Source: Chthoniobacteraceae bacterium | GTDB taxonomy: Bacteria > Verrucomicrobiota > Verrucomicrobiia > Chthoniobacterales > Chthoniobacteraceae | Assembly: GCA_947449735.1 (NCBI GenBank) | Contig: CANFTB010000019.1 | Coordinates: 1 to 64,000 of the forward strand | Direction: 5' to 3' | DNA length: 64,000 nucleotides | Part shown: one piece after another, positions 1-64,000 of the stretch | Layout of the letters: each line of letters starts with the position of its first letter | Numbering within the stretch: the stretch's first letter is position 1 | Program-made: the position numbers and the translations under genes | Notes under the pieces: model-generated | Databases searched by the model: none | What the model was told of the DNA's origin: nothing | The model's input: the letters and a program-made list of their open reading frames with translations, nothing else

Positions 1-603
1 AAAATGCAGACCGAGGCCACCGACGCCTTCGACGTCTCCAAGGAACCTCAGGCCGTCCGCGACAAGTACGAACAGGGCCCGGGCATGGGCAAAAACACCA
101 ACGGCACCAAGCTCCTCGTGGCCCGCCGTCTGGTGGAGCGCGGCGTGCGTTTCGTGCAGGTGAGCACTGGCGGCTGGGACACCCACTCCGACATCGGAAA
201 CTCCGTGAAGCGTGCGGCACAGAGCATCGACGGCCCCGCTGGCGCACTCTTGCAGGACCTCAAAGAGCGCGGACTGCTCGACTCGACACTCGTGATGTGG
301 GGCGGCGAGTTCGGGCGCACAGTGACCGCCGGCGGCGGCGCAGGTGCTCCGGGACGCGACCACAACGGGAAGGCGATGGTGTCCTGGATGGCCGGCGGCG
401 GCGTCAAGGGCGGCCAGGCTTACGGCGGGACCGACGAGTTCGGCGGCCGGGCGACGGAGAACAAGATGCACGTCCATGACTTGCACGCGACGATTCTGGC
501 TCTCATGGGCTTCGACCACACCAAGTTAATCTACAACTACAACGGCCGCCCCTTCCGCCTTACGGACAACTTCGGCAACGTGGCGAAGGAACTCATCGCC
601 TGA
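1..603 (+). CDS. DUF1501 family protein, C-terminal part (5' end outside window)
   Basis: The frame is open from the first base, so the gene starts upstream. The first visible Met (base 4) is unlikely to be the start, because DUF1501 proteins usually have about 450 residues and only about 200 are visible. Family motifs are clear: GWDTHSD (57-63 counted from that Met), then EFGRT and GRDHNGK, which match the metal-binding region of this alkaline-phosphatase-like fold. Members usually carry an N-terminal Tat signal and are encoded beside DUF1549/1553 proteins. Here the gene is followed, after a short gap, by an ECF sigma/anti-sigma pair. The substrate is unknown. Compare the intact DUF1501 gene at 17151. 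Confidence 0.85.
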   Translation, partial: KMQTEATDAFDVSKEPQAVRDKYEQGPGMGKNTNGTKLLVARRLVERGVRFVQVSTGGWDTHSDIGNSVKRAAQSIDGPAGALLQDLKERGLLDSTLVMWGGEFGRTVTAGGGAGAPGRDHNGKAMVSWMAGGGVKGGQAYGGTDEFGGRATENKMHVHDLHATILALMGFDHTKLIYNYNGRPFRLTDNFGNVAKELIA

Positions 604-625
604 CACCGGCCGACCACCCATCGGA

Positions 626-1189
626 ATGGACACCCCCTGCCCACCGGACGCCTCCCCGGGCGCACCCTTGTCTGCCGAAAGGCAGGAGGAGTTTGTGCGC
701 CTGCTCAACGGCGCCCACGGACGCCTGCTGCGCTTCGTGGTTTCGCTCGTAGCGCGGAGGCACGATGCCGAGGATATTTTACAAAAAGCCAGCGTCACGA
801 TGTGGCGGCGTTTTGCCGATTTCAAATCGGGCACAGACTTCGTCGCCTGGGCCTGCACAGTGGCCGCCTACGAGGTGAAAAATTTCCAACGTTCCCTCGG
901 GCGTTCGCGTGTGCTCTTTGACGACGAACTCGTCGAGGTGCTGGCAGCGGAACGCATCGCAGACCTCAAACAGTACGACGCCCGTCTGGATGCTTTGGAG
1001 GAATGCGTGAAGAAGCTGGACGATTCCAGCAGGCTTCTAGTGGACGCCATTTACACCCGGGGCGAGGAAATCAAGGAATTCGCCCGCAAGGAGGGCCGCG
1101 CTCCCCAGACCCTCTACAACCGCCTCAACCTTATCCGCAAGCTCCTCACCGAGTGCATGCACAAGAAACTGGCTCCCGCAGCCTCGTAG
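626..1189 (+). CDS. ECF-family RNA polymerase sigma factor
   Basis: A 187-residue protein with the two-domain layout of a group 4 sigma factor. Region 2 spans about residues 22-90 (QEEFVRLLNGAHGRLLRFV, then DAEDILQKASVTMWRRF). Region 4 spans about 125-180 and ends in a helix-turn-helix-like stretch. The form resembles the planctomycete/verrucomicrobial ECF subfamily, which has a short linker and a degenerate region 4 (APQTLYNRLNLIRKLL). It lies 3 bases upstream of a FecR-type membrane protein, which is probably its anti-sigma factor. It likely controls the neighbouring surface-protein genes. A near-identical gene order occurs at 15628-17135. No Shine-Dalgarno sequence precedes the ATG. Confidence 0.9.
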   Translation: MDTPCPPDASPGAPLSAERQEEFVRLLNGAHGRLLRFVVSLVARRHDAEDILQKASVTMWRRFADFKSGTDFVAWACTVAAYEVKNFQRSLGRSRVLFDDELVEVLAAERIADLKQYDARLDALEECVKKLDDSSRLLVDAIYTRGEEIKEFARKEGRAPQTLYNRLNLIRKLLTECMHKKLAPAAS

Positions 1190-1192
1190 CCC

Positions 1193-2599
1193 ATGAGTAA
1201 GGACATTGATTCCCTGTACGCGCTTTTCGGCGGAGCTCTGAATGACACCCTCTCCGAAGCGCAGCAGCTCGAACTGGCGGCGCGCTTGAAGGCGGATCCG
1301 GCGGCGCGGGCCCTCTGGTTTGCGTACAACGACGTCGACTGCGCCCTGGGCGAATTGCCGGCGGACGCCCCGCAACCAGCCACCATTTCAAGCGCTCCGA
1401 TCGCACACGCCTCCTCGCCTCAGAAGGAACCCACGCCCAGGCGCTGGCTCTGGGCGGGTGCGGCGGCGGCGGCGGCTGTCGTTCTGGGCGGCCTCGAGCA
1501 GGCCCGCCATTCCGGGCAACCGGAACGCGTCGCCCGCTTCACCAGTCTGCAAGACGCGCTGTGGGCCTCCCCCTCGGCCGCGTTCCGGCGCGGCGAGATG
1601 CTGCGCAAAGGGCAGGTGCTGGAGCTGCTGTCGGGGGAGGTTCAAATCCAGTTTACAAGCGGAGCCCTCGTGACCCTGTACGCCCCCTGCATTTTTGAAG
1701 CCACCTCGGAAAACGGCGGATTCCTCACCTACGGCCAACTCAAGGCGCGCGCCGCGTCCACCGAGTCCCGCGGCTTCGTCATCCAGACGCCCACGGCGCG
1801 CATGGTCGACATCGGGACCGAGTTCATCGCCAGCGCGAGCGCGGACGGACAGAGCCGGGTCGAGGTCACCTCGGGCGAGGTGAAGGTGTACCTTCCCGGA
1901 CAGACAGAGTCCCGCAGCGTCCTGCAGGGAGAATCCTTTTCCATCGAAACCGGTGCGCAACGAGTCCTCACCCGAATCGAAGCGGGCGACGGCTCCCCCG
2001 CCTTCCGGCTTCCCTCGATCGAACCGCCGTCCACAAAGATCTCAGACGAAGTTCCCTCGGGAACCTTCACCGCCCGTCTTTTTCAAGGTGCGGACACCGT
2101 CGCCCCCCAGCAGGACTCCAATCCCCCTTCCGGGTCCACCCAGCAGACCGGGAATCATCCGCTCAAAAACGGCGTCAAGATCATCAACCACAAGGAAGGC
2201 CGGATCGTCATGGACCTCGGCGCCCTGATCGCCGTCACGAAAATCAACGCTTACAGCTGGCACCGCGGACAGCTCTTCGACAACGAATCCAACCGGCCGG
2301 CGCAAAACTTCGTGCTGTATGCCTCCGATACAGACACGCCTCCCGTGGCCGCGGGGAACCTCGAAGCCCAGGGCTGGCAGATGATCGGAAGCGTCGACTC
2401 GGACAAGTTTTTCGGGGTTGAAAACCCCAAGCTGCGCTCGGAACAGCAGGCCTGTTCCTTCACGTCCGCAACGGGCTGCCTCGGACGCTACCGCTATCTG
2501 CTGTGGCTTCCAGCGGGAACCTCCAGCGGAGACAGTCTGGCGGACCTCAAATCAGCATCCAGCAGCTTCGAGGTGTACGCGGAACCCTGGAGTTTCTAG
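1193..2599 (+). CDS. FecR-domain anti-sigma/sensor protein with C-terminal beta domain
   Basis: 468 residues. A cytoplasmic N-terminal segment (1-80) resembles the sigma-binding part of these anti-sigma factors. It is followed by one membrane helix (about 85-100, alanine-rich) and an extracytoplasmic FecR domain (about 125-260) with the typical TPTARMVDIGTEF stretch near residue 200 and a VEVTSGEVKVY repeat. Residues about 300-468 form a second beta-rich domain (MDLGALIAVTKINAYSWH) that looks like a discoidin-type carbohydrate-binding fold; that last call is by pattern only. It starts 3 bases after the ECF sigma stop, so the two are surely co-transcribed. It probably senses an envelope signal and releases the sigma factor. 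Confidence 0.85.
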   Translation: MSKDIDSLYALFGGALNDTLSEAQQLELAARLKADPAARALWFAYNDVDCALGELPADAPQPATISSAPIAHASSPQKEPTPRRWLWAGAAAAAAVVLGGLEQARHSGQPERVARFTSLQDALWASPSAAFRRGEMLRKGQVLELLSGEVQIQFTSGALVTLYAPCIFEATSENGGFLTYGQLKARAASTESRGFVIQTPTARMVDIGTEFIASASADGQSRVEVTSGEVKVYLPGQTESRSVLQGESFSIETGAQRVLTRIEAGDGSPAFRLPSIEPPSTKISDEVPSGTFTARLFQGADTVAPQQDSNPPSGSTQQTGNHPLKNGVKIINHKEGRIVMDLGALIAVTKINAYSWHRGQLFDNESNRPAQNFVLYASDTDTPPVAAGNLEAQGWQMIGSVDSDKFFGVENPKLRSEQQACSFTSATGCLGRYRYLLWLPAGTSSGDSLADLKSASSSFEVYAEPWSF

Positions 2600-2641
2600 G
2601 GCGCCCCTCCACCCGGAGCCGCCCTCGCAGACAACCGGGGT

Positions 2642-2995
2642 TCACCCCTTGGAACCGGCCTCCGCAGGAAGCCGTTCAATCACCACGGCCGTCCCGTAAC
2701 AAAGCACCTCCGTCGCCGACACGCTCGAGGACCCCACGTCGGACGCATCGTAGCGCACGCCCACGATCGCGTTCGCGCCAAGGGCAGACGCCTCGGCCAA
2801 CATCGCATCATACGCCTGCTGCCGCGCCTGTTCGCACATTTCCCGAAACGCCCCGATCTGTCCGCCCAGGATGTTTTTCAACCCTCCCAGAAACCCCTGC
2901 ACAATGGTCGGAGAGCGCACGATGATCCCCCTCACGATCCCCTTGTATTCCGTGATCTTGTGCCCCTCTACGTCCAATGTGGTGGTGATAACCAT
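2642..2995 (-). CDS. YbjQ/UPF0145 family protein
   Basis: 117 residues, the usual length for the YbjQ (UPF0145) family. It starts with the typical strand pattern VITTTLDVEGHKITEYKGIV and ends with GANAIVGVRYD. These cytosolic proteins form pentamers in known structures; some are described as heavy-metal-binding, but no function is firmly established. It is transcribed alone on the minus strand between two plus-strand modules, converging on the FecR gene with only 42 bases between stops. No terminator is visible in that gap. Confidence 0.85.
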   Translation of the reverse strand: MVITTTLDVEGHKITEYKGIVRGIIVRSPTIVQGFLGGLKNILGGQIGAFREMCEQARQQAYDAMLAEASALGANAIVGVRYDASDVGSSSVSATEVLCYGTAVVIERLPAEAGSKG

Positions 2996-3351
2996 GCCGC
3001 AATGCTATTGCCTTCAGCTGTTTCTTCAACGGAAACTGCAGCCCTACTTTCCCGAGGGCTGTGACACACCTCCACCACATGAGAAGAAGGAAGTTCTCAC
3101 GCGGAGGCGCGGAACCGCGGAGATAATTTTGAGATAAGATCGGGCCCAACGCTTCTGCCATCCTCCGCGCCCCAGAAACACCGTCACACTGTCTGATCCT
3201 AAGATTGGTCGGCTCTTGATTTACAAAAATGACCGGACACGAAGGACCCCATCGGGGAAAGGTCCGAGAGTGCTGGCACGGCATTGCCCCCACCGGCAAT
3301 GGCCATAAAAACATCAGCCGCCCCGCTCACGCAGAAGCCCCGGAGGATCCG
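2996..3351. other. Intergenic stretch with one REP-like GC-rich repeat copy
   Basis: No convincing gene on either strand. Bases 3092-3125 carry a GC-rich motif (core ACGCGGAGGCGCGGAACC) followed by an AT-rich run. The same motif occurs twice, as an inverted pair, at 13869-13962. The stretch lies between two minus-strand genes and probably contains the promoter of the YbjQ-family gene, but no clear -35/-10 pair was found. Confidence 0.5.
3092..3125 (+). repeat. REP-like interspersed repeat, single copy
   Basis: The sequence GTTCTCACGCGGAGGCGCGG, continuing AACCGCGGAG, matches the reverse complement of 13940-13970 and, more loosely, 13862-13894. It is intergenic and GC-rich with an AT-rich tail, as is common for REP-type repeats. 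Copy number in the genome cannot be judged from this window. Confidence 0.5.
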
Positions 3352-3738
3352 CTAGTGCTTCCGGTTCGGTGGCTGAATGATGATGTTCTGGGTGAACTCG
3401 GGCAGGCCTCCGTTGTGCTCGTCCACTCGCAACTCAGCCAGACAGGCCTCCACGAACTGGAGCGCTTCGGAGCGCTGCATAACCGCGGCCTTGTCTGCGA
3501 GTTCAAGGCGCTTGGTGTGGTGGCGGAAACTGAAACGCACCTTGCCAGTGGTCAAAAGCTGGACGAAAACCCCGAGGCTGTGGGAACCAGTGTGCCCCAG
3601 GCGATCCACATTTTCTTTAATCACCTCCTCAAGAGTCACCTCAAAAGGCCCCGCATTGACGTCCGATGGCAATTTTTCATCGCCAATAGGGATGATTGTT
3701 TGCTGGAGAATAATCTTTCCGGCGGCCTCAAAACTCAT
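3352..3738 (-). CDS. Hypothetical protein, 128 residues
   Basis: An unrecognised small protein (MSFEAAGKIILQQTIIPIGD at the N-terminus, PEFTQNIIIQPPNRKH at the end). The ATG at 3738 is preferred over one seven codons upstream because GGAG lies seven bases before it, one of the few Shine-Dalgarno sites in this window. There is no signal peptide, membrane helix or cysteine cluster, so it is probably cytosolic. The middle has a charged, amphipathic stretch (RSEALQFVEACLAELRVDE). It is divergent from the large kinase gene at 3854, with 115 bases between the starts, so the two may share a control region. No function can be assigned. Confidence 0.65.
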   Translation of the reverse strand: MSFEAAGKIILQQTIIPIGDEKLPSDVNAGPFEVTLEEVIKENVDRLGHTGSHSLGVFVQLLTTGKVRFSFRHHTKRLELADKAAVMQRSEALQFVEACLAELRVDEHNGGLPEFTQNIIIQPPNRKH

Positions 3739-3812
3739 GGCAAAACTCCAACACGCCAAGCAGCGAAAGTCAATCCGCCAGAAGGCGTGAACCCTGACAG
3801 AGCCAGAGAGAT

Positions 3813-3842
3813 TTGATTCGATTCTAAATTAGCATGTAATAT
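3813..3842 (+). promoter_or_regulatory. Putative sigma70-type promoter for the kinase gene, possibly leaderless
   Basis: TTGATT (3813-3818) and TAATAT (3837-3842) are separated by 18 bases. The start codon at 3854 lies only 11 bases after the -10 box, and no Shine-Dalgarno sequence is present, so the transcript would be nearly leaderless. Prediction by eye only. Confidence 0.35.
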
Positions 3843-3853
3843 AACCTTAAACC

Positions 3854-6800
3854 ATGCCACCCCTCCCGCGAGCGACTTGGGAGATCCTCGTCTCCGAAAA
3901 CGCCTCCGCCGAGCGCTCCTACCAGCTGAGCGACGGCTCCCTCCTCGTTGGCACCTCCCCCGGTTGCGCGATCGTCACCTCCGCTCCCGGCGTCGCTCCG
4001 CGACACGCCGAGTTCGTAGCCGCCCCGGGGACGCTCCAGCTCCGCGCTCTTGATGAAACCCCGCCCGTCCTCCTCAACGGAGCCCCCGTCCGCGGACTCG
4101 TCGACGTCCCCTGCCCAGCCACGGTTCAGATCGGCTCCCTGCACATTTCAGTCAAAGAAGCCGCCGCGCCCGGTCCGTCAAAGACGAACCAGGACTCCAC
4201 CCTGCGACTCGTCCACCCGGCGCGGCCGGAATTCGGTCCGCTCACGGATCCCGAAAATCTCGACGTCACCGGGCGCATCGTCTACCGCCTCCCCGGCGCA
4301 GAGGACACCGCCTCACCCGGGACGGCCGGCGCCGGTTCCAAGGACGCGCCCCCGCAGAGCACCGCATTTAGCGGGGAAGTCACCATGGCGTTCTCCATGG
4401 AAACTCTCGAGATTCCCATCTCGGACAAGATGCCGGTGCGCATGGACTACGAGGTCAAAGACGAGATCGCCCGGGGCGGCATGGGACGAATCTTCTCCGC
4501 AGAGGACATCTCCCTCGAGCGCCACGTCGCACTCAAAGTGAGCACGGTCGGGGACCCCGACAGAGCCCCCCAGTTTTTCCGCGAAGCCAAAATCCTCGCG
4601 GCCCTTGCGCACCCCAACATTGTTCCCATCCACAGCGTCGGGGAGGATTCCGCAGGACGCCCCTTCTATTCGATGAAGCTCATCCAGGGGCGCACCCTTC
4701 AAAGGATCATCAAACAGCTCTCCTCTGGCGACAGGGAAACTACGGAGGCTTACCCGCGCATGCGGCTACTGGACATCTTCCGCAAGGTCTGCGATGCCGT
4801 GTCCTTTGCCCATTCCAGAGGCTACCTGCACCGCGACCTCAAACCCGACAACATCATGGTGGGCGAGTTCGGGGAGGTGCTCGTGATGGACTGGGGGCTT
4901 GCGAAAGCGATTCGCAGGCCCGGCGCGGAAACGGCGGGGCATGGCCCGCAGGAGGACGAACCCGAGACCCTGCCCTACATCGAGGGCACACCCCAGTACA
5001 TGTCTCCGGAGCAGGCGAACGGAGTATACGGCGGACTGGACGAACGTTCGGACATCTATTCGCTTGGAGGCATTCTGTACGCCATTCTGACACGGCGTGC
5101 ACCAGTGAGCGGTTCCTCCCTCAACGAGGTGCTCGAAAAAGTGCGCAAGGGCGAAACCACCACCATGGCGATGCCCCGGGGCGAGGTCAGCAGCGCCACA
5201 CCGAAACGAGACGCCTTGCGGGTGCCGGATGCGCTGCGGGCCGTGACTTTCAAGGCGCTTGCGAAGGACCGCGACCGCCGTTATCGGAGCGTCGCTGGGC
5301 TGGCAAGCGATATCGAAGCCTACATCGGCGGGTTTGCCACGCAGGCAGAGGGCGCGGGCCTCGCGCGCCAACTGGTTCTACTCGTCAAAAGACACCGCCT
5401 GGCATCCGCGCTCGTCGGGATTGCAATGACCGGAGCCCTGATATTCACCACGCAGCTGGCGGAAAGCGAAAAGAACGCCCAAGCCAGCGCCGATCTGGCA
5501 AAGAAGGAGGCAGCCCGAGCGACGGCCAACGCAGACGAGGCCAAGCGCAACGCCGCGCTCGCAGCGGAGAAAGCCCGAATTGCCGCAGAGAACGAACAGC
5601 AAGCGAAGCAGGAAAAGGAAGAATCCCGCAAGGCGCAGGCCCGCACTCAAATCGCCCTCGCCGAGGCTGCCGAACAGGCGCAAAACGCCGCGGCCATGCA
5701 AAAGGCGCTGGATGGCGTGCCTGAGGACTTGCAGAACCAAGAGTGGCGGTACCTCTCCGGACTGACCGATTCAGCGGAGGTCACCCTTGAAAATAAGACG
5801 GCCTCAAGATGGCACAAATTCGAACCGCACCCGAAGGATCCGGACTTGCTGTTTACTCTCCATGAAGACGGCGCGATCCGCACCGTAAACCTCAAGACAG
5901 GAATCCAGGAAATGGTCGTCCATACGGGTCGGGGACACCCTCAAACCTCGCGCCTCGCCATTTCCCCCGACGCAAAACTCGCGGCGGTCTGCGGATTGAA
6001 TTTAAAGCAGTCCCTGATTGAGGTGGAACTGTTCGACCTTGAGACGAAAACTACAAGGGGCGGCTTCGAGTTTTCCTATCCTGAATCCAGAGTGATGCCC
6101 TATTTCCAATTCGACAGCAAAAGCACTGTGCTTCTGTGCTCAATCACGAGACCGGCTCAGGTTTACCTGTATGACGTGGGCAAGAGCGCGCTCCGCTGGG
6201 ACCCCTGGACGCATCCGGATAAAAAAGGTGGAATTGCCAGCCTTTCCCGTCACGAAAGATCCGTATTGGTTCGCCTTGTGGGGAGCGAGGAACTGGTGGA
6301 GATTTCCGTGGTCGACGGAGTTCAAAAAAACGAACAACCCAAGGAAAAGTTCAAACCTGGCGTGGGCGCGCCCGAGTTTTATGCCTACACCCCGTCAGCA
6401 GGGAGGGTATTCTCCTCGCTGAACGGAGTGCTCGTGGGTTTTGAGCCCCAATCCGGCAAGCGGCTTTTCGCCGAGCGACTCCCCAGCCTCTCCGGGCTGC
6501 CTGGGACGAAAGCTCAAAGCAACCTCGCCTACATTTCAGATCCCGAGCTCGCTGTCACCCTCAATCCAGTCTCCGACGGGGCGGCGGCGCTCTTGATTCA
6601 TGATACAACCGACGGGAGGGCCATCCAGACAAGGCTCGTCCAAATGCAGAAAAGCCTGCACCTGGACTGGCAGCTCACAACCCATCCACTCTCTAAAAAA
6701 ATCGCTGTCGCACGGGGGGACAGCATCAAGGTTTGGGCGCTCCCTCGGAATGGTCACAAGACGCAGTTTGCAGTTTGGAGCAACAGCGTTTTTGACGGGT

Positions 6801-7750
6801 TCAGTTTCGTGCACGGCAACGCAAAGATAGTCACCACGCTCAAATCCGGCATCCATTCGGAAAGCACAACGGCAGAATTGGAGGTTCGAACGCTCGAAAC
6901 CAGTCCGGAAAGCCGCTCAATGCAACTCCTGCCGCTCGAACAGCCGTTCGTCACGCATCCAGCCGTTTACACTACCGCCAGTCGGGACGGAAAGTGGCTG
7001 GGCGCAAAATTCCAACAGGATGCCACCTTCGTCATCTGGGGCGTCGAAGAAGGGGTGATGAGCGCCCCCCGGAGCTTCAAGCCAGGCGGAGCTTTCTGGG
7101 ACCTCAAGTTTAGCCCCTCCGGCCGCATGCTCTGGACAAGTAACGGCGCGATCGAACTCGCCTCGGAACAGCTTATCAGCAAACTAGACCGCGCGGGCTT
7201 GTGGAGGCCGCCGGAGCTGATTTCACCCGTCTGGATGGGAGAATCCCGTGTCGCAGAAATTCAAATGCTGCAGAAGGATAAAACCAACCTGACCTGGAAT
7301 GCCGACCGCACGATTGTCTCCTGGGAAGTCAAAACCGGTCTGAGGGTAGGAACCGCGCAGACAACGGACGCCCTTTGTCTGGCTGCCTCCCCGGACGGGA
7401 CTCAACTTGCAGAGGGCGGCGCTGATCTGCGCGTGCGTATCCGCGATGCTGAGACCCTAGCCGTCCTGAAAACAATGCGCGTCCACGACGGTCCGGTGGA
7501 GGACATGGCGTGGCACCCGAAACTCCCGCTGCTCGCCACAGCTTCCAGTGACTACTCGATTAGAATATGGGACCTTCGCACGGAGCAAATGAGGGAGGAA
7601 TTCCGCTACATCCGCAACATTCAGCCTTTGAGGGTCAAATGGAGTCCCGACGGCAAATATCTTGCTGTATCCGATTCGGGAGGACCCCCTAACGTCGTGA
7701 AGGTCTACGAACCGGAGGCCTGCAAAGAGACGGACCAACCCAGCCGATAG
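3854..7750 (+). CDS. FHA-domain serine/threonine protein kinase with WD40 repeats
   Basis: 1298 residues. Residues about 9-100 look like an FHA domain. The kinase domain starts near 197: the glycine loop is EIARGGMGRIF (204-214), the VALKV lysine follows near 228, HRDLKPDN begins at 326, and DWG (346-348) replaces the usual DFG; GTPQYMSPEQ follows. A single membrane helix lies near 515-537, then an alanine/glutamate-rich coiled coil (540-620), then an extracytoplasmic WD40 propeller to the end (for example HDGPVEDMAWHP at 1211 and IRIWDL at 1236-1241). The protein probably senses an envelope signal through the propeller and phosphorylates cytosolic targets. A remnant of a paralogue lies at 15280-15510. 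No Shine-Dalgarno sequence is seen. Confidence 0.9.
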   Translation: MPPLPRATWEILVSENASAERSYQLSDGSLLVGTSPGCAIVTSAPGVAPRHAEFVAAPGTLQLRALDETPPVLLNGAPVRGLVDVPCPATVQIGSLHISVKEAAAPGPSKTNQDSTLRLVHPARPEFGPLTDPENLDVTGRIVYRLPGAEDTASPGTAGAGSKDAPPQSTAFSGEVTMAFSMETLEIPISDKMPVRMDYEVKDEIARGGMGRIFSAEDISLERHVALKVSTVGDPDRAPQFFREAKILAALAHPNIVPIHSVGEDSAGRPFYSMKLIQGRTLQRIIKQLSSGDRETTEAYPRMRLLDIFRKVCDAVSFAHSRGYLHRDLKPDNIMVGEFGEVLVMDWGLAKAIRRPGAETAGHGPQEDEPETLPYIEGTPQYMSPEQANGVYGGLDERSDIYSLGGILYAILTRRAPVSGSSLNEVLEKVRKGETTTMAMPRGEVSSATPKRDALRVPDALRAVTFKALAKDRDRRYRSVAGLASDIEAYIGGFATQAEGAGLARQLVLLVKRHRLASALVGIAMTGALIFTTQLAESEKNAQASADLAKKEAARATANADEAKRNAALAAEKARIAAENEQQAKQEKEESRKAQARTQIALAEAAEQAQNAAAMQKALDGVPEDLQNQEWRYLSGLTDSAEVTLENKTASRWHKFEPHPKDPDLLFTLHEDGAIRTVNLKTGIQEMVVHTGRGHPQTSRLAISPDAKLAAVCGLNLKQSLIEVELFDLETKTTRGGFEFSYPESRVMPYFQFDSKSTVLLCSITRPAQVYLYDVGKSALRWDPWTHPDKKGGIASLSRHERSVLVRLVGSEELVEISVVDGVQKNEQPKEKFKPGVGAPEFYAYTPSAGRVFSSLNGVLVGFEPQSGKRLFAERLPSLSGLPGTKAQSNLAYISDPELAVTLNPVSDGAAALLIHDTTDGRAIQTRLVQMQKSLHLDWQLTTHPLSKKIAVARGDSIKVWALPRNGHKTQFAVWSNSVFDGFSFVHGNAKIVTTLKSGIHSESTTAELEVRTLETSPESRSMQLLPLEQPFVTHPAVYTTASRDGKWLGAKFQQDATFVIWGVEEGVMSAPRSFKPGGAFWDLKFSPSGRMLWTSNGAIELASEQLISKLDRAGLWRPPELISPVWMGESRVAEIQMLQKDKTNLTWNADRTIVSWEVKTGLRVGTAQTTDALCLAASPDGTQLAEGGADLRVRIRDAETLAVLKTMRVHDGPVEDMAWHPKLPLLATASSDYSIRIWDLRTEQMREEFRYIRNIQPLRVKWSPDGKYLAVSDSGGPPNVVKVYEPEACKETDQPSR

Positions 7751-8063
7751 CGGAGCGAAGGCGGCAGAGGACCTCGAATCAGGTAAAAGTTACGGCCAGG
7801 ATGCCGAGGCAGCACAGCGCCTGTAGTTGAGCGTAGCGACACCACCGGCTCGTCTTACTTGAAAATCCTCCAGATGGGCCGCGTACCACGACCTCCACCT
7901 GGAGATGATCCGCAGGAAGCCACTTTAACCCAGCAGGCACGGATTGATTTCAAAGAGCCTGGCAACGGGTTTCTCATTTAGATCGCTAAAAGCGTCCTCT
8001 TTTTTGTTACGATGGCCACGCCCTGCGGGAACGCCTCCTGTTCCCATTCCTCCCGCCACCCTT
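7751..8063. other. Intergenic stretch before the DUF1552 gene
   Basis: No credible gene. The first ten bases after the kinase stop (TAGCGGAGCG including the stop) also follow the stop of the kinase remnant at 15510, which supports their common origin. A short CGCT-AAA-AGCG hairpin followed by a T-rich run lies near 7984-8005; it could be a weak terminator, but this is uncertain. No clear promoter was recognised. Confidence 0.4.
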
Positions 8064-9359
8064 ATGCCACCGCTCCGATCCTCCCCATCCAATCTAAACC
8101 GACGCTCCTTCCTTCGCGGAGCGGGGATCACCCTGGCTCTCCCCTTTCTCGAAGCCTTCGCCCCACGCGTCTCTCGCGCCGCTGATCCATCGGCCCCCCC
8201 ACGCCGGATGGTCTGTATCATGACCAACACCGGACTTATTCCGGACAACTTCTTTCCAAAAACAGCCGGCTCCGATTACGAAATCACCCGTTACCTCGCC
8301 CACCTTCAGGAACATCGCAATCACCTCACTCTGATTGGCGGGGTCTCCCATCCGGACAACTCGGGCGGGCACATGGTCGAAAAAAGCTTCCTCACAGGCG
8401 CTCGTTTCCCCTCTTCGCCCTCCTTTAAAAACACCATCTCCCTCGACCAGGCCGCGGCGGAGCACATCGGCCACCACACCCGCTTTCCCTTCCTGGCACT
8501 CGGCGTAAACGACAAACACGACGGCCTCCTGTCGGTCACACGCGACGGCATTTTTATCCCTCCCGAGTTTAGCCCCTCCAAACTCTACAACCGCCTTTTT
8601 ACAGCCGACACCCCCGAAGAGAGCCAGTCACGCCTGCGCGAAATTCGAAACCGCACAAGCCTCCTGGATTTTGTAAACGACAAGGCCAAACGGCTCGAAA
8701 AGCTTCTGGGTGCCGCCGACCGGAGTCGTCTTGATCAATACTTCACCTCCGTTCGGGAATTGGAACACCGCCTCCAGCATGCCGAGGACTGGCAAAATCG
8801 GCAAAAGCCTCAAACCGGCGCCGCGTCACCGAAGGACATTGCCGACATCACACAAGATAAAGACCGGGCTGCATTGATGTACGACATGGCCAGGCTCGCG
8901 CTGGAGAGCGACAGCACGCGCCTGATCACGCTTTATCTGAATCCTCTGGAGGTCACCCTCAAGCTGCCCGGAGTAAACGACCGCACGCATTCCCTGACAC
9001 ATCACGGCAACGAGCCCGAGAAACTCGAGCAACTTGCGAAGATCGAAGAAGCGGGAATCCAAAACCTCGCAGGTTTTCTAAGCGGCCTGTCGTCGGTCAA
9101 AGAGGGCGACCAAACCCTGCTCGACAACACCATGGTCCTCTTCGGATCCAACATGGCCAGTGGCAATTCACACTCGAATACCAACCTGCCCATCCTTCTT
9201 GCAGGGGGCGGATTTAAACACGGACAACACCTCCAGTTTGACCTCAAGAATAACACCCCGCTCTGCAACCTTTACCTCAGCATGCTCCAGCGTCTGGGGA
9301 TTGAATCCGATAAATTTGCCTCCAGCACAGGCACACTCACCGGACTCGACCCCCGATGA
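8064..9359 (+). CDS. DUF1552 family secreted protein (Tat signal)
   Basis: Start chosen at 8064, not at an ATG 40 codons upstream, because it puts a twin-arginine signal (NRRSFLRGAG, residues 11-20, then a hydrophobic run ALPFLEAFAP) at the N-terminus. The mature protein (about 400 residues) has DUF1552 features, including KSFLTGA, SLDQAAAEHIG and a C-terminal NTNLPILLAGGGF block similar to DUF1501. It is exported folded, probably to the periplasm or outer face. Its stop overlaps the next start by ATGA (9356-9359). DUF1552 genes are regularly paired with DUF1592/1588/1585 genes, as here. The substrate of the pair is unknown. Confidence 0.9.
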   Translation: MPPLRSSPSNLNRRSFLRGAGITLALPFLEAFAPRVSRAADPSAPPRRMVCIMTNTGLIPDNFFPKTAGSDYEITRYLAHLQEHRNHLTLIGGVSHPDNSGGHMVEKSFLTGARFPSSPSFKNTISLDQAAAEHIGHHTRFPFLALGVNDKHDGLLSVTRDGIFIPPEFSPSKLYNRLFTADTPEESQSRLREIRNRTSLLDFVNDKAKRLEKLLGAADRSRLDQYFTSVRELEHRLQHAEDWQNRQKPQTGAASPKDIADITQDKDRAALMYDMARLALESDSTRLITLYLNPLEVTLKLPGVNDRTHSLTHHGNEPEKLEQLAKIEEAGIQNLAGFLSGLSSVKEGDQTLLDNTMVLFGSNMASGNSHSNTNLPILLAGGGFKHGQHLQFDLKNNTPLCNLYLSMLQRLGIESDKFASSTGTLTGLDPR

Positions 9360-12076
9360 GCCGCACGAGCCGCACCTCGCGCCGTAAATTAGCATTAGCC
9401 ATCGCAGGAGGTCTGCTCGCGCACTTCACCTGCGCTGCCGCTGACATTGCCCCCTTCCTTGATACCCACTGCACAGAGTGTCACGACGCCTCAACCAAGA
9501 AGGGCGGACTGGACTTGGAGTCCCTCAAGTTTCCCCCCTCAGATCAAAACCAGTTCGACACTTGGGTTCGTGTCCACGACCGGATCGAAAACGGCGAAAT
9601 GCCGCCCAAAAAGCGAGACCGTCCGCCGGAAACAGACCGGACACAGATCCTCCGAATCATCGATGCAAAGCTGCACGCCGAAGATACCGAAGTCATCGCC
9701 AAACGCGGACGCGCCGTGGTTCGGAGGCTGACAGCGCAGGAGATCGAAAACAGTTTACGCGACCTTCTCTCCCTTCCCAATCTCCGGCTCAAGGAAGCCC
9801 TTCCGGAAGACGAGCGCCGTCACGGTTACAACAAAATCAGCGAGGCCCTCGACCTTTCAAACGTACACCTCGCCAAAATCATAGACGTGGTCGACTCCGC
9901 TCTCGTCGCGGCAATCGCCACCCGAACCAATCCACCCCCCGTTTACAGCAAACGGTTCTATCCCACTTCCGGAACGGAAACATGGCTCCAAATCGGGCGC
10001 GGCGATGCCGTGCTTTTGAAGGACAAGCAATTCGACCCGCTTTGCCCGCTTCCAGATCCTGAAAAGCGGATCCAGGATAACAACCCCATAGACCTCGCCT
10101 ATCAGAAAGAGCGGATGAAACTGGTCGATAGCCTTTCTCTACGGCAGTACGAAGGAGCGGTTGGTTTTTTCTCAGGGCCCGTGGACCGAGACTTCCGAAG
10201 GAGCCTCCAATTTGCGCCCATTCACGCCGGCGTCTATCGCATTAAAACCTCTGCATGGAGCTTTTGGTGGGACCGAGGCACGGTCAGTCCCCCTCCCCGC
10301 CCTGAGTTTTTTATGCTCTCGGTCTGGCTGCCCGATCCCGGCAATCGGTTCGATCACTCCGCCTCCCGACGCCTCGGCATGTTCGATGTGCCCTCCCTGA
10401 ATTCGAACCTCCACGAATTCACGAGCTGGCTGGACCCGGACGAAGAACTGCTTTTTGAAATCGGCACCCCGACGGGGTACGCTCCCAAAACGGGTCGCTT
10501 CCCCTCCTCTGAACCCGGTTCAGCCACCACATACAGCGGCCCCGGCATCGCTCTCGATTGGTTTGAGGTTGAGGGGCCTCTCTTTCCCCAATGGCCGCCC
10601 GCGAGCCACAAGGCACTTTTTGGCGAGCTCCCGCTCAGGCCTTTCGATCCCGCCTCCGGTTTGCGTCCTCCCCTCCGCCCGCCCATCAAACAAGTTTCGG
10701 TCAGCGCACGCCCCCGGGGCTCTGAAATTTCCAAGGAAGACAGTGAACCTCCCTTAGTCACCGTGGCCACCGAACACCCGATGGAAGACGCCACCCGGCT
10801 CCTTGCGTCGTTCCTTCCAAAAGCTTTTCGACGCCCCGTCCAAACACCCGAAATCCAGCAATACCTGGCGATCGCAAAGCAGCAGCTCGACGCGAAAAGC
10901 ACCTTTGAGGACGCCATGCGCGAAACCTACAAAGCCGCGCTTTGCTCCTCGGATTTTCTTTTTGTCGGAGAACCGGAACCGCCCACGCCATCCCGCTCCC
11001 CGCAGCATTTGAGCGACAGGGCCCTAGCGGAGCGACTTTCGCTCTGGCTTTGGAACACCGTACCCGACGGCGAACTCCAGAAGCTGGCCGCCAACGGATC
11101 CCTGCACGAAGCCTCAACTCTTCGCGCTCAGGTGGAGCGCTTGCTGCAAGATCCGAAGTCAGATCGGTTCATCCAGGATTTCCTAGATCAATGGCTCGAT
11201 CTGAGAAAACTCGACGCCTCAAGTCCCGATCGCCGCATCTATCCCGAGTTCCGAGCGCATCTCAGGGAAAGTATGCCCGCGGAATCCCGCGCCTTTTTTC
11301 GAGAACTGCTGAACAAGGATCTGAGTGTAACCCACCTCGTCGCATCCGACTTTGTGATGATCAATCAGGGGCTGGCGGAACTTTACGAGATCCCAAACGT
11401 AAACGGCTCCGCCATCCGCCGGGTTGCTCTCCCTCCGGGCAACCCGCGAGGCGGCTTTATCACACAGGCTAGTGTCCTCAAAGTGACCGCAAACGGGACA
11501 ACCACCTCTCCCGTCACCCGCGGCGTTTGGATGAACGAGCGGATTCTCGGAAATACCATCCCCCCGCCTCCCCCGGGTGTGCCGGCCGTCGAACCAGACA
11601 CTCGAGGCACCTCTACAATTCGGGAACAACTGGATAAACACCGCTCGGATTCGGCCTGCGCAGCTTGCCACGCAAAGATCGATCCACCAGGGTTCGCCCT
11701 TGAAAGTTTCGATGTCATCGGTGGGTTTCGAGACCGCTATCGCTCTTTGGGTAAAGGCGAAACCAACCAAGTCGTATTCGCCGCTGGCTGGAATCCGTCC
11801 TACAAACTAGCCAAACCAGTCGACGCCGCCGGAGAACTCCCCACCGGCGAAGCGTTCCACGACATTACTGAATTGCGCACCCTGTTCGTAAAACAACGAG
11901 ACACCCTCGCCGCCAACCTCGCGCGTCACTTGTTGATGTATGCCACAGGAAGCGAACCCCACTACTCGGATCGACGTGAAGTCGCCAAAATCGTCGGCCG
12001 AGCAAAAAGCAGCGGCTACGGGCTCCGCTCGCTTATCCATGAGATCGTGCAGAGCGATCTTTTTAAGAACAAGTGA
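9356..12076 (+). CDS. DUF1587/DUF1592/DUF1588/DUF1585 cytochrome-like secreted protein
   Basis: 906 residues with a signal peptide (about 1-28). A cytochrome-c-like PSCyt domain carries HCTECHD (CxxCH) near residues 40-46. DUF1587 follows at about 110-180, a DUF1595-like stretch near 480-540, DUF1592 from about 551, and DUF1588 from about 686 (VTANGTTTSPVTRGVWMNER). A second CxxCH (CAACHAKIDPPGF) lies near 768, and a C-terminal DUF1585 runs to the end. This is the standard domain order of the family. The two CxxCH motifs suggest heme binding and electron transfer outside the cytoplasm. It is translationally coupled to the DUF1552 gene by ATGA overlap. The reaction is unknown. Confidence 0.9.
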   Translation: MSRTSRTSRRKLALAIAGGLLAHFTCAAADIAPFLDTHCTECHDASTKKGGLDLESLKFPPSDQNQFDTWVRVHDRIENGEMPPKKRDRPPETDRTQILRIIDAKLHAEDTEVIAKRGRAVVRRLTAQEIENSLRDLLSLPNLRLKEALPEDERRHGYNKISEALDLSNVHLAKIIDVVDSALVAAIATRTNPPPVYSKRFYPTSGTETWLQIGRGDAVLLKDKQFDPLCPLPDPEKRIQDNNPIDLAYQKERMKLVDSLSLRQYEGAVGFFSGPVDRDFRRSLQFAPIHAGVYRIKTSAWSFWWDRGTVSPPPRPEFFMLSVWLPDPGNRFDHSASRRLGMFDVPSLNSNLHEFTSWLDPDEELLFEIGTPTGYAPKTGRFPSSEPGSATTYSGPGIALDWFEVEGPLFPQWPPASHKALFGELPLRPFDPASGLRPPLRPPIKQVSVSARPRGSEISKEDSEPPLVTVATEHPMEDATRLLASFLPKAFRRPVQTPEIQQYLAIAKQQLDAKSTFEDAMRETYKAALCSSDFLFVGEPEPPTPSRSPQHLSDRALAERLSLWLWNTVPDGELQKLAANGSLHEASTLRAQVERLLQDPKSDRFIQDFLDQWLDLRKLDASSPDRRIYPEFRAHLRESMPAESRAFFRELLNKDLSVTHLVASDFVMINQGLAELYEIPNVNGSAIRRVALPPGNPRGGFITQASVLKVTANGTTTSPVTRGVWMNERILGNTIPPPPPGVPAVEPDTRGTSTIREQLDKHRSDSACAACHAKIDPPGFALESFDVIGGFRDRYRSLGKGETNQVVFAAGWNPSYKLAKPVDAAGELPTGEAFHDITELRTLFVKQRDTLAANLARHLLMYATGSEPHYSDRREVAKIVGRAKSSGYGLRSLIHEIVQSDLFKNK

Positions 12077-12260
12077 CCCTAACTTTGCCCCGGCGAAACA
12101 GGATATCTTCCTTGGGACCGCGGAGCCCCAGGAGGGAGACTGGCATCCCTCCAGGATGCACGTCCTTTTTGGGTGGTCCCGCGACCTATCGGGACACGCG
12201 GGCAGCGTGATCCATTTGATTTGTCTGAATCCGGAGCCTTCACCAAACTCTTCAAACTCA
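12077..12260. other. Intergenic stretch with an inverted repeat
   Basis: Contains a perfect 7-base inverted repeat, GGAGGGA (12131-12137) and TCCCTCC (12146-12152), with an 8-base loop, extended by CC/GG pairs past one mismatch. There is no T-run, so it is not a typical intrinsic terminator. The stretch may carry the promoter of the next gene, and may itself be part of an interspersed repeat. Confidence 0.35.
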
Positions 12261-13523
12261 ATGCAACGCTTAGCTCCTGCCTCCCTTCTTCTCGCGCTCA
12301 TCACGACCCATGCGTTCGCCGGGACACCCGTGGCGGATGCCGTCGAGCAGGCGCACTCCAAGTTATTCTCCACGCTGGTTGATAAGCACGGAATCATTCG
12401 AGACCACGTGGGTGAGCTGCCCACTCCGGAGGACTGCGCCTTGGGAAGGCCGAATGTCATTGGCTGGTGGAGCCCCATTGAGGATGGCCCAATGTTTAAC
12501 GGCTTATACCTGCCCGCCGCTTGCGAGCGCACACGTCGAAGCGGCAAAGCCGAAGACCTCGCACAGACGCGGAGCCTCGTGCAGGGCCTCCTCAAATGCG
12601 CCTCCGTTTCGGAGGTGCCGGGATTCATCGCACGCGGCATTGGTTCCGATGACAAGTGCCACTACCCGCTCGGATCGGATGATCAAACGCACCCTTGGTT
12701 TCTCGGGCTTCACGCATATCTGACGAGCGGCTTGGCTTCGGCTGACGAGCGCCGGCAGATATTGTCCAAGATGAAGGAAGTCGCCGATGTGCTGGAATCC
12801 ACGCACTGGCGTTGCCCGGCGGACGGCGCGTTCAAAGGTGAATTCCGCGGAGGCTACACGGGGCACCTCTTTCGCGATGCGGTTCGCTACCTCTATCTGC
12901 TCCGCGCAATGCATGCAGTGACGGGTGAAGGCGTGTGGCTGGAACGTTACCATAAGGCGCTCGCTGAACGGCCTGAGAAAAGCGAAAAGACTCGCGCCGA
13001 AATCTGCGAAGAAGGTTTCGCCGCTGACCGGCACGCCATCGCGCACATCGACGCCCATCAACTGTGGATCTACGTGGGTTCACAGGCTTCGCTTGCGCAA
13101 TTGGCTGCCTTGGAAAACGACCAAGTCATTCGAGAGCACTACGTGAAAGGCCTTGTCACGAACGCCCAGAACGCCCTCCCACCGCTGGAGGTGTATCGGC
13201 AGTTCGACAACAACGACACCAAAGTCTATGGCCATGCACAGTGGCGCGAAGGCTATCCGACATGGTTCCCCCAGCCCACCCAAGCGGACGGCGAGAAGTT
13301 GGCGAAAATGGGGGACCCCAAAAAGCTTGGCACTCGCAAGAGCTACGAGTCCACCTATATGTGCAACCCCCTGGCCGCAGCGGCGATCATTGCGCTGGCA
13401 GGCAATCCCGGGCACCGCTCCGCTGTGGAACAAGCCATCAGCCACTACGACTATTCGAAGATCAACATGGCGCAATTCTTCTTTGCCGAATGCGCCTTCT
13501 ACTCGCTACCGGCTTCGCCTTGA
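12261..13523 (+). CDS. Hypothetical secreted protein, 420 residues
   Basis: Start set at the ATG at 12261 because it gives a clean signal peptide (MQRLAPASLLLALITTHAFA, residues 1-20); the open frame upstream overlaps the previous gene. The mature protein is rich in Trp, Tyr and His, with helical-looking repeats (GLYLPAACERTRRSGKAED, RYLYLLRAMHAVTGEGVWLE) that recall alpha/alpha-barrel enzymes acting on carbohydrates. I do not recognise the family and make no functional claim. It follows the DUF1592-type gene after 184 bases with no Shine-Dalgarno sequence, and could share its transcript or be separate. Confidence 0.75.
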   Translation: MQRLAPASLLLALITTHAFAGTPVADAVEQAHSKLFSTLVDKHGIIRDHVGELPTPEDCALGRPNVIGWWSPIEDGPMFNGLYLPAACERTRRSGKAEDLAQTRSLVQGLLKCASVSEVPGFIARGIGSDDKCHYPLGSDDQTHPWFLGLHAYLTSGLASADERRQILSKMKEVADVLESTHWRCPADGAFKGEFRGGYTGHLFRDAVRYLYLLRAMHAVTGEGVWLERYHKALAERPEKSEKTRAEICEEGFAADRHAIAHIDAHQLWIYVGSQASLAQLAALENDQVIREHYVKGLVTNAQNALPPLEVYRQFDNNDTKVYGHAQWREGYPTWFPQPTQADGEKLAKMGDPKKLGTRKSYESTYMCNPLAAAAIIALAGNPGHRSAVEQAISHYDYSKINMAQFFFAECAFYSLPASP

Positions 13524-13544
13524 TTTGCTGAGCTTGTTTTTGTC

Positions 13545-13600
13545 CTCCCGGGCACGAGCTCCTCAGCCTGGACACGGGAGCGGTAGGGACTGGTTTTTTT
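13545..13600 (+). terminator. Possible intrinsic terminator after the secreted protein gene
   Basis: CTCCCG (13545-13550) can pair with CGGGAG (13575-13580), and seven T residues lie at 13594-13600. The loop is long (24 bases) and the T-run is 13 bases away from the stem, so the call is weak. Confidence 0.25.
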
Positions 13601-13868
13601 GGGATGTTGGTCGCCGGTGGACTCATGGGGCAGTGCTTTCATGACGCAAAGGCCCCCCTTTTATGCCTCACATGTACTGGCATTCGTGAGCTATAAAGCC
13701 GGAACCTATTGCTCATCTCAGAGACCAGGCGTCACATTGATGTCCACTTTGATCGCCGTCGTTGGCTCCGCAACGCCTGGATTTAAGTGACGCGCGGATT
13801 GCCACAACGTGAGTGCGCAGCCTTCCAAGCTTGAACCCGAACGCCGAAGCACAAGAGAAGAAGGGATC

Positions 13869-13962
13869 GCACGCGGGGCCGCGGAGGGCGCGGAGAAAAA
13901 TCATATAAACCAATAAATCAAAATTATTTATCCCCCTCCGCGGCTCCGTGTCTCCGCGTGAA
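13869..13962. repeat. REP-like inverted pair (long hairpin)
   Basis: A GC-rich arm (GCACGCGGGGCCGCGGAGGG, then CGCGGAG) and its partly complementary arm (CCTCCGCGGCTCCGTGTCTC, then CGCGTG) flank an AT-rich centre of about 38 bases. The right arm, read on the minus strand, matches the single copy at 3092-3125. This is the form of a BIME-type repeat unit. Confidence 0.55.
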
Positions 13963-13980
13963 CTTCTGTTTTCGGGTTGA

Positions 13981-14044
13981 AAGGAAGCCATCCGGATGAG
14001 GTTGGAGGCAGCAGGCACGAAAATCGTTCCCTGACCCCGTTTCC
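13981..14044 (+). repeat. 64-bp direct repeat, copy 1
   Basis: Matches 15098-15161 in the same orientation with 57 of 64 identical bases, ending in CCCTGACCCCGTTTCC. The pair encloses the parDE genes. No terminal inverted repeats or transposase are present, so it is an interspersed repeat of unknown kind. Confidence 0.75.
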
Positions 14045-14160
14045 CGCGCCGTTCGGACGGTCAGCGGAGGAATCATCACGCGGAAATTGGCGGAAGAGAT
14101 CTGGGGGCTGTTGCCGAAACAGATTCGCGACCAGAAGGGCAGATAAGGAAGACGCCTTCT

Positions 14161-14200
14161 AATAACGATTTTTGACAAAGTCTGTTATTCAAGGTAGCGT
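14161..14200 (+). promoter_or_regulatory. parDE promoter with operator-like palindrome
   Basis: TTGACA (14172-14177), a 17-base spacer and TAGCGT (14195-14200) form a plausible promoter just before the parD start at 14207. AATAAC (14161-14166) and GTTATT (14184-14189) form a perfect 6-base inverted repeat that spans the -35 box, which fits autorepression by ParD or the ParDE complex. The transcript would be nearly leaderless. Confidence 0.5.
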
Positions 14201-14206
14201 TCTCGC

Positions 14207-14470
14207 ATGAATGTTTCCCTCACGCCGGAAATGGAGAGATGGGTCCAGCAGAAGGTCAGCAGCGGATTCTATACCTCGGCTAGTGAGGTAATCCGCGAGG
14301 CCCTTCGTGAATTGTTTTACCGTGAGACGCTCGAATCCAAAACGCTGGGAAATCTGCGAGATGCACTCCAAACGGGATGCACAGCGGCAGACCGGGGAGA
14401 ATTGCAGGAGTGGACACCTGCAGTGACCGAGGAACTGAAGATGTTGGCGAGGAAACGCCGCCAAGCATGA
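14207..14470 (+). CDS. parD: ParD-type antitoxin (ribbon-helix-helix)
   Basis: 87 residues. The N-terminus (MNVSLTPEMERWVQQKVSSG, then ASEVIREALREL) is the ribbon-helix-helix DNA-binding domain of ParD antitoxins. The C-terminal half (about 45-87) should be the toxin-binding segment. Its stop overlaps the toxin start by ATGA (14467-14470), the usual antitoxin-first order. It likely represses its own promoter through the palindrome at 14161-14189 and neutralises the downstream ParE. Confidence 0.9.
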   Translation: MNVSLTPEMERWVQQKVSSGFYTSASEVIREALRELFYRETLESKTLGNLRDALQTGCTAADRGELQEWTPAVTEELKMLARKRRQA

Positions 14471-14760
14471 GGCTCGAACTCACGACTCCAGCAAGGGAGG
14501 ACTTGCTGGATATTTGGGCGTATATCGCTGGCCATGACGAAACTGCAGCAGACAAGTATCTTGAGGGACTTAGGAAACGCGCGCTGGAACTCATCAAACA
14601 TCCCGAGCTTGGGCGAAAGAGGGATGAAATTATTCCCGGCATTCGCAGTCTTCTCTTTCGCAACCACTTGATATTTTATCGCGTGAAAATATCTGCCATT
14701 CAGGTGCTGCGCATCCTTCATGGTAACATGGATTTGAAGCAGGCAGATTACCGGCGGTAA
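14467..14760 (+). CDS. parE: ParE-type toxin (RelE/ParE superfamily)
   Basis: 97 residues. The start at 14467 overlaps the parD stop and places MRLELTTPAREDLLDIWAYI at the N-terminus, as in ParE proteins; the frame is open further upstream inside parD, but that part is a shadow. Typical features are the central HPELGRKRDE block and the C-terminal strands LIFYRVK and IQVLRILHG. ParE toxins usually poison DNA gyrase; this target is family knowledge and was not tested here. Length and motifs look intact, so it is probably active. Confidence 0.9.
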   Translation: MRLELTTPAREDLLDIWAYIAGHDETAADKYLEGLRKRALELIKHPELGRKRDEIIPGIRSLLFRNHLIFYRVKISAIQVLRILHGNMDLKQADYRR

Positions 14761-15279
14761 AAAACCTTCGCGTTAGCCAACAGGGACGATAACTCGCCCA
14801 ACCCGCAGCCGCTCTCCTCCAGCGTCCACCGCGAGTTGGCCGCTTCCTGTCCCACCGGCAAGAAGGTCACGCACTGCAGCCTCGCGTCCTGATGGATTGT
14901 CGGTTTTTAAGACGTTCGTTTCCCGGGACGTCCGCCGTCTCTGTCCTCGCGCTGTGTCGTGGGTACACGTACGGAACGTATCGCTGGCGAGTGTCGGGAT
15001 ATTTTGATTATTCGGGTCAGATCTACCACTGTTTCCGCTTTTTGCAAACCTGCACAAGTTGCTACAAAAACAAAGCAACTCAGCCTTTCAATCTTGCAAG
15101 GATGCCATCCGGATTCGGTCGGAGGCAGCAGGCACAGAAATCGTGCCCTGACCCCGTTTCCGTTTCCCCGTTTCCATCGGCCGATCTCCTCCAAGGGCGA
15201 AAAGGCCCGTGCATTTGTCCCGCCCCCCTTCCCACCATTCTCGTAGCTTATTTACAGGGATGCATCATAATAGGGGTTC
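14761..15279. other. Gene-free stretch between parE and the kinase remnant
   Basis: No supported gene. On the minus strand an open frame (14773 to about 14900) reads like a protein tail (LLAGGTGSGQLAVDAGGERL) but has no matching start or context; it may be a gene fragment or repeat. The second copy of the 64-bp repeat lies at 15098-15161. The last 40 bases resemble weakly the region upstream of the kinase gene at 3854. Confidence 0.45.
15098..15161 (+). repeat. 64-bp direct repeat, copy 2
   Basis: Second copy of the repeat at 13981-14044 (57 of 64 bases identical, same orientation). Together the copies bracket parDE and about 1 kb of sequence. Confidence 0.75.
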
Positions 15280-15510
15280 ATGCCCGCCACCCAACGAGCG
15301 ACTTGGGAGATTCTCGCCTCCGAAAACGCCTCAACCGGGCGCACGGACACCCTGCTTGAGGAATTTAGAAGCACCCGAAACCTCCCGATCATGCGCTTGA
15401 AGTGGAGCCCGGACGGCAGGTTCCTCGGCGTCTCCTACCAGACCTCAGCAGACAACCTGAAGATCTACGAACCAAAGGCGTGCAAGGAAGCGGACCGCCC
15501 CGGCAACTAG
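15280..15510 (+). pseudogene. Remnant of a second FHA-kinase-WD40 gene (internal deletion)
   Basis: A 76-codon open frame that joins the two ends of a kinase like that at 3854. Residues 1-20 (MPATQRATWEILASENASTG) match kinase residues 1-20 at 14 of 20 positions. Residues 21-76 match kinase residues 1242-1298 (EEFR, RNL, KWSPDG, KIYEPKACKEAD) at about half of positions. About 1,220 codons are missing and the junction stays in frame. The bases after the stop (TAGCGGAGCG) are also shared. It has no kinase or membrane part. It could be transcribed (AGGGG precedes the ATG), but is best read as a deletion remnant. Confidence 0.8.
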
Positions 15511-15627
15511 CGGAGCGCATCCAAGCGCGGGACGCCACCCTCCGGGGGAAAGCTCCACTTCCATTCACCTCGCAAAAAAACGCACCTTTCCATGTCCAAT
15601 TTTCCTCCGAACTGCGGTTGCTAACAG

Positions 15628-16161
15628 ATGCATCCCCCAGAACCGCGTCTTTACGAGCAGTTCGTGCGCCTCCTCTCCAGCAACGAGGGCCGGCTCAAAG
15701 CGTTCCTGCGCGGGTTTCTTCCGCGCTGGGAGGACGTCGAGGAGGCCGTTCAGGAAACCTCCCTGGTCGCCTGGAAGAAGTTCGCCGCGTTCGATCAAAA
15801 CACCGACTTCGCCGCCTGGCTGTTGACCATAGGCCGCTTCGAGGCGCTCAAACTGCGGCGCGCCCTTTACAGCGACCGGCTCGTTTTCCGGGAGGAACTC
15901 TGGGACCTGGTACTGGAAGAAGCCTCCCTCGAGACCGAACAACTCCACGCCGAAAGGCGCGCCCTTGACGGGTGCCTCGCCAAGCTCGCCCCCGATCAAA
16001 AGGACTGGCTCGTCTCCGCCTACCAGCCAGGCGCCAAACTCCACGAAGTCGCTTCGAGCAGCGGCCGGAACCCCACCGCTTTTTACAAAACCATCCAGCG
16101 CCTCCGGGCGCTGCTGCTGGACTGCATCCAGCGCCAACTCAAAGCGGACTCCCTCGCATGA
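15628..16161 (+). CDS. ECF-family RNA polymerase sigma factor (second copy)
   Basis: 177 residues, the same subfamily as the gene at 626. Region 2 covers about 8-75 (YEQFVRLLSSNEGRLKAFLR, VEEAVQETSLVAWKKF), and region 4 covers about 110-170 with KLHEVASSSGRNPTAFYKTI as the helix-turn-helix-like part. The two proteins are clearly related but diverged. Its stop overlaps the next start by ATGA (16158-16161), so it is coupled to a membrane anti-sigma-like protein. It is likely to direct the downstream module up to 24785. Confidence 0.9.
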   Translation: MHPPEPRLYEQFVRLLSSNEGRLKAFLRGFLPRWEDVEEAVQETSLVAWKKFAAFDQNTDFAAWLLTIGRFEALKLRRALYSDRLVFREELWDLVLEEASLETEQLHAERRALDGCLAKLAPDQKDWLVSAYQPGAKLHEVASSSGRNPTAFYKTIQRLRALLLDCIQRQLKADSLA

Positions 16162-17135
16162 AACCGTCTCTCGAAGCCCTGACCTCCCTCTATCTGGCGG
16201 GCGAAATCGACCAAACCGGTCTCGCCCAGCTCGAAGACCTACTGCGTGCGACTCCGGACGCCCGCGCCCAGTTCCGCAGGCTTTGCAATCTGGACACCGG
16301 GCTGCGCGAGTGGGCTCCAGCCTGCGCTGCTCAGGCGGCCTGGGCCAGCGCCGGCGAAGCCGTGACCCCCGCGCAGAAGCGCGTCCGCTGGATCGCCTGG
16401 CCGGCGGCCGCAGCCATCGCGCTGGGAGGATTGCTGGCCGGTTTTTTGTCAGGGTCGCTGGCTTCTGCACGCGCTCTCTCAGCAAGAGAAGCGCGCTACG
16501 TCCTTCTGCCGCTGGCCAACGGTAACTTCGACGGCCCTGAGGCCCCCTCCACCGACGGCCTGCCACAGGCATTCGCCAAGTGGGGCGGCGATTTCTGTCA
16601 AGTCACCGGCGAGGATCAGGGAATCCGCCCGCCCTCCGGAGGCAGGATGCTGCGCTTCCTGCGGGCGGACAATGCGCAGTCGCCCCGGGGGGAGGTCCAG
16701 GGAACGGGAGAGCTCTGGCAATTGGTGGACCTGCGCCCGCTCAGGGAGCAACTCGGAAACAAGCCGGCAAAGGTCGAGCTGTCGGCTCTCTTTAACTCCG
16801 CCCCCTTCCCTGACGGACCGGGTTTCGCCTTCGGGGTCGGCGCCTATGCCTTTGACGGCGACTCCTCCAATGGAGCCGATCTTTGGAGCCGGCACCGCGA
16901 CTCGGCCCTGGCCACAGCTGGCAAAAGCGAGCCCATTGATGGCGACCCGGCCACTTGGCAGACGATCACCACACAGGTACTCGTGCCGCCGGAGGCAACG
17001 GTCCTTCTGGTAGCGGTCCGGGTTCATTCCACCAACCGCAAGACCGCTCCCGCCGCCACCGTCCAGTTCCCCGGCCAATACATGGCCAACGTCACGCTCC
17101 GGCTGCTTCTCGAAAACGCCTCCCCCAAACTCTGA
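16158..17135 (+). CDS. Membrane anti-sigma-like protein without FecR motif
   Basis: 325 residues. Start taken at the ATGA overlap with the sigma gene; an in-frame extension further upstream lies inside that gene. The cytoplasmic N-terminus (MKPSLEALTSLYLAGEIDQT, 1-70) resembles that of planctomycete anti-sigma factors, and one membrane helix lies near 80-102. The outer part (about 113-325) has NGNFDGPEAPSTDGLPQAF and beta strands that suggest a jelly-roll carbohydrate-binding-like domain, not the FecR domain found in the pair at 1193. It probably senses an envelope or polysaccharide signal for the ECF factor. Confidence 0.75.
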   Translation: MKPSLEALTSLYLAGEIDQTGLAQLEDLLRATPDARAQFRRLCNLDTGLREWAPACAAQAAWASAGEAVTPAQKRVRWIAWPAAAAIALGGLLAGFLSGSLASARALSAREARYVLLPLANGNFDGPEAPSTDGLPQAFAKWGGDFCQVTGEDQGIRPPSGGRMLRFLRADNAQSPRGEVQGTGELWQLVDLRPLREQLGNKPAKVELSALFNSAPFPDGPGFAFGVGAYAFDGDSSNGADLWSRHRDSALATAGKSEPIDGDPATWQTITTQVLVPPEATVLLVAVRVHSTNRKTAPAATVQFPGQYMANVTLRLLLENASPKL

Positions 17136-17150
17136 ACCCTCCAAAGCCCA

Positions 17151-18521
17151 ATGTCCTGCGACCCTCTCCATTTCAAAACCTTGTCCCGGCGCGGCTTCAT
17201 TCAGGTCGGCTCCCTCAGTTGCTTGGGGCTTACTCTGGGCGACTATTTCAAACTCCGGGCTGCTGAACCGCCCGCGGGGGGCGGCGCCCCTGCCAAAGAG
17301 CCCAAAGCCAGAAACGTCATCCAGATTTTCCTCCCGGGCGCCTGCTCACAGCTGGAATCGTGGGATCCGAAGCCGGAAGCCGCCATCGACATCCGCGGCC
17401 CGCTGGGGGTGGTGAAAACCAAAATCCCAGGGGTGGTGTTCAGCGAAAGCATGCAGCGCTGCGCCCAGATCGTGGACAAACTCACCGTCGTGCGCACCGT
17501 CACCGGACGGATTCCCGACCACGCCCAGGCAACCTACCACAGCCTGACCGGCTACCTGCCCTCCTCGGCGATCATCCATCCGCAGATGGGCGCCATCGTC
17601 TCCCACGAAGCGGGACCGATTAACGAACTGCCGGCGTGGATCGGCGTTCCCGGCAAGCCCGGCGGAGAATTTGCCCCGAACACCGGATACATGCCCTCGA
17701 AGTTCGGGTGTTTCAGCGTCGGCAGCGACCCCGGGCAAAAGGGGTTTGAGGTCAAAGACATCTCCCTTCAGGGGGGCGCCTCCCCAGACGAGTTTGAGAA
17801 GGCCCGGAACCTGCGCGCAGCCTCGGAGCGTTATTTTCGAAGCCGCGACACGGACGGCCAGGCGCTCGACACGATGGACGACTTTTACAAGAAGGCCTAC
17901 GGACTTCTGGGGTCGCCGGCCGCCCAGAACGCCTTCCGGCTCGAGGGCGAACCCGAACACCTCAGGGAGCTTTACGGCTGCGGAAAGTATTCGACCAAGT
18001 CGCCGGTCAAACGCCTCGGGATCGGCGAACGGCTGATGTTCGCCAGGCGCCTCGTCGAAGCAGGGACCCGATTTGTTTCTGTGACCTACGAGGGCGCGGG
18101 GACTTGGGACAACCATCAAAAAATCAAAGAACACTTTGTGGAAGCCATGCCCGCCTTCGACCATGCGCTGTCCGGCCTGATCACAGACCTCGAGCAGCGC
18201 GGCCTGCTGGACTCGACTCTCGTCATGGTCATGACCGAGTTCGGGCGCACCCCAAAGGTCAACGCCACTTACGGGCGGGACCACCACGCCCGCAACTACA
18301 GCCTCGTACTCGCGGGGGGCGGCATCACCCGGGGCCAGATCTACGGTGCAAGCGACGCCATCGGCTACGAACCCTCGCGCGACGCCGTGACACTGGAGGA
18401 CTTTCTGGCCACGGCCTACGGGCAACTAGGGATCGACTCCTCCAAACGCCTCATGGCTCCGGGCGAAAGGCCGATTGACATCGTGCGCGATGGCAAGGTG
18501 ATCAAGGCGCTCCTGGGATGA
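17151..18521 (+). CDS. DUF1501 family secreted protein (Tat signal)
   Basis: 456 residues, the usual full length. A twin-arginine signal (LSRRGFIQVGSLSCLGLTLG, about 11-30) directs folded export. Family motifs are present: FLPGACSQLESWDPKP near 61, GTWDNHQKI, EFGRTPKVN and GRDHHARN near the C-terminus, the last matching the metal-site region of the alkaline-phosphatase-like clan. It sits 15 bases after the anti-sigma gene and 10 bases before the next gene, so it is in one operon with the DUF1549/1553 gene. The biochemical role is unknown; these sets are often linked to degradation of sulfated polysaccharides. Confidence 0.9.
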   Translation: MSCDPLHFKTLSRRGFIQVGSLSCLGLTLGDYFKLRAAEPPAGGGAPAKEPKARNVIQIFLPGACSQLESWDPKPEAAIDIRGPLGVVKTKIPGVVFSESMQRCAQIVDKLTVVRTVTGRIPDHAQATYHSLTGYLPSSAIIHPQMGAIVSHEAGPINELPAWIGVPGKPGGEFAPNTGYMPSKFGCFSVGSDPGQKGFEVKDISLQGGASPDEFEKARNLRAASERYFRSRDTDGQALDTMDDFYKKAYGLLGSPAAQNAFRLEGEPEHLRELYGCGKYSTKSPVKRLGIGERLMFARRLVEAGTRFVSVTYEGAGTWDNHQKIKEHFVEAMPAFDHALSGLITDLEQRGLLDSTLVMVMTEFGRTPKVNATYGRDHHARNYSLVLAGGGITRGQIYGASDAIGYEPSRDAVTLEDFLATAYGQLGIDSSKRLMAPGERPIDIVRDGKVIKALLG

Positions 18522-18531
18522 CCGACCTGCC

Positions 18532-21117
18532 ATGAACCGACTTTCCCCCAGAGCGATCCCCCCGTGGCTTTCCCGCCCCCTGCGTTCGGCCCTTTCCCTC
18601 GGAGCTGCCGCGCTTCCGCTGCTTCCACTCCTGAACGCAACTGAAGCCCTCGGGTTCAACCAGTACGTGGTCGAATGCCTCCTCCCGCGCGGAGCCCAGA
18701 AAGGCACCACCGTCGACGCCCTATTGTACGGCAATTACCTCGAAGCGCCGCGCGAGGTCGTCTCCAACCGGGGCGGCATCCGGGCCCTTTCCTTCGAAGA
18801 GCCAAAGCCCAGCTCGGAGCGTTTCGGCAACACAAATCCCCCCAGCAGCAACCCGCAGTCCCTGCGCGCGAAGCTGGAAATTGCACCGGACTGCCCCACG
18901 GGGATGCATCTGCTGTTTTTACGGACGGACCGTTTTCTGTCGGAGCCGGTACTGTTTTACGTCGGCGAAATGCCGGGCGTTAACGAACTGGAGCTGACGC
19001 CCGGGGAGAACGACTCGGCAGCCAAGGCCCAGCCTGTGCGGCTGAATTCGACGATTCACGGCCAAATCCATCCCAGCCAGAAGGATGTCGACCGCGACTG
19101 CTATGCTTTCGAGGCGCGCAAGGGGGACCGGCTTTCCTTCGACCTTGAGGGGGTGCGCGTCGCCTCGCTGTACTACTGGGGCGAGAACGATTGCAGGCTG
19201 CGCTTGTTCGCGCCCGACGGTCGGCTGCTGGCTCAGTGCGACGACACGGCCCAGTACGTGCAGGATCCATTTCTAAGCGTCGAGGCACCCCAGGACGGGC
19301 GTTACGTGATTGAAGTCTCCCAGAATCCCGGAGCCATTTTCGCACGCTTTGCGCACTACCTGCTCCAAATCGGATCTTTCCCCCGACCCGAGGCGGTCTA
19401 CCCCGCTGGAGGGCGTCCAGGCGAAGAGCTAGAAGTGCAGCTCCTCGGCGACGGACGCAGCGCGCTGCGCCAGACGCTCACCCTGCCGCAGGCCGGGCCG
19501 AACCCGAGCCCGATCGATTTTTTCGAGTTCCGGCCAGAGGATGCCGGCGGCCGAGCGCCTTCAGGGCTTCCCATGCGGGTGAGCACGCATCCCAACATGC
19601 TCGAAAGCGAGCCCAATGACGCCCCGGAAAAGGCGCGCACTTTCGCCATTCCCGCAGCATTGAACGGAGTGATCGGCTCGGATGGCGACGTGGATGTGTG
19701 GCAGTTCCATGCCGAAAAGGGCAAGGCCATCGATTTCCGCGTGTTTGCGCGCTCGCTTGGGACACCGCTGGATCCAAGGGTCTGGATACGCCCCGCACGC
19801 GGCGGCTCGGGATCCGACCGAGCGCTTCTCGAAGCCGACGACGCATCCATGTCCGAGCGCGGGTATTTTTCACAAACGATTTCCGCGAAGGACACGCTGG
19901 ATCCCGCAGTGACCTTCGTGGCTAAGGAGTCAGGAGATTACGTGCTGGGTATCGAAGACACCCGCGGTCTCGGCGGGCCTTCGTACGTATACCGCGTCGA
20001 GGTTCAGCCGCACCGGGACAGTGTGTGCGTTTATCCGGGCCGTCCGACGCGGCCGGCGAGCTACGACTGGACCACCCGGGAGGCCGTTTTGCAGATCCCC
20101 CGCGGCGGCCGCTGGACGGCAACGATGCACGTGGGCGAGGGCCTCGGAACGCAGTTCGGCGCGGACAGCTTCCGACTGGAGGCCGTCGGACTGCCGCCCG
20201 GGGTGACGATGGAGGCGCCGGTGATCACGCCGTCCAAGACCGGCAAGGAGGTGCCCGTGCAATTCACCGCGGCTCCGGACGCAAAACCCGGGGTGAGCTT
20301 TGTCCAGATTCTGGCGCGGCCCGTGAATCCCGAACGGCAGATGGATGCGCACTGCCAGCGGGGCTTTGTTTTCTCAAACCGCCGCGGCGGGCTAGGCTGG
20401 ATGCCCGTTTGGATCGAAAGCTTCCCGGTTGCGGTTGTGGAGGAGTGCCCCTTCCGGCTTGAGCTGGAGGCTCCAACCCTGGGTCTGGTCCGCGCTGGCG
20501 AACTGGATTTGCACGTCAAAATCCACCGCCAAAAGGGATGGAACGAACCGTTGCAGATCAAACTGGATTACCTGCCGCCCGGAGTCGTCCAGGGGGTGCC
20601 CGTGGATGTGGCCGCCGGACAAACCGAGGCCAAGGTTGCATTGAAGGCTTCCCCCGACGCGACATTGAACAATTGGAAAATCTGCGTGAGCGGCACCTCG
20701 CTGGACGGCAATGCCATCCTCGGATCCGGCTGCAGACTGTCGAGCTCCCCACTGGTGGCTCTTCCGGTCACGCAGCCATTTGTGAACCTGGAGTTCCAGC
20801 GCGCCAGCGTGCGCCGCGGGAACGCTGGGGAGATCACCGCCAGCCTCAAGCACATCAAGCCGTTCACGGGATCCGCCCGGGCCTCGCTGGTCGGCCTCCC
20901 GGCGGGAGTCAAATTGCTCGAACCGTTCCCGCAAATCACACCCCGGGACAAGACCTGCACCTTCCGGATCGGGGTCGATAACGATGCCTTGCTGGGACAA
21001 TACAAAGAAATCCGCGCGGAGATCGCCGTCCAAGAGGGCGACCAGCTGGTGCGCCAGCAAACCGGTGCGGGAGTGCTCCGGGTCGACCCCGCCCTGAGCG
21101 CCGCCCCTTCAAAATAA
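18532..21117 (+). CDS. PPC-domain secreted protein
   Basis: 861 residues with a signal-like N-terminus (SALSLGAAALPLLPLLNATE near 23-42). At least two PPC (pre-peptidase C-terminal) beta domains are visible: one near 160-285 (DRDCYAFEARKGDRLSFDLE, DGRYVIEVSQNP) and one near 360-490 (DVDVWQFHAEKGKAIDFRVF, SGDYVLGIED). Further Ig-like beta domains follow. It has no protease domain, so it may be a binding or scaffold protein on the cell surface. It sits in the DUF1501/DUF1549 operon, a common neighbourhood for such proteins. No Shine-Dalgarno sequence. Confidence 0.85.
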   Translation: MNRLSPRAIPPWLSRPLRSALSLGAAALPLLPLLNATEALGFNQYVVECLLPRGAQKGTTVDALLYGNYLEAPREVVSNRGGIRALSFEEPKPSSERFGNTNPPSSNPQSLRAKLEIAPDCPTGMHLLFLRTDRFLSEPVLFYVGEMPGVNELELTPGENDSAAKAQPVRLNSTIHGQIHPSQKDVDRDCYAFEARKGDRLSFDLEGVRVASLYYWGENDCRLRLFAPDGRLLAQCDDTAQYVQDPFLSVEAPQDGRYVIEVSQNPGAIFARFAHYLLQIGSFPRPEAVYPAGGRPGEELEVQLLGDGRSALRQTLTLPQAGPNPSPIDFFEFRPEDAGGRAPSGLPMRVSTHPNMLESEPNDAPEKARTFAIPAALNGVIGSDGDVDVWQFHAEKGKAIDFRVFARSLGTPLDPRVWIRPARGGSGSDRALLEADDASMSERGYFSQTISAKDTLDPAVTFVAKESGDYVLGIEDTRGLGGPSYVYRVEVQPHRDSVCVYPGRPTRPASYDWTTREAVLQIPRGGRWTATMHVGEGLGTQFGADSFRLEAVGLPPGVTMEAPVITPSKTGKEVPVQFTAAPDAKPGVSFVQILARPVNPERQMDAHCQRGFVFSNRRGGLGWMPVWIESFPVAVVEECPFRLELEAPTLGLVRAGELDLHVKIHRQKGWNEPLQIKLDYLPPGVVQGVPVDVAAGQTEAKVALKASPDATLNNWKICVSGTSLDGNAILGSGCRLSSSPLVALPVTQPFVNLEFQRASVRRGNAGEITASLKHIKPFTGSARASLVGLPAGVKLLEPFPQITPRDKTCTFRIGVDNDALLGQYKEIRAEIAVQEGDQLVRQQTGAGVLRVDPALSAAPSK

Positions 21118-21132
21118 AGCCCGTTCTCCTCC

Positions 21133-23388
21133 ATGTGCCCTCGAACCCTGACCCAGCTGGTCCTCGGCGCGCTGTCCTGCACCGCGCCCCTTCTGCACGT
21201 CGCCGCCGCCGCACCGTCCCCTCAGGCGCTTGCGGTAGTCTCGAAATCCCCCCTACCCCCATCCGAACCGGATCGCGAGGTCAGTTTCCGCCATGATGTC
21301 ATGCCCGTGTTTTTCCGTGCGGCCTGCAACTCCGGGGGGTGCCACGGAGCCGCTGCGGGAAAAGACGGGTTCCGGCTTTCGCTCTTCGGCTACGACGCCG
21401 CGGGAGATTACTTCCGCCTGACCCAGCAGATGCTCGGACGCAGGGTGAACCTCGCCGCGCCCGAGGAAAGCCTGCTGCTTCTGAAGGCAACGGGCGCCGT
21501 TCCCCACACGGGCGGCACGCTTTTCAAGGAAAACTCGGACCACTACCGGGTGCTCTTGGACTGGGTGAAACAGGGCGCCCGGGACGATCAGGAAAAGGTT
21601 TCCGAGGTCACCGGGATCCGGGTGGAACCGGAGCGCATGGTGTTTGAAGGCACCCGACAGAAGCAGCCCCTGAAAGTGGTCGCGAGCTACTCCGACGGCA
21701 CGACCCGCGACATGACCGCCCTCGCCCTCTTCCTCTCCAACAACAAGACGACCGCCGACATCTCCGAGGACGGCGTCGTTTCCTCCGGACGCCGGGGTGC
21801 CACCGACGTGTTCGCGCGCTTCAACCGGTTCACCGTCGGCGTGGAGGTCACGGTCCTGCCAAAGGGCGACGCGTTCCGCTGGCCGGAAGACGCCCGCCCC
21901 CGCAACTCGCTCGACGAAGCCGTCTTTAACAAGCTGCGCAGCCTGCGCATCGAGCCCTCCGCGCTTTGCAGCGACGGGGATTTCCTGCGCAGGGCGAGCC
22001 TCGACCTGATCGGCCTGCCCCCGACGGAGGAGGAGACCCGGGCCTTCCTCGCAGACACCGATCCGGCAAAGCGCGAGCGTCTCGCAGACCGTCTGCTGGA
22101 ACGCCCGGAATACGCCGAGGTTTGGGCGAGCCGGTGGGCGGACTGGGTGAAGCTGCTCGGCGACACCTTCAGCGGCAACGGCACGGACAACAAAAACGCG
22201 GTGGGCTACCACCAGTGGATCGTCGAGCAGTTTGCAAAGAACACGCCGCTCGACCAGTTCATGCGGGCCCAAATCCTGAGCCGGGGCAGCACCGTCGCCC
22301 AGCCGGAGACGAACTTCTACACCATGATTCCCGCGGGGAGATACGACCCGAAGAATATGGCGCAGAACGTGGCGCAGCTTGCGATGGGCATCCGCATCCA
22401 GTGTGCGGAGTGCCACAACCATCCCTTCGACCGCTGGACCCAGGACGATTACTACGGCTTTGTGAGCTTCTTCACGGGCGTCCAGCGCAAGAAGGGCAGC
22501 GAAACGCGCGAGTTTTTCATCTACTACGACCGCTCCCAGAAGCCGGCGCTCCACCAACTCGACCAACGGCCGATGCCCCCCAAGTTTCTAGGCGGCGCGA
22601 TGCCCGACGTGGAAGGCAAGGACCCGCGCTCGGCCCTCGCGCAGTGGATCACCTCCCCCGAAAACACCCTCTTTGCCAACAGCATGGCCAACCGCATCTG
22701 GGCGCACTTCTTCGGGCGCGGCGTGGTCGAGCCCGTGGACGACCTGCGCATCACCAACCCGCCCAGCAACCCGCAGCTCTTTGCCGAACTGGGACGCCGC
22801 TTGCTGGCGCACCGGTTTGATCAGAAAAAGCTCATCCGCGAAATCGTCACCTCGCGCACCTACCAGCTCAGCAGCACGGTCAACGCCTCCAACACGCAGG
22901 ACGACCGCCAGTTTTCCCACGCCATGGTGCGCCGCCTTCCCGCGGTGACCGCGCTCGACGCCGTGGCGGCCGTGACGGAGGTGGACGTCGTCTGGAAGAG
23001 CCAACCGGGACGCTACCGCGCCGCGCAAATGTACAATCCAGGCGTGCGCAACGGATCCTACTTTCTAACCTGTTTCGGCCAGTCCGAACGCACCTCGATC
23101 GACGCCGGCAGCGACAGCCGGGAGGCCTCGCTGTCGCAAACGCTCCACCTCATCAACGGCGACACCGTTCGCGAAAAAATCCGTGCCTCTCCAGTGATGC
23201 GCAGGATCGCAGAGCAGGCGCCGGACCGGGCGCTGGAGTCCCTGTACCTGCGGGCGCTCTGCCGTCCGCCATCACCGGGGGAAATCGAGGTTTTTAACAG
23301 GGTTTCGCAGGCGCCGCCCGCGCGGGCCGACTACGAGCGGGTTTGGTGGGCGCTGTTCAACTCCACCGAGTTTCTTTTCCAACACTGA
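21133..23388 (+). CDS. DUF1549/DUF1553 secreted cytochrome-like protein
   Basis: 751 residues with a signal peptide (about 1-27). Near residue 66 lies CNSGGCHG, the CX4CH variant typical of these proteins. A bacterial Ig-like domain (about 155-235, [20 protein letters not shown]) follows. DUF1549 then runs about 255-460 with [19 protein letters not shown] and the conserved [12 protein letters not shown] near 425. DUF1553 occupies about 490-740 and ends with [13 protein letters not shown]. All key motifs are intact. It is probably a heme-binding, periplasmic or surface protein that works with the DUF1501 partner. The reaction is not established. Confidence 0.9.
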
Positions 23389-23393
23389 CCGTG

Positions 23394-24785
23394 ATGAAAC
23401 TCCCCCTTGCCCTCCTTCTCGCCTCCCTGCCCCAGTTCCTCCCGACTGCCGCCACGGCCGCCGAAGCCCGGCCCACCTGGGAGGAACACGTGCGCCCGAT
23501 CCTCAAGGCGCGCTGTTTCAAATGCCACAGCGAGGACGAACAGAAGGCGGACCTTAACCTCCAAACCCTCGCCTCGACACTCAAAGGCGGCAGCAGCGGC
23601 GGCGTGCTCAAAAAAGGACGACCCAACTCAAGCCTTCTGATGCAGGCCATCGAACACGCGGACGGCGTGGAAAAGATGCCCCCGAAATCTCCGAAGATGC
23701 CAGAAGAGGAAATCGAGCTGATCCGGCAGTGGATCCTCGCCGGGCTGCCCGAGGGTTCGGGCGACACCGCCGCCGCTCCAAACGCGTTCGCCTTTCAGCC
23801 GGCGGCGCAGGGCGCCCGTCCGCAAAACCCCGCCCTGCCCTCCGGGCTGCCCCAGGAAACCGCCGCAGGCACGCGACTCAACCCCGTCACTGCGCTGGCA
23901 GCAAGCCCGTGGGCGCCCGTTGTCGCAATCGGCGGCCAAGGCAAGATCCGCTTTTTTAACACCCAGAACCGCGCACCGCTGGGATTCGTGCCGTTTCCCG
24001 AGGGCAGTCCGCAGGTGCTCCGGTTCAGCCGCGACGGCGCCCTGCTGCTGGCCGGGGGAGGCAAGCCCGTGCAGTCCGGAAAAGCCGTGCTTTACGACGT
24101 CGCGACCGGAAAGCGTCTGGCCGTGTTCGGCGACGAAACCGACACGGTGCTCGCCGCAGACTTCAGCCCGGACGGCAAGCTTGTGGCGCTGGGCGGCCCC
24201 GGAAAAACCGTCAAAGTCTTCCACACCTCCAACGGCGTCCTGTCGTACAAAATCGCAAAGCACACCGACTGGATCACGTCCCTCGAGTTTTCCCCCGACG
24301 GCAGCCGACTCGCCACTGCCGACAGAGCCGGGGGCATCCACGTGTGGGAAGCGGCCAGCGGCGGCATTTTCCTCAGCTTGAGCGAGCACAAGGAGGGCAT
24401 CTCCAGCGTGGCGTGGAGACCGGACGGAAAGATCCTAGCCAGCGCCAGCGAGGACGGCTCGGTCATTCTTTGGAATGCCGGAGACGGGTTTCCTGTGAAA
24501 ACCCTGAGGAACATCCACACTCCGAAACCCGCGGGCAAACACTACGGCAAGCTGCGCGGCGGCGTGCTGAGCGCCACTTGGACGGCCGACGGGCAGCTGC
24601 TGACCTCCGGCCGGGACCAGGTCGCGCGGGTCTGGGACAGCAGCGGCGAAGCGCTGGGCGCGCACGAACCGCTGCCCACCCTACCCTCGCGCGTGTCAGG
24701 CACCTCCGACGCGACGCTGGCTGTGATCGGCGACGCCGCCGGAAACCTCCACTGGTGGACGAGGAGTCAGCCCGGGGCACGCTGA
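23394..24785 (+). CDS. Cytochrome-like (PSCyt) WD40-repeat secreted protein
   Basis: 463 residues from the ATG at 23394 (a GTG lies just before it). A signal peptide (1-23) precedes a PSCyt1 domain with CFKCH near 42-46 and the family ending [19 protein letters not shown]. From about 165 to the end, WD40 repeats form a beta propeller ([45 protein letters not shown]). This domain pair is common at the end of DUF1501/DUF1549 operons. It starts 5 bases after the previous stop, so it is part of the same transcript. The propeller may bind partner proteins outside the cytoplasm. Confidence 0.9.
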
Positions 24786-25193
24786 GTGAGCAGGAGCGGT
24801 TACCAGAGACGCACGGCTGCCTCTATCTACATCTGTCTCACCGTGACTTCGCCGCCCAGAAACGCCTGGTCTGCAGTGGCAACGTGATCTTTTGCGACAT
24901 TACCACTAACCGGCTACCAGCTCAAAGGCCGTAGAAACACGCATCCGCATTCGATGAACGCGTGGGTAAACGCACCGATAAAATCGGCTGCGGCAAAGCA
25001 GCGCTTCATGCCTGGCGGGGTCCCAAAAATCACGGACGCAGGAAGCCTGTCGTGGGTCTGGCTCAAGGCCCCGTCCGCTACAAATTTCTCTCGGGACATA
25101 CACAGCCCCAGAGCCCAGTCAAAAGTTTACATTCTTATCCAAATATTGGCTAGATTCGGGAGGCTAAGGTCGCCACGTTTCACGCCAACACAG
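24786..25193. other. Intergenic stretch before the ion channel gene
   Basis: No supported gene, tRNA or terminator. A minus-strand open frame (24906-25103, two overlapping reading frames) reads as a protein-like segment (ASVIFGTPPGMKRCFAAADF) without context; it may be a repeat or gene fragment. No convincing promoter for the channel gene was found. Confidence 0.4.
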
Positions 25194-26000
25194 ATGGACA
25201 AAGAACTCCCCCAAAACGCTTCGAAGTTCAAACTGCTCGTTAAAGACGCACTGGAGCACCGCGAGGGCCGCCACGGCCACCGGGTTCTGGTCGCGATCGT
25301 TACAATGACACTGCTGTCGGTATTTGCCGCCGTCTTAAACAGTGTCCCTGCGTTGGATAAATACGACAGCGTCTTTACAATTACCGAAAGAATTTGCGCA
25401 GTCTTCTTCATGACCGAGTTTGCGGCCCGATTTTGGACGAGCGACGACCGCAAAGGCTACGTTTTCAGCTTTTGGGGGATTGTCGACATGATCTCCTTTG
25501 TCCCGATCATCGTGGCGCTGATCCCCATTGATGCGGCGGTCATCGCCCAGCAAATGAAGATCTTGCTGGTGATGCGCACGTTCCGGATCGCAAAGGTGGC
25601 GAGGGCCTACATCGAGGGCGTGCGCGCCGCGAATCAGGGCAACGTTTCGCAGGACCTCAACGTCAAAGCCTACTTTCTCACGCTTTTCACGGCCTCGATC
25701 GCCAACGGCGCAGTGATGCACGCCATTGAGGGGCACCAGGCTCATTATGCGACGATCCCCCGGTCCATCCTGGAAGTAATGAAAATCTTCATGGGCACGG
25801 CCGCCTGGCCGACTCAAACCATCTGGGGTGAGTTGTTCGTTCTTGTCGTACGGTTTCAGGCCCTGTGCCTCCTCGGGTTGCTGATCGAGGTGATGGGCAG
25901 CTTCATGCGGGGCATGCTGTTCGGACACAGCGACGGCAGTGCCGGAACCAGCGCCGATACACCCAGGCCGTCCGGAACTGTGCTCCCCGACGACAAGTAG
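25194..26000 (+). CDS. Voltage-gated-like ion transporter/channel subunit
   Basis: 268 residues from the ATG at 25194; frames further upstream lack membrane features. It has the six-helix plan of the voltage-gated ion channel superfamily. S1 lies at about 30-52, S2 and S3 at about 60-125, an S4-like helix (MKILLVMRTFRIAKVARAYI) has Arg/Lys at intervals, and S5-P-S6 lie at about 160-245. The P-loop region (FMGTAAWPTQTIWGE) has no TVGYGD filter, so potassium selectivity cannot be assumed. It acts in the inner membrane. It is a single gene, converging on the FHA-MoxR gene. Confidence is high for the fold and low for the transported ion. Confidence 0.75.
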   Translation: MDKELPQNASKFKLLVKDALEHREGRHGHRVLVAIVTMTLLSVFAAVLNSVPALDKYDSVFTITERICAVFFMTEFAARFWTSDDRKGYVFSFWGIVDMISFVPIIVALIPIDAAVIAQQMKILLVMRTFRIAKVARAYIEGVRAANQGNVSQDLNVKAYFLTLFTASIANGAVMHAIEGHQAHYATIPRSILEVMKIFMGTAAWPTQTIWGELFVLVVRFQALCLLGLLIEVMGSFMRGMLFGHSDGSAGTSADTPRPSGTVLPDDK

Positions 26001-26185
26001 GCTCGTCATCAAGCCCAACCGGCTGGCTTGAACCGCTCACGGTGCGCTTTCTAAAAGGCAAATCCGGGCAAGAGCCGGCGTTCCTTAGTGGAAACCCTAT
26101 TCAGGCGAATGTCCAAGAGCCCTCAAACGGGACGGTCAGCGTGAACGCAAAAAGCTGGAAAAAAACTCCGCGCACACAATACAGG
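26001..26185. other. Convergent intergenic stretch
   Basis: Lies between two convergent genes. No clear hairpin with a T-run was found, so no terminator is called. Confidence 0.3.
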
Positions 26186-27556
26186 TCAGCGCTTTTGGGG
26201 CCCCGCGTAGGCCTCCGCACCCGGTTCGGGAACTTCCTCAAGCAGCTTTTTGACAATATCCAGCGGCGTGAGCCCCTCCGAGTCCGCGGCAAAGTTTGTC
26301 AGAATGCGATGCCGCAACACCGGCGGAGCGGCCCTCCGGATGTCGGCGCAGCTTACATGAATCCGGCCCTCCAAAATGGCCATCGCCTTCGCCGCCAAAA
26401 TCAAATACTGGCCCGCACGCGGACCCGCGCCGGTGCTCACGAATGTCTTGGTAACCTGCGGCGCATCGGGATTCTGCCTGCGCGTCGCGCCCACCAGGCG
26501 CGTCACATACTTGATCACGTGGTCCGACACCGGAACTTTGCGGACCACGGACTGTAGCTGCAGAAGCTCCTCCTGCGTCAGCACCGGTTGGGGCTCGACC
26601 CGGGCGCCGCCGGTTGTTGCGCGCAGAATCTCCTCCTCCTCGTGCGGCAGCGGATAATCGACCCAGATGTTGAACATGAAACGGTCCAGCTGCGCCTCGG
26701 GCAGAGGATAGGTGCCCTCCTGTTCGATCGGATTCTGCGTGGCCAACACGAAAAACGGCTCCTCAAGCGTGTAGGACGTATTGCCCGCCGTCACCATTTT
26801 CTCCTGCATCGCCTCGAGCAGCGCCGCCTGCGTTTTGGGCGGAGTCCGGTTGATTTCGTCGGCCAGCAGCAGGTTGCAAAAGATCGGACCTCGAATGAAG
26901 CGAAACTCCTTTTCACCCGTCGAGGGATTCGTCTCCAAAACATCGGTTCCGATGATGTCCCCCGGCATGAGGTCCGGGGTGAACTGGACCCGCTTGAACT
27001 TGAGGTTGAGCACCTGCGCGATCGTGCGGACGGTCAGTGTCTTCGCCATCCCCGGAAGCCCGATGAGCAGCGCGTGGCCGCCCGCGAGAATGCACATCAG
27101 AATCTGGTCGAGCACATCCACCTGGCCGACAATCACCTTGCCAACCTCCCTGCGGATGCTGTCGGCGTGCGCGCGCATTTTCTCCACAATCGCAAGCTCG
27201 TCGCCGCTGGCCGAAGGCCCAGCCAGATGCTCCTGCACCCTTGCAACGGGCTTTTCCTCAGCCGGCAGGTCCCCGCCCAAAAACACAAACTTCGTGTTCC
27301 CTACCTGTACGACGTCCCCAAGGGACAGAGTCTCCGAACTTATTTTTTTGCCATTGAGCCAGGTCCCGTTGGAGCTGTGGTGGTCCACAATCTTCCACTC
27401 GCCCCCTTCCATGCGCAACTCGGCGTGGTCGCCGGAGCAGGAATCATCGTCCAGCGTGATGTCGAGTCCGCTCTTCCGACCCATGGTGTATTTCTCTCCG
27501 CTGAGTGTGAGTTTCCGGCCCGCCATCTGACCGGAGGTAAATTCAATTTCATTCAT
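26186..27556 (-). CDS. FHA-domain MoxR-family AAA+ ATPase
   Basis: 456 residues. An N-terminal FHA domain (about 1-95) has the phosphothreonine-binding pattern: GRKSGLDI at 26-33, SGDH at 41-44 and SSNGTWLNGK at 61-70. The MoxR ATPase follows: Walker A GLPGMAKT (166-173), Walker B LLLADEIN (229-236), ATQNP sensor near 262-267 and PLPEAQLDRF. MoxR ATPases act as chaperones with VWA/DUF58 partners, which are encoded in the divergent operon at 33939-39278. The FHA fusion is unusual for MoxR and suggests recruitment by phosphorylation. It is the last gene of a leftward operon starting at 30872. Confidence 0.9.
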   Translation of the reverse strand: MNEIEFTSGQMAGRKLTLSGEKYTMGRKSGLDITLDDDSCSGDHAELRMEGGEWKIVDHHSSNGTWLNGKKISSETLSLGDVVQVGNTKFVFLGGDLPAEEKPVARVQEHLAGPSASGDELAIVEKMRAHADSIRREVGKVIVGQVDVLDQILMCILAGGHALLIGLPGMAKTLTVRTIAQVLNLKFKRVQFTPDLMPGDIIGTDVLETNPSTGEKEFRFIRGPIFCNLLLADEINRTPPKTQAALLEAMQEKMVTAGNTSYTLEEPFFVLATQNPIEQEGTYPLPEAQLDRFMFNIWVDYPLPHEEEEILRATTGGARVEPQPVLTQEELLQLQSVVRKVPVSDHVIKYVTRLVGATRRQNPDAPQVTKTFVSTGAGPRAGQYLILAAKAMAILEGRIHVSCADIRRAAPPVLRHRILTNFAADSEGLTPLDIVKKLLEEVPEPGAEAYAGPQKR

Positions 27557-27586
27557 ATAAGACGGTGGTCGTTATCAGGCAGCCTT

Positions 27587-28303
27587 CTATTTGGAGAGTT
27601 GAAGCACACCCAAGTCCTTCACCTGGTCTGCCACCCGCATTTGGTGCAAGGCCGTGCTGAATTTGTGCGCAGGCAACGGGGCCTTTGGATTCATCCACAC
27701 GGGATACAAATCGCGCGCACGCACAATCTGCCATCCCGGCCCGACATCCTTGAGCAGCACAAGCTTGAAGGTGCGCCGAAATCCGGAACGAGCGCCGGCA
27801 TCCTGCGACGCCTCGGCCCCGGGCTCAGGTCCCTTGTCGCGAAGATAGGTGCACACGGCTCGTGCGCCCCGGCCCCGCCCTGACTCGCCTTCAACCCTGT
27901 GGATGAACTTTTTAAGGAAGAACGGCTCCGACTTCTGAATCGACGCGTCAATCTTCGCCAGATCCCCCGAAACCAGCGTGCTCGCCTCGCGGTTGAGAAG
28001 CAGGCCTTCGTAAAACTCCGAAGCGTAGATCACAACAAGGTCGTATTTACCGACCGGCAGGCCCCTGAATTGAAACTCGTTGCGTTGCGCGCCACCGACC
28101 TCGCCCTCGTACACCTGCTCAACATCATCGGAAGACACCGCAAGAATCTCTTCAATCGGAAGCGCCGGAGACCCGACCACTCCCTTCAACCCTCCGCCAT
28201 TGGCGGGGTCGCCCTTTTTGTAGAGCCGCGACCGCTCGGGTGCATTCTGGCTGAATGCACTAACACAAAAACAGCAGACGAAAATAAGGATGCGCAAGAC
28301 CAT
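27587..28303 (-). CDS. Hypothetical secreted protein, 238 residues
   Basis: Unrecognised. A short signal peptide (VLRILIFVCCFCVSAFS, about 2-18) suggests export. The rest is mixed alpha/beta with a beta segment (NEFQFRGLPVGKYDLVVIYA) that resembles a carboxypeptidase-regulatory-like/Ig-like strand pattern. It lies 30 bases before the FHA-MoxR gene and 6 bases after the 748-residue gene, so it is co-transcribed with both and may belong to the same envelope complex. No catalytic motif was seen. Confidence 0.7.
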   Translation of the reverse strand: MVLRILIFVCCFCVSAFSQNAPERSRLYKKGDPANGGGLKGVVGSPALPIEEILAVSSDDVEQVYEGEVGGAQRNEFQFRGLPVGKYDLVVIYASEFYEGLLLNREASTLVSGDLAKIDASIQKSEPFFLKKFIHRVEGESGRGRGARAVCTYLRDKGPEPGAEASQDAGARSGFRRTFKLVLLKDVGPGWQIVRARDLYPVWMNPKAPLPAHKFSTALHQMRVADQVKDLGVLQLSK

Positions 28304-28309
28304 AGACGA

Positions 28310-30556
28310 CTATCTCGATGCAGGGGCTGTTGACGAAAGGAACTTGTCCAATTGGCTCGCCACCGGATGAAACTTCAGTCGGTCCCGCACCTTCTCAACA
28401 ATGCCTCGAATCGACGCAGGATCCGCCTTGGACGACTGCACGCACAGAATGAGGGTTGATACGGCTTCCGGAAGGTAACTGGAGGAATCGATCTCCCTGC
28501 AATAGGCCTCGAGCATCGGCCGGGCATGCTTCCAGTCCTTCAACTTGGCATAGATGGCCGCCTCCCGGAGGATGAAATCGCCGCTGATCTTGCTCAGCGG
28601 AAACTCGGCCTCCCACGCATCAAGTCCCTGAATCGCTTCCAGTAAAAAACCGCCTTCGGTGAGCGTGCGCACATTCTCCGCAAGCGACACCTCCTGCAGC
28701 GCCCCACCTTTCAGATCAGGCGCGGCCCTCGGAGCCGCCACGGCCTGGTTTACGGTCCCGCCCGTGAGCAGCTGCCTGGTCACGGAAGCTCCCACAGCGA
28801 CGCCCGACGTGTTTCGCAAAGCACGGGCCCGGTTTTGGACATCGGCGTAAAAACTCGTTGCCTTGTTCAAATCCCCTCCGAGCAACGCCATGTCACCAAG
28901 CCGGATCCGCGCGCGCTCGCCAACGCCACTCCTTGCCGCGGCCAGGCCATTGAAGAGAAAGTCCGCCTTTTTGCGGTCGTTGAGGTAGTACATGTACAAC
29001 TCGCCCTCGCGGAAGCGGAGCTCATTCTGCCGGGCGGCATCCTGCGTGTTGGCGAAAAATTTCTTCAGCCACTCCAAGTTCTCCTCAGGGTGATCGCGGA
29101 GGGTCACATCGAGAAAAACATCCTCAAGGATAGCCATCTGGGCCGGTGCGAGACGTTTCCTGATCGCCTCAAAGTGCTCTCCGAACAGGCGCCTGAGCAG
29201 CTGCTCGCCCTCCCCGCCCTCGACCGTCCTAAAAATGTTGTTCCACCAGGCGTCCCCCCACGAGGCCACGGGATCCGGAGACCTCGGCAAAACCGACAGC
29301 ATCTCAGCAAGGGTATCACGAAAGGCTTCGCGGTGGTCCGCCCGCTCCAAGCTCGTCTTCTGCGTGCTAAATCCAAAGTACGGAATCATCGCCGCAGACA
29401 CAGCCTTCCCAGACTGCACCGTCATCTTAACCCTGCCCTCGCGAAAACCGGGTACCAGCCACTTCACCCGCGATCCCTCCAGGGTGCCGCCCTCGGGAAA
29501 AGTCCACGTCACTTTAGCGTCCGCAGGATATCCTGCGCCCAGCGCACTAAACTCGAGAATGAGCAGAGGCTCCTCGTTTCCAAACCAATAGACGAGCCCG
29601 GGAGTCACTCTGGCGACGGCCATCGGAGAGCCCTCTCGAGATTCCAACGCCGAAAGCCTGCAGGAACCCGAACGCGCCATCTCGGAAGCCTTGATGGCGC
29701 GCGCCTCGATGTTTTTAAGCGGCTCATTCGGTGTCTTCCATTCCAGATACATGAGACCGCCCCAACGATTGTTGCTCGAATAGGGGCCGGAACCCGGAGC
29801 CGTCTGCAGCACCTCAACGCGATGCAACCCCTTGGCAAGCTTGACCGACGCCCCGAAGCCACCCCATAGCTTACTCTTCTCCTTAAGTTCGACCTTGGCC
29901 CCGTCGACCCGAAGCTCTCCCTGACCCGTGTGAAAGGAAGGCGCCAGCCAGTACTCCCCGGCGGACGGCGCGTCTACGTGCGAGATTTGGTAAAACGCGG
30001 CGGGCTTAGGCCGTCCGGAGAGATCCCCGCTGATGCTGAAAGCCGCCTGGGAATAGCCGGGATTCTCCCCCCAGTGCACAGACCCCTCGACCCGGCCCAA
30101 TGCCGCCATGGCCTGCGCAGCGGCGAGAGTGTCGCGGCCCGGGCTTGTGCAAAGAATCGAGCCAGGCGTCAGCCCGGTATTGGGACTCCACACCCGCGCC
30201 GCACCGCCCGGTTGAATGTAAACGCTCACGGACTTCGGGTCCCCCTCAGGCTTCGCAAAGACGAGAGCGAAACCATTCTCCACATTCTGCCACAAGACAT
30301 AACTGGGCAGCACCTTGCCGTCCTCAGTTACCACCGTTGTAGCGGGCTTCCCCCCACGCAAAACACCTCCGTCAGGCAGGGATGCAAAGTAACCGGCGCT
30401 TGCGTGCGTGGGTTTTTGAAGCAGTTCCAACTTGAACCGCAAGGGCGCGTCCGCAACCTGCCAGTCACCCGCGGCGTGGACGAGACTTGCCCAGGACATC
30501 AAGGCAAAAGCGGCAGTAACCGAAGCCGGGAGGTTGGCTAATCTTTGCAAATTCAA
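28310..30556 (-). CDS. Large secreted protein with beta domains and helical repeats
   Basis: 748 residues. The start is a TTG, which gives a signal peptide (NLPASVTAAFALMSWASLVH near 8-27). The N-terminal two-thirds is beta-rich and includes a PA14-like stretch (about 200-255: GELRVDGAKVELKEKSKLWG, LAKGLHRVEVLQ). The C-terminal third (about 490-740) is helical with TPR-like repeats (FREGELYMYYLNDRKKADFL, RIRLGDMALLGGDLNKA). It is not a family I can name. It lies in the operon with FHA-MoxR and is probably periplasmic. The TPR-like part could bind the VWA or other partners; this is inference only. Confidence 0.7.
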   Translation of the reverse strand: MNLQRLANLPASVTAAFALMSWASLVHAAGDWQVADAPLRFKLELLQKPTHASAGYFASLPDGGVLRGGKPATTVVTEDGKVLPSYVLWQNVENGFALVFAKPEGDPKSVSVYIQPGGAARVWSPNTGLTPGSILCTSPGRDTLAAAQAMAALGRVEGSVHWGENPGYSQAAFSISGDLSGRPKPAAFYQISHVDAPSAGEYWLAPSFHTGQGELRVDGAKVELKEKSKLWGGFGASVKLAKGLHRVEVLQTAPGSGPYSSNNRWGGLMYLEWKTPNEPLKNIEARAIKASEMARSGSCRLSALESREGSPMAVARVTPGLVYWFGNEEPLLILEFSALGAGYPADAKVTWTFPEGGTLEGSRVKWLVPGFREGRVKMTVQSGKAVSAAMIPYFGFSTQKTSLERADHREAFRDTLAEMLSVLPRSPDPVASWGDAWWNNIFRTVEGGEGEQLLRRLFGEHFEAIRKRLAPAQMAILEDVFLDVTLRDHPEENLEWLKKFFANTQDAARQNELRFREGELYMYYLNDRKKADFLFNGLAAARSGVGERARIRLGDMALLGGDLNKATSFYADVQNRARALRNTSGVAVGASVTRQLLTGGTVNQAVAAPRAAPDLKGGALQEVSLAENVRTLTEGGFLLEAIQGLDAWEAEFPLSKISGDFILREAAIYAKLKDWKHARPMLEAYCREIDSSSYLPEAVSTLILCVQSSKADPASIRGIVEKVRDRLKFHPVASQLDKFLSSTAPASR

Positions 30557-30578
30557 AACAAGCCAGACGGACGGCCTC

Positions 30579-30872
30579 TTAATTTTTTCCGGAACCGGGA
30601 TTGTCCTCGCGGATCTTGATCAGCAATACGGGAGGCTGCGGGGGCTTTTTCGCTTCCGTGCGGGACATCGGTGCCGCCGGACAGCAACAACTGCCCGTCG
30701 TCTCGGCGGACGAGGCCACGCGGGGCGGCGCAGGCGGCTTCTTCTGTATCATCTCCCGCGGAGGAGCCACGAACCCAGCTTCGCCGGTCCCATCACCAGC
30801 GATCAAAGTGCCCGTACAGAGCGTCGTGGCAAGCGCCGCGGACATCACTTTTTTGGAGGTGGCGGGATTCAT
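30579..30872 (-). CDS. Small secreted Pro/Cys-rich protein
   Basis: 97 residues. A signal-like N-terminus (VMSAALATTLCTGTLIAGDG near 9-28) is followed by proline-rich sequence with a CCC cluster (GSCCCPAAPM) and a basic tail. It has no known domain. It is the first gene of the leftward operon that ends with FHA-MoxR, 22 bases before the 748-residue gene, and its start is 131 bases from the start of the divergent DUF4159 operon. The first Cys of the signal region could be a lipidation site, but the lipobox is not convincing. Confidence 0.6.
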   Translation of the reverse strand: MNPATSKKVMSAALATTLCTGTLIAGDGTGEAGFVAPPREMIQKKPPAPPRVASSAETTGSCCCPAAPMSRTEAKKPPQPPVLLIKIREDNPGSGKN

Positions 30873-31003
30873 TTCTTGTAAGTCAGTGCTGCAAGCAATC
30901 TAGCAGCGAAACATGAACAGTTAAAGACTTGCCACCCCCCCATCTGGCGTCAATGCTTTTCAAGCAATCATTGAAGCTAATCTTCACTCATCACCCGGCC
31001 TTC
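30873..31003. promoter_or_regulatory. Divergent control region between the MoxR and DUF4159 operons
   Basis: This 131-base stretch separates the start of the leftward operon (30872) from the start of the rightward operon (31004), so promoters for both should lie here. No -35/-10 pair or palindrome stands out by eye. Confidence 0.4.
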
Positions 31004-32413
31004 ATGCTTACAACCCTCCCGGAAAGCCGCCTTCCTTCCGGTCTCCGAAAAAGTCTTTCGCTGGCCCGGATTCTACCGCCGGCCTTCCTCAGCCTCTTGA
31101 GTGCACTCGCCCTCCTTTCTTCAGCGGCAAACAGCTTTGCGCAGACTGGAAAGGAACTCTACGGGGCGGACATCTACTGGAATGCCACTCCAAACGACGT
31201 AAACAATCTCCTGAAGAAAATGAAGTCGCAGACGGATGCGAACTTCCAGATGGAGATCCGCACACTCGGTCAAATCAGCGAAAATCCCGAACAGAACCCC
31301 GTCCTGTTCCGCTCCGGCCATTACCGCTTTTCTTACGCCCCCCAGGAGAGGGAGAAGCTCCGCAAGTACCTCCTGAACGGGGGCATGATCATTTTCAACA
31401 CGGGCCTCGGCTCGAAACCTTTCTACGACTCGGTCGTCGAAGAACTGAAAAAGATCTTTCCGGAGCAACCCCTTCAAAAGCTCTCCCCCGACCACCCCAT
31501 CTTCCATTCCCACTACGACCTCGACAGGGTCGAATACACCAAGGCGGTGAACGCCTCGGGCTTCCGCGGCAATGAACCGTGGTTCGACGGCATCGAGGTG
31601 AATTGCCGGGTGGTCGCCCTCGTCTCGCGCTGGTGCATGGCCGCAGGCTGGCAGGGCGAGGTGCAGGAAGACTGGCAGGCCTACAAACCAGACTCATCCT
31701 TCAAACTGGGCGTCAACATCCTCTCCTACGCCTCCGCAATGCGGGCCTGGGCGAAGAACGCCGCGCAGGCCATGCGCTTTGTCGATAAACTCAAGTCCTA
31801 TTCGGACTCTGTCTCGGTCGCACAGGTCACTTACGACGGCATCTGGAAGACGCGCCATGCCGGCCTCCCTGTGATGCTGCAGACCTTCAACGCGCGCACC
31901 GGCATTCCAGTAAAGTTCCACCTAAAGGAACTGCGTCTGAGCGACCCTGCGATTTTCAACTCCCCGGTCATCTACATGACCGGCCATGAATCCTTCGAAT
32001 TGAAGCAGGAGGAAAAGGCCGCCCTCAAAAAATATCTGGAAAACGGAGGGTTTCTCTTCGCTGAAGCCTGCTGCGGGCGCAAGGGCTTCGACCAGTCCTT
32101 CCGAGACCTGATCCGGTCCGTGCTTCCCGACAAGCCACTGGAGCGCATCCCCCAAAACGCCCAGCTTTTCAAGCAACCCAACAACATCACTGCTGTCGGA
32201 GTGACCCCGACACTCATGCAGGAGAGCGGCCAGGCGCGCGCGGAACCCACGCTGTTCGGTGTGATGTTCAACGGAAACCTCGGACTCGTCTACAGTCCCT
32301 TCGGCCTTTCAGGCGGATGGGAAATGAGCCAGTCCCCCTACGCGCGAGGCATCAACGACGTGAGCGCAACACAGATCGGACAGAATGTGATGCTGTATTC
32401 CATCACCCATTGA
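31004..32413 (+). CDS. Secreted protein with two tandem DUF4159 domains
   Basis: 469 residues from the ATG at 31004, chosen because the signal peptide (hydrophobic run FLSLLSALALLSSAANSFA near 28-46) is then N-terminal; other ATGs lie 17 and 25 codons upstream. Two DUF4159 domains are visible, each with the glutamine-amidotransferase-like fold pattern. The first (about 50-215) contains REKLRKYLLNGGMIIFNTG, and the second (about 260-440) contains EEKAALKKYLENGGFLFAEA. Both keep a LxNGGxxxF core but no obvious catalytic triad. DUF4159 proteins are usual members of MoxR/DUF58/VWA clusters in this phylum. It is the first gene of the rightward operon. Confidence 0.85.
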   Translation: MLTTLPESRLPSGLRKSLSLARILPPAFLSLLSALALLSSAANSFAQTGKELYGADIYWNATPNDVNNLLKKMKSQTDANFQMEIRTLGQISENPEQNPVLFRSGHYRFSYAPQEREKLRKYLLNGGMIIFNTGLGSKPFYDSVVEELKKIFPEQPLQKLSPDHPIFHSHYDLDRVEYTKAVNASGFRGNEPWFDGIEVNCRVVALVSRWCMAAGWQGEVQEDWQAYKPDSSFKLGVNILSYASAMRAWAKNAAQAMRFVDKLKSYSDSVSVAQVTYDGIWKTRHAGLPVMLQTFNARTGIPVKFHLKELRLSDPAIFNSPVIYMTGHESFELKQEEKAALKKYLENGGFLFAEACCGRKGFDQSFRDLIRSVLPDKPLERIPQNAQLFKQPNNITAVGVTPTLMQESGQARAEPTLFGVMFNGNLGLVYSPFGLSGGWEMSQSPYARGINDVSATQIGQNVMLYSITH

Positions 32414-32452
32414 TCCGCCCACAAACGTTCCACCTCGCGTCAACAGCACCTC

Positions 32453-33115
32453 ATGAAACGCACTCCGGCCATTGTCTGCCTTCTTCTCCTGACGCTCACC
32501 GGCCTGCTTCACGCGGCAACCTCAAACGGCAACGAGTTCGCACTCGCGCTTTCCGAGGCAAAGTCTCCCGCCGCACGTTCAACCCTCGTTGAAGGAGCAG
32601 CAGGACGCCCGCATTTTTTCAGGTATCTGCAAATCATGGAAATGCGCCAGGTGAGCGAAGGCGGCCGGGAGAGCTTCCTGATCACAGCGTTTGAACCCTC
32701 GTCCTACTTGGACGTCGTGTTTACCGTGTCCATGCCCGTTTCTCTCGGCGTCCTCAAAGCGGAGCCCGTCTCAAAAGTCGGCGATGCGATCGCAGTCACA
32801 GGAAAGGTAATCGGCGTCGAACCGGGCAAAAACTCCGTCCAGCTTGCCGAGCCGATCGTACGACACAAGGACCGCTTGAGTCCCAAGATCGGCAAGGAGT
32901 TGCTCAGCGAAGTCAACCCCGGTGCAACTTTCTACAGCTACACCGAAGGACCACGGCCGATCAAACTCGAGGCTCGAGACCGGGATCTTCTGCAGCACCG
33001 CGACAGAATCATGGCCTCGGGCGGACCCAAAGCCTGGGGGGAGTTTTTAGAGACCGAGATCGCCAAGCGAAAGCAACAGCGCGCATCGTCAGCAAAGGAG
33101 GCGGGCCAGCCTTGA
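32453..33115 (+). CDS. Hypothetical secreted protein, 220 residues
   Basis: Unrecognised. A signal peptide (TPAIVCLLLLTLTGLLHAAT, about 3-22) is clear. The mature part is beta-rich in the middle (LDVVFTVSMPVSLGVLKAEP, then GKVIGVEPGKNSVQLAEPIV) and has a charged helical C-terminus (EFLETEIAKRKQQRASSAKE). It lies 39 bases after the DUF4159 gene, and its stop overlaps the next start by TTGA. Probably a periplasmic or membrane-associated part of the same complex. No enzyme motif. Confidence 0.7.
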   Translation: MKRTPAIVCLLLLTLTGLLHAATSNGNEFALALSEAKSPAARSTLVEGAAGRPHFFRYLQIMEMRQVSEGGRESFLITAFEPSSYLDVVFTVSMPVSLGVLKAEPVSKVGDAIAVTGKVIGVEPGKNSVQLAEPIVRHKDRLSPKIGKELLSEVNPGATFYSYTEGPRPIKLEARDRDLLQHRDRIMASGGPKAWGEFLETEIAKRKQQRASSAKEAGQP

Positions 33116-33939
33116 ACCGGCAACCCCCTCTCGCAATAAGTCACCTGACGGCATCCGCCCTGTGCGCGGCTGGATTCCTGTGTTTCGGGATCGCTGCCAC
33201 CTCCCACGCCGCGGACGAGGACGGTCTAGTCAGCTTGTGGAAGCAACACATGTCGGCACCCGGTGATCACGACGTGCTGATCAAAGCTTGCCAGGCCTTT
33301 GCAGCAGCTCACTCCGGCGATCCCTTGCTGCCTGTCGTGCGGGGTTTTGAAGCGTGGCACACTCTGCAAGCGGGGAGCCCCCAGGAGGCTTTCGCACTGT
33401 GGGAGTCTGATCTGAAGCTTCCCGCCTCGCCCCTTAATGAATGCGCGAAGCGGCTTGCCTGCGGATGGATGTCCCGCGCTGACCGGGAAAAAGTCGTCGC
33501 CTCCCTCCAGGCCTATTACCGAAAAGAGGTCGCCTATCCAAAAAGTCTGGAGCAGATCGCAGCCCATCCGCGTCTTAAAAACGAACCTAAGCCTCCCGAA
33601 AAAGACCGCTTTGGAAACCCATGGAGCTATACCCTCACCGGCTTCGAAAAAACAAAAGGATTTCCAGACCAGAAGTACTCCCTCAAAAGCTCCGTTCTAG
33701 GCGATCTTTCGGATTTGCAATCCGCTGCATCCCTGGCCTACGCCTCTAAAATCACGGCGGTTCCGCAGCGTGTCATCACCATGCCGAACAACACTTCGGC
33801 GGTGAGTTTCAACCTGGGAAAAAGCGTCTCAATGAGCATGGTCGGCCCGGGACAGGGCGACCTGCACCTCGCGTTTATCGGCGCCAAATTCATCGTCGTC
33901 TGCGACCACACCCACTGGAAAATCCTACCTCGCCCCTGA
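33112..33939 (+). CDS. Hypothetical secreted protein with GspG-like segment
   Basis: 275 residues. It starts with TTG, overlapping the previous stop by TTGA (33112-33115), which supports this start. A signal segment (SALCAAGFLCFGIAATSHAA near 14-33) is followed by a helical repeat-like part. Near 145-175 is a stretch (YPKSLEQIAAHPRLKNEPKP, then EKDRFGNPWSYTL) that closely recalls the conserved C-terminal part of type II secretion pseudopilins (GspG), though the usual N-terminal pilin helix is absent. Its stop overlaps the DUF58 start by one base (TGATG). The role is unknown. Confidence 0.7.
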   Translation: MNRQPPLAISHLTASALCAAGFLCFGIAATSHAADEDGLVSLWKQHMSAPGDHDVLIKACQAFAAAHSGDPLLPVVRGFEAWHTLQAGSPQEAFALWESDLKLPASPLNECAKRLACGWMSRADREKVVASLQAYYRKEVAYPKSLEQIAAHPRLKNEPKPPEKDRFGNPWSYTLTGFEKTKGFPDQKYSLKSSVLGDLSDLQSAASLAYASKITAVPQRVITMPNNTSAVSFNLGKSVSMSMVGPGQGDLHLAFIGAKFIVVCDHTHWKILPRP

Positions 33940-34889
33940 TGGCCGGAGTCTCCCAACCGAAATCGAAACCAAATGCAGGCGAGCCCCCCAAAGAGGGCAT
34001 AGCGGCATTTCTGAACCCCGCCGAGATGCACAAACTCGGCAGGCTCCTGCTCCTCTCGCGCAACAAAGTGGAGGGCACTCTGGCGGGTGCGCACCGCAGC
34101 CCACTGCGGGGCCCGAGCTCGGAGTTCGCCGACCACAAGAGCTACGGCATCGGCGACGAAACGAAGCACATCGACTGGCGCGTCTTTGCGCGCACCGACA
34201 AATACTTCATCAAGCGCTACGAAGACGAAACCAACCTCCGCGTCTATCTCGTCCTCGATCGCAGCGCATCGATGAACTACGCCTCCGAGGGTGGAGCCAC
34301 CAAGTACCACTTCGCATGCCGGCTGGCGGCTGCCATTGGATATGTGATTGTAAAGGCAAGGGACTCGATCGGCCTCTACCTGCACGGACAAAAGGTCGAC
34401 GTGCGCATGGATGCGGGCAACTCCTTCCAGCATCTCCACAACCTTCTCAAGCACGTCCAGAACCACCCGCCCGAGGGGGGGGGCGACCTGGCTGCAGTCC
34501 TGCATGAAATTGCATCCTCAGTCCGCCGCGGAGCACTCGTTGTCGTGCTTTCTGACCTGCTTGGAGACGAGGAAGAGATCATCAAGGGGCTCGCCCACCT
34601 CCGGAAACAAAAGCACGATGTCATCCTCTTCCAGACGCTCGACCCGGCCGAACTGGACCTCAATTTGAGCAAGCCTTGCGAACTCCACGACTTGGAAACA
34701 GGCGAGGATCTGCCTGTCAACCCGCGTGTTCTTGCGGAGGAATACCACAGGGTGTTCGGCGAGTTTCTGCAGCACTACAAGAAAGCCTGCGCGGGCATGA
34801 ATATCGACTACAGAGTGGTGCCGACAAACCAGGAGCTTGAATCCTTCGTGCGCGTCTACCTCTCAGAGCGCAGGCGCCTTTCACGCTGA
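33939..34889 (+). CDS. DUF58 family protein (VWA-like)
   Basis: 316 residues, cytosolic, of usual length for DUF58. The signature SPLRGPSSEFADHKSYGIGD, then HIDWRVFARTDKYFIKRYED (about 45-95), is intact. A VWA-type MIDAS motif follows (LVLDRSASM, DxSxS near 105-110), and later strands carry LVVVLSDLLGD. DUF58 proteins are the standard partners of MoxR ATPases. The FHA-MoxR at 26186 is the obvious candidate, although it lies in the divergent operon. It overlaps the previous gene by one base, and the next starts 9 bases after its stop. Confidence 0.9.
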   Translation: MAGVSQPKSKPNAGEPPKEGIAAFLNPAEMHKLGRLLLLSRNKVEGTLAGAHRSPLRGPSSEFADHKSYGIGDETKHIDWRVFARTDKYFIKRYEDETNLRVYLVLDRSASMNYASEGGATKYHFACRLAAAIGYVIVKARDSIGLYLHGQKVDVRMDAGNSFQHLHNLLKHVQNHPPEGGGDLAAVLHEIASSVRRGALVVVLSDLLGDEEEIIKGLAHLRKQKHDVILFQTLDPAELDLNLSKPCELHDLETGEDLPVNPRVLAEEYHRVFGEFLQHYKKACAGMNIDYRVVPTNQELESFVRVYLSERRRLSR

Positions 34890-34898
34890 CATCCGGTC

Positions 34899-37061
34899 AT
34901 GTTCCTGGCTCCACTTTTTCTCATGGCAGCGGGTGTCGGCGCCACCGTCCCGTTTTTTCTGCACCTGATGCAGAACCGGAGGCGGACGCGCCTTCCGTTT
35001 CCTACCGTTCGCTTTCTCAAAAAAGCCGAGAAAAACACCTCCCGCCGCATCCGGTTGGAGAACTTCCTGCTGTGGTTGCTGCGAACCATGATCATGGCGC
35101 TGCTCGGGGCCGCGTTCGCCATGCCGATGGTCCGCAGCGGCGGACTGGGCTGGCTCGGCGACGCCCCGCGCGACGTTGCCATCGTGCTAGACGCCTCCTA
35201 CAGCATGGGCTACCGCGTTGACAGGGGAACCGTCTGGGACAAGGGCATCGAGACTGCCATCGCCATCATCGAAGGACTGCGCGACCCGGACCGGTTCTGC
35301 ATTTATATCGCGCGTGAACAACCCGAGGCAATCGTCGCCGAACCCATCGCAAACAAACATGAGGGCATCCTGCGCCTGCGCGCCCTTCAACTCGGACAGT
35401 CCGAATCAAGAATCATCCCCGCTGCAAACGCGGCAATGAAGGCCCTTCTCAAAGCGGACTCCCAGCGCGAGCGCGAGATTCACATCATCACCGACAACCA
35501 AGCCCTGCCCTGGCAACCCATCGCGGCAGGCGCGGTCGAGGCGCAGATTGCCCCGAAGACGCCGGTCTTTGTAACGCTCCTTGGAGTTTCCGCACCCGAG
35601 AATACAGCGATCGCCTCCCTCGATCTCCAGCCCCCCGTGGCGCGCAGGGGTTCCGAAATGAAGGCCCAGGTCAAACTGCGGCGCACAGGACCGCCGGCAG
35701 ACACCACCCTGTCTCTCTTCATCGATGACCGCGAGATCAGCCGCAAACACGTTCCCGCCGCGGATGCGGACTCAACAGAACCGGCGTTCACCCTCCCCGT
35801 TCTGGAGGTCGGGGTGCATGCAGCCAAGATCCAGACCCCCGAGGACAATCTTACAGCCGACAACGCCTTCTATTTTCTAATCAGAATTCAAGAACCCATG
35901 CCCGCGCTTGTCGTGGGCTCCGATAGTGAAACCCTGTTTTTGAAGACCGCACTGCGCACAGGCCTCGGAAGCGCAAGCGCGGTTGAATCGACCAGCCCCG
36001 AGAAGCTCACGGAGAAACCTTTGTCCCGCTATTCAAGTGTCATCCTGTGCAACGCGCTGCCCCTTTTCGGTCAGGCCATTGGAGTCATTGAGGCCTACGT
36101 TAAGGCCGGAGGCGTTCTGGTGATTTTTCCAGGCATGGCGGCGAAACCAGACGCCTACACACCCTGGACGGCCCTTCCCGCCACCCCGCGTTCGGTGGAC
36201 GACCTGCCTCTGGCACAACGCAACCGCACGCTCAGCTGGGACCAGCCCCAACATCCCCTTGTCCGGTCGCTGCGCGAAGGCATCGGCATCCCAACCGTCG
36301 CCATCCGGCGCAAACTTGCCTTCGACAACGTCCACGAGGGAGCACAGCGCATCGTTTCCATGGGCGCCAACCAGCCGTTCCTCCTCGACCGGCAATTCGG
36401 AGCGGGCCATGTCCTTTTGTTTTCCGTATCGGCGGACCGGACCTGGAGCGACTTCCCGCTCTCCCCCTTCTTTCTTCCGCTGTTAATTCAATGCGCCGAC
36501 CTGGGCACCGGAGCCGGCCCGCGCACTCCCTTTGAATGGGCGACCGACTGGCTCCCGCTCAGCGACCGCTTCCCCGAATGGAAGACGCCCCCAAGCCTCA
36601 GCGGTCCCGATGGACAGCCTCTCTCCGTGCGGGCCTCGGTGATTGATGGTCGCACCGTGCTGAATGCGGAGAACCTGAAAATGCCGGGCTTCTACTCGGT
36701 CACCTCCTCCGCCGAACCGGAGGGTAAGCCGGTCATCGCAGTGAACCTGTTGAGGGAGGAATCCAACCTCACGCCTGTGATTGAAGCCGAGATTGCCAAA
36801 CACCTTGGGGTGGAAGACACGGCCGTCGCGCACGATCTCGAAAGTCTGCGCAGTCTCATCACCGAGCACCGGATCGGGCGCACCTTCGGCGAACACCTGC
36901 TCTGGATCGCCCTCCTCCTCACAGCCGTCGAGTTTGTCTACGCAAACGTGCTGGGCCGCTCCACCGGAGCCTCAAGAGGAGGCGCGGGATCCCCCGGGGC
37001 TCCCTCACAAGGCATTGGAACAGGCTCCGCAAAAACCGCATCCGCCGGAGAGGGTGCATGA
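34899..37061 (+). CDS. BatA-type VWA membrane protein
   Basis: 720 residues. The N-terminus is a BatA domain with two membrane helices (MFLAPLFLMAAGVGATVPFF, then FLLWLLRTMIMALLGAAFAM near 51-70) and the usual RRTRLPFPTVRFL between them. A VWA domain follows with MIDAS DASYS near 96-100. Residues about 220-600 form Ig-like and amidotransferase-like beta domains, and a C-terminal membrane helix lies near 668-690 with a Gly/Ala/Ser tail. It belongs to the aerotolerance-type (Bat) family and probably sits in the inner membrane with its VWA part in the periplasm. Its likely partner is DUF58/MoxR. Confidence 0.85.
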   Translation: MFLAPLFLMAAGVGATVPFFLHLMQNRRRTRLPFPTVRFLKKAEKNTSRRIRLENFLLWLLRTMIMALLGAAFAMPMVRSGGLGWLGDAPRDVAIVLDASYSMGYRVDRGTVWDKGIETAIAIIEGLRDPDRFCIYIAREQPEAIVAEPIANKHEGILRLRALQLGQSESRIIPAANAAMKALLKADSQREREIHIITDNQALPWQPIAAGAVEAQIAPKTPVFVTLLGVSAPENTAIASLDLQPPVARRGSEMKAQVKLRRTGPPADTTLSLFIDDREISRKHVPAADADSTEPAFTLPVLEVGVHAAKIQTPEDNLTADNAFYFLIRIQEPMPALVVGSDSETLFLKTALRTGLGSASAVESTSPEKLTEKPLSRYSSVILCNALPLFGQAIGVIEAYVKAGGVLVIFPGMAAKPDAYTPWTALPATPRSVDDLPLAQRNRTLSWDQPQHPLVRSLREGIGIPTVAIRRKLAFDNVHEGAQRIVSMGANQPFLLDRQFGAGHVLLFSVSADRTWSDFPLSPFFLPLLIQCADLGTGAGPRTPFEWATDWLPLSDRFPEWKTPPSLSGPDGQPLSVRASVIDGRTVLNAENLKMPGFYSVTSSAEPEGKPVIAVNLLREESNLTPVIEAEIAKHLGVEDTAVAHDLESLRSLITEHRIGRTFGEHLLWIALLLTAVEFVYANVLGRSTGASRGGAGSPGAPSQGIGTGSAKTASAGEGA

Positions 37062-37073
37062 CCTGATGCAAGG

Positions 37074-39278
37074 ATGATCGTTTTCGAGCACAGCTTCCCT
37101 GTCTGGTCTATCGCCATGGTGATCGCGGCGGCCGTCGTATGCGGCATTTTTACTGCCTGGCGATTCCTGCAGCGGCGCGCATTCAGTGCGGTTCTTGTGT
37201 GCCTGTATGTTCTCGTCCTTGCCGGAATGACGTGGTGCTTGTTGCTGCCCGGGATTCGCAACACCTACACGCAGGTCCGGAAGCCCCGGTTTATCGTCGC
37301 CTTGGACACCTCGCAGAGCATGACGCTGTCCCCAGCACCGAATATTCCGAACCGGTGGACGACAGCGCAGGAGGCTCTCATTCGACCATGGCTCAAGCAC
37401 ATCACGAGCGAGTGCGACATTGAGTTTTTCCACTTCAACTCCGAACTATCGGAGAACACCCCGATCAGCGATGCCCGCTCGCTCAAACCCGACGGAGCCG
37501 CCACTCGTCTGCGACACTCTCTCAAAAAAATCGCAGACCATTCCGCCGGCCTCAACGTCGCAGGCATGCTGCTTTTAAGCGATGGAACCGACACGGGAGA
37601 GGCGCTGGACGACTGGGCCGGCGTGCCCCAACCCTTTCCCGTCTACACCCTCAGGCTCGAACCGCCCGGGGGCTGGAAGCAGGACCCGGATCTGAGAGTC
37701 GACACCGTCACCACTTCACGCCGCGTCACCCTCGGATGGAAGTCTGAGTTGAAGACAAAAGTCTCTGGACAGGGAACACGGGGATCGCCTGTGACCGTGC
37801 AACTGTTCGAAAACGGTGCACTCAAAGGTGAAATCCCGACCCAAATTCCAGATGAAGGAGGCGAACGCGAGGTGACCTTCGACTTGGAACATCCGAAGAT
37901 GGGGATCTTCAACTACCGCGTGTTTGTTCCTCCGCTGGCAGGTGAAATCAACAAGGAGGACAACGAACAGATGGTGAACGTCGAGGTCGTGGACGCTCGC
38001 AACCGCCTGCTCTACCTCGAAGGCGTCCCGAGGTGGGAATACAAATATCTCCGCAGAGCTCTTCTCTCCGAACGCCAGATCTCCCCGATTATTTTTTTCA
38101 CCGGTTCCGACGGTTCGCCTCAGGGCGGAACACCCGTGGGAAATGTCACGGCGGACATGACGACTCAGCAGTTGGCGTACTTCAAGATCATCATGCTGGG
38201 CAACATCGATGCCAAGGAACTGGGTGCCGCCCGCGCAAAGAACCTCGTCAAGTTCGTGGAGGAGGGCGGAAGCCTCATCCTTCTGGGCGGTGCGAAGGGT
38301 TGGACAGCGGGTGGTCTGGAGGAAACTGATCTTGGCAAAATGCTGCCGGTTCGAGGCGCTGACGTGAAGACTCTCGAGGGAGAGAAGCCCTTCCCCGTAA
38401 AACTGAGCGAGGCAGCCCGTGGGCACCCGGCATTCGCTGGCGATGCGGCGCTCTGGCAGAACATTCCCCCTGTCCTCTCACTTTTCACGGGCTTCGCCCT
38501 CTCCCCAGGAGCTGAGACGCTTGTTACGGCAGACACTCCAAACGGAACGCAACCCGTTGTCGCCACCCAACGCTTTGGCCAGGGAAAGGTCACAGCCATC
38601 CTAACCGATTCGCTTTGGCGCTGGCAGTTGGGACCCGAGGCCGGACGAGCGCGGCCCTACGAGAGGTTTTGGACCCAGATGATTTCCTGGCTGCTCCCCC
38701 GCCAGGAGGCAATCGATGGAATGCGCCTCGAATTCGTCGCAGATCGGGATCAGGTCTTTCTCGGTGAATCCATCGAACTCAGCGCCCGGTTCGGCACTGA
38801 CGACTCGCTAAAACCTGACAGCATCGAGGCAAAGATCACCTTACCCGACAAACGCGAGGTGCCCTACCGGATGTCTCCGCAACTTGTAACACTGCCCTCC
38901 GGCAAGAGTTTCCCGGGATTCAGTGCGACATTTTCCGCGACGCAACCCGGGCTCTATAACGTCAGCGGCTCCGCAAAGATGAAGGGGCAGACCTACGCCA
39001 GCGAGCCTTTCAGCTTTTTCGTAAAGCCGCACTCCCCGGAAACCGTTCCGCGCCCCGCAAAGGTGGAGGTGCTCCAGGCACTCTCCACGTCGAGCGGTGG
39101 ACGCTTCTTCGAGTCTCTCGATTCAATGAACGAGGGCCTCTCCAAACTCCAGTTCCACACAAGCGAGGAAAAACTCTCCGACTACAAGACGCTGTGGCGG
39201 GAGTGGCCGGCGGTCATCCTGCTCATGAGCGTGCTTGCAATCTCATGGGGCTTAAGGAAAAGCCAAAATTTACCGTGA
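37074..39278 (+). CDS. VWA/glutamine-amidotransferase-like membrane protein
   Basis: 734 residues. Two N-terminal membrane helices (about 10-30 and 38-60) precede a VWA-like domain with MIDAS DTSQS near 81-85 (RFIVALDTSQSM). A long middle part includes a class I amidotransferase-like domain (about 300-500; RLLYLEGVPRWEYKYLRRAL, FVEEGGSLILLGG), of the type often found next to DUF4159. A C-terminal membrane helix lies near 708-727 (AVILLMSVLAISWGL). It starts 12 bases after the BatA-like gene. Predicted to be an inner-membrane protein of the same MoxR/VWA complex. Confidence 0.85.
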   Translation: MIVFEHSFPVWSIAMVIAAAVVCGIFTAWRFLQRRAFSAVLVCLYVLVLAGMTWCLLLPGIRNTYTQVRKPRFIVALDTSQSMTLSPAPNIPNRWTTAQEALIRPWLKHITSECDIEFFHFNSELSENTPISDARSLKPDGAATRLRHSLKKIADHSAGLNVAGMLLLSDGTDTGEALDDWAGVPQPFPVYTLRLEPPGGWKQDPDLRVDTVTTSRRVTLGWKSELKTKVSGQGTRGSPVTVQLFENGALKGEIPTQIPDEGGEREVTFDLEHPKMGIFNYRVFVPPLAGEINKEDNEQMVNVEVVDARNRLLYLEGVPRWEYKYLRRALLSERQISPIIFFTGSDGSPQGGTPVGNVTADMTTQQLAYFKIIMLGNIDAKELGAARAKNLVKFVEEGGSLILLGGAKGWTAGGLEETDLGKMLPVRGADVKTLEGEKPFPVKLSEAARGHPAFAGDAALWQNIPPVLSLFTGFALSPGAETLVTADTPNGTQPVVATQRFGQGKVTAILTDSLWRWQLGPEAGRARPYERFWTQMISWLLPRQEAIDGMRLEFVADRDQVFLGESIELSARFGTDDSLKPDSIEAKITLPDKREVPYRMSPQLVTLPSGKSFPGFSATFSATQPGLYNVSGSAKMKGQTYASEPFSFFVKPHSPETVPRPAKVEVLQALSTSSGGRFFESLDSMNEGLSKLQFHTSEEKLSDYKTLWREWPAVILLMSVLAISWGLRKSQNLP

Positions 39279-39317
39279 TCAAAGCTTCCCTTTTGACTAG
39301 AAAAATCCACACCACCC

Positions 39318-39929
39318 ATGCGCCCTCCCCTGCTCCTCGCAACGATCTCTGCGCTCCTCGTTCACGCCGCTCTTTCCGACGCGCAGGCACAGTCCATCAT
39401 TGAGAACGGCAGCTTTGACGACCCAGCCTCTCCCCTCAAGGGATGGACCATCGACTACGCCTTTTCCGGCAATTCGCACTACATGGACAACAAATCCAAA
39501 GTTTCCATCGCCAGCGAGGCCGCCCGAAAGAATGTCGTGCAGTTTGCTTCCGCCGGTGATGCGGGAGTCAAAATGGAGAGCAAGAGCTTCCCCCTTGAAC
39601 CCGGATTCAAATACACCTGCTCGCTGGACATCAAGGGCGCCGGATACCGGGTCTACTTCGCCGGCTACCAGTTCGCGCCCGGAGTGCGCCCCCACGAGAA
39701 CCCCGACCTCGGCGAGCTTCGCATGGTTTACCAGAGCAAGGCGGCGACCGGTTCGAGCGCCGAGTGGAAGCAGGAGCGCTTTGAACTTCCTGGAGTCACT
39801 CTTTCCCAGCAAGCCATCGACCACCTGAAAAAGGTGCGCTACCTCACTGTTTACATCTGGATGGCCAAGCCCGGCTTTGTCGACAACGTGTCCGTTACAA
39901 AAACGGCGGACCCTTCAATGCGCTTTTAG
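39318..39929 (+). CDS. Small secreted protein with carbohydrate-binding-like jelly roll
   Basis: 203 residues with a signal peptide (PPLLLATISALLVHAALSDA, about 3-22, cleavage probably after AQA). The mature part begins NGSFDDPASPLKGWTIDYAF and continues through strands ending in GFVDNVSVTK, the pattern of CBM-like jelly-roll domains. The exact family is not known to me. It lies 39 bases after the VWA gene and 12 bases before the 1193-residue gene, within the same operon, so it may bind a cell-surface glycan near the complex. Confidence 0.75.
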   Translation: MRPPLLLATISALLVHAALSDAQAQSIIENGSFDDPASPLKGWTIDYAFSGNSHYMDNKSKVSIASEAARKNVVQFASAGDAGVKMESKSFPLEPGFKYTCSLDIKGAGYRVYFAGYQFAPGVRPHENPDLGELRMVYQSKAATGSSAEWKQERFELPGVTLSQQAIDHLKKVRYLTVYIWMAKPGFVDNVSVTKTADPSMRF

Positions 39930-39941
39930 CCCCTCATCGGC

Positions 39942-42900
39942 ATGTCCACCCAGTACGCCGCAAAACTCGAGCAGATCGGCCGCAACCTCAACCAGTGGAG
40001 GGCGGAACTGAAGCTCTCGCTTGGTCTGGCGGCAATCGGAGGCTGGATCTGGGCCCTCGGCCTGCTGGACGTTTGGCTGCGCATGGAGCGGCCCGCGCGT
40101 CTGGCCACTTGGTGCATCCTGCTCGTAATCGTGGGGGGGACGGTCTGGCTGGTGCGCGCCGCCCTAAGATCAAGATTCACCCTTGAAAGCGTTGCTGCGA
40201 CGCTCGAAAAGGCGTTCCCGCAACTGGACAACCGCCTCATCAATTACCTTCAACTTTCCAGAAATCCAGAGGCGGATCCCTTCAAAGAGGCCTATGTGAA
40301 GAACGGCGTCCCCGCCTTTCTGAAGCTTGATTTACAGCAGATGCGCGACAGGCCGCGACACCGGCGAAACTGGTTCGCCGCCGCAACAGCCGCAGTCCTT
40401 CTTCTCATCCCGCTTTTTATTTTTGGACAGGCCTGGTCCGTGGCTCTCTGGAGAACGGTGAATCCGTTTACAAACATTGCACCGCCGAGTCTGACCAAAA
40501 TCCTCAACGTCACTCCCGGCGCCACCGCAGTCATACAAGGCGAACCGCTCCTGCTGGCCTGCTCAGTGAAAGGGTTCGAGGGACATGAGGTGAGAGTCGA
40601 AATCGAACCCAGCGATACGGTCAAAAGCGTTTACTCCCTCGGATCCATCCGCGGAGGAGAAGTTCAGGACTTCAGCTACAAAACTCCAAAGGTCACGACA
40701 GGCCTCCGCTACAGGTTCAAAGCCGGAGACGCCCAAGACTCGCCGTGGTTCAGCGTCAGCACCCGCCCCCTGCCGGCTTTCACGAACGTTTCCGTCGCAA
40801 TCATCCCGCCCGACTACATGCGCCTTCCCAAACGCTCCCTTGATGCCAGGGAAGGCCGTCTTGCAATACCGACAGGCTCGAGCGTCCGGCTCACAGCAAC
40901 CGCCAACATGCCGCTCAAGGATGTGCAAACTGCGCTCGCCTCTTCAGAACCGCACCAGTTTTCGATAGTCGACAACAACCCGAACGTTTGGACGGCTAGT
41001 GTTGTCGTCTCAACGGGCACCGCCTTCACCCTGCGTGGCAGGGACGCCGACGGCATTGCCTTCGAAGAATCCATTCCTTTCACGCTCGACCCCGACAAGT
41101 CTGCGGGAATCGAGATCGTCTCCCCGGGCAGCCGGGCCACCCTGCCCAGCGGCGAGCGGCCCCAGATCGATTTCCGGGTGGCCGATGATTTCGGCATCAC
41201 CGAAGTTTTTGTGGAGGAGGTGAAACCGGACGCCACGCTCGAGGACAAAGGCACGGAACTCAAGCGCTGGAAGGTCGGGGCCATGCGCGAATTCCGTCAG
41301 GTGTGGCGCAGCGAAAATCCTGCTCCACAGGGCGCGGACGTGGCTTTCCGCATCGTGGCCATCGACAACAAACCGGACAACCCGAACCAATCAGTCTCGG
41401 CCAATATCGTTTTCAACGCCCCGCCAGCAGTGGAAGCTGCCAAGCAGCGCGAGGCGCTCGACAGAGAGGCACGCAACAACATCGAGTCCGTCATCGCTCT
41501 GCAAAAGCAGAACCTCGCCGATACAACCCGGTACAAGGGCGCTGTCAAAGCCACCGCGGAATCAAAATGGAAAAGTACCGCCGACGTGCAGTCACGCATC
41601 CGAACCACGGTTCACGACCTGCTCTCCAATCCACTCAAGCCGCTCGGCAGCCTCACCACTGCAATGCAGAAGCTTTACGTGAACGAGATGGTGCTTGCCG
41701 TGGACTCACTGCAGTCGATTCCAGCGGCTGACGACAAAAAAAAGGAGGTGCTCGCAAGCGAGGCGGTCGCTCTCCAAACCACTATTTTAAAACACCTCGT
41801 ATCCGCTGTTTCCGCAGTGGACGAGTCAAAGCTCGAACGCAGCGTCACCGGACTCAGCGCTCTTTTGGAGGCCCTTCTCCGCAACCAGGGCAACGCTCTA
41901 AAGCAGACTGCCGCACTGGTGGAAGCCAAGGCAAAGGTTCCGAAGCAACTCGTGGACGCACAGGACCAAATCGGAACCGAAATGACGGCCTTCCTCGCCG
42001 CGTGCAAGCAGGAGGCGGCGCAGTCGGCTCAGACCGACGCGGCCCTTTCCGGAACCATCGAACGCATGACGGCCAAAGCGAACGAGCTCAAAATTCGCGG
42101 CGACATGGTCATAGCGGCGGAGCGCCTGGATCAAAACCAGTCGGCCGACGCTCTCCCAATCCAAGAGCGCATTTTAACCGGACTCAAAGGTCTGCAAGCG
42201 ATGCTCGACCAGATCAAGATGCAGGAGGAGGCCGAAAAACGCGAGCTTCTGATGGACGCCGTCAAGCAGGCCAAGGAGAAACTCAACAAGATCGAGGCCC
42301 TGAACGAAAAAATGAACGAGGCCATGGAGCAGGTCAAAGGACAGAAAAACAAGGACGACCAAAAATCCGACGAGATGACGGAGGACTTTGCAGCGATGAA
42401 GGAGAACATCAAACAAGCGCTCCTCGAAGTTCCAAACGACCTCCACATTTTCACCGAACTGAACGTAGCGAACGATCTGGTGGAGGATGTCTTCTCAGTA
42501 TTTCAGGAAATCGAGCAAAAGGAGGACTCGGAAAACGACGGCGCGGACAAAGTGAAGGAGAGCGGCGCCGCGAAGGATGAGAAAATGCTGGCGGCAATGG
42601 GCGAGGCCCAAAAGCGTCTCGATGCCATGGAAATGTGGCTCGCAGAGAAGCCCGATGAGAAGAAAATAACCGCCGAGGCCTTCGACAAGGCGGAGATGCC
42701 GGAGTCGGGAGTCGCCCTTGGTGAACTTGCCGCCGCAGCACAGGACCTCCTGGGAGATCTTCTCAAAGAGGATCAAAAAATGGCGGAGAAAGCCGACGAC
42801 AGTGCCACCAATCAGGCAATGTCCGACACCCCGGCGGGTGCCGAGGTCGCCGAGGGGGAGATCGCCTCGTTCGCCGCGCAGGGAAAATCCGGCAACCAGG

Positions 42901-43523
42901 CCCCCGATCACAAAGAGCAGGATGGCCGCTCGAATGTCGGCCGCCAGGGCATGGCCGTCGGAGAAACCGCGGCGGGATCCGGCACGATCGGAGAAGGCGA
43001 CAAAAACATCGAGGCACGCCGCACTGAGGAACCGATGCAAAGCGGAAAGGTGGACCTCGCAGGCGAAGCAGATACCAAGGCGACTGGAGGAGGAAAGCTC
43101 GGAACAGGAAAGGCCGACGCCATGGGAATGGGAGGAGGCGCCGAACGCGTCGACTCCATGGAGGCCGGCTCGGATGCGGGCATGGCGGCGCTCATGGCGC
43201 GCCAAGCGGATGCGCTTTACGCCAAGGCCTCGATGAAGAACGTGCGCGTGGATTCGCTCAAAACAGCCTCCCACGAACTGCGGCAGGCAGCGGACGCCAT
43301 AGCGAAGGGAAACATTGAGCAGATGCGCGAACATCGCAAACTGGCCATCTCCTCCTTGAGCCGTGCTACTGCCAATCTTTCAGCAGCTCCTTCCGGCGCG
43401 ATGGAAGCCAAGGGCACGACCGGCGCCCTCGACAGCGTGATTGAAAGCGGGCCGGACCATGCACCCCCCAAATACCGGAGCAAAGTGGCCGAATACTACA
43501 AAGCCCTCAACGGCGCCTTATGA
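39942..43523 (+). CDS. Large membrane protein with coiled coil (DUF4175-like)
   Basis: 1193 residues. Three membrane helices occur near the N-terminus (about 25-43, 54-76 and 147-168), followed by Ig-like beta domains (to about 490). A very long helical/coiled-coil part with many Gln, Lys and Glu runs to about 970, for example AEKRELLMDAVKQAKEKLNK. A Gly-rich, low-complexity stretch (about 985-1090) and a helical end finish the protein. The shape resembles the DUF4175-type proteins that accompany MoxR/VWA clusters. It should sit in the inner membrane with a large periplasmic coiled coil. It is the last gene of the operon; a weak terminator-like hairpin follows its stop. Confidence 0.75.
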   Translation: MSTQYAAKLEQIGRNLNQWRAELKLSLGLAAIGGWIWALGLLDVWLRMERPARLATWCILLVIVGGTVWLVRAALRSRFTLESVAATLEKAFPQLDNRLINYLQLSRNPEADPFKEAYVKNGVPAFLKLDLQQMRDRPRHRRNWFAAATAAVLLLIPLFIFGQAWSVALWRTVNPFTNIAPPSLTKILNVTPGATAVIQGEPLLLACSVKGFEGHEVRVEIEPSDTVKSVYSLGSIRGGEVQDFSYKTPKVTTGLRYRFKAGDAQDSPWFSVSTRPLPAFTNVSVAIIPPDYMRLPKRSLDAREGRLAIPTGSSVRLTATANMPLKDVQTALASSEPHQFSIVDNNPNVWTASVVVSTGTAFTLRGRDADGIAFEESIPFTLDPDKSAGIEIVSPGSRATLPSGERPQIDFRVADDFGITEVFVEEVKPDATLEDKGTELKRWKVGAMREFRQVWRSENPAPQGADVAFRIVAIDNKPDNPNQSVSANIVFNAPPAVEAAKQREALDREARNNIESVIALQKQNLADTTRYKGAVKATAESKWKSTADVQSRIRTTVHDLLSNPLKPLGSLTTAMQKLYVNEMVLAVDSLQSIPAADDKKKEVLASEAVALQTTILKHLVSAVSAVDESKLERSVTGLSALLEALLRNQGNALKQTAALVEAKAKVPKQLVDAQDQIGTEMTAFLAACKQEAAQSAQTDAALSGTIERMTAKANELKIRGDMVIAAERLDQNQSADALPIQERILTGLKGLQAMLDQIKMQEEAEKRELLMDAVKQAKEKLNKIEALNEKMNEAMEQVKGQKNKDDQKSDEMTEDFAAMKENIKQALLEVPNDLHIFTELNVANDLVEDVFSVFQEIEQKEDSENDGADKVKESGAAKDEKMLAAMGEAQKRLDAMEMWLAEKPDEKKITAEAFDKAEMPESGVALGELAAAAQDLLGDLLKEDQKMAEKADDSATNQAMSDTPAGAEVAEGEIASFAAQGKSGNQAPDHKEQDGRSNVGRQGMAVGETAAGSGTIGEGDKNIEARRTEEPMQSGKVDLAGEADTKATGGGKLGTGKADAMGMGGGAERVDSMEAGSDAGMAALMARQADALYAKASMKNVRVDSLKTASHELRQAADAIAKGNIEQMREHRKLAISSLSRATANLSAAPSGAMEAKGTTGALDSVIESGPDHAPPKYRSKVAEYYKALNGAL

Positions 43524-43529
43524 GCCCCG

Positions 43530-43549
43530 CCCGCCCTCTCGCGGGTTTC
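43530..43549 (+). terminator. Weak terminator-like hairpin after the large membrane protein gene
   Basis: CCCGC (43530-43534) pairs with GCGGG (43541-43545) and is followed by TTTC. The T-run is short, so the hairpin may only slow transcription. Its place directly after the operon's last stop supports the call. Confidence 0.3.
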
Positions 43550-43626
43550 GCTCGCCCACGGGGTCCCGCATCGGAACGTGCAAAAGCCGGACGCTTCTTT
43601 TGACCGGGAAACTCGCGAATTGAACG

Positions 43627-45954
43627 GTGCCCGCAAAGCTACCCTCCCCTTACCAACCGAATTGCCTGCGCACCCCGACACGAATGGAGATTCCCAACTA
43701 CCAGCCCTTCTACCTTCAATCCCTTGAGGGGCTGCGAGCTGAGATCAAACGACTCGGCCTGACCGCCCCAGCTGATGAGGACCTGTCCCCCCTTGGAGAG
43801 CCGCTTAGCGTCGACGGCAGGATCATCCCGAACCGGTTTTGCGCACAACCCGTCGCAGGCAACGACGCGGAATCAAACGGAGCTCCTGGCTCTCTGACCC
43901 TCAGGCGCTACACCGCTTACTCGAAAGGGGCGTTTGGTCTAATCTGGGTCGAGCGCACTTCTGCCGTTGACGGTCAGGAGCCGAGAGGGCTGCGCCTTTC
44001 AAGGGATACGGTTACTCGCTTCGCAAAAATGCTCGAGGACATGCGAGCTTCCGCAACCGTAAAGCCGCTGGTGGTGATTCAACTCACTGCGACATCCTCC
44101 GAGGCTATGATCGCCTCCGCAAAATTTGCAGAGGACGCCGGCTTTGATGGCGTCGACATCCAGGGCGACAGGAACACGCTGCCCGGCACTCTGGCGCGCC
44201 TGCGTAACGCTGCACCGGGCCTTCTTTTGACCACCCGACTCTGCGCCTATGAAGGTGTTCGAGGCGGCTTCGGCGTCTCATTGAATGACTTCCGCAAACA
44301 CGACCTAAGCGGTCCCATTACCTTCGCCCGCAGCCTCCTCGAAAGCGGGCTGCAGATGCTGAATGTCACCTCGGCAGGCCCTCGCCTCGTGGGGACGACG
44401 CGAGGAAGTCAACCCTTCGCAGATTTCGAGCGCGGAGACGAACACCCGCTGACCACCATGGCGAGGCAGCTGATGCTGGTGCAGACCCTTCGAGAGACCT
44501 TCCCAACCGTACCGATGGTGGGCACCGGTTTCAGCTGGCTGCGGGAGTTTGCGCCCAATATCGCCTCAGCTGCCATCCGGTCAGGGGTTATGCACTTAGC
44601 CGGCTTGGGACGAGCCGCCCTGGCGTGTCCGGATTTACCATCGCAGGTATTGAGCCGCGGCATGGTGGAAGGCGGCTCCACCTGCATGGTGTGCTTTGCC
44701 TGCTCTCATCTCGCGGAGTCTGGCAGAGAAGTCGGCTGCGTCATTCGGGATCCTGAAGTGTACGGACACGCGTTCCGCGACGCACGTCGCCTGGACGCTG
44801 ACCGGCTCCTGTCGGGTGCCGCCCGGTGTCATCTTTGCGAGGCGGCGCCGTGCAGCGCCAAGTCCCCAACGCGCACAGACATTCCATCCTTCATCAAGGC
44901 CTTCCGCCAAGGACGGACGCAGGATGCCTACGAAGTATTGCGGGCCGGCAATGCTCTGCCCGAAATGGTTTCGCAGACAGGGCCCTCCTGGTGCGAAGCC
45001 GAAGGGGCATGCATCGAGAAAACCCTCAGCGGAGTTGCGGTTCCTATCAGAGACCTCCAATACGCAGCCGCCTGGCAGGCGAGGAACAACGGCATTTCCG
45101 GAATCACCATGCCCGAGGTCAGCAGCCACAAGACTGTGGCAGTCGTCGGCGGCGGGTCTGCGGGCATCTCTGCGGCCGCACGCCTTCTCGAGTTGGGGCA
45201 TCGCGTCCATATTTACGAGGCGTCCAATTGTCTCGGGGGGGTGCCGGCGCGCCTTCTTGCCAGGCATCGCGCCATGGCGGATCCCAGCGGCGAAATCGCG
45301 GCTTTGTTGCGCCCTGCCCTTTCGGCCGGACGCCTTGAGTGCTTTTTCAAAAGGACTCTGGGCAAGGACGTCTTTCTCAAAGATCTAGCTCTCGAATATG
45401 ACGCCGTCCTTGTGAACGTTGGATTGTGGCGCGAGCGCTCACTTGGCAAGGCGTACGGCGTGATTGGCGCGCTGGATCTTCTCGAGCATGGTCTGCCATC
45501 CACTCCGCGGCGTGTCGCTGTGCTGGCTGGGGGAGACAGTGCCATGGACGCGTGCTCTGCCCTTCATGCCCTCGGCACCGATGAGATTTATGTGGTCTTT
45601 GAGGGGTCCAGAGCAGAAATGCACTGGCACATGTCGGACAGCTGGTTCGCGAGACCGGGGGTTCATGCCATGATGAGTTGGAAGCCGCTTGGCTACGCAT
45701 GCGACGTTGAGGGAAGAGTGAACGGTCTCCGCCTGGGGCATTCAGCATTGGGCATTGAGTCGACCCTGCCTGTTGATCTGGTGGTTGAGGCGATGGGTTT
45801 GACCCTCTGCGAAACCGTTCGCTCCGAGCTCGAGACCTGTTCGGGCGTCGTGCATACTGCGGGTGCCATGGTGAATGGAGGAGCCTCAGTCGGCCACTGC
45901 GTTGCAGAAGGTCATGCGGCGGCAGAAAACATCCACAGGCAGCTTTTAAAATGA
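43627..45954 (+). CDS. OYE-like/GltD-like fused flavoprotein oxidoreductase
   Basis: 775 residues from a GTG at 43627 (an ATG at 43684 would give 756); neither start has a Shine-Dalgarno site. The first 350 or so residues form an old-yellow-enzyme barrel of the dienoyl-CoA-reductase type, ending in a cluster motif CMVCFAC plus a further Cys 13 residues on. Next is a GltD/dihydropyrimidine-dehydrogenase-like Fe-S domain (about 398-490, CHLCEAAPC, WCEAEGAC). A GxGxxG-type FAD/NAD(P) domain follows (VAVVGGGSAGISAAARLLEL near 500). The barrel and the GltD-like part are usually separate proteins. It is coupled by ATGA to the YcaO gene. Probable role: flavin/Fe-S reductase for a YcaO product. Confidence 0.8.
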   Translation: MPAKLPSPYQPNCLRTPTRMEIPNYQPFYLQSLEGLRAEIKRLGLTAPADEDLSPLGEPLSVDGRIIPNRFCAQPVAGNDAESNGAPGSLTLRRYTAYSKGAFGLIWVERTSAVDGQEPRGLRLSRDTVTRFAKMLEDMRASATVKPLVVIQLTATSSEAMIASAKFAEDAGFDGVDIQGDRNTLPGTLARLRNAAPGLLLTTRLCAYEGVRGGFGVSLNDFRKHDLSGPITFARSLLESGLQMLNVTSAGPRLVGTTRGSQPFADFERGDEHPLTTMARQLMLVQTLRETFPTVPMVGTGFSWLREFAPNIASAAIRSGVMHLAGLGRAALACPDLPSQVLSRGMVEGGSTCMVCFACSHLAESGREVGCVIRDPEVYGHAFRDARRLDADRLLSGAARCHLCEAAPCSAKSPTRTDIPSFIKAFRQGRTQDAYEVLRAGNALPEMVSQTGPSWCEAEGACIEKTLSGVAVPIRDLQYAAAWQARNNGISGITMPEVSSHKTVAVVGGGSAGISAAARLLELGHRVHIYEASNCLGGVPARLLARHRAMADPSGEIAALLRPALSAGRLECFFKRTLGKDVFLKDLALEYDAVLVNVGLWRERSLGKAYGVIGALDLLEHGLPSTPRRVAVLAGGDSAMDACSALHALGTDEIYVVFEGSRAEMHWHMSDSWFARPGVHAMMSWKPLGYACDVEGRVNGLRLGHSALGIESTLPVDLVVEAMGLTLCETVRSELETCSGVVHTAGAMVNGGASVGHCVAEGHAAAENIHRQLLK

Positions 45955-47216
45955 AACTTCAGTCCCGCAAAAAAGTCGCCCACGACCGGTGCGTGGATCC
46001 GGCGCAGACCATTGCCAAGCTCGAGAAAATCTTTGGCGCTCGATACGACTACTGGCTGCACGAAGAAGTGGTCACAGACGAACTGCACTGGTCGGCCATG
46101 TTCATCGACGGACTGGACTTCCGGTCCATGGGCAAGGGCGTTACCCAGCAGGGCAGCCTGGCCGGCGCCCTGGCCGAGGGAGCGGAGTCCCTGCTTGCCC
46201 GAGAGACGGAGGCTCTTCCCGGCTATCTGGGGGCGCGTGAAAAGGACATCACAAACGCCCTTTCGATCAGTTCGCTGCTCGAGCACGTAACCTCAGCAAC
46301 ACCGCCTGTGCTCGAGCGGATCCGCGCAACCGATGAAGCCTACCACTGGGTGGATGGCTACTCACTGATGCACAAAACGATCCGAAAAGTGCCAATCGAA
46401 TATGTTCGTCTCATCAATGGAACCAACGGAAGGGCGACGGGCAACAATCTTGAAGAGGCAATCTTGCATGCAGCCCTCGAGATCTTCGAGCGGCGCGCCC
46501 AAATCGCAGTGCTTCGGAACCGGATGGTGATGCCCACCATCGACCCATCGAACATCACAAACCCGTTCGTCCAACGCCAAATCGCGTTTTTACGGAGGCA
46601 CGGCATCGAAGTCACTTTAAAGGACCTCAGCTTTGGAGGGGTCCTTCCATGTATCGGCGCTTACTTCGTGGATCAAAACATCCCCGAGGACTACCAGTTC
46701 CGCCACTTCTTTAAAGTCGGCGCATCTTTCGACACGAACGAAGCCCTGCAACGCATGTTTACGGAATATGCGCAGGGACGCCGCAGTCACGAATTCCTGA
46801 TCCCAAATTCCACACAGTCTGAGACTCTGCTCAAAACACTCTTAGACCACGATTTCCGGCAACTGGCGGCCCAACCCGACGACTGCGACAACTTCATGTC
46901 GGCCTATATGTTCGGCTTCGTCCCCTACCGGAACGCAGACTTTCTCCAGGACGGTGAGGCAGTCCCACTCACATCGCACTCCTCTCACGAGGACTGTCTT
47001 GGAGACATCGCGGGGGTGTGTTCGATTTGCGAAACCCTCGGCAAGGACTGCATCGTGGTGGATCTATCCGACCCTGAACATGATTTCCCCGTGGTTCAGG
47101 TGATTGTTCCCGGCTACTCGGATATCCTCCCGTTTCATCCCGCCGACAGCGATGCGCTATTCACCCGCTGGACGCGCACGCAGTCCCTGGAATCGTATCC
47201 GCGAGCTGCTTTATAA
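45951..47216 (+). CDS. YcaO-domain protein (ATP-dependent amide activation)
   Basis: 421 residues. YcaO hallmarks are present: GKGVTQQGSLAGALAEGAES (about 63-82) and TGNNLEEAILHAALEIFERR (about 162-181), which carry the ATP/Mg-binding glutamates, and a C-terminal FPVVQVIVPGYSD near 381. YcaO enzymes activate peptide-backbone amides with ATP to make azolines, thioamides or amidines. The C-terminus (SLESYPRAAL) lacks the PxPxP ending of azoline-forming cyclodehydratases. No TfuA gene and no precursor peptide are seen nearby. The only partner is the upstream flavoprotein, coupled by ATGA, so the substrate is unknown. It converges on pgeF with 31 bases between. Confidence 0.85.
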   Translation: MKLQSRKKVAHDRCVDPAQTIAKLEKIFGARYDYWLHEEVVTDELHWSAMFIDGLDFRSMGKGVTQQGSLAGALAEGAESLLARETEALPGYLGAREKDITNALSISSLLEHVTSATPPVLERIRATDEAYHWVDGYSLMHKTIRKVPIEYVRLINGTNGRATGNNLEEAILHAALEIFERRAQIAVLRNRMVMPTIDPSNITNPFVQRQIAFLRRHGIEVTLKDLSFGGVLPCIGAYFVDQNIPEDYQFRHFFKVGASFDTNEALQRMFTEYAQGRRSHEFLIPNSTQSETLLKTLLDHDFRQLAAQPDDCDNFMSAYMFGFVPYRNADFLQDGEAVPLTSHSSHEDCLGDIAGVCSICETLGKDCIVVDLSDPEHDFPVVQVIVPGYSDILPFHPADSDALFTRWTRTQSLESYPRAAL

Positions 47217-47247
47217 AACACTTTTCTTTAGACAGATACCCGTGACA

Positions 47248-47928
47248 CTAGCCGCCCAAAGAAAGTAGCGCGAGCATGCGGCCGGTGCGCCCCTTCTCCA
47301 TCCGATAGGAATAATATTTCTCCAAATCGCGCCCGGTACAGACCCCTGAGTCCAGCACCCTGCCCACGCCGGCCTCGCTGCATTGACGCCGGATCTCCAC
47401 GGCAAAATCGACCTCGTAAAGAGGCGGACGGATGCAGGGACTGAGCAGCGCAGTAATCTTCTCGGGCCGGCTCTGAAAATTGGCCTGCATTGCGCGAACC
47501 GCCACGCCGACAATCCCCAGCGCGCTTCCTTTTGCGCCAGAATGTACGAGGCCGATGCAACCTCTGCTAGGGTCCGCCAGAAACACCGCGCAGCAATCTG
47601 CTGTGTAGACTCCCAGACAGACACCGGGATCGGCCGTAATCAACCCATCGACGCCTGGATAAAACGCTCCAGTCTCCCGACTGGCGACTGCCACGCCGGC
47701 ACCATGCACCTGTGCGCCCGTGCAAAACAAACGCCCTCCGAGCCCAAGCTCGGACCTCAGCGCTGCATGCCTCGGCTCCAACCGCGCCAAAGCCTCCTCA
47801 CGTTCCACATCCACCTCTACTCCAGGCTGGCGGATGGCAAATGCATGAGCGACCCCGGTGGAGGCAAATGCGACCACGTGCTCTGCGGGGACCTGCGTAC
47901 CTGCAGGCAGCCAACACTCGGCGGACAT
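47248..47928 (-). CDS. pgeF: YfiH/PgeF-family multicopper-like purine nucleosidase (polyphenol oxidase family)
   Basis: 226 residues, usual length for this cytosolic family. The Zn/Cu-binding triad is present: His in AQVHGA (about 89), Cys in TADCCAVF (about 126) and His in GLVHSG (about 143). Family members cleave adenosine or inosine, and in some species edit peptidoglycan precursors (PgeF). Its start overlaps the TolC-like stop by one base (TAATG on the minus strand), so the two are coupled. The overlap suggests co-expression only; I know of no direct link between their functions. Confidence 0.9.
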   Translation of the reverse strand: MSAECWLPAGTQVPAEHVVAFASTGVAHAFAIRQPGVEVDVEREEALARLEPRHAALRSELGLGGRLFCTGAQVHGAGVAVASRETGAFYPGVDGLITADPGVCLGVYTADCCAVFLADPSRGCIGLVHSGAKGSALGIVGVAVRAMQANFQSRPEKITALLSPCIRPPLYEVDFAVEIRRQCSEAGVGRVLDSGVCTGRDLEKYYSYRMEKGRTGRMLALLSLGG

Positions 47929-49382
47929 TACGGACGGAATAGCTCGTCGAGCACCGCGCGAGGCGCCCTCTTTTCGAGGATCGACAGCGGATCCTTGAAC
48001 GAATCTGTGTACACGGTGTTAGCTGCGGTCGCTCTGTCAAACTCCGCCAGCGAGCGCATGTAGTCTGCCCTCGCCTGCAACTCAGTAGTGCGCGCACGGG
48101 TCAAAGCAACCCGGGCGTCCAGAACCTCCAACTGGGTCCCCGCGCCTGCTGAAAGACGCTCTTGAGACAGACGCAACGCCTCCAGCGCCTGTTGCACATT
48201 CTTTTGCTGGCTCTCAATCGTTTCACGGAACTGCCGCAAATCAGCATGTGCCCGCTGCACCTCAAGCTCGACGGTCTGAACCGCATCATCGTAGGCAATC
48301 ACCGCGGACTCCATACGGGCCTTGGCCTGAGAGACCTGGCCCTTGGTCTCAAATCCATCGAAAATCTTCCACGAGCCCGTTACCCCCAGAAAATAACCAT
48401 TCACAGCGTCGTCAATATCACGGGACGTCCGCTTGTTCATGATCTCATAGCCGCCCCTCGCATCAATCCTAGGCTTGAAACCCGCCAGTGCGATTACCAT
48501 CTGCTCCTTCTCTATCAAAATCTGCTGCCTCTGGGCCTTCAACGACGCACGCCTCGCACGGGCCGCTCCCAAGGCATCGGCCAGCCCCATCAGGTCGTCC
48601 GTGATGCGCATCTCACCCACACACTGGAAAGTCGGCTTTCCACCGGGAGCAGCGTCCAAACCAAGCGTTTTGGCAATCTGCAGCTGGGCGATCAGATGAT
48701 CGTTCTTTGCGCGAATCAAATTCGGTTTCACGCTTGCGAGCTCAACCTCCGCGCGCAGGACATTAAACCGGGGAACTGTCCCAGCTTCGAAACGGTTTCT
48801 GGCGTCATTAAGCTGCTGGCTGGCAAGCTCTACCGACTCCTCCGCAACACCTATGAGCGCGCGCGTCGCCAAAACCTGGTAAAACTCCTGGCGCACCAGT
48901 CCAACAACGCGGTCCACTACATCGCGCACGGTGAAGACCGCGGCGTCCCGGCGCAGTTGCGCGGCCTGAATCGACGCAGCCACCTGCCCGCCCGAATACA
49001 GAACCTGTTTCACTTCGAGCGCGATACGCCATGTGTTGTTCTGACTAAAAAAGGCGGCTCCCTGAGAAACCAGAGGCGGTTCAACATGGTCGAATCCCGT
49101 CGTCAAAGCCAGATGAGGAAGAGCCTGCGCCCTCAACTCGATCACCTGGCCGTGAACACGCTCCACCTCGCGAAGAGCCTTGAGCACTTCGGGATTTTGA
49201 CGCAACGCGACGTTCACCGCCTCCAAAAGCGCAACGTCACCGGTCAACTGTCCTCGCCGCTGAGTCGCGCTGCTCCCCTGTTTTCTCGCCGGTGAAATAA
49301 CGTCGCCGGCAACAGCGCCGCTCTGAACAGCGGCAAAGCTTCCGAAAAGAAGCGGGAGAAACACCAAGGGGCGGATTTTCAT
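47928..49382 (-). CDS. TolC-family outer membrane efflux protein
   Basis: 484 residues from the ATG at 49382; a GTG nine codons upstream is less likely because the signal peptide (KIRPLVFLPLLFGSFAAVQS, about 2-21) then starts properly. Long amphipathic helices repeat through the protein, as in TolC/OEP channels, with a paired duplication (ALRQNPEVLKALREVER, later ARRASLKAQRQQI). Family members form trimeric channels through the outer membrane and periplasm. No inner-membrane pump or adaptor gene is in this window. It is followed by pgeF with a one-base overlap. Confidence 0.9.
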   Translation of the reverse strand: MKIRPLVFLPLLFGSFAAVQSGAVAGDVISPARKQGSSATQRRGQLTGDVALLEAVNVALRQNPEVLKALREVERVHGQVIELRAQALPHLALTTGFDHVEPPLVSQGAAFFSQNNTWRIALEVKQVLYSGGQVAASIQAAQLRRDAAVFTVRDVVDRVVGLVRQEFYQVLATRALIGVAEESVELASQQLNDARNRFEAGTVPRFNVLRAEVELASVKPNLIRAKNDHLIAQLQIAKTLGLDAAPGGKPTFQCVGEMRITDDLMGLADALGAARARRASLKAQRQQILIEKEQMVIALAGFKPRIDARGGYEIMNKRTSRDIDDAVNGYFLGVTGSWKIFDGFETKGQVSQAKARMESAVIAYDDAVQTVELEVQRAHADLRQFRETIESQQKNVQQALEALRLSQERLSAGAGTQLEVLDARVALTRARTTELQARADYMRSLAEFDRATAANTVYTDSFKDPLSILEKRAPRAVLDELFRP

Positions 49383-49492
49383 GAGGCAGGAAGCTTGAGG
49401 CAACGGCACATGTTGTGCAACGCCAACGAATGCAAGCTGACACTCGTTGAAAGCACGGCAGACCTTCGCCCGACACCCAACCGGGAGGAGGA

Positions 49493-49945
49493 TCAGGCCG
49501 ACTTGGATTCGCGGCGCCTGGCGCGCGATCCACCGGAAACGCCCGGGCTGCTCGCCTGATCCAGGCTCGGCAAGTACGGCTTCACAAACGCATCCCGAAA
49601 CGAATACGCGCCGCTGAAATCCTCGATGGAGTCTGTGTCCGACTTACTCAGAAGCCCAGCCCCAATGAGGTCGTAAACAATGACCCCGAAATCCTCGCAC
49701 CGCGTCACCCCCCAATATTCGAAAACCGTCAAAACCATCGGGCCAAACTGAGCCAGCGCAAATTCTCGCACCCCCTCCAACAACTGCTGGCCGCTCACAT
49801 GACCTTTCACCCGGGCCCGGTTCTTGCGCTCGTGACTCGCCATGTAATCCAACACATCCCGCATGAACATGTAAGCATTCCGGTCAAACCGTGGATTAGC
49901 ACTCAAGATCGAATCAACAATGGAGGCGAAGTCTGGTTTTTGCAT
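49493..49945 (-). CDS. Minf_1886 family conserved protein
   Basis: 150 residues. The segments YMFMRDVLDYMASHER and VSGQQLLEGVREFALAQFG (about 25-70) and WGVTRCEDFGVIVYDLIGAG (about 79-98) are characteristic of the Minf_1886 family, which is largely confined to Planctomycetes and Verrucomicrobia and has no known function. The C-terminus is a basic, Ser/Gly/Arg-rich tail. It lies 110 bases upstream of the TolC-like gene on the same strand. Divergent from rpsU. It is a useful phylum marker for this window. Confidence 0.85.
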   Translation of the reverse strand: MQKPDFASIVDSILSANPRFDRNAYMFMRDVLDYMASHERKNRARVKGHVSGQQLLEGVREFALAQFGPMVLTVFEYWGVTRCEDFGVIVYDLIGAGLLSKSDTDSIEDFSGAYSFRDAFVKPYLPSLDQASSPGVSGGSRARRRESKSA

Positions 49946-50070
49946 GGTTGAATTCCCGACATCCGCTTTCTTCCTAGATAGAAGACCTTCACTGAAGAAG
50001 ACGGCACAGGCTGGAGCCCGACGTTAGCATCGCTCCGCCGAACGTCAATCTGAGCAATGAGAACGAAGTG

Positions 50071-50099
50071 TTGACGCCCTTCTGCAAGCAGAGCAAAGT
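50071..50099 (+). promoter_or_regulatory. Putative promoter of rpsU
   Basis: TTGACG (50071-50076), 17 bases, then CAAAGT (50094-50099). The -35 box is good but the -10 box is poor, so the call is tentative. It would give a leader of about 50 bases before the rpsU start. Confidence 0.3.
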
Positions 50100-50136
50100 G
50101 ACAAAACCACGTTACGACGTGTCGACTTATCGAAAG

Positions 50137-50146
50137 AAAGGAGGGG
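50137..50146 (+). promoter_or_regulatory. Strong Shine-Dalgarno sequence of rpsU
   Basis: AAAGGAGGGG lies 8 bases before the ATG at 50155. It is the best match to the anti-Shine-Dalgarno sequence seen in this window, where most starts have none. It decides the rpsU start. Confidence 0.75.
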
Positions 50147-50154
50147 AGAATTAC

Positions 50155-50352
50155 ATGCCAGAAGTATCAGTACGAAAAGGAGAGCCCATTGACCGTGCCC
50201 TGAAGCGCTTGAAATCCAAGATGGAGAGCGAAGGGATCATGGAAGAGGTGCGCCGCCTCCGAGCTTTCGAAACGCCGACTCAGAAGACGAAGCGTAAGGC
50301 CAAAGCCAACGCCAAGCGCGCGAAAGCAAAGCAGCGGTTCAACATGGCCTAA
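50155..50352 (+). CDS. rpsU: 30S ribosomal protein bS21
   Basis: 65 residues. MPEVSVRKGEPIDRALKRLK and the Lys/Arg/Ala-rich C-terminus are typical of bS21, a small ribosomal protein near the anti-Shine-Dalgarno end of 16S rRNA. The start at 50155 follows a strong Shine-Dalgarno site; the frame continues upstream to 50068 but that part lacks family similarity. It is a single gene with its own terminator at 50407-50441. Divergent from the Minf_1886 gene. Confidence 0.95.
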   Translation: MPEVSVRKGEPIDRALKRLKSKMESEGIMEEVRRLRAFETPTQKTKRKAKANAKRAKAKQRFNMA

Positions 50353-50406
50353 TCAGCTTTCGGTTTCCGCAAACCGTCCACTGTTTAAAAAACAAAGAAA
50401 GTCTCA

Positions 50407-50441
50407 AACCGCCCGTCCCACAAGGGGCCGGCGGTTTTTCT
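50407..50441 (+). terminator. Intrinsic terminator of rpsU
   Basis: AACCGCC (50407-50413) pairs with GGCGGTT (50430-50436), with further CCC/GGG pairing inside, followed directly by TTTTTC. A standard rho-independent shape 55 bases after the rpsU stop. Confidence 0.75.
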
Positions 50442-50507
50442 GTGTAAGGCCCTTCCCTGCGTCTCCAACCCCGAGGAAGACCAACCCGGCCCCCTGTCCG
50501 AATCTCC

Positions 50508-50538
50508 TTGCCGTTGCCCCTTTTCAACACAGTATATG
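50508..50538 (+). promoter_or_regulatory. Putative promoter of the cobalamin operon
   Basis: TTGCCG (50508-50513) and TATATG (50533-50538) lie 19 bases apart, just upstream of the riboswitch aptamer, where a promoter is expected. The -35 box is imperfect and the spacing long, so the call is tentative. Confidence 0.3.
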
Positions 50539-50539
50539 G

Positions 50540-50740
50540 GCCTTGCGATCGCCGCGAGGAACTCCGTGCAAACCGGAGACAGTCGCGCTGCTGTAACCGG
50601 GGACAAGCTTCCAAAATGCCAATCTCCACTCTTGTGGGGGTGAAGGCGGAAGTAAGGCCGACAGAATGGGTAAGATTTCTTTCCCGGGTTCTGTCGAGAA
50701 CCGGGAGTCAGAACACTCTCGGCGTCCGCATCTCATTCGT
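50540..50740 (+). ncRNA. Cobalamin (B12) riboswitch
   Basis: The conserved aptamer blocks are present in order: GGAACTCCGTGCAAACCGG (50558-50576), CGCTGCTGTAACCGG (50586-50600), a perfect 8-base stem CGACAGAA/TTCTGTCG (50659-50666 with 50689-50696), and a B12-box-like GAACCGGGAGTCAGAAC (50698-50714). These match the cobalamin riboswitch consensus in order and spacing. It lies directly upstream of the B12 operon. On binding adenosylcobalamin it should reduce expression of the genes from cobT on; the expression platform at 50741-50845 points to control of translation. Confidence 0.9.
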
Positions 50741-50826
50741 CCAGCGCCCTAGCGTCGGCGGAAAACCTTCTTCGCGAAAAAGAAGAATGAGACATCGGGA
50801 TTCCGCCCGCCGGGAAACCGTGTCTC

Positions 50827-50839
50827 TCCTTGAAAAGGA
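50827..50839 (+). promoter_or_regulatory. Shine-Dalgarno-masking hairpin before cobT
   Basis: TCCTT (50827-50831) can pair with AAGGA (50835-50839), the Shine-Dalgarno site of cobT, with a GAA loop. This fits a translation-off state set by the upstream riboswitch. A longer AGACA/TGTCT pairing just upstream could compete. Confidence 0.45.
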
Positions 50840-50845
50840 AGAGCC

Positions 50846-51952
50846 ATGATCACCAGTCCAGAGCCGGAACCTCCGGCAGTGCCAGACGCGCCTGCAAGCG
50901 CCGAAGCGCTTCTTCGCGCCCTGACTCTACGTCTTGATTCTCAGACGAAACCGCCGGGATCCCTCGGCGTGCTTGAGTCCCTCGGGTTGCGGATTGGAAT
51001 GCTGCAAGGCACGCTTACCCCCTCCGCCGAGCGCTCCAGAATCTGCGTCTTCGCCGGAAATCATGGCATCGTCTCCGAGGGGGTCAGCGCCTTTCCCTCC
51101 GAGGTAACGCTCCAGATGGTCGGCAATTTTCTCGAAGGCGGAGCCGCGATCTGTGTGCTCGCACGTTTATCGGAAGCCTCGCTCCACATCATCGACGCAG
51201 GCGTCTCGCCCCAGGCCGCCGCGAAATGGACAGCTTTCGACACTTTCTTTCCTCGGGCACAACGTGCAGGCACCCGGTCCTTTTTGGAAGGTCGTGCGAT
51301 GACCTCCCAAGAGTGCGACGCGGCACTGCAAGCGGGACGTGAACAGGTCCACCTCGCCGCCCGGGACGGCATCCAGATTCTGGGCATCGGCGAGATGGGC
51401 ATTGGCAACACAACCTCCGCGGCGGCCCTCTGCTGCGCTCTCCTCAACGCAGAGCCATCGTCGATAGTCGGCAGAGGCACCGGCGTTGATGATGCCGGGC
51501 TCGAGCGAAAACGTTCCGCCGTGGCCCGCGCGCTGCAATTCCATCACACAAACCTTGAAAACGGCGACGCAGCCCGGCACTGGCTCGAAGCGGTTGGAGG
51601 CTACGAAATTGCTGCGATGACAGGCTGCATTTTGGAAGCGGCGGACGCTCGGTTGCCATTGGTTGTGGACGGATTTATCGCCACTGCGGCAGCCCTTGTC
51701 GCCTCGCGCCTCAAACCCAAGTCGCTCGAAGTTTGTTTTTTTGCTCACCAATCTGCCGAGGGAGGTCATCCCCTCGTGCTTGCGGCTTTAGGCGCCACGC
51801 CGCTCCTCTCCCTGGGGCTGCGGCTGGGAGAGGGAAGCGGCGTAGCGCTGGCCCTGCCCCTGCTCCGTGCGGCGGCGCGTTTGATGTGTGAAATGGCGAC
51901 CTTCGAGACTGCGGGAGTCAGCAATGCCTTCGAGGCGGAACCTCCAGTATGA
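50846..51952 (+). CDS. cobT: Nicotinate-nucleotide:dimethylbenzimidazole phosphoribosyltransferase
   Basis: 368 residues, close to the usual 350. CobT makes alpha-ribazole phosphate from a lower-ligand base and nicotinate mononucleotide. Visible family motifs are FAGNHGIVSEGVSAFPSEVT (about 70-90), GIGEMGIGNTTSAAALC, GRGTGVDDAGLERK and the C-terminal FFAHQSAEGGHPLVLAALGA with GLRLGEGSG, which contains the catalytic glutamate. It is the first gene after the riboswitch and has an AGGAAG Shine-Dalgarno site. Its stop overlaps cobS by ATGA. Cytosolic. Confidence 0.95.
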   Translation: MITSPEPEPPAVPDAPASAEALLRALTLRLDSQTKPPGSLGVLESLGLRIGMLQGTLTPSAERSRICVFAGNHGIVSEGVSAFPSEVTLQMVGNFLEGGAAICVLARLSEASLHIIDAGVSPQAAAKWTAFDTFFPRAQRAGTRSFLEGRAMTSQECDAALQAGREQVHLAARDGIQILGIGEMGIGNTTSAAALCCALLNAEPSSIVGRGTGVDDAGLERKRSAVARALQFHHTNLENGDAARHWLEAVGGYEIAAMTGCILEAADARLPLVVDGFIATAAALVASRLKPKSLEVCFFAHQSAEGGHPLVLAALGATPLLSLGLRLGEGSGVALALPLLRAAARLMCEMATFETAGVSNAFEAEPPV

Positions 51953-52707
51953 ACAAGGGCTGGAACGATTTTTTAACCGCCTTGATGCTTCTCACCCGCA
52001 TTCCGGTCGGACGCTGGTGCAGGTATTCACAGGAAGCCGTCGCCTCCTCCGTTTGTTACTTTCCCCTGGTTGGAGCGCTGGTCGGTGCGCTCGGGGCCGC
52101 CGTTCTTTGGGTAGCTCACGCCGCCGTGCCCGCGAAGATCGCGGTTCTCCTCAGCATGCTTGCAACAGTACTGGCCACCGGAGCCTTTCATGAGGACGGA
52201 CTTGCGGACGCTGCAGACGGTCTTTGGGGAGGAAGCACGCCGCAACGCAGGCTCGAAATCATGAAAGACAGCCGCCTCGGCAGCTATGGAGCAATCGCTC
52301 TCTGGTTTACGCTCGGAGCAAAATTTCTACTCCTGGAAAACCTTGCCTCAAAACAGCTTGCTTCGGCACTAGCCGGCGGTCTCGCGGCCCACTGCCTAGG
52401 CAGGTGCGCTTCAGTGGGGGTTTTAAACCTCCTGCCCCATGTCGGCTTCGACGCGGGAAAAGCCCAGCCTTACTGCCGCCGGCTGAGCCGGCCCCAGTTG
52501 ATCGCGACGCTTCTCCCCCCTGCCGTGTTAATCCTCGTGATGTTTGACACCGCGGCAGTGCCCGTTTTGGCGGCAACGGCTCTAGTCGTCTTCCTCTCCT
52601 CAGAATTCTTCCGCCGTCGCATCGGCGGCATCACCGGGGACTGCCTTGGAGCCGCAGTTCAAATCACGGAAATCGCGGTCTTGGGCGTTCTCACCACCCT
52701 CATATGA
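51949..52707 (+). CDS. cobS: Adenosylcobinamide-GDP ribazoletransferase (cobalamin synthase)
   Basis: 252 residues, multi-helix inner-membrane protein of normal length. The family motif HEDGLADAADGLWGG (about 84-98) and MKDSRLGSYGAIAL (about 105-118) are intact. It joins GDP-cobinamide to alpha-ribazole (phosphate), the last step of nucleotide-loop assembly. It overlaps cobT by four bases upstream and cobU by four bases downstream. Confidence 0.95.
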   Translation: MNKGWNDFLTALMLLTRIPVGRWCRYSQEAVASSVCYFPLVGALVGALGAAVLWVAHAAVPAKIAVLLSMLATVLATGAFHEDGLADAADGLWGGSTPQRRLEIMKDSRLGSYGAIALWFTLGAKFLLLENLASKQLASALAGGLAAHCLGRCASVGVLNLLPHVGFDAGKAQPYCRRLSRPQLIATLLPPAVLILVMFDTAAVPVLAATALVVFLSSEFFRRRIGGITGDCLGAAVQITEIAVLGVLTTLI

Positions 52708-53237
52708 CAGGCCACATTTCCCTCATCCTCGGCGGCGCACGAAGCGGCAAAAGCAGACGCGCCGAACAGCTTGCAACGAAGACCCAGAGGCCTGTGGTTT
52801 ATATCGCCACCTATGTCCCCGATACAAGCGACGCGGAGATGCTCTCAAGAATCGCCTCGCACACTCAGAGGCGGCCTGCGAACTGGCAAACGGTTGAAGC
52901 CCGCTTCGACCTACCCCAGATCTTCCGTGAGCATCCCGGTAAAACCGTGCTTCTGGACTGCCTGACTCTATGGCTGTCGTTTCAGCACGATAAGCTGGAT
53001 GAACGCCAGTTGCTGTCTCTGCTCGAGGAAGCGCTAAACGCAGCGCGCTTGAATGGCATCAATCTATTTCTGGTGAGCAACGAACTCGGCATGGGACTTG
53101 TCCCGGGAACCTCACTGGGACGCTCATTCCGAGATCTCTGCGGGCGAGCCAATCAGCTGGCAGCAGGCGTTTCGGATCATGTTGAGTTTCAGATTGCCGG
53201 ACTTCCCCTCATTCTCAAGGGAGGTCCACCGGCATGA
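52704..53237 (+). CDS. cobU: Adenosylcobinamide kinase / adenosylcobinamide-phosphate guanylyltransferase
   Basis: 177 residues, normal length. The P-loop GGARSGKSRRAEQLA (about 9-23), then YIATYVPDTSDAEM, LLDCLTLWLSF and GMGLVPGTSLGRSFRDLCGR (about 133-152) are all CobU/CobP features. It phosphorylates adenosylcobinamide and attaches GMP from GTP. It overlaps its neighbours by four bases on both sides. The short distances and ATGA overlaps show strong translational coupling. Confidence 0.95.
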   Translation: MTGHISLILGGARSGKSRRAEQLATKTQRPVVYIATYVPDTSDAEMLSRIASHTQRRPANWQTVEARFDLPQIFREHPGKTVLLDCLTLWLSFQHDKLDERQLLSLLEEALNAARLNGINLFLVSNELGMGLVPGTSLGRSFRDLCGRANQLAAGVSDHVEFQIAGLPLILKGGPPA

Positions 53238-55786
53238 GCCAGGCTTTCCACGGCGGTCGCCTTCGGGAGGCAAAACTGCGGTTCAAACGCGAGGCGTTCA
53301 TCGATTTTAGCGCCAACACCAATGCTTTCTGGGCCCCGCCGGGGCTGCCGGGAACTGCAGCTCTATGGGAGGCAGCAACTCGCTACCCGGAAGCGGATCC
53401 TATCCAAATCGCTCAGCGCCTTTCCGATGTTTATGGCACTCCATCAGAGCAGATCCTACCCACCGCCGGAGCCATAGAGGCGCTTTACCTCGCCGCCCGC
53501 CTCTTCCAAGGCGGGAAAGCCCTTCTATTTCACCCGGGCTTCACAGACTACGCGCGTGCATGCAAAGCCGCCGGAATCAGCACCACACAAGCCCTTCTCC
53601 TGCCTGAGCCACCGGAAGGCTCCTCTTTGGCCCCACTCATCGCGCAACACGATCTTGTCATTCTGGGACACCCAAATAATCCCACCGGCCGCCTTTTTCC
53701 AAACCTCGCCGACCTCATTCAAAACCCCGCACACTCGCATGTCGCGTGGATCGTCGACGAGGCGTTCATCGAATTTGTAACGGACTGCGGACAAAACAGT
53801 CTACTACCCCTGCTCTCGAATCTACCCAACGTCATTGTGCTCGGGGCGCTCACTAAAAGCTGGAGCATCCCGGGCCTCAGACTGGGCTTTATTGCGGCCT
53901 CGAATCTGGAATGGATGTCCGAATTGCGCTCGCTTCAAGCCCCTTGGCCCATCAGCGGCATCACCGAAAGCTGGGCTCTGGAGCACCTGACGCGGACGAA
54001 CCACAAAGACATGCAGTCAAGCCTCCTGCCCCTCGCATCCATCAGAAGCGAGTTTGCCGGGGCCATGGCAAGCCTGCCGGGCATGACTCCCCTTCCCTCG
54101 GACGCCAATTTTTTCTTGGTTCACACTGCTCTCCGAAAAGTGTCCGAAATCGAAAGCGCCTGCGGCGAGGCGGGCATTCTGATTCGCCCTTGCACAGGCT
54201 TTGAAGGACTGGATCCGGAGCGCCACTTTCGTGTTGCGGTCCGTACCCCCTCCGAAAATCTCCAGTTGATCGAAGTCCTGAAAAGTCTCACGAAGGCCTC
54301 ACCGTCCATTCTCCCCGCCCGCAGACCGAGGGGTATGCGCTCGCTTAGCATTCTGGGTACCTCGTCAAACAGTGGCAAAAGTTGGGTTGCCACGGCGTTT
54401 TGCGCGCTTTTGCGAAGGAATGGACTCAATGTGGCTCCTTTCAAGGCCCAGAACATGTCGAACAACTCGGCTGTGACTCCAGACGGCAGGGAAATTGGAA
54501 GGGCACAGGCGGTGCAGGCCGAGGCCTGCGGACGTCTGCCCACAGTTGAGATGAATCCGATTCTCCTCAAACCCTCCGGGGGAGGCGGCTCGCAACTCAT
54601 CCACATGGGCACCGCGCGCGGCCATATTAAAGCGGCGGATTACTACAAGCAAATCGACTCGCTCTGGCCGGGGGTGGAGTCATGCCTCTCGCATTGGAAA
54701 GAAAACTGCGACGTTCTGGTTCTTGAGGGCGCAGGATCTCCAGTGGAGCTCAATCTGTTGTCGCGAGATCTGGTCAACATGCGTCCAGGACGCCATCTGA
54801 ACGGCAAGTGGTTGCTCGTCGCGGATATTGAACGGGGCGGCGTCTTTGCACAGGCCGCAGGCACATGGGGCCTACTGGAGCCGGCAGATCGCTCCCGGTG
54901 CTGCGGGTTAATCGTGAACAAGTTCCGGGGCGACCTCTCCCTTTTTTCCGACGCCGGCGACTATTTTAAACCCCATTTCGGCGCTCCATTTCTCGGCACC
55001 CTGCCCTATGCAAAGGACCTCCAACCAGAAGGAGAGGACAGCTTAAGCTCCGTTCCCGATCGGAAGGACAGCGGGCATCCTGTGCACTGGATTCGGTTTC
55101 CACACAGTTCCAACTCGCAAGACAGCCAGCCTTGGGACTTGGACGAGGGAGTCCGCACCCTATGGGTAGACAGACCGCAAGAACTCGCCGGCGCCAAGGT
55201 GATCGTGCTACCCGGTAGCAAGAACACGATCGAGGACCTCAACTGGTTGCATTCCTCAGGCATGTCGGCAGCCATCTTGGAAGCAAACACGCGGGGGGTC
55301 CTGATCATCGGCATTTGCGGAGGATTCCAAATGCTGGGCCGCACGGTGTCCGACCCAATGGGAGTTGCAGGAAGCCAGGGAGATGCCGAGGGCCTTGGAC
55401 TTCTCGACGTTGAGACCTGGTTCGAGTCAGAGAAGGAGGTCCGCAATGTGGAGGCCGTTTTCGAGGGCGAGCGCTGGCAGGCATATGAAATCCACATGGG
55501 CCGAACCCGCTTCACCCGAGAACAGCTCCCCCTTCTACAGATATTGGACTCGGGAGACTTGAGGCCGGAGGGAGTCAGAAACCAAACAGTGTGGGGCACA
55601 TATCTGCACGGTCTTTTTGAATCAGCCAATCTGCGGCGCGAGATCGGCCAAATCGCCGGGTTTAAGGCTCACCGAACGGCGGCGGTGTCATTCCGGACGC
55701 AAAGGGAGACGCTCTACAATCAAATGGCCGATCTCCTTGAATCCCACCTCAATTTGGAGGACCTCTGGCGGTATGTGGAGAACTGA
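53234..55786 (+). CDS. cobQ: Fusion of threonine-phosphate decarboxylase and cobyric acid synthase
   Basis: 850 residues carrying two enzymes. Residues about 1-355 are an aminotransferase-fold, PLP-dependent L-threonine O-3-phosphate decarboxylase (CobD of Salmonella, CobC of Pseudomonas). HPNNPTGRLF and the PLP lysine region ALTKSWSIPGLRLGF (near 204) are intact. From about 368 to the end is CobQ/CbiP: a P-loop GTSSNSGKS (about 372-380), FKAQNMSNNS, NPILLKPSGGGGSQ and the amidotransferase cysteine in IGICGGFQMLGR. The first domain makes aminopropanol phosphate, and the second amidates adenosylcobyrinate diamide. The products of both are used by the next gene, cbiB. Both halves look complete. 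Confidence 0.9.
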   Translation: MSQAFHGGRLREAKLRFKREAFIDFSANTNAFWAPPGLPGTAALWEAATRYPEADPIQIAQRLSDVYGTPSEQILPTAGAIEALYLAARLFQGGKALLFHPGFTDYARACKAAGISTTQALLLPEPPEGSSLAPLIAQHDLVILGHPNNPTGRLFPNLADLIQNPAHSHVAWIVDEAFIEFVTDCGQNSLLPLLSNLPNVIVLGALTKSWSIPGLRLGFIAASNLEWMSELRSLQAPWPISGITESWALEHLTRTNHKDMQSSLLPLASIRSEFAGAMASLPGMTPLPSDANFFLVHTALRKVSEIESACGEAGILIRPCTGFEGLDPERHFRVAVRTPSENLQLIEVLKSLTKASPSILPARRPRGMRSLSILGTSSNSGKSWVATAFCALLRRNGLNVAPFKAQNMSNNSAVTPDGREIGRAQAVQAEACGRLPTVEMNPILLKPSGGGGSQLIHMGTARGHIKAADYYKQIDSLWPGVESCLSHWKENCDVLVLEGAGSPVELNLLSRDLVNMRPGRHLNGKWLLVADIERGGVFAQAAGTWGLLEPADRSRCCGLIVNKFRGDLSLFSDAGDYFKPHFGAPFLGTLPYAKDLQPEGEDSLSSVPDRKDSGHPVHWIRFPHSSNSQDSQPWDLDEGVRTLWVDRPQELAGAKVIVLPGSKNTIEDLNWLHSSGMSAAILEANTRGVLIIGICGGFQMLGRTVSDPMGVAGSQGDAEGLGLLDVETWFESEKEVRNVEAVFEGERWQAYEIHMGRTRFTREQLPLLQILDSGDLRPEGVRNQTVWGTYLHGLFESANLRREIGQIAGFKAHRTAAVSFRTQRETLYNQMADLLESHLNLEDLWRYVEN

Positions 55787-56852
55787 CACCCTGCAATTTC
55801 TGACCGCTGTCGGGATGGACGTTTGCCTTGGAGACCCCCGAGGAATGCCCCACATCACGCGCGCCGCTGGAACGCTCATTCCGTTCTTTGAAAACATCTT
55901 GTCGGTTCCTACGGCCCGCTCGGTCTCGGGAGGAGTGCTTCTCTGGGTCTGCGTAAACGGGGCGATGCTGGGGGGCTACCTGCTCATAAGAATGGCATTA
56001 CATTCCTTTAGTCCAGCTCTCGCCTGGGTTTGGGACGCCTTCGTGATCTACCAGACACTCGCCGCCCGCGATCTTGACGTGCACGCCCGCGCCGTGCTCA
56101 AACCACTGTTACTTGGCGACATCGACAGCGGACGCAATGCCGCGGGCCGCATCGTCGGAAGAGACACCGCCATACTCGACGAAGGCGGAGTCTCCCGCGC
56201 AGCTGTGGAAGCGGTTGCAGAAAGCGCCACAGACGGCTTCGTTGCCCCCCTATTTTGGGCGGCGGTTGGGGGAGCGCCGGCAGCGCTCATCTACCGCACA
56301 TCAAACACGCTCGATTCAATGGTTGGTCACCGAAATGAGCGCTACGAGACTTTCGGCAAGTTCTCAGCCCGAATGGATGACGTTTTGTCTTTTATCCCTG
56401 CCCGCTTGTGCGCGTTCGCCTCACTGCTTCCGCGTGGATTCCGGTACGCCCTCGCCGTCAAAACGGAGGCGGGCGCGCACTCCAGCCCGAACGCAGGGTG
56501 GAGCGAAGCTGCCGCAGCCTGGGCACTGAACATAAGACTCGGAGGCACCAATTACTACGACGGCGCGCCGCACCACGGACCGGTTTTTAACGCCTTCGGA
56601 AGGTCCGCCCAACCCAATGACATACTGCGGGTCCTGCGTTGGTTCTGGGGAGTTGTCTTGGTGTGTGTTGTCCTGATGGGCACTGTTCTTTCCATCCGCG
56701 ACCGTCCGAAGCTCCATCCCAGCGTCCAGCCTCCCGCACCCGATTTAATGTTACCCGAACCCCGCCTTAAACAGGAATTCACCCCGCTGCCATCGCCTCT
56801 CCCGGAGAAAATGCGCGGTAGCTTTTCAGAAAGGTCGTCCAATGGAAAATAG
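55773..56852 (+). CDS. cbiB: Adenosylcobinamide-phosphate synthase CbiB
   Basis: 359 residues from the ATG at 55773, which overlaps the fusion gene by 14 bases; an open frame further upstream is a shadow of that gene. Family motifs are GDPRGMPHITRAAGTLI (about 19-35), AVAESATDGFVAPLFWAAVG, MVGHRNERYETFGKFSARMD and DVLSFIPARLCAF. CbiB joins aminopropanol (phosphate) to cobyric acid, and is membrane-bound, with helices near 48-90 and 290-310. The protein is about 40 residues longer than usual, with a Pro-rich tail (LKQEFTPLPSPLPEKMRGSF) that may come from read-through into intergenic DNA. Confidence 0.9.
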   Translation: MWRTDTLQFLTAVGMDVCLGDPRGMPHITRAAGTLIPFFENILSVPTARSVSGGVLLWVCVNGAMLGGYLLIRMALHSFSPALAWVWDAFVIYQTLAARDLDVHARAVLKPLLLGDIDSGRNAAGRIVGRDTAILDEGGVSRAAVEAVAESATDGFVAPLFWAAVGGAPAALIYRTSNTLDSMVGHRNERYETFGKFSARMDDVLSFIPARLCAFASLLPRGFRYALAVKTEAGAHSSPNAGWSEAAAAWALNIRLGGTNYYDGAPHHGPVFNAFGRSAQPNDILRVLRWFWGVVLVCVVLMGTVLSIRDRPKLHPSVQPPAPDLMLPEPRLKQEFTPLPSPLPEKMRGSFSERSSNGK

Positions 56853-57396
56853 CACACGCCTCAAACACGGCGCATTTCAGATCTACACAGGCGAGGGCAA
56901 AGGAAAAAGCACGGCCAGCATGGGCCTCATGCTCAGGGCCCTCGGCTGCGGGTTTCACGTCTACTACCTTCGAATGATGAAGCCGCGCTGGAAGACAGGC
57001 GAACTCGCACTCTGCCCCACGCTGCACCCGAACCTCACCTACAAAAACGTGGAACAGGATTGGATTCTGTCACGCAGCAAGCACATCCCGGAGCACGTCG
57101 AAGCGATGACAAAGGCGCTCGCTGCGGAGATGGATATTCTGCAGGAGGTTCTGGTTTCAGCGGCGCACGATCTGGTGGTTGTTGATGAAATTAACTACTG
57201 CATCCATCGCGGCCTCATCCCTGTGGATCGCGCTCTTGAACTCGTGCGCAGCAAACCCCCGCAGGTTGAACTCGTCTTCACCGGACGCTATGCGCATGAG
57301 TCACTCATCGAAGCGGCCGACGTCGTGACAGAAATGCGGAAAATCAAACACCACTTCGACGCGGGAGTGGCCGCCCGGCGCGGGATCGAATTCTGA
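56842..57396 (+). CDS. cobO: Cob(I)alamin adenosyltransferase (CobO/BtuR type)
   Basis: 184 residues, the size of CobA/CobO/BtuR enzymes. The P-loop GEGKGKSTASMGLMLRALG (about 15-33) and LVVVDEINYCIHRGLIP (about 112-128) are characteristic. It transfers the adenosyl group from ATP to reduced cobalt of the corrinoid. It overlaps cbiB by 11 bases; cbiA begins 11 bases after its stop. Cytosolic. Confidence 0.9.
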   Translation: MENSTRLKHGAFQIYTGEGKGKSTASMGLMLRALGCGFHVYYLRMMKPRWKTGELALCPTLHPNLTYKNVEQDWILSRSKHIPEHVEAMTKALAAEMDILQEVLVSAAHDLVVVDEINYCIHRGLIPVDRALELVRSKPPQVELVFTGRYAHESLIEAADVVTEMRKIKHHFDAGVAARRGIEF

Positions 57397-57407
57397 GACC
57401 CTCGTTT

Positions 57408-58769
57408 ATGCTCCACCTCAACGACAACGCCCCAGCCTCAGGCTTTGTAATCGGCGGCCTCCACGGCAGCAGTGGAAAGACCGTTGTTACGTGCCTTTTG
57501 GCGGCCGGACTCCAAGCCCGGGGCTCAATCGTTCAGACGTTCAAGGCGGGCCCGGATTTTCTCGATACGGGCTACCACAGCCAGTTCTGCGAACGCCCTT
57601 CGCGAAACCTCGACGCTTGGCTGATGGGCAAGGAGCGCATTATCGAAGACGCGACCGCGCACACCCGGGACGCGACGGGTATTTTAGAAGGCGTGATGGG
57701 CCTCTTCGACGGCGCATCGGCAACCTCGGAAGCAGGGAGCACTATGGAACTTGCGCGCTGGCTGGGGTGGCCTGTGGTTCTTTGCCTGCCCGCGGCCAAG
57801 GCTGGACGCTCACTGGGGGCGATGCTCAGGGGCTTCATCACCGAGGCGGCTCCCTATGGAATCGCTGGGGTCGTCCTGAACGGCGTCAGCGGCAGTTCGC
57901 ACGCCGAATACCTGAAGGAGGCCATTCGCCCGCTGGGGATTCCCGTTCTGGGAGCCATCCCGCAGGATCCAATTCTTGCGTGGCCCGAGCGACACCTTGG
58001 GCTTCAAGCTTCTCAAGAGCGGTCACTTCCCCCATCACAGGAACTTGCCAGCATTGCTGCCGCACACCTCGACCTTGATGGGCTCCAAAGGCTCGCGAGA
58101 ACCCACGTTCCGTCGCCATCAGACCACCTCGCTCCCATGCACCAGGCAGGCAGAAGCGACAAACCCGGCATGCGCGTCGCCATCGCAATGGACGAAGCCT
58201 TCCATTTTTACTATGCCGCCAACATTGACTGGCTGAAGGCACAGGGTGCGGAACTCCTTCCTTTTTCCCCCGTCGCAGATCGAACGCTCCCCCGGAATGC
58301 AGATGCGCTCGTGATTGGGGGAGGCTTTCCGGAGGTGTACGCACGGCAAATAGCAGACAACGCCTCTCTGCGGTCTGAAATCCGTTCGGCCATTCACTCA
58401 GGTCTCCCGTGTTACGCGGAGTGCGGTGGCTTGATGTTCCTCTCGCAGCACTTGAGACTAACCGGAGGAGAAACATTTCCAATGTGCGGCGTCATTCCGG
58501 GGGATGTCGAGATGACACGGTCGCTTCAAAATTTTGGCTATTGCACGGCCACAGACAACCTTGGGAGCGCCCACTTTGGACATGAATTTCATCACTCCCA
58601 ATGGTTGAGTGAGGAGGCGCATGCCAATGCCTGGAGCGTAAAGCGCAACCGCACCGGACGCAGCAGGCTCGAGGGTTTTGAAGCCCACGCCCTCCACGCG
58701 TCTTATGTTCACCCCTTTTTCCCTAACAGCGCCTCCTTTCTGAGGAGCAAACTCGGATTCGCCTCATGA
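57408..58769 (+). CDS. cbiA: Cobyrinate a,c-diamide synthase
   Basis: 453 residues, normal for CbiA/CobB. The P-loop [17 protein letters not shown] (about 15-31) is followed by [17 protein letters not shown] (about 46-62), typical of the family, and a C-terminal amidotransferase domain with the catalytic cysteine in [12 protein letters not shown] (near 336). It amidates the a and c side chains of cobyrinic acid using glutamine and ATP. Overlaps cbiE by four bases. All key motifs look intact. Confidence 0.95.
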
Positions 58770-59449
58770 TTCACTGCATCGGCGCCGGCCCCGGCGATTC
58801 ACAATTTTTAACTCTTCGCGCCCGCGACCTCATTGCCACCGCTGACGTAGTGGCGGGTTTTGATGCGGTACTTGAGGTCGCCCGGCCCCATATCCGTCCA
58901 GATTCGCTCCAGATCCCAATGAATTACAGGGACCAGACGGAGCGTCTAGCCGAGGTCGCAGCACTTCATCACGGTGGGAAAAAATGCGTGGTTGTGTTCA
59001 TGGGGGACATTCACTTCTCCGGTTTCCAGTTTCTAGAACGCGTCGACAAGGCGTGCGGCCACCCGGTTGAAACCGTTCCCGGCATCAGCTCGGCCCAGAT
59101 TCTCGCCAGCCGCTGCCGAGTTTGCTTTGATGAAACCACTTTCGTTACATTCCACCGGAGGGGAGACATCGCCCCCTTCCAAAGGCATCTCGTGAGGGTT
59201 CTCGAAGACCAGCGAAACGCCATCATCATTCCGAGGCCCTGGGATTTTATGCCGAAAGACATCGCTGCCTACCTGCTCTCCAGCGGCATTCCGGGCGCGC
59301 ACCAGGTAGAGGTCTGGGAGCAACTGACCCGGAGTGAGGCGAACTGGCAGGGCCGCCTGGACGCCTGCACAGGGGACTTCACAGACATGAGCATCGTTTT
59401 AGTGCGGGCACTTTCGCCCTTTCCCAGCCAGATCTATTCCACAACATGA
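58766..59449 (+). CDS. cbiE: Cobalt-precorrin-7 C5-methyltransferase CbiE
   Basis: 227 residues. The SAM-binding N-terminus [20 protein letters not shown] and the loop [19 protein letters not shown], then [17 protein letters not shown], mark a tetrapyrrole methylase of the CbiE type. It methylates C5 in late ring modification. In many genomes CbiE is fused to CbiT (C15 methyl, decarboxylase); here it is CbiE alone and no CbiT is visible. Overlaps its neighbours by four bases each. The glycine-rich GDP variant in the SAM loop (MGDIH) is normal for CbiE. Confidence 0.85.
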
Positions 59450-61098
59450 TCGACTTACCCAAAGACATAGCACTGGTGGTGGCCGGCCATGGCAGCCGCG
59501 ATCCGGAGGGAGTCGAGCAGTTCGAACGTTTTGTCGACGTGGTGCGGCTGCGGGCGGGCGGAAGGATCGTGGAACACGGCTATCTGGAGTTTGCCCGCCC
59601 CACCATCGACGAAGGGGTTCGTAAGGCGATTCAATCCGGAGCGAAAAAGGTTTCAGTGGTTCCCGGAGTCCTTCTCGGAGCCACCCACGCCAAAAATGAC
59701 ATGCCTGTTGAGGTACAGGCGCTCCAGCGGGAGTTTCCCGAATGCGACATCCGTTACGGTGCGCCGATGCACCTGCATCCCTCCGTGCTCCAGCTCTGCC
59801 GGGTGCGCATTGTGGAAGCGGAGGCCCAGTCTTCAAAGATTGTTCCCCGTTCAGACACCTGCCTTGTCGTGGTGGGACGGGGCACCACGGACCCAGATGC
59901 CAATTCGGACGTCACCAAGCTCGCGAGAATCCTCGAGGAAGGCATGGGATTCGCGGCCTCCTTTGTCTGCTATTCGGGCACCGCAAAACCCGGCTTGAGT
60001 GAGGGGTTTGAAACGGCGGTCCGCATGGGCTGCAGCCGCCTACTCATCGTACCGTTTTTTCTGTTCACCGGCGTTCTTATCAAACGAATCACCGCCGCAG
60101 TGGAGGTGATCGCGGCAAGCCGTCCGCAAGTCGAGATCCTGTGCGCCGGTCATCTCGATTCGCACCCGCTTACCGCGGACGCGCTGCTTGACCGGGGCCG
60201 CGAGGCCTTCGAGGGTAAAGCGCTCATGAACTGCGGACTGTGCAAATACAGGACGGCCATCATCGGCTACGAAAGCGAGGCTGGCGCTCCCCAAATAGGC
60301 CATCACTTTCACGTGCGCGGCGGTGGGCCCTCAACAACACAATCTCCAGCGGACGCATCCGGAAGCCCTGCGCCTGCTCCCCAAATTCCGGCCGTCATCG
60401 ATCGCGGAGACGCGCCGCAATCCTCAGCCGCAGGAGCACTGCCCGCAGGAACTGCCCCAGGCCTTCCGTATGAAATGCATCCCATCGAGGAGAAGAGCTT
60501 CGAGATCATCGCACAAGGGCGCGACTGGACGGGCTTTCCCGAGGAGCAAATTGAGATCCTCCAACGCCTCGTGCACACCTCCGGTGATTTCGAGGCTCCA
60601 GATTCGATGTTTCTCTCGAAGGGCGCAGCCGGGGCGGGAGTTCGAGCAATACTCGACCGATGCACCATCGTCACGGACGTCACAATGGTCCAGTCAGGCC
60701 TCAGGCGCGCCCTGATTTCCCAACTTGGACTCCGGACCGCCTGCCTTGTGCACGACGACGAAACCAAGCTCGTTGCGCAGGCGAACGGCCTTACAAAGTC
60801 CGCAGCCGGTATACGAAGAGCGTGGCTTAAGTACGGCAACAACACTTTGTTGGCCATTGGCGACGCGCCGACTGCGGTAGAGGAGGCCGTTCGGTTGATC
60901 CAGGAGCAGGGATGGCGTCCGAGACTCGTAATCGGACTGCCCGTGGGATTTGTAGGAACCCAAGAATCCAAGGAGCGCCTCCGCAAATGCCTCCATGTAC
61001 CCCGCATCACCAACCGGGGAACTCGCGGAGGCTCACCCTGGGCGGCAGCTACGGTTAACGCCCTTTTAATTCAGGCGAGTCGGGTTTCAAAGGGATGA
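59446..61098 (+). CDS. cbiC: Fusion of sirohydrochlorin cobaltochelatase (CbiX) and cobalt-precorrin-8 methylmutase (CbiC)
   Basis: 550 residues. Residues about 1-290 are a long-form CbiX chelatase: GHGSRDP (about 14-20), [10 protein letters not shown], and a second half with [15 protein letters not shown] (about 142-156). A CGLCKYR Cys pair and HHFH follow near 264-287, as in CbiX proteins with a metal or Fe-S site. After a Pro/Ala linker, CbiC starts near 342 ([17 protein letters not shown]) and continues with [10 protein letters not shown] and [14 protein letters not shown]. CbiX inserts cobalt at the start of the pathway; CbiC moves the methyl group late in ring modification. They do not act in consecutive steps. 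Confidence 0.9.
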
Positions 61099-62240
61099 AG
61101 GGCAACGCACCAGCATTTAATCCTTTAATCCCGTATGACCTCACCGCTCCAGCGGCGAACGGCCTTAGGCGGGGCTTCACCACAGGGACGAGTGCCACCG
61201 CGGCCACCAAAGCCGCGCTAACACTTCTGCTCTCCGGAACGCTGCCCGAGGAGGTCCAGGTCTCTCTCCCCGACGGTCTCCATTATCTCCCCATTCCAAT
61301 CAGCCCCCTACCCCAAACCAAGGGATGGGCCTCCGCGTCAGTGATCAAAGACGGAGGAGATGATCCCGATCAAACCCACAAGGCCCGAATCATTTCCAAG
61401 GTTCGTCGAAACCTCCATGGAAGCATCGTTTTTCTCAAAGGTGACGGGGTTGGCATTGTTACCCAGCCAGGTTTGCGGATTCCCATCGGCGAACCGGCGA
61501 TCAATTCAGTGCCGCGTGCGATGATCCGACAGGCAGTGTACGAGGTCATTGAAACCGACTCGGAGAGCCTTGGACTGGACATTGAAATCGGCTGTGAAAA
61601 CGGCGAGGAGATTGCCAAGCGCACGTTCAATCCGAGGCTGGGAATCTTGAACGGCATTTCGATCCTGGGCACCACGGGAATTGTCGAGCCAAAGTCTCTC
61701 GCCTCTTTCATGGCCTCAATTGAGGTCTACGTCCGGGTGGCCCTTGGAGACAGCCCAGCACAGATCGTCCTGTCTCCGGGCAACCTCGGACAGCGATTCG
61801 CCAGATCATCACTTAATCTGCCCGTCAATCGGATCGTCCAAATGTCGAATTTCGCAGGCTTTGCGATCGACTGCGTATCCACCACCCTTCAGGAGTCAGG
61901 AAGCCTCCTTCCCCTCCTATGGGTGATCGGTCATCCGGGAAAACTAGCCAAGCTTCTCCTCGACGAGTGGGACACCCACTCAAACCGCGCAGTCAACGCG
62001 GTGGATGCACTCACCAAGACCGCATCGCACCACTTTCCCGACATGACTCCCCTGATCTGCGGCGCACCAAGCACGGAGGCGGTCATTGAGCGACTGAAGG
62101 ATCATCCGTACGCCAACGCCTTCTGGAGTCGCATGGAGGATGAGATCGAGGCAGTTGTCCTCGGGCGGATCCGGAACGTTGACCGGGTCCAGGTCCGCCT
62201 TTTTGGAATGGAAGGGACGCCCCTTGGAGGCAACTCATGA
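61095..62240 (+). CDS. cbiD: Cobalt-precorrin-5B C1-methyltransferase CbiD
   Basis: 381 residues, usual length. The signature GLRRGFTTGTSATAATKAAL (about 23-42) and the later motifs GDGVGIVTQPGL and NPRLGILNGISILGTTGIVE are unmistakable. CbiD methylates C1 in ring contraction of the anaerobic pathway, so its presence marks the early-cobalt route. Overlaps both neighbours by four bases. Confidence 0.95.
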   Translation: MKGNAPAFNPLIPYDLTAPAANGLRRGFTTGTSATAATKAALTLLLSGTLPEEVQVSLPDGLHYLPIPISPLPQTKGWASASVIKDGGDDPDQTHKARIISKVRRNLHGSIVFLKGDGVGIVTQPGLRIPIGEPAINSVPRAMIRQAVYEVIETDSESLGLDIEIGCENGEEIAKRTFNPRLGILNGISILGTTGIVEPKSLASFMASIEVYVRVALGDSPAQIVLSPGNLGQRFARSSLNLPVNRIVQMSNFAGFAIDCVSTTLQESGSLLPLLWVIGHPGKLAKLLLDEWDTHSNRAVNAVDALTKTASHHFPDMTPLICGAPSTEAVIERLKDHPYANAFWSRMEDEIEAVVLGRIRNVDRVQVRLFGMEGTPLGGNS

Positions 62241-62965
62241 GCAAGACAGGGACATTTTATGGAATTGGAGTCGGCCCGGGCGAGCCCGGTCTGCTGCCCG
62301 TGGTCGCGTGGGAAACCCTGAAATGCTGCCATGTGATTTACATTCCCCGCGCTTCTTCTCAGGACGCGTCCACAGCAAAAGCCTGCCTGCCCGCGCACTC
62401 GATCCCCGACGAACGTTTCAAGGAGATCGAGTTCGACATGTCAAAGGACCACTCGGTCCTTGCCGAGCGCTACTCCCATTCGGCGAAAGAGATCGCCAGA
62501 CAGTTGCGGCAGGGCTTGGACGTTGCCTACCTGACGATTGGAGACACGATGACGTTCTCAACGTTCAACTACCAGCTTCAGGCTGTCCGTGAGGCCTGCC
62601 CGGAGGCGCCCTGGCGTGTGTTTCCAGGAGTCACGAGCTACGCGGCGCTCGCGGCATGCACGGGGTTCGCACTCGGGGAGGGCAAGGAGCGGGTTCAGAT
62701 CTTGCCGTGCCCCGAAGATCCCGGAGCTCTCCAGCGCGCAATCGAAACAAACGACATCGTCGTTTTGATGAAGATTGGGAGACGCCTCTCCATGGTGGTC
62801 GCGCTCCTCGAGTCCATGAACCTTCTGCGGGAGGCGGTTTTCGGGACCCGCGTCGGAACCACTGAGGCAGTGTGTTTGACCGGCATCGAACCGCTCCTCC
62901 TTAATCCCGCCTACGGCTATCTTTCCACCATGCTGATCAGGAACCCCTCACCACGACCCCTATGA
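62237..62965 (+). CDS. cbiL: Cobalt-precorrin-2 C20-methyltransferase CbiL
   Basis: 242 residues. The tetrapyrrole methylase start FYGIGVGPGEPGLLPVVAWE (about 7-26), VIYIPRASSQD, DVAYLTIGDTMTFSTFNYQL (about 95-114) and FPGVTSYAALAA identify CbiL. It adds the C20 methyl group, using SAM. No obvious loss of key residues. Overlaps cbiF by four bases. Confidence 0.9.
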   Translation: MSKTGTFYGIGVGPGEPGLLPVVAWETLKCCHVIYIPRASSQDASTAKACLPAHSIPDERFKEIEFDMSKDHSVLAERYSHSAKEIARQLRQGLDVAYLTIGDTMTFSTFNYQLQAVREACPEAPWRVFPGVTSYAALAACTGFALGEGKERVQILPCPEDPGALQRAIETNDIVVLMKIGRRLSMVVALLESMNLLREAVFGTRVGTTEAVCLTGIEPLLLNPAYGYLSTMLIRNPSPRPL

Positions 62966-63753
62966 AAGTAACCTTTATCGGAGCCGGCCCGGGAGCGGCC
63001 GATCTTATCACCGTGCGTGGCGCCAGGGCCCTCGCGGAAGCGAACCTCGTGCTTTATGCCGGATCTCTGGTGAGCAAGGACATGCTGGTACACTGCGGCC
63101 CTCAAGCCGTGATCATGGACACTGCGGGAATGAACCTGGAGGAGCAGGTAGCGGAGTATGTACGTGCCAAAGCGGCAGGATGGAACGTTGCCAGACTGCA
63201 TTCCGGCGACCCAGCCATTTACGGAGCCATCAGCGAGCAAATGCGGGCCCTGGAGGAATTGGACATCTCTTACGAAGTGATCCCCGGAGTATCCTCCTTC
63301 ACAGCGTCCGCTGCAGTTTTGAGGGCCTCCCTCACCCGGCCGGAGGTTTCGCAGACAATCATCATCACGCGTGCCGACGGACGCGCTTCGGCTGTCCCCG
63401 AAAAGGAATCCCTGGCTTCACTGGCCGCTCACGAATCAAGCCTCGCGATTTTTCTGTCCGGTGCGTCCCTTTCAAAAGTGGTCGAGGAATTGCTTTCAAA
63501 ACTTCCCGGCACCACCCCTGCTGCGTTGGTGTGCAAGGCGAGTTGGCCGCAGGAAAAGCACCACACGGCAACCCTCGACACGCTCCTGGACGGGCTCTCC
63601 CAGGATGATTGGCGTCTTTCGACGATGCTTCTCGTAGGAGAGGCTCTGGCAAGCACGCCGGGAGCGCACTCGCGGCTATACAGTCCCGGATATTCGCACC
63701 GTTTCCGTAAAGCCTCCCGCGAAGCCCGGGAACCTTTGAGTCGCACTCCATGA
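62962..63753 (+). CDS. cbiF: Cobalt-precorrin-4 C11-methyltransferase CbiF
   Basis: 263 residues, typical. MKVTFIGAGPGAADLITVRG (about 1-20), LYAGSLVSKDMLVHC, RLHSGDPAIYGAISEQMRAL (about 76-95) and VIPGVSSFTASAAVL match CbiF/CobM. It methylates C11 with SAM during ring contraction. The stop overlaps the start of cbiG by ATGA at 63750-63753. Confidence 0.95.
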   Translation: MKVTFIGAGPGAADLITVRGARALAEANLVLYAGSLVSKDMLVHCGPQAVIMDTAGMNLEEQVAEYVRAKAAGWNVARLHSGDPAIYGAISEQMRALEELDISYEVIPGVSSFTASAAVLRASLTRPEVSQTIIITRADGRASAVPEKESLASLAAHESSLAIFLSGASLSKVVEELLSKLPGTTPAALVCKASWPQEKHHTATLDTLLDGLSQDDWRLSTMLLVGEALASTPGAHSRLYSPGYSHRFRKASREAREPLSRTP

Positions 63754-64000
63754 CAGGCTCGGCCTCCAATCCCATCGCTATCTGGATTATCAGGGAGTCC
63801 GCCAGGCCGGCCGCCCAAAGGCTTGCCGAGTTTCTTGGAGCCACGGTTTACCCTGATCCGTTTTCAGGCGAGGATGAACCCGGGCGCAACCGGCTCGCGT
63901 TTGCCGAGGTGTTTCCAAAATTCAGACAGTGGGTGCTGGTCATGGCCAGCGGAATCGCGACCCGTTATCTGGCCGGCCTGCCTGCGAACAAGCTGACCGA
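63750..64000 (+). CDS. cbiG: Cobalt-precorrin-5A hydrolase CbiG, N-terminal part
   Basis: Starts with ATG overlapping the cbiF stop and runs off the window after about 83 codons. The visible part includes IAIWIIRESARPAAQRLAEF, FAEVFPKFRQWVLVMASGIA and TRYLAGL. The WVLVMASGIATR stretch matches the N-terminal domain of CbiG. CbiG opens the lactone ring and releases acetaldehyde. The gene may be fused to CbiH, as in some bacteria; this cannot be told from this window. ATGA coupling confirms it belongs to the same operon. Confidence 0.8.
   Translation, partial: MTGSASNPIAIWIIRESARPAAQRLAEFLGATVYPDPFSGEDEPGRNRLAFAEVFPKFRQWVLVMASGIATRYLAGLPANKLT

What the first reader, a model, noticed from the sequence alone, without database searches (positions are those of the whole stretch)
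43627..47216. Coupled OYE-GltD flavoprotein and YcaO enzyme: a possible undescribed modification pathway
Seen: a 775-residue protein joins an old-yellow-enzyme barrel to a GltD-like Fe-S/FAD/NAD(P) module, and its stop overlaps the start of a YcaO gene by ATGA. Known: YcaO enzymes activate backbone amides with ATP, often with a partner protein and a peptide or protein substrate. Here no TfuA, no E1/ThiF partner and no precursor peptide are visible, and the YcaO lacks the PxPxP end. Inference: the pair may modify a protein or small molecule in a two-step route (ATP activation, then redox). I do not recall a described pathway with this pairing.
Basis: partly seen in the sequence, partly recalled or inferred. 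Interest (0 to 1): 0.7.

Follow-up and report, generated by a model that had tools for sequence, protein, structure and literature searches.

The report
Hidden modified-peptide pathway in freshwater bacteria
The two enzymes are real and conserved, and they appear to belong to an undescribed pathway that chemically modifies a small cysteine-rich protein tied to a cell-envelope operon in Verrucomicrobiota.

Summary
In detail: an OYE-barrel/GltD-like flavoprotein (conserved start ATG 43684, 756 aa, not GTG 43627) overlaps a YcaO gene by ATGA. The remark that no precursor is visible is wrong. A gene at 30579-30872 (minus strand, 97 aa) encodes a signal-peptide-like, proline-rich protein with a CCC cluster; relatives have CCCC, CCSCC or CCCCC there, and in 7 of 10 loci outside the class the gene directly follows ycaO. 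In 387 genomes of the phylum, the 12 with this YcaO are the 12 with a strong peptide match. A SagB-type dehydrogenase is found in 13 of 19 YcaO genomes but not in the window's own. The set is built into a MoxR/BatA/DUF58/DUF4159 operon. The peptide resembles the N-terminus of DUF4159 proteins: 27 such fused segments read have no cysteine pair, whereas all 17 detached peptides read have 3-5 clustered cysteines. Best reading: YcaO turns these cysteines into azolines or azoles, flavoenzymes set the redox state, and the product is exported to the envelope machine. The substrate assignment is well supported, the chemistry moderately; the role of OYE-GltD is a guess.

The parts
43684..45954 (+). OYE barrel + FadH-type 4Fe-4S motif + GltD-like Fe-S/FAD/NAD(P) flavoprotein, 756 aa
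45951..47216 (+). YcaO, 421 aa, ATP-site positions intact, no PxPxP end
30579..30872 (-). candidate precursor peptide, 97 aa, signal-peptide-like N-terminus (by eye and hydropathy only), SCCCP core
28310..30556 (-). conserved 748-aa protein, follows the peptide gene
27587..28303 (-). conserved 238-aa protein (exported-looking N-terminus by eye)
26186..27556 (-). FHA-MoxR AAA+ ATPase, 456 aa
30929..32413 (+). DUF4159 protein without the N-terminal peptide-like segment of the fused homologues (TTG ORF start; true start probably later)
32453..33115 (+). conserved 220-aa protein
33112..33939 (+). conserved 275-aa protein
33939..34889 (+). DUF58 protein
34899..37061 (+). BatA/VWA protein
37074..39278 (+). 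GATase1-like protein
39318..39929 (+). conserved 203-aa protein (exported-looking N-terminus by eye)
39942..43523 (+). 1193-aa protein of unknown function; orthologues of 47% identity or more occur in exactly the 9 of 97 relatives with YcaO

Best explanation
The pair belongs to a peptide-modification module built into a MoxR/BatA/DUF58/DUF4159 operon. Substrate: the 97-aa protein at 30579-30872, homologous to an N-terminal segment of DUF4159 proteins but encoded separately and carrying a contiguous Cys cluster. Step 1 (inferred from the family): YcaO uses ATP to activate backbone amides and cyclises the Cys (and Ser) side chains to azolines, -18 Da each. Step 2 (inferred): a SagB-type FMN dehydrogenase oxidises azolines to azoles, -20 Da each in total, where it is present; in the window's genome, which has no SagB match, the rings stay azolines or OYE-GltD takes over. 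Step 3 (least certain): OYE-GltD passes electrons between NAD(P)H, FAD, Fe-S and FMN and sets the redox state. Step 4 (inferred): the product leaves by its signal-peptide-like N-terminus and acts in the envelope machine in place of the segment that other DUF4159 proteins carry in cis. Shown by computation: gene set, linkage, co-occurrence, Cys contrast, selection on the peptide. Not shown: any chemistry, export or function.
For: Co-occurrence: in 387 phylum genomes, the 12 with this YcaO (E<1e-170; the other 4 matching genomes reach 3e-15 at best) are the same 12 with a strong peptide match (E<=1.6e-40; next best 2.4e-21). In 97 relatives, 6 of 9 YcaO genomes have the peptide; the 3 without (G004, G006, G038) also show no match to the neighbouring 748-aa gene, so that segment is probably missing from those drafts. 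Position: the peptide gene directly follows ycaO in 7 of 10 loci outside the class. Cys contrast: 17 of 17 detached peptides (16 genomes) have 3-5 clustered Cys, two of them CCSCC, i.e. Ser among Cys; none of 27 fused segments read has two Cys. In 4 of 4 YcaO genomes read at that place (window, G032, G003, G349) the operon's DUF4159 protein lacks the segment. Peptide gene under purifying selection: dN 0.04-0.17, dS 0.39-3.1 in 8 comparisons. SagB: 13 of 13 proteins scanned exceed the TIGR03605 cut-off. Nine ATP-site positions invariant in 20 of 20 YcaOs. OYE-GltD matched in 19 of 19 YcaO genomes. G428 has a decayed peptide relic and no match to this YcaO or OYE-GltD.
Against: No E1/ThiF/RRE-type partner was found, which most azoline-forming YcaOs need (recalled). 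SagB has no match in 6 of 19 YcaO genomes, this one included. The SagB proteins have hydrophobic, exported-looking N-termini, an odd place for the partner of a cytoplasmic YcaO, and the Lys of the Lys-Tyr pair is Arg or His in 7 of 13. The peptide is conserved over much of its length, unlike most RiPP cores. The YcaO+ DUF4159 domains form one clade (5 rows of 31), so the Cys contrast is one old event, not many. YcaO genomes can also hold fused DUF4159 paralogues: G004's fused copy is one of the 27, and G341 and G349 have weak second matches that I did not read. Co-occurrence is equally perfect for the 1193-aa protein in the relatives, so it does not name the substrate by itself. The OYE barrel is degenerate and is absent in G395.
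Confidence: 0.66

Rival explanations
1. The YcaO installs thioamides (or another backbone change) in the peptide or in an envelope protein, not azolines; the clustered Cys serve as metal or redox ligands.
For: The best PDB sequence match of the window YcaO is MJ1094 and the McrA-thioamidation model scores above the SagD model (75.7 against 65.8 bits); no PxPxP end.
Against: No TfuA among scanned window proteins; a SagB-family protein in 13 of 19 YcaO genomes; Ser among the Cys of two cores. Both model scores lie far below their cut-offs, so they do not decide.
Confidence: 0.15
2. The enzymes modify another member of the operon (for example the 1193-aa protein), and the Cys-rich peptide is a separate metal-binding component that travels with the operon.
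For: The 1193-aa orthologue co-occurs with YcaO in 9 of 9 relatives; in the window the peptide gene is about 15 kb from ycaO and on the other strand.
Against: In 7 of 10 loci outside the class the peptide gene directly follows ycaO. G217 has a related operon (1193-aa homologue 35% identical, next to the 748-aa gene) with the segment fused to DUF4159, one Cys in it, no match to this YcaO in its genome, and no OYE or SagB in the 20 kb read.
Confidence: 0.12
3. OYE-GltD and YcaO act on a small molecule, with no peptide substrate.
For: OYE-GltD resembles NAD(P)H-dependent ene-reductases and the GltD-type subunits of several oxidoreductases.
Against: Linkage to peptide and envelope operon; the first residue of the OYE His pair is not His in any of 18 barrels, so a standard ene-reductase is doubtful.
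Confidence: 0.05

Closest known systems
Linear azol(in)e-containing peptide (LAP/TOMM) pathways (precursor, YcaO, SagB dehydrogenase; e.g. the predicted Microgenomates cluster of PMC7298704, passages read)
   Same: YcaO with intact ATP site, Cys/Ser core segment, SagB-family dehydrogenase in 13 of 19 genomes
   Different: no E1/ThiF-type partner found, OYE-GltD fusion as constant partner, precursor homologous to a segment of DUF4159 proteins and conserved over much of its length, built into a MoxR operon
Bufferins and oxazolins (MNIO-modified RiPPs with Sec signal peptides; PMC12452194, passages read)
   Same: small Cys-containing protein with a signal-peptide-like N-terminus, heterocycles proposed here and reported there
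   Different: those use MNIO enzymes and DUF2063 partners, neither reported for the window proteins scanned; here YcaO
YcaO-TfuA thioamide pathways and McrA thioglycine (methanogenesis marker 1)
   Same: standalone YcaO without PxPxP end
   Different: no TfuA found, SagB in many members, score far below cut-off (75.7 against 365 bits)
MoxR/BatA/DUF58 AAA+-vWA envelope operons
   Same: FHA-MoxR, DUF58, BatA, GATase-like and DUF4159 proteins present
   Different: the related operons read in G158 and G217 keep the peptide segment fused to DUF4159 and show no YcaO, OYE-GltD or SagB beside it

Membership tests
LAP/TOMM azoline peptide pathway | YcaO with conserved ATP/Mg site | tested here: met
   positions aligned with E. 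coli E75, E78, N187, E191, E199, E202, R203, R286, E290 invariant in 20 of 20; their ATP role is recalled, and E75/E78 rest on a stretch that HMMER scores weakly
LAP/TOMM azoline peptide pathway | encoded precursor with Cys/Ser/Thr core | tested here: met
   that it is modified is not shown
LAP/TOMM azoline peptide pathway | SagB-type FMN dehydrogenase (needed for azoles) | tested here: inconclusive
   match in 13 of 19 YcaO genomes, none in the window's own; 13 proteins scanned (12 of those 13 genomes, plus contig L046), all over the TIGR03605 cut-off
LAP/TOMM azoline peptide pathway | E1/ThiF-type partner (C protein) | tested here: not met
   none among the window proteins scanned
LAP/TOMM azoline peptide pathway | leader-binding RRE domain | tested here: inconclusive
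   no Pfam or NCBIfam hit in scanned window proteins; weak RREs need a profile-profile search, not run
LAP/TOMM azoline peptide pathway | PxPxP C-terminus of cyclodehydratase | tested here: not met
   0 of 20 in the last 40 residues
SagD-type TOMM cyclodehydratase (TIGR03604) | score over curated cut-off | tested here: not met
   65.8 against 219.25 bits for the window protein; bits of the other 19 not shown
YcaO-TfuA thioamidation | TfuA partner | tested here: not met
   none among scanned window proteins
E. coli-type YcaO (S12 accessory) | score over NF040716 cut-off | tested here: not met
   65 against 700 bits for the window protein
Bufferin/oxazolin | MNIO enzyme and DUF2063 partner | tested here: not met
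   no such domain reported for scanned window proteins; other window genes not scanned
Any heterocycle-forming system | mass shift on the peptide | not testable with these tools
   needs mass spectrometry

The most novel reading that the evidence does not exclude
A RiPP that is not a secreted natural product but a fixed, conserved subunit of an envelope AAA+ (MoxR-vWA) machine: a segment of the DUF4159 protein became a gene of its own, with a Cys cluster, and is turned by YcaO, SagB and an OYE-GltD flavoprotein into an exported poly-azol(in)e metal or redox element. It would be the YcaO counterpart of bufferins, with a new flavoprotein partner and a new biological use of backbone heterocycles.
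Probability: 0.42. Interest if true: 0.88.

Novelty: new variant of a known kind. Interest (0 to 1): 0.76.

Why it matters
It gives a substrate, a natural comparison (the same segment with and without the Cys cluster and the enzymes) and a minimal gene set for testing. If true, backbone heterocycles would serve a built-in envelope component rather than an antibiotic, and there would be a handle on the unknown job of MoxR/BatA/DUF4159 operons.

Tried and rejected
Rejected: a chance adjacency of the pair (9 of 9 relatives adjacent; 18 of 20 loci read in all); membership of the window YcaO in a characterised NCBIfam subfamily; a known defence system (PADLOC, nine window proteins: only two weak hits, both to OYE-GltD); the peptide-like hits in G231, G077 and G039 as real members (read by eye as chance). 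Tried without gain: papers on YcaO with 'old yellow enzyme' (0), YcaO with MoxR (0), DUF4159 or DUF4175 as whole words (1 paper, on DUF4175 only), YcaO or azole terms with Verrucomicrobia or nitroreductase/signal peptide (16 of 16, 25 of 46, 12 of 48 and 12 of 66 papers listed, titles and abstract starts only; none describes this system), MoxR/BatA terms. A YcaO tree with characterised members was not built, because their sequences were not at hand; family scores were used instead. The spread beyond the phylum was not tested: the one scan of genome contigs found 9 loci, all with verrucomicrobial titles (two filed as Akkermansia muciniphila), with patterns too narrow for distant members.
Full report
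What is in the window. The two reported genes are real. The flavoprotein runs from ATG 43684 to 45954 (756 aa); the GTG at 43627 lies upstream of the part that the nine orthologues share. The YcaO gene is 45951-47216 and overlaps by ATGA. YcaO is certain (Pfam 176 bits; AlphaFold2 mean pLDDT 91, best structural match E. coli YcaO 4q86). The barrel and GltD halves are certain at family level; the window barrel by itself is too diverged for the Pfam model. The model of the flavoprotein is less sure (mean pLDDT 83, pTM 0.65) and was not used further.

Conservation. In 97 relatives, 9 have this YcaO and the same 9 have OYE-GltD at 42% identity or more, adjacent in all 9. Twelve further genomes match only the GltD part, at E 6e-30 to 3e-23. 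In a sample of 387 genomes of the phylum, 12 have the YcaO at E<1e-170; four more genomes have only weak hits (5e-12 to 3e-15) to other YcaOs. Ten of the 12, in 8 families, are outside the class. OYE-GltD is matched in 19 of 19 YcaO genomes: in G349 on another contig, in G395 only its GltD half, in G208 in two pieces. With contig L046 this gives 20 YcaO loci; OYE-GltD is the neighbour in 18 (not in G307, where two ORFs on the other strand intervene, nor G349).

The operon. Upstream of the pair stand genes for DUF4159, 220-aa, 275-aa, DUF58, BatA, GATase1-like, 203-aa and 1193-aa proteins. Divergent from these, on the minus strand, run the peptide, a 748-aa protein, a 238-aa protein and an FHA-MoxR ATPase. 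Subsets of the same genes surround the pair in the other loci read. In G363 the order is 1193-aa, OYE-GltD, YcaO, peptide, 748-aa, 238-aa, MoxR. The 1193-aa orthologue (47% identity or more) is found in exactly the 9 YcaO relatives (in G004 as a fragment at a contig end); a 27-29% identical paralogue occurs in 10 genomes, of which G004 has both.

The peptide. Reading downstream of ycaO in ten loci outside the class showed a small gene with a CCCC motif in seven. A homologue lies in the window at 30579-30872 minus. A search with the alignment of eight gave strong matches in 6 of 9 YcaO relatives (seven genes, two in tandem in G007) and in exactly the 12 YcaO genomes of the phylum sample (that searches drew the same 387 genomes is inferred from equal counts and handles). 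The three relatives without it also give no match to the adjacent 748-aa gene. Purifying selection shows it is a protein gene: dN 0.04-0.17, dS 0.39-3.1 (some saturated) in eight comparisons. Cores of 17 peptides of 16 genomes: CCC once, CCCC thirteen times, CCCCC once, CCSCC twice. Its N-terminus looks like a signal peptide by eye and hydropathy; no predictor was run.

Where the peptide came from. Weaker matches are N-termini of DUF4159 proteins. Of 60 second-tier genomes, I read the 18 with a fetched locus; of the 11, all 11, two of them chance. That leaves 27 distinct fused segments (26 shown to carry DUF4159). None has two Cys in the last 45 residues of the match; one (G217) has a single Cys in the core region and three have one further on. 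By, 26 of the 27 genomes lack this YcaO; the exception, G004, has its fused copy in a second, paralogous operon. G341 and G349 also have weak second matches that I did not read. In the four YcaO genomes where I read the operon's DUF4159 start (window, G032, G003, G349), the segment is absent. A tree of 31 DUF4159 domains puts the five YcaO+ ones on one side of a branch (95/89). So the detached gene, the Cys cluster and the enzymes probably arose together once, early, and were kept; this is one event, not 17 independent ones. In G217 a related operon has the 1193-aa and 748-aa genes next to each other with none of the modification genes between. In G428 a decayed peptide remains, without a match to this YcaO or OYE-GltD.

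The enzymes. YcaO: nine recalled ATP-site positions are invariant in 20 of 20, there is no PxPxP end, and the window protein is over the general YcaO-domain cut-off but below that of every characterised subfamily reported. SagB: a match in 13 of 19 YcaO genomes, none in G000, G004, G006, G038 (a remnant of its end remains), G164 and G363. It lies directly beside OYE-GltD in 12 of the 20 loci (in G434 a gene intervenes, in G349 it is on another contig). The 13 proteins scanned (G349's was not; L046's was) are all over the SagB cut-off. Tyr of the Lys-Tyr pair (recalled as catalytic) is kept in 13 of 13, Lys in 6 of 13. OYE-GltD: the barrel's 4Fe-4S cysteines are kept in 18 of 18 barrels. The first GltD cluster (C382, C385, C390, C443; grouping recalled from dihydropyrimidine dehydrogenase) is complete in 17 of 19. 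The second is complete in 5 of 19 and lost in the window. Of the OYE His pair aligned, the window has Gln and Arg; over 18 barrels the first is never His and the second is His in 7 (read by eye). G395 has no barrel. The flavoprotein is thus constant but drifting, and its reaction is the weakest part of the account.

Mechanism and likelihood. I give 0.66 to the reading as a whole (peptide as substrate, azolines or azoles as product, envelope use); the substrate claim alone I would put near 0.8. The envelope role rests on linkage and on the homology of the peptide to a DUF4159 segment. Bufferins show that signal-peptide-bearing Cys proteins can be RiPP precursors; PMC12452194 (passages read) calls such signal peptides highly unusual for bacterial RiPPs.

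Literature seen. PMC12452194, PMC7298704, PMC4289311, PMC7481262: passages. Others: search listings only. Searches listed no account of this system; they cover open-licence papers only, and long lists were cut.

Limits. Nearly all genomes appear to be draft metagenome assemblies. No expression, mass or biochemical data exist here. The spread beyond the phylum is untested.

Noticed in passing
L097 (G007), two tandem copies: Tandem duplication of the peptide gene, one copy with CCCC and one with CCSCC.
   Followed up: partly
L155 8600-8800 (G428): Decayed relic of the peptide gene with an in-frame stop before the core, in a genome without a match to this YcaO or OYE-GltD.
   Followed up: yes
L037 1-370 (G038): The end of the 220-aa gene stands directly before the last codons of SagB; a deletion or an assembly chimera.
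   Followed up: no
L068 11099-12343 (G395): The OYE barrel is missing and only the GltD-like half remains, with its Fe-S cysteines partly lost.
   Followed up: partly
L163 (G004 contig C15): A paralogous MoxR/DUF4159 operon (1193-aa paralogue about 27-29% identical) with the peptide segment fused to DUF4159, in a genome that also has the YcaO version.
   Followed up: partly
window 50846-51952: Nicotinate-nucleotide-dimethylbenzimidazole phosphoribosyltransferase (cobT) at the head of what may be a cobalamin gene run.
   Followed up: no
window 49493-49945: Minf_1886 family protein (TIGR04138, Plancto_Ver_chp), a small protein of unknown function.
   Followed up: no
window 23343-24785: Planctomycete-type cytochrome c (PSCyt1) domain followed by WD40 repeats.
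   Followed up: no
L067 10510-12238 (G307): Two ORFs on the opposite strand lie between OYE-GltD and YcaO, so the pair is not always adjacent.
   Followed up: no
G363:C24:4237-6048: A second OYE-GltD-like match (892-aa open frame) away from the operon.
   Followed up: no
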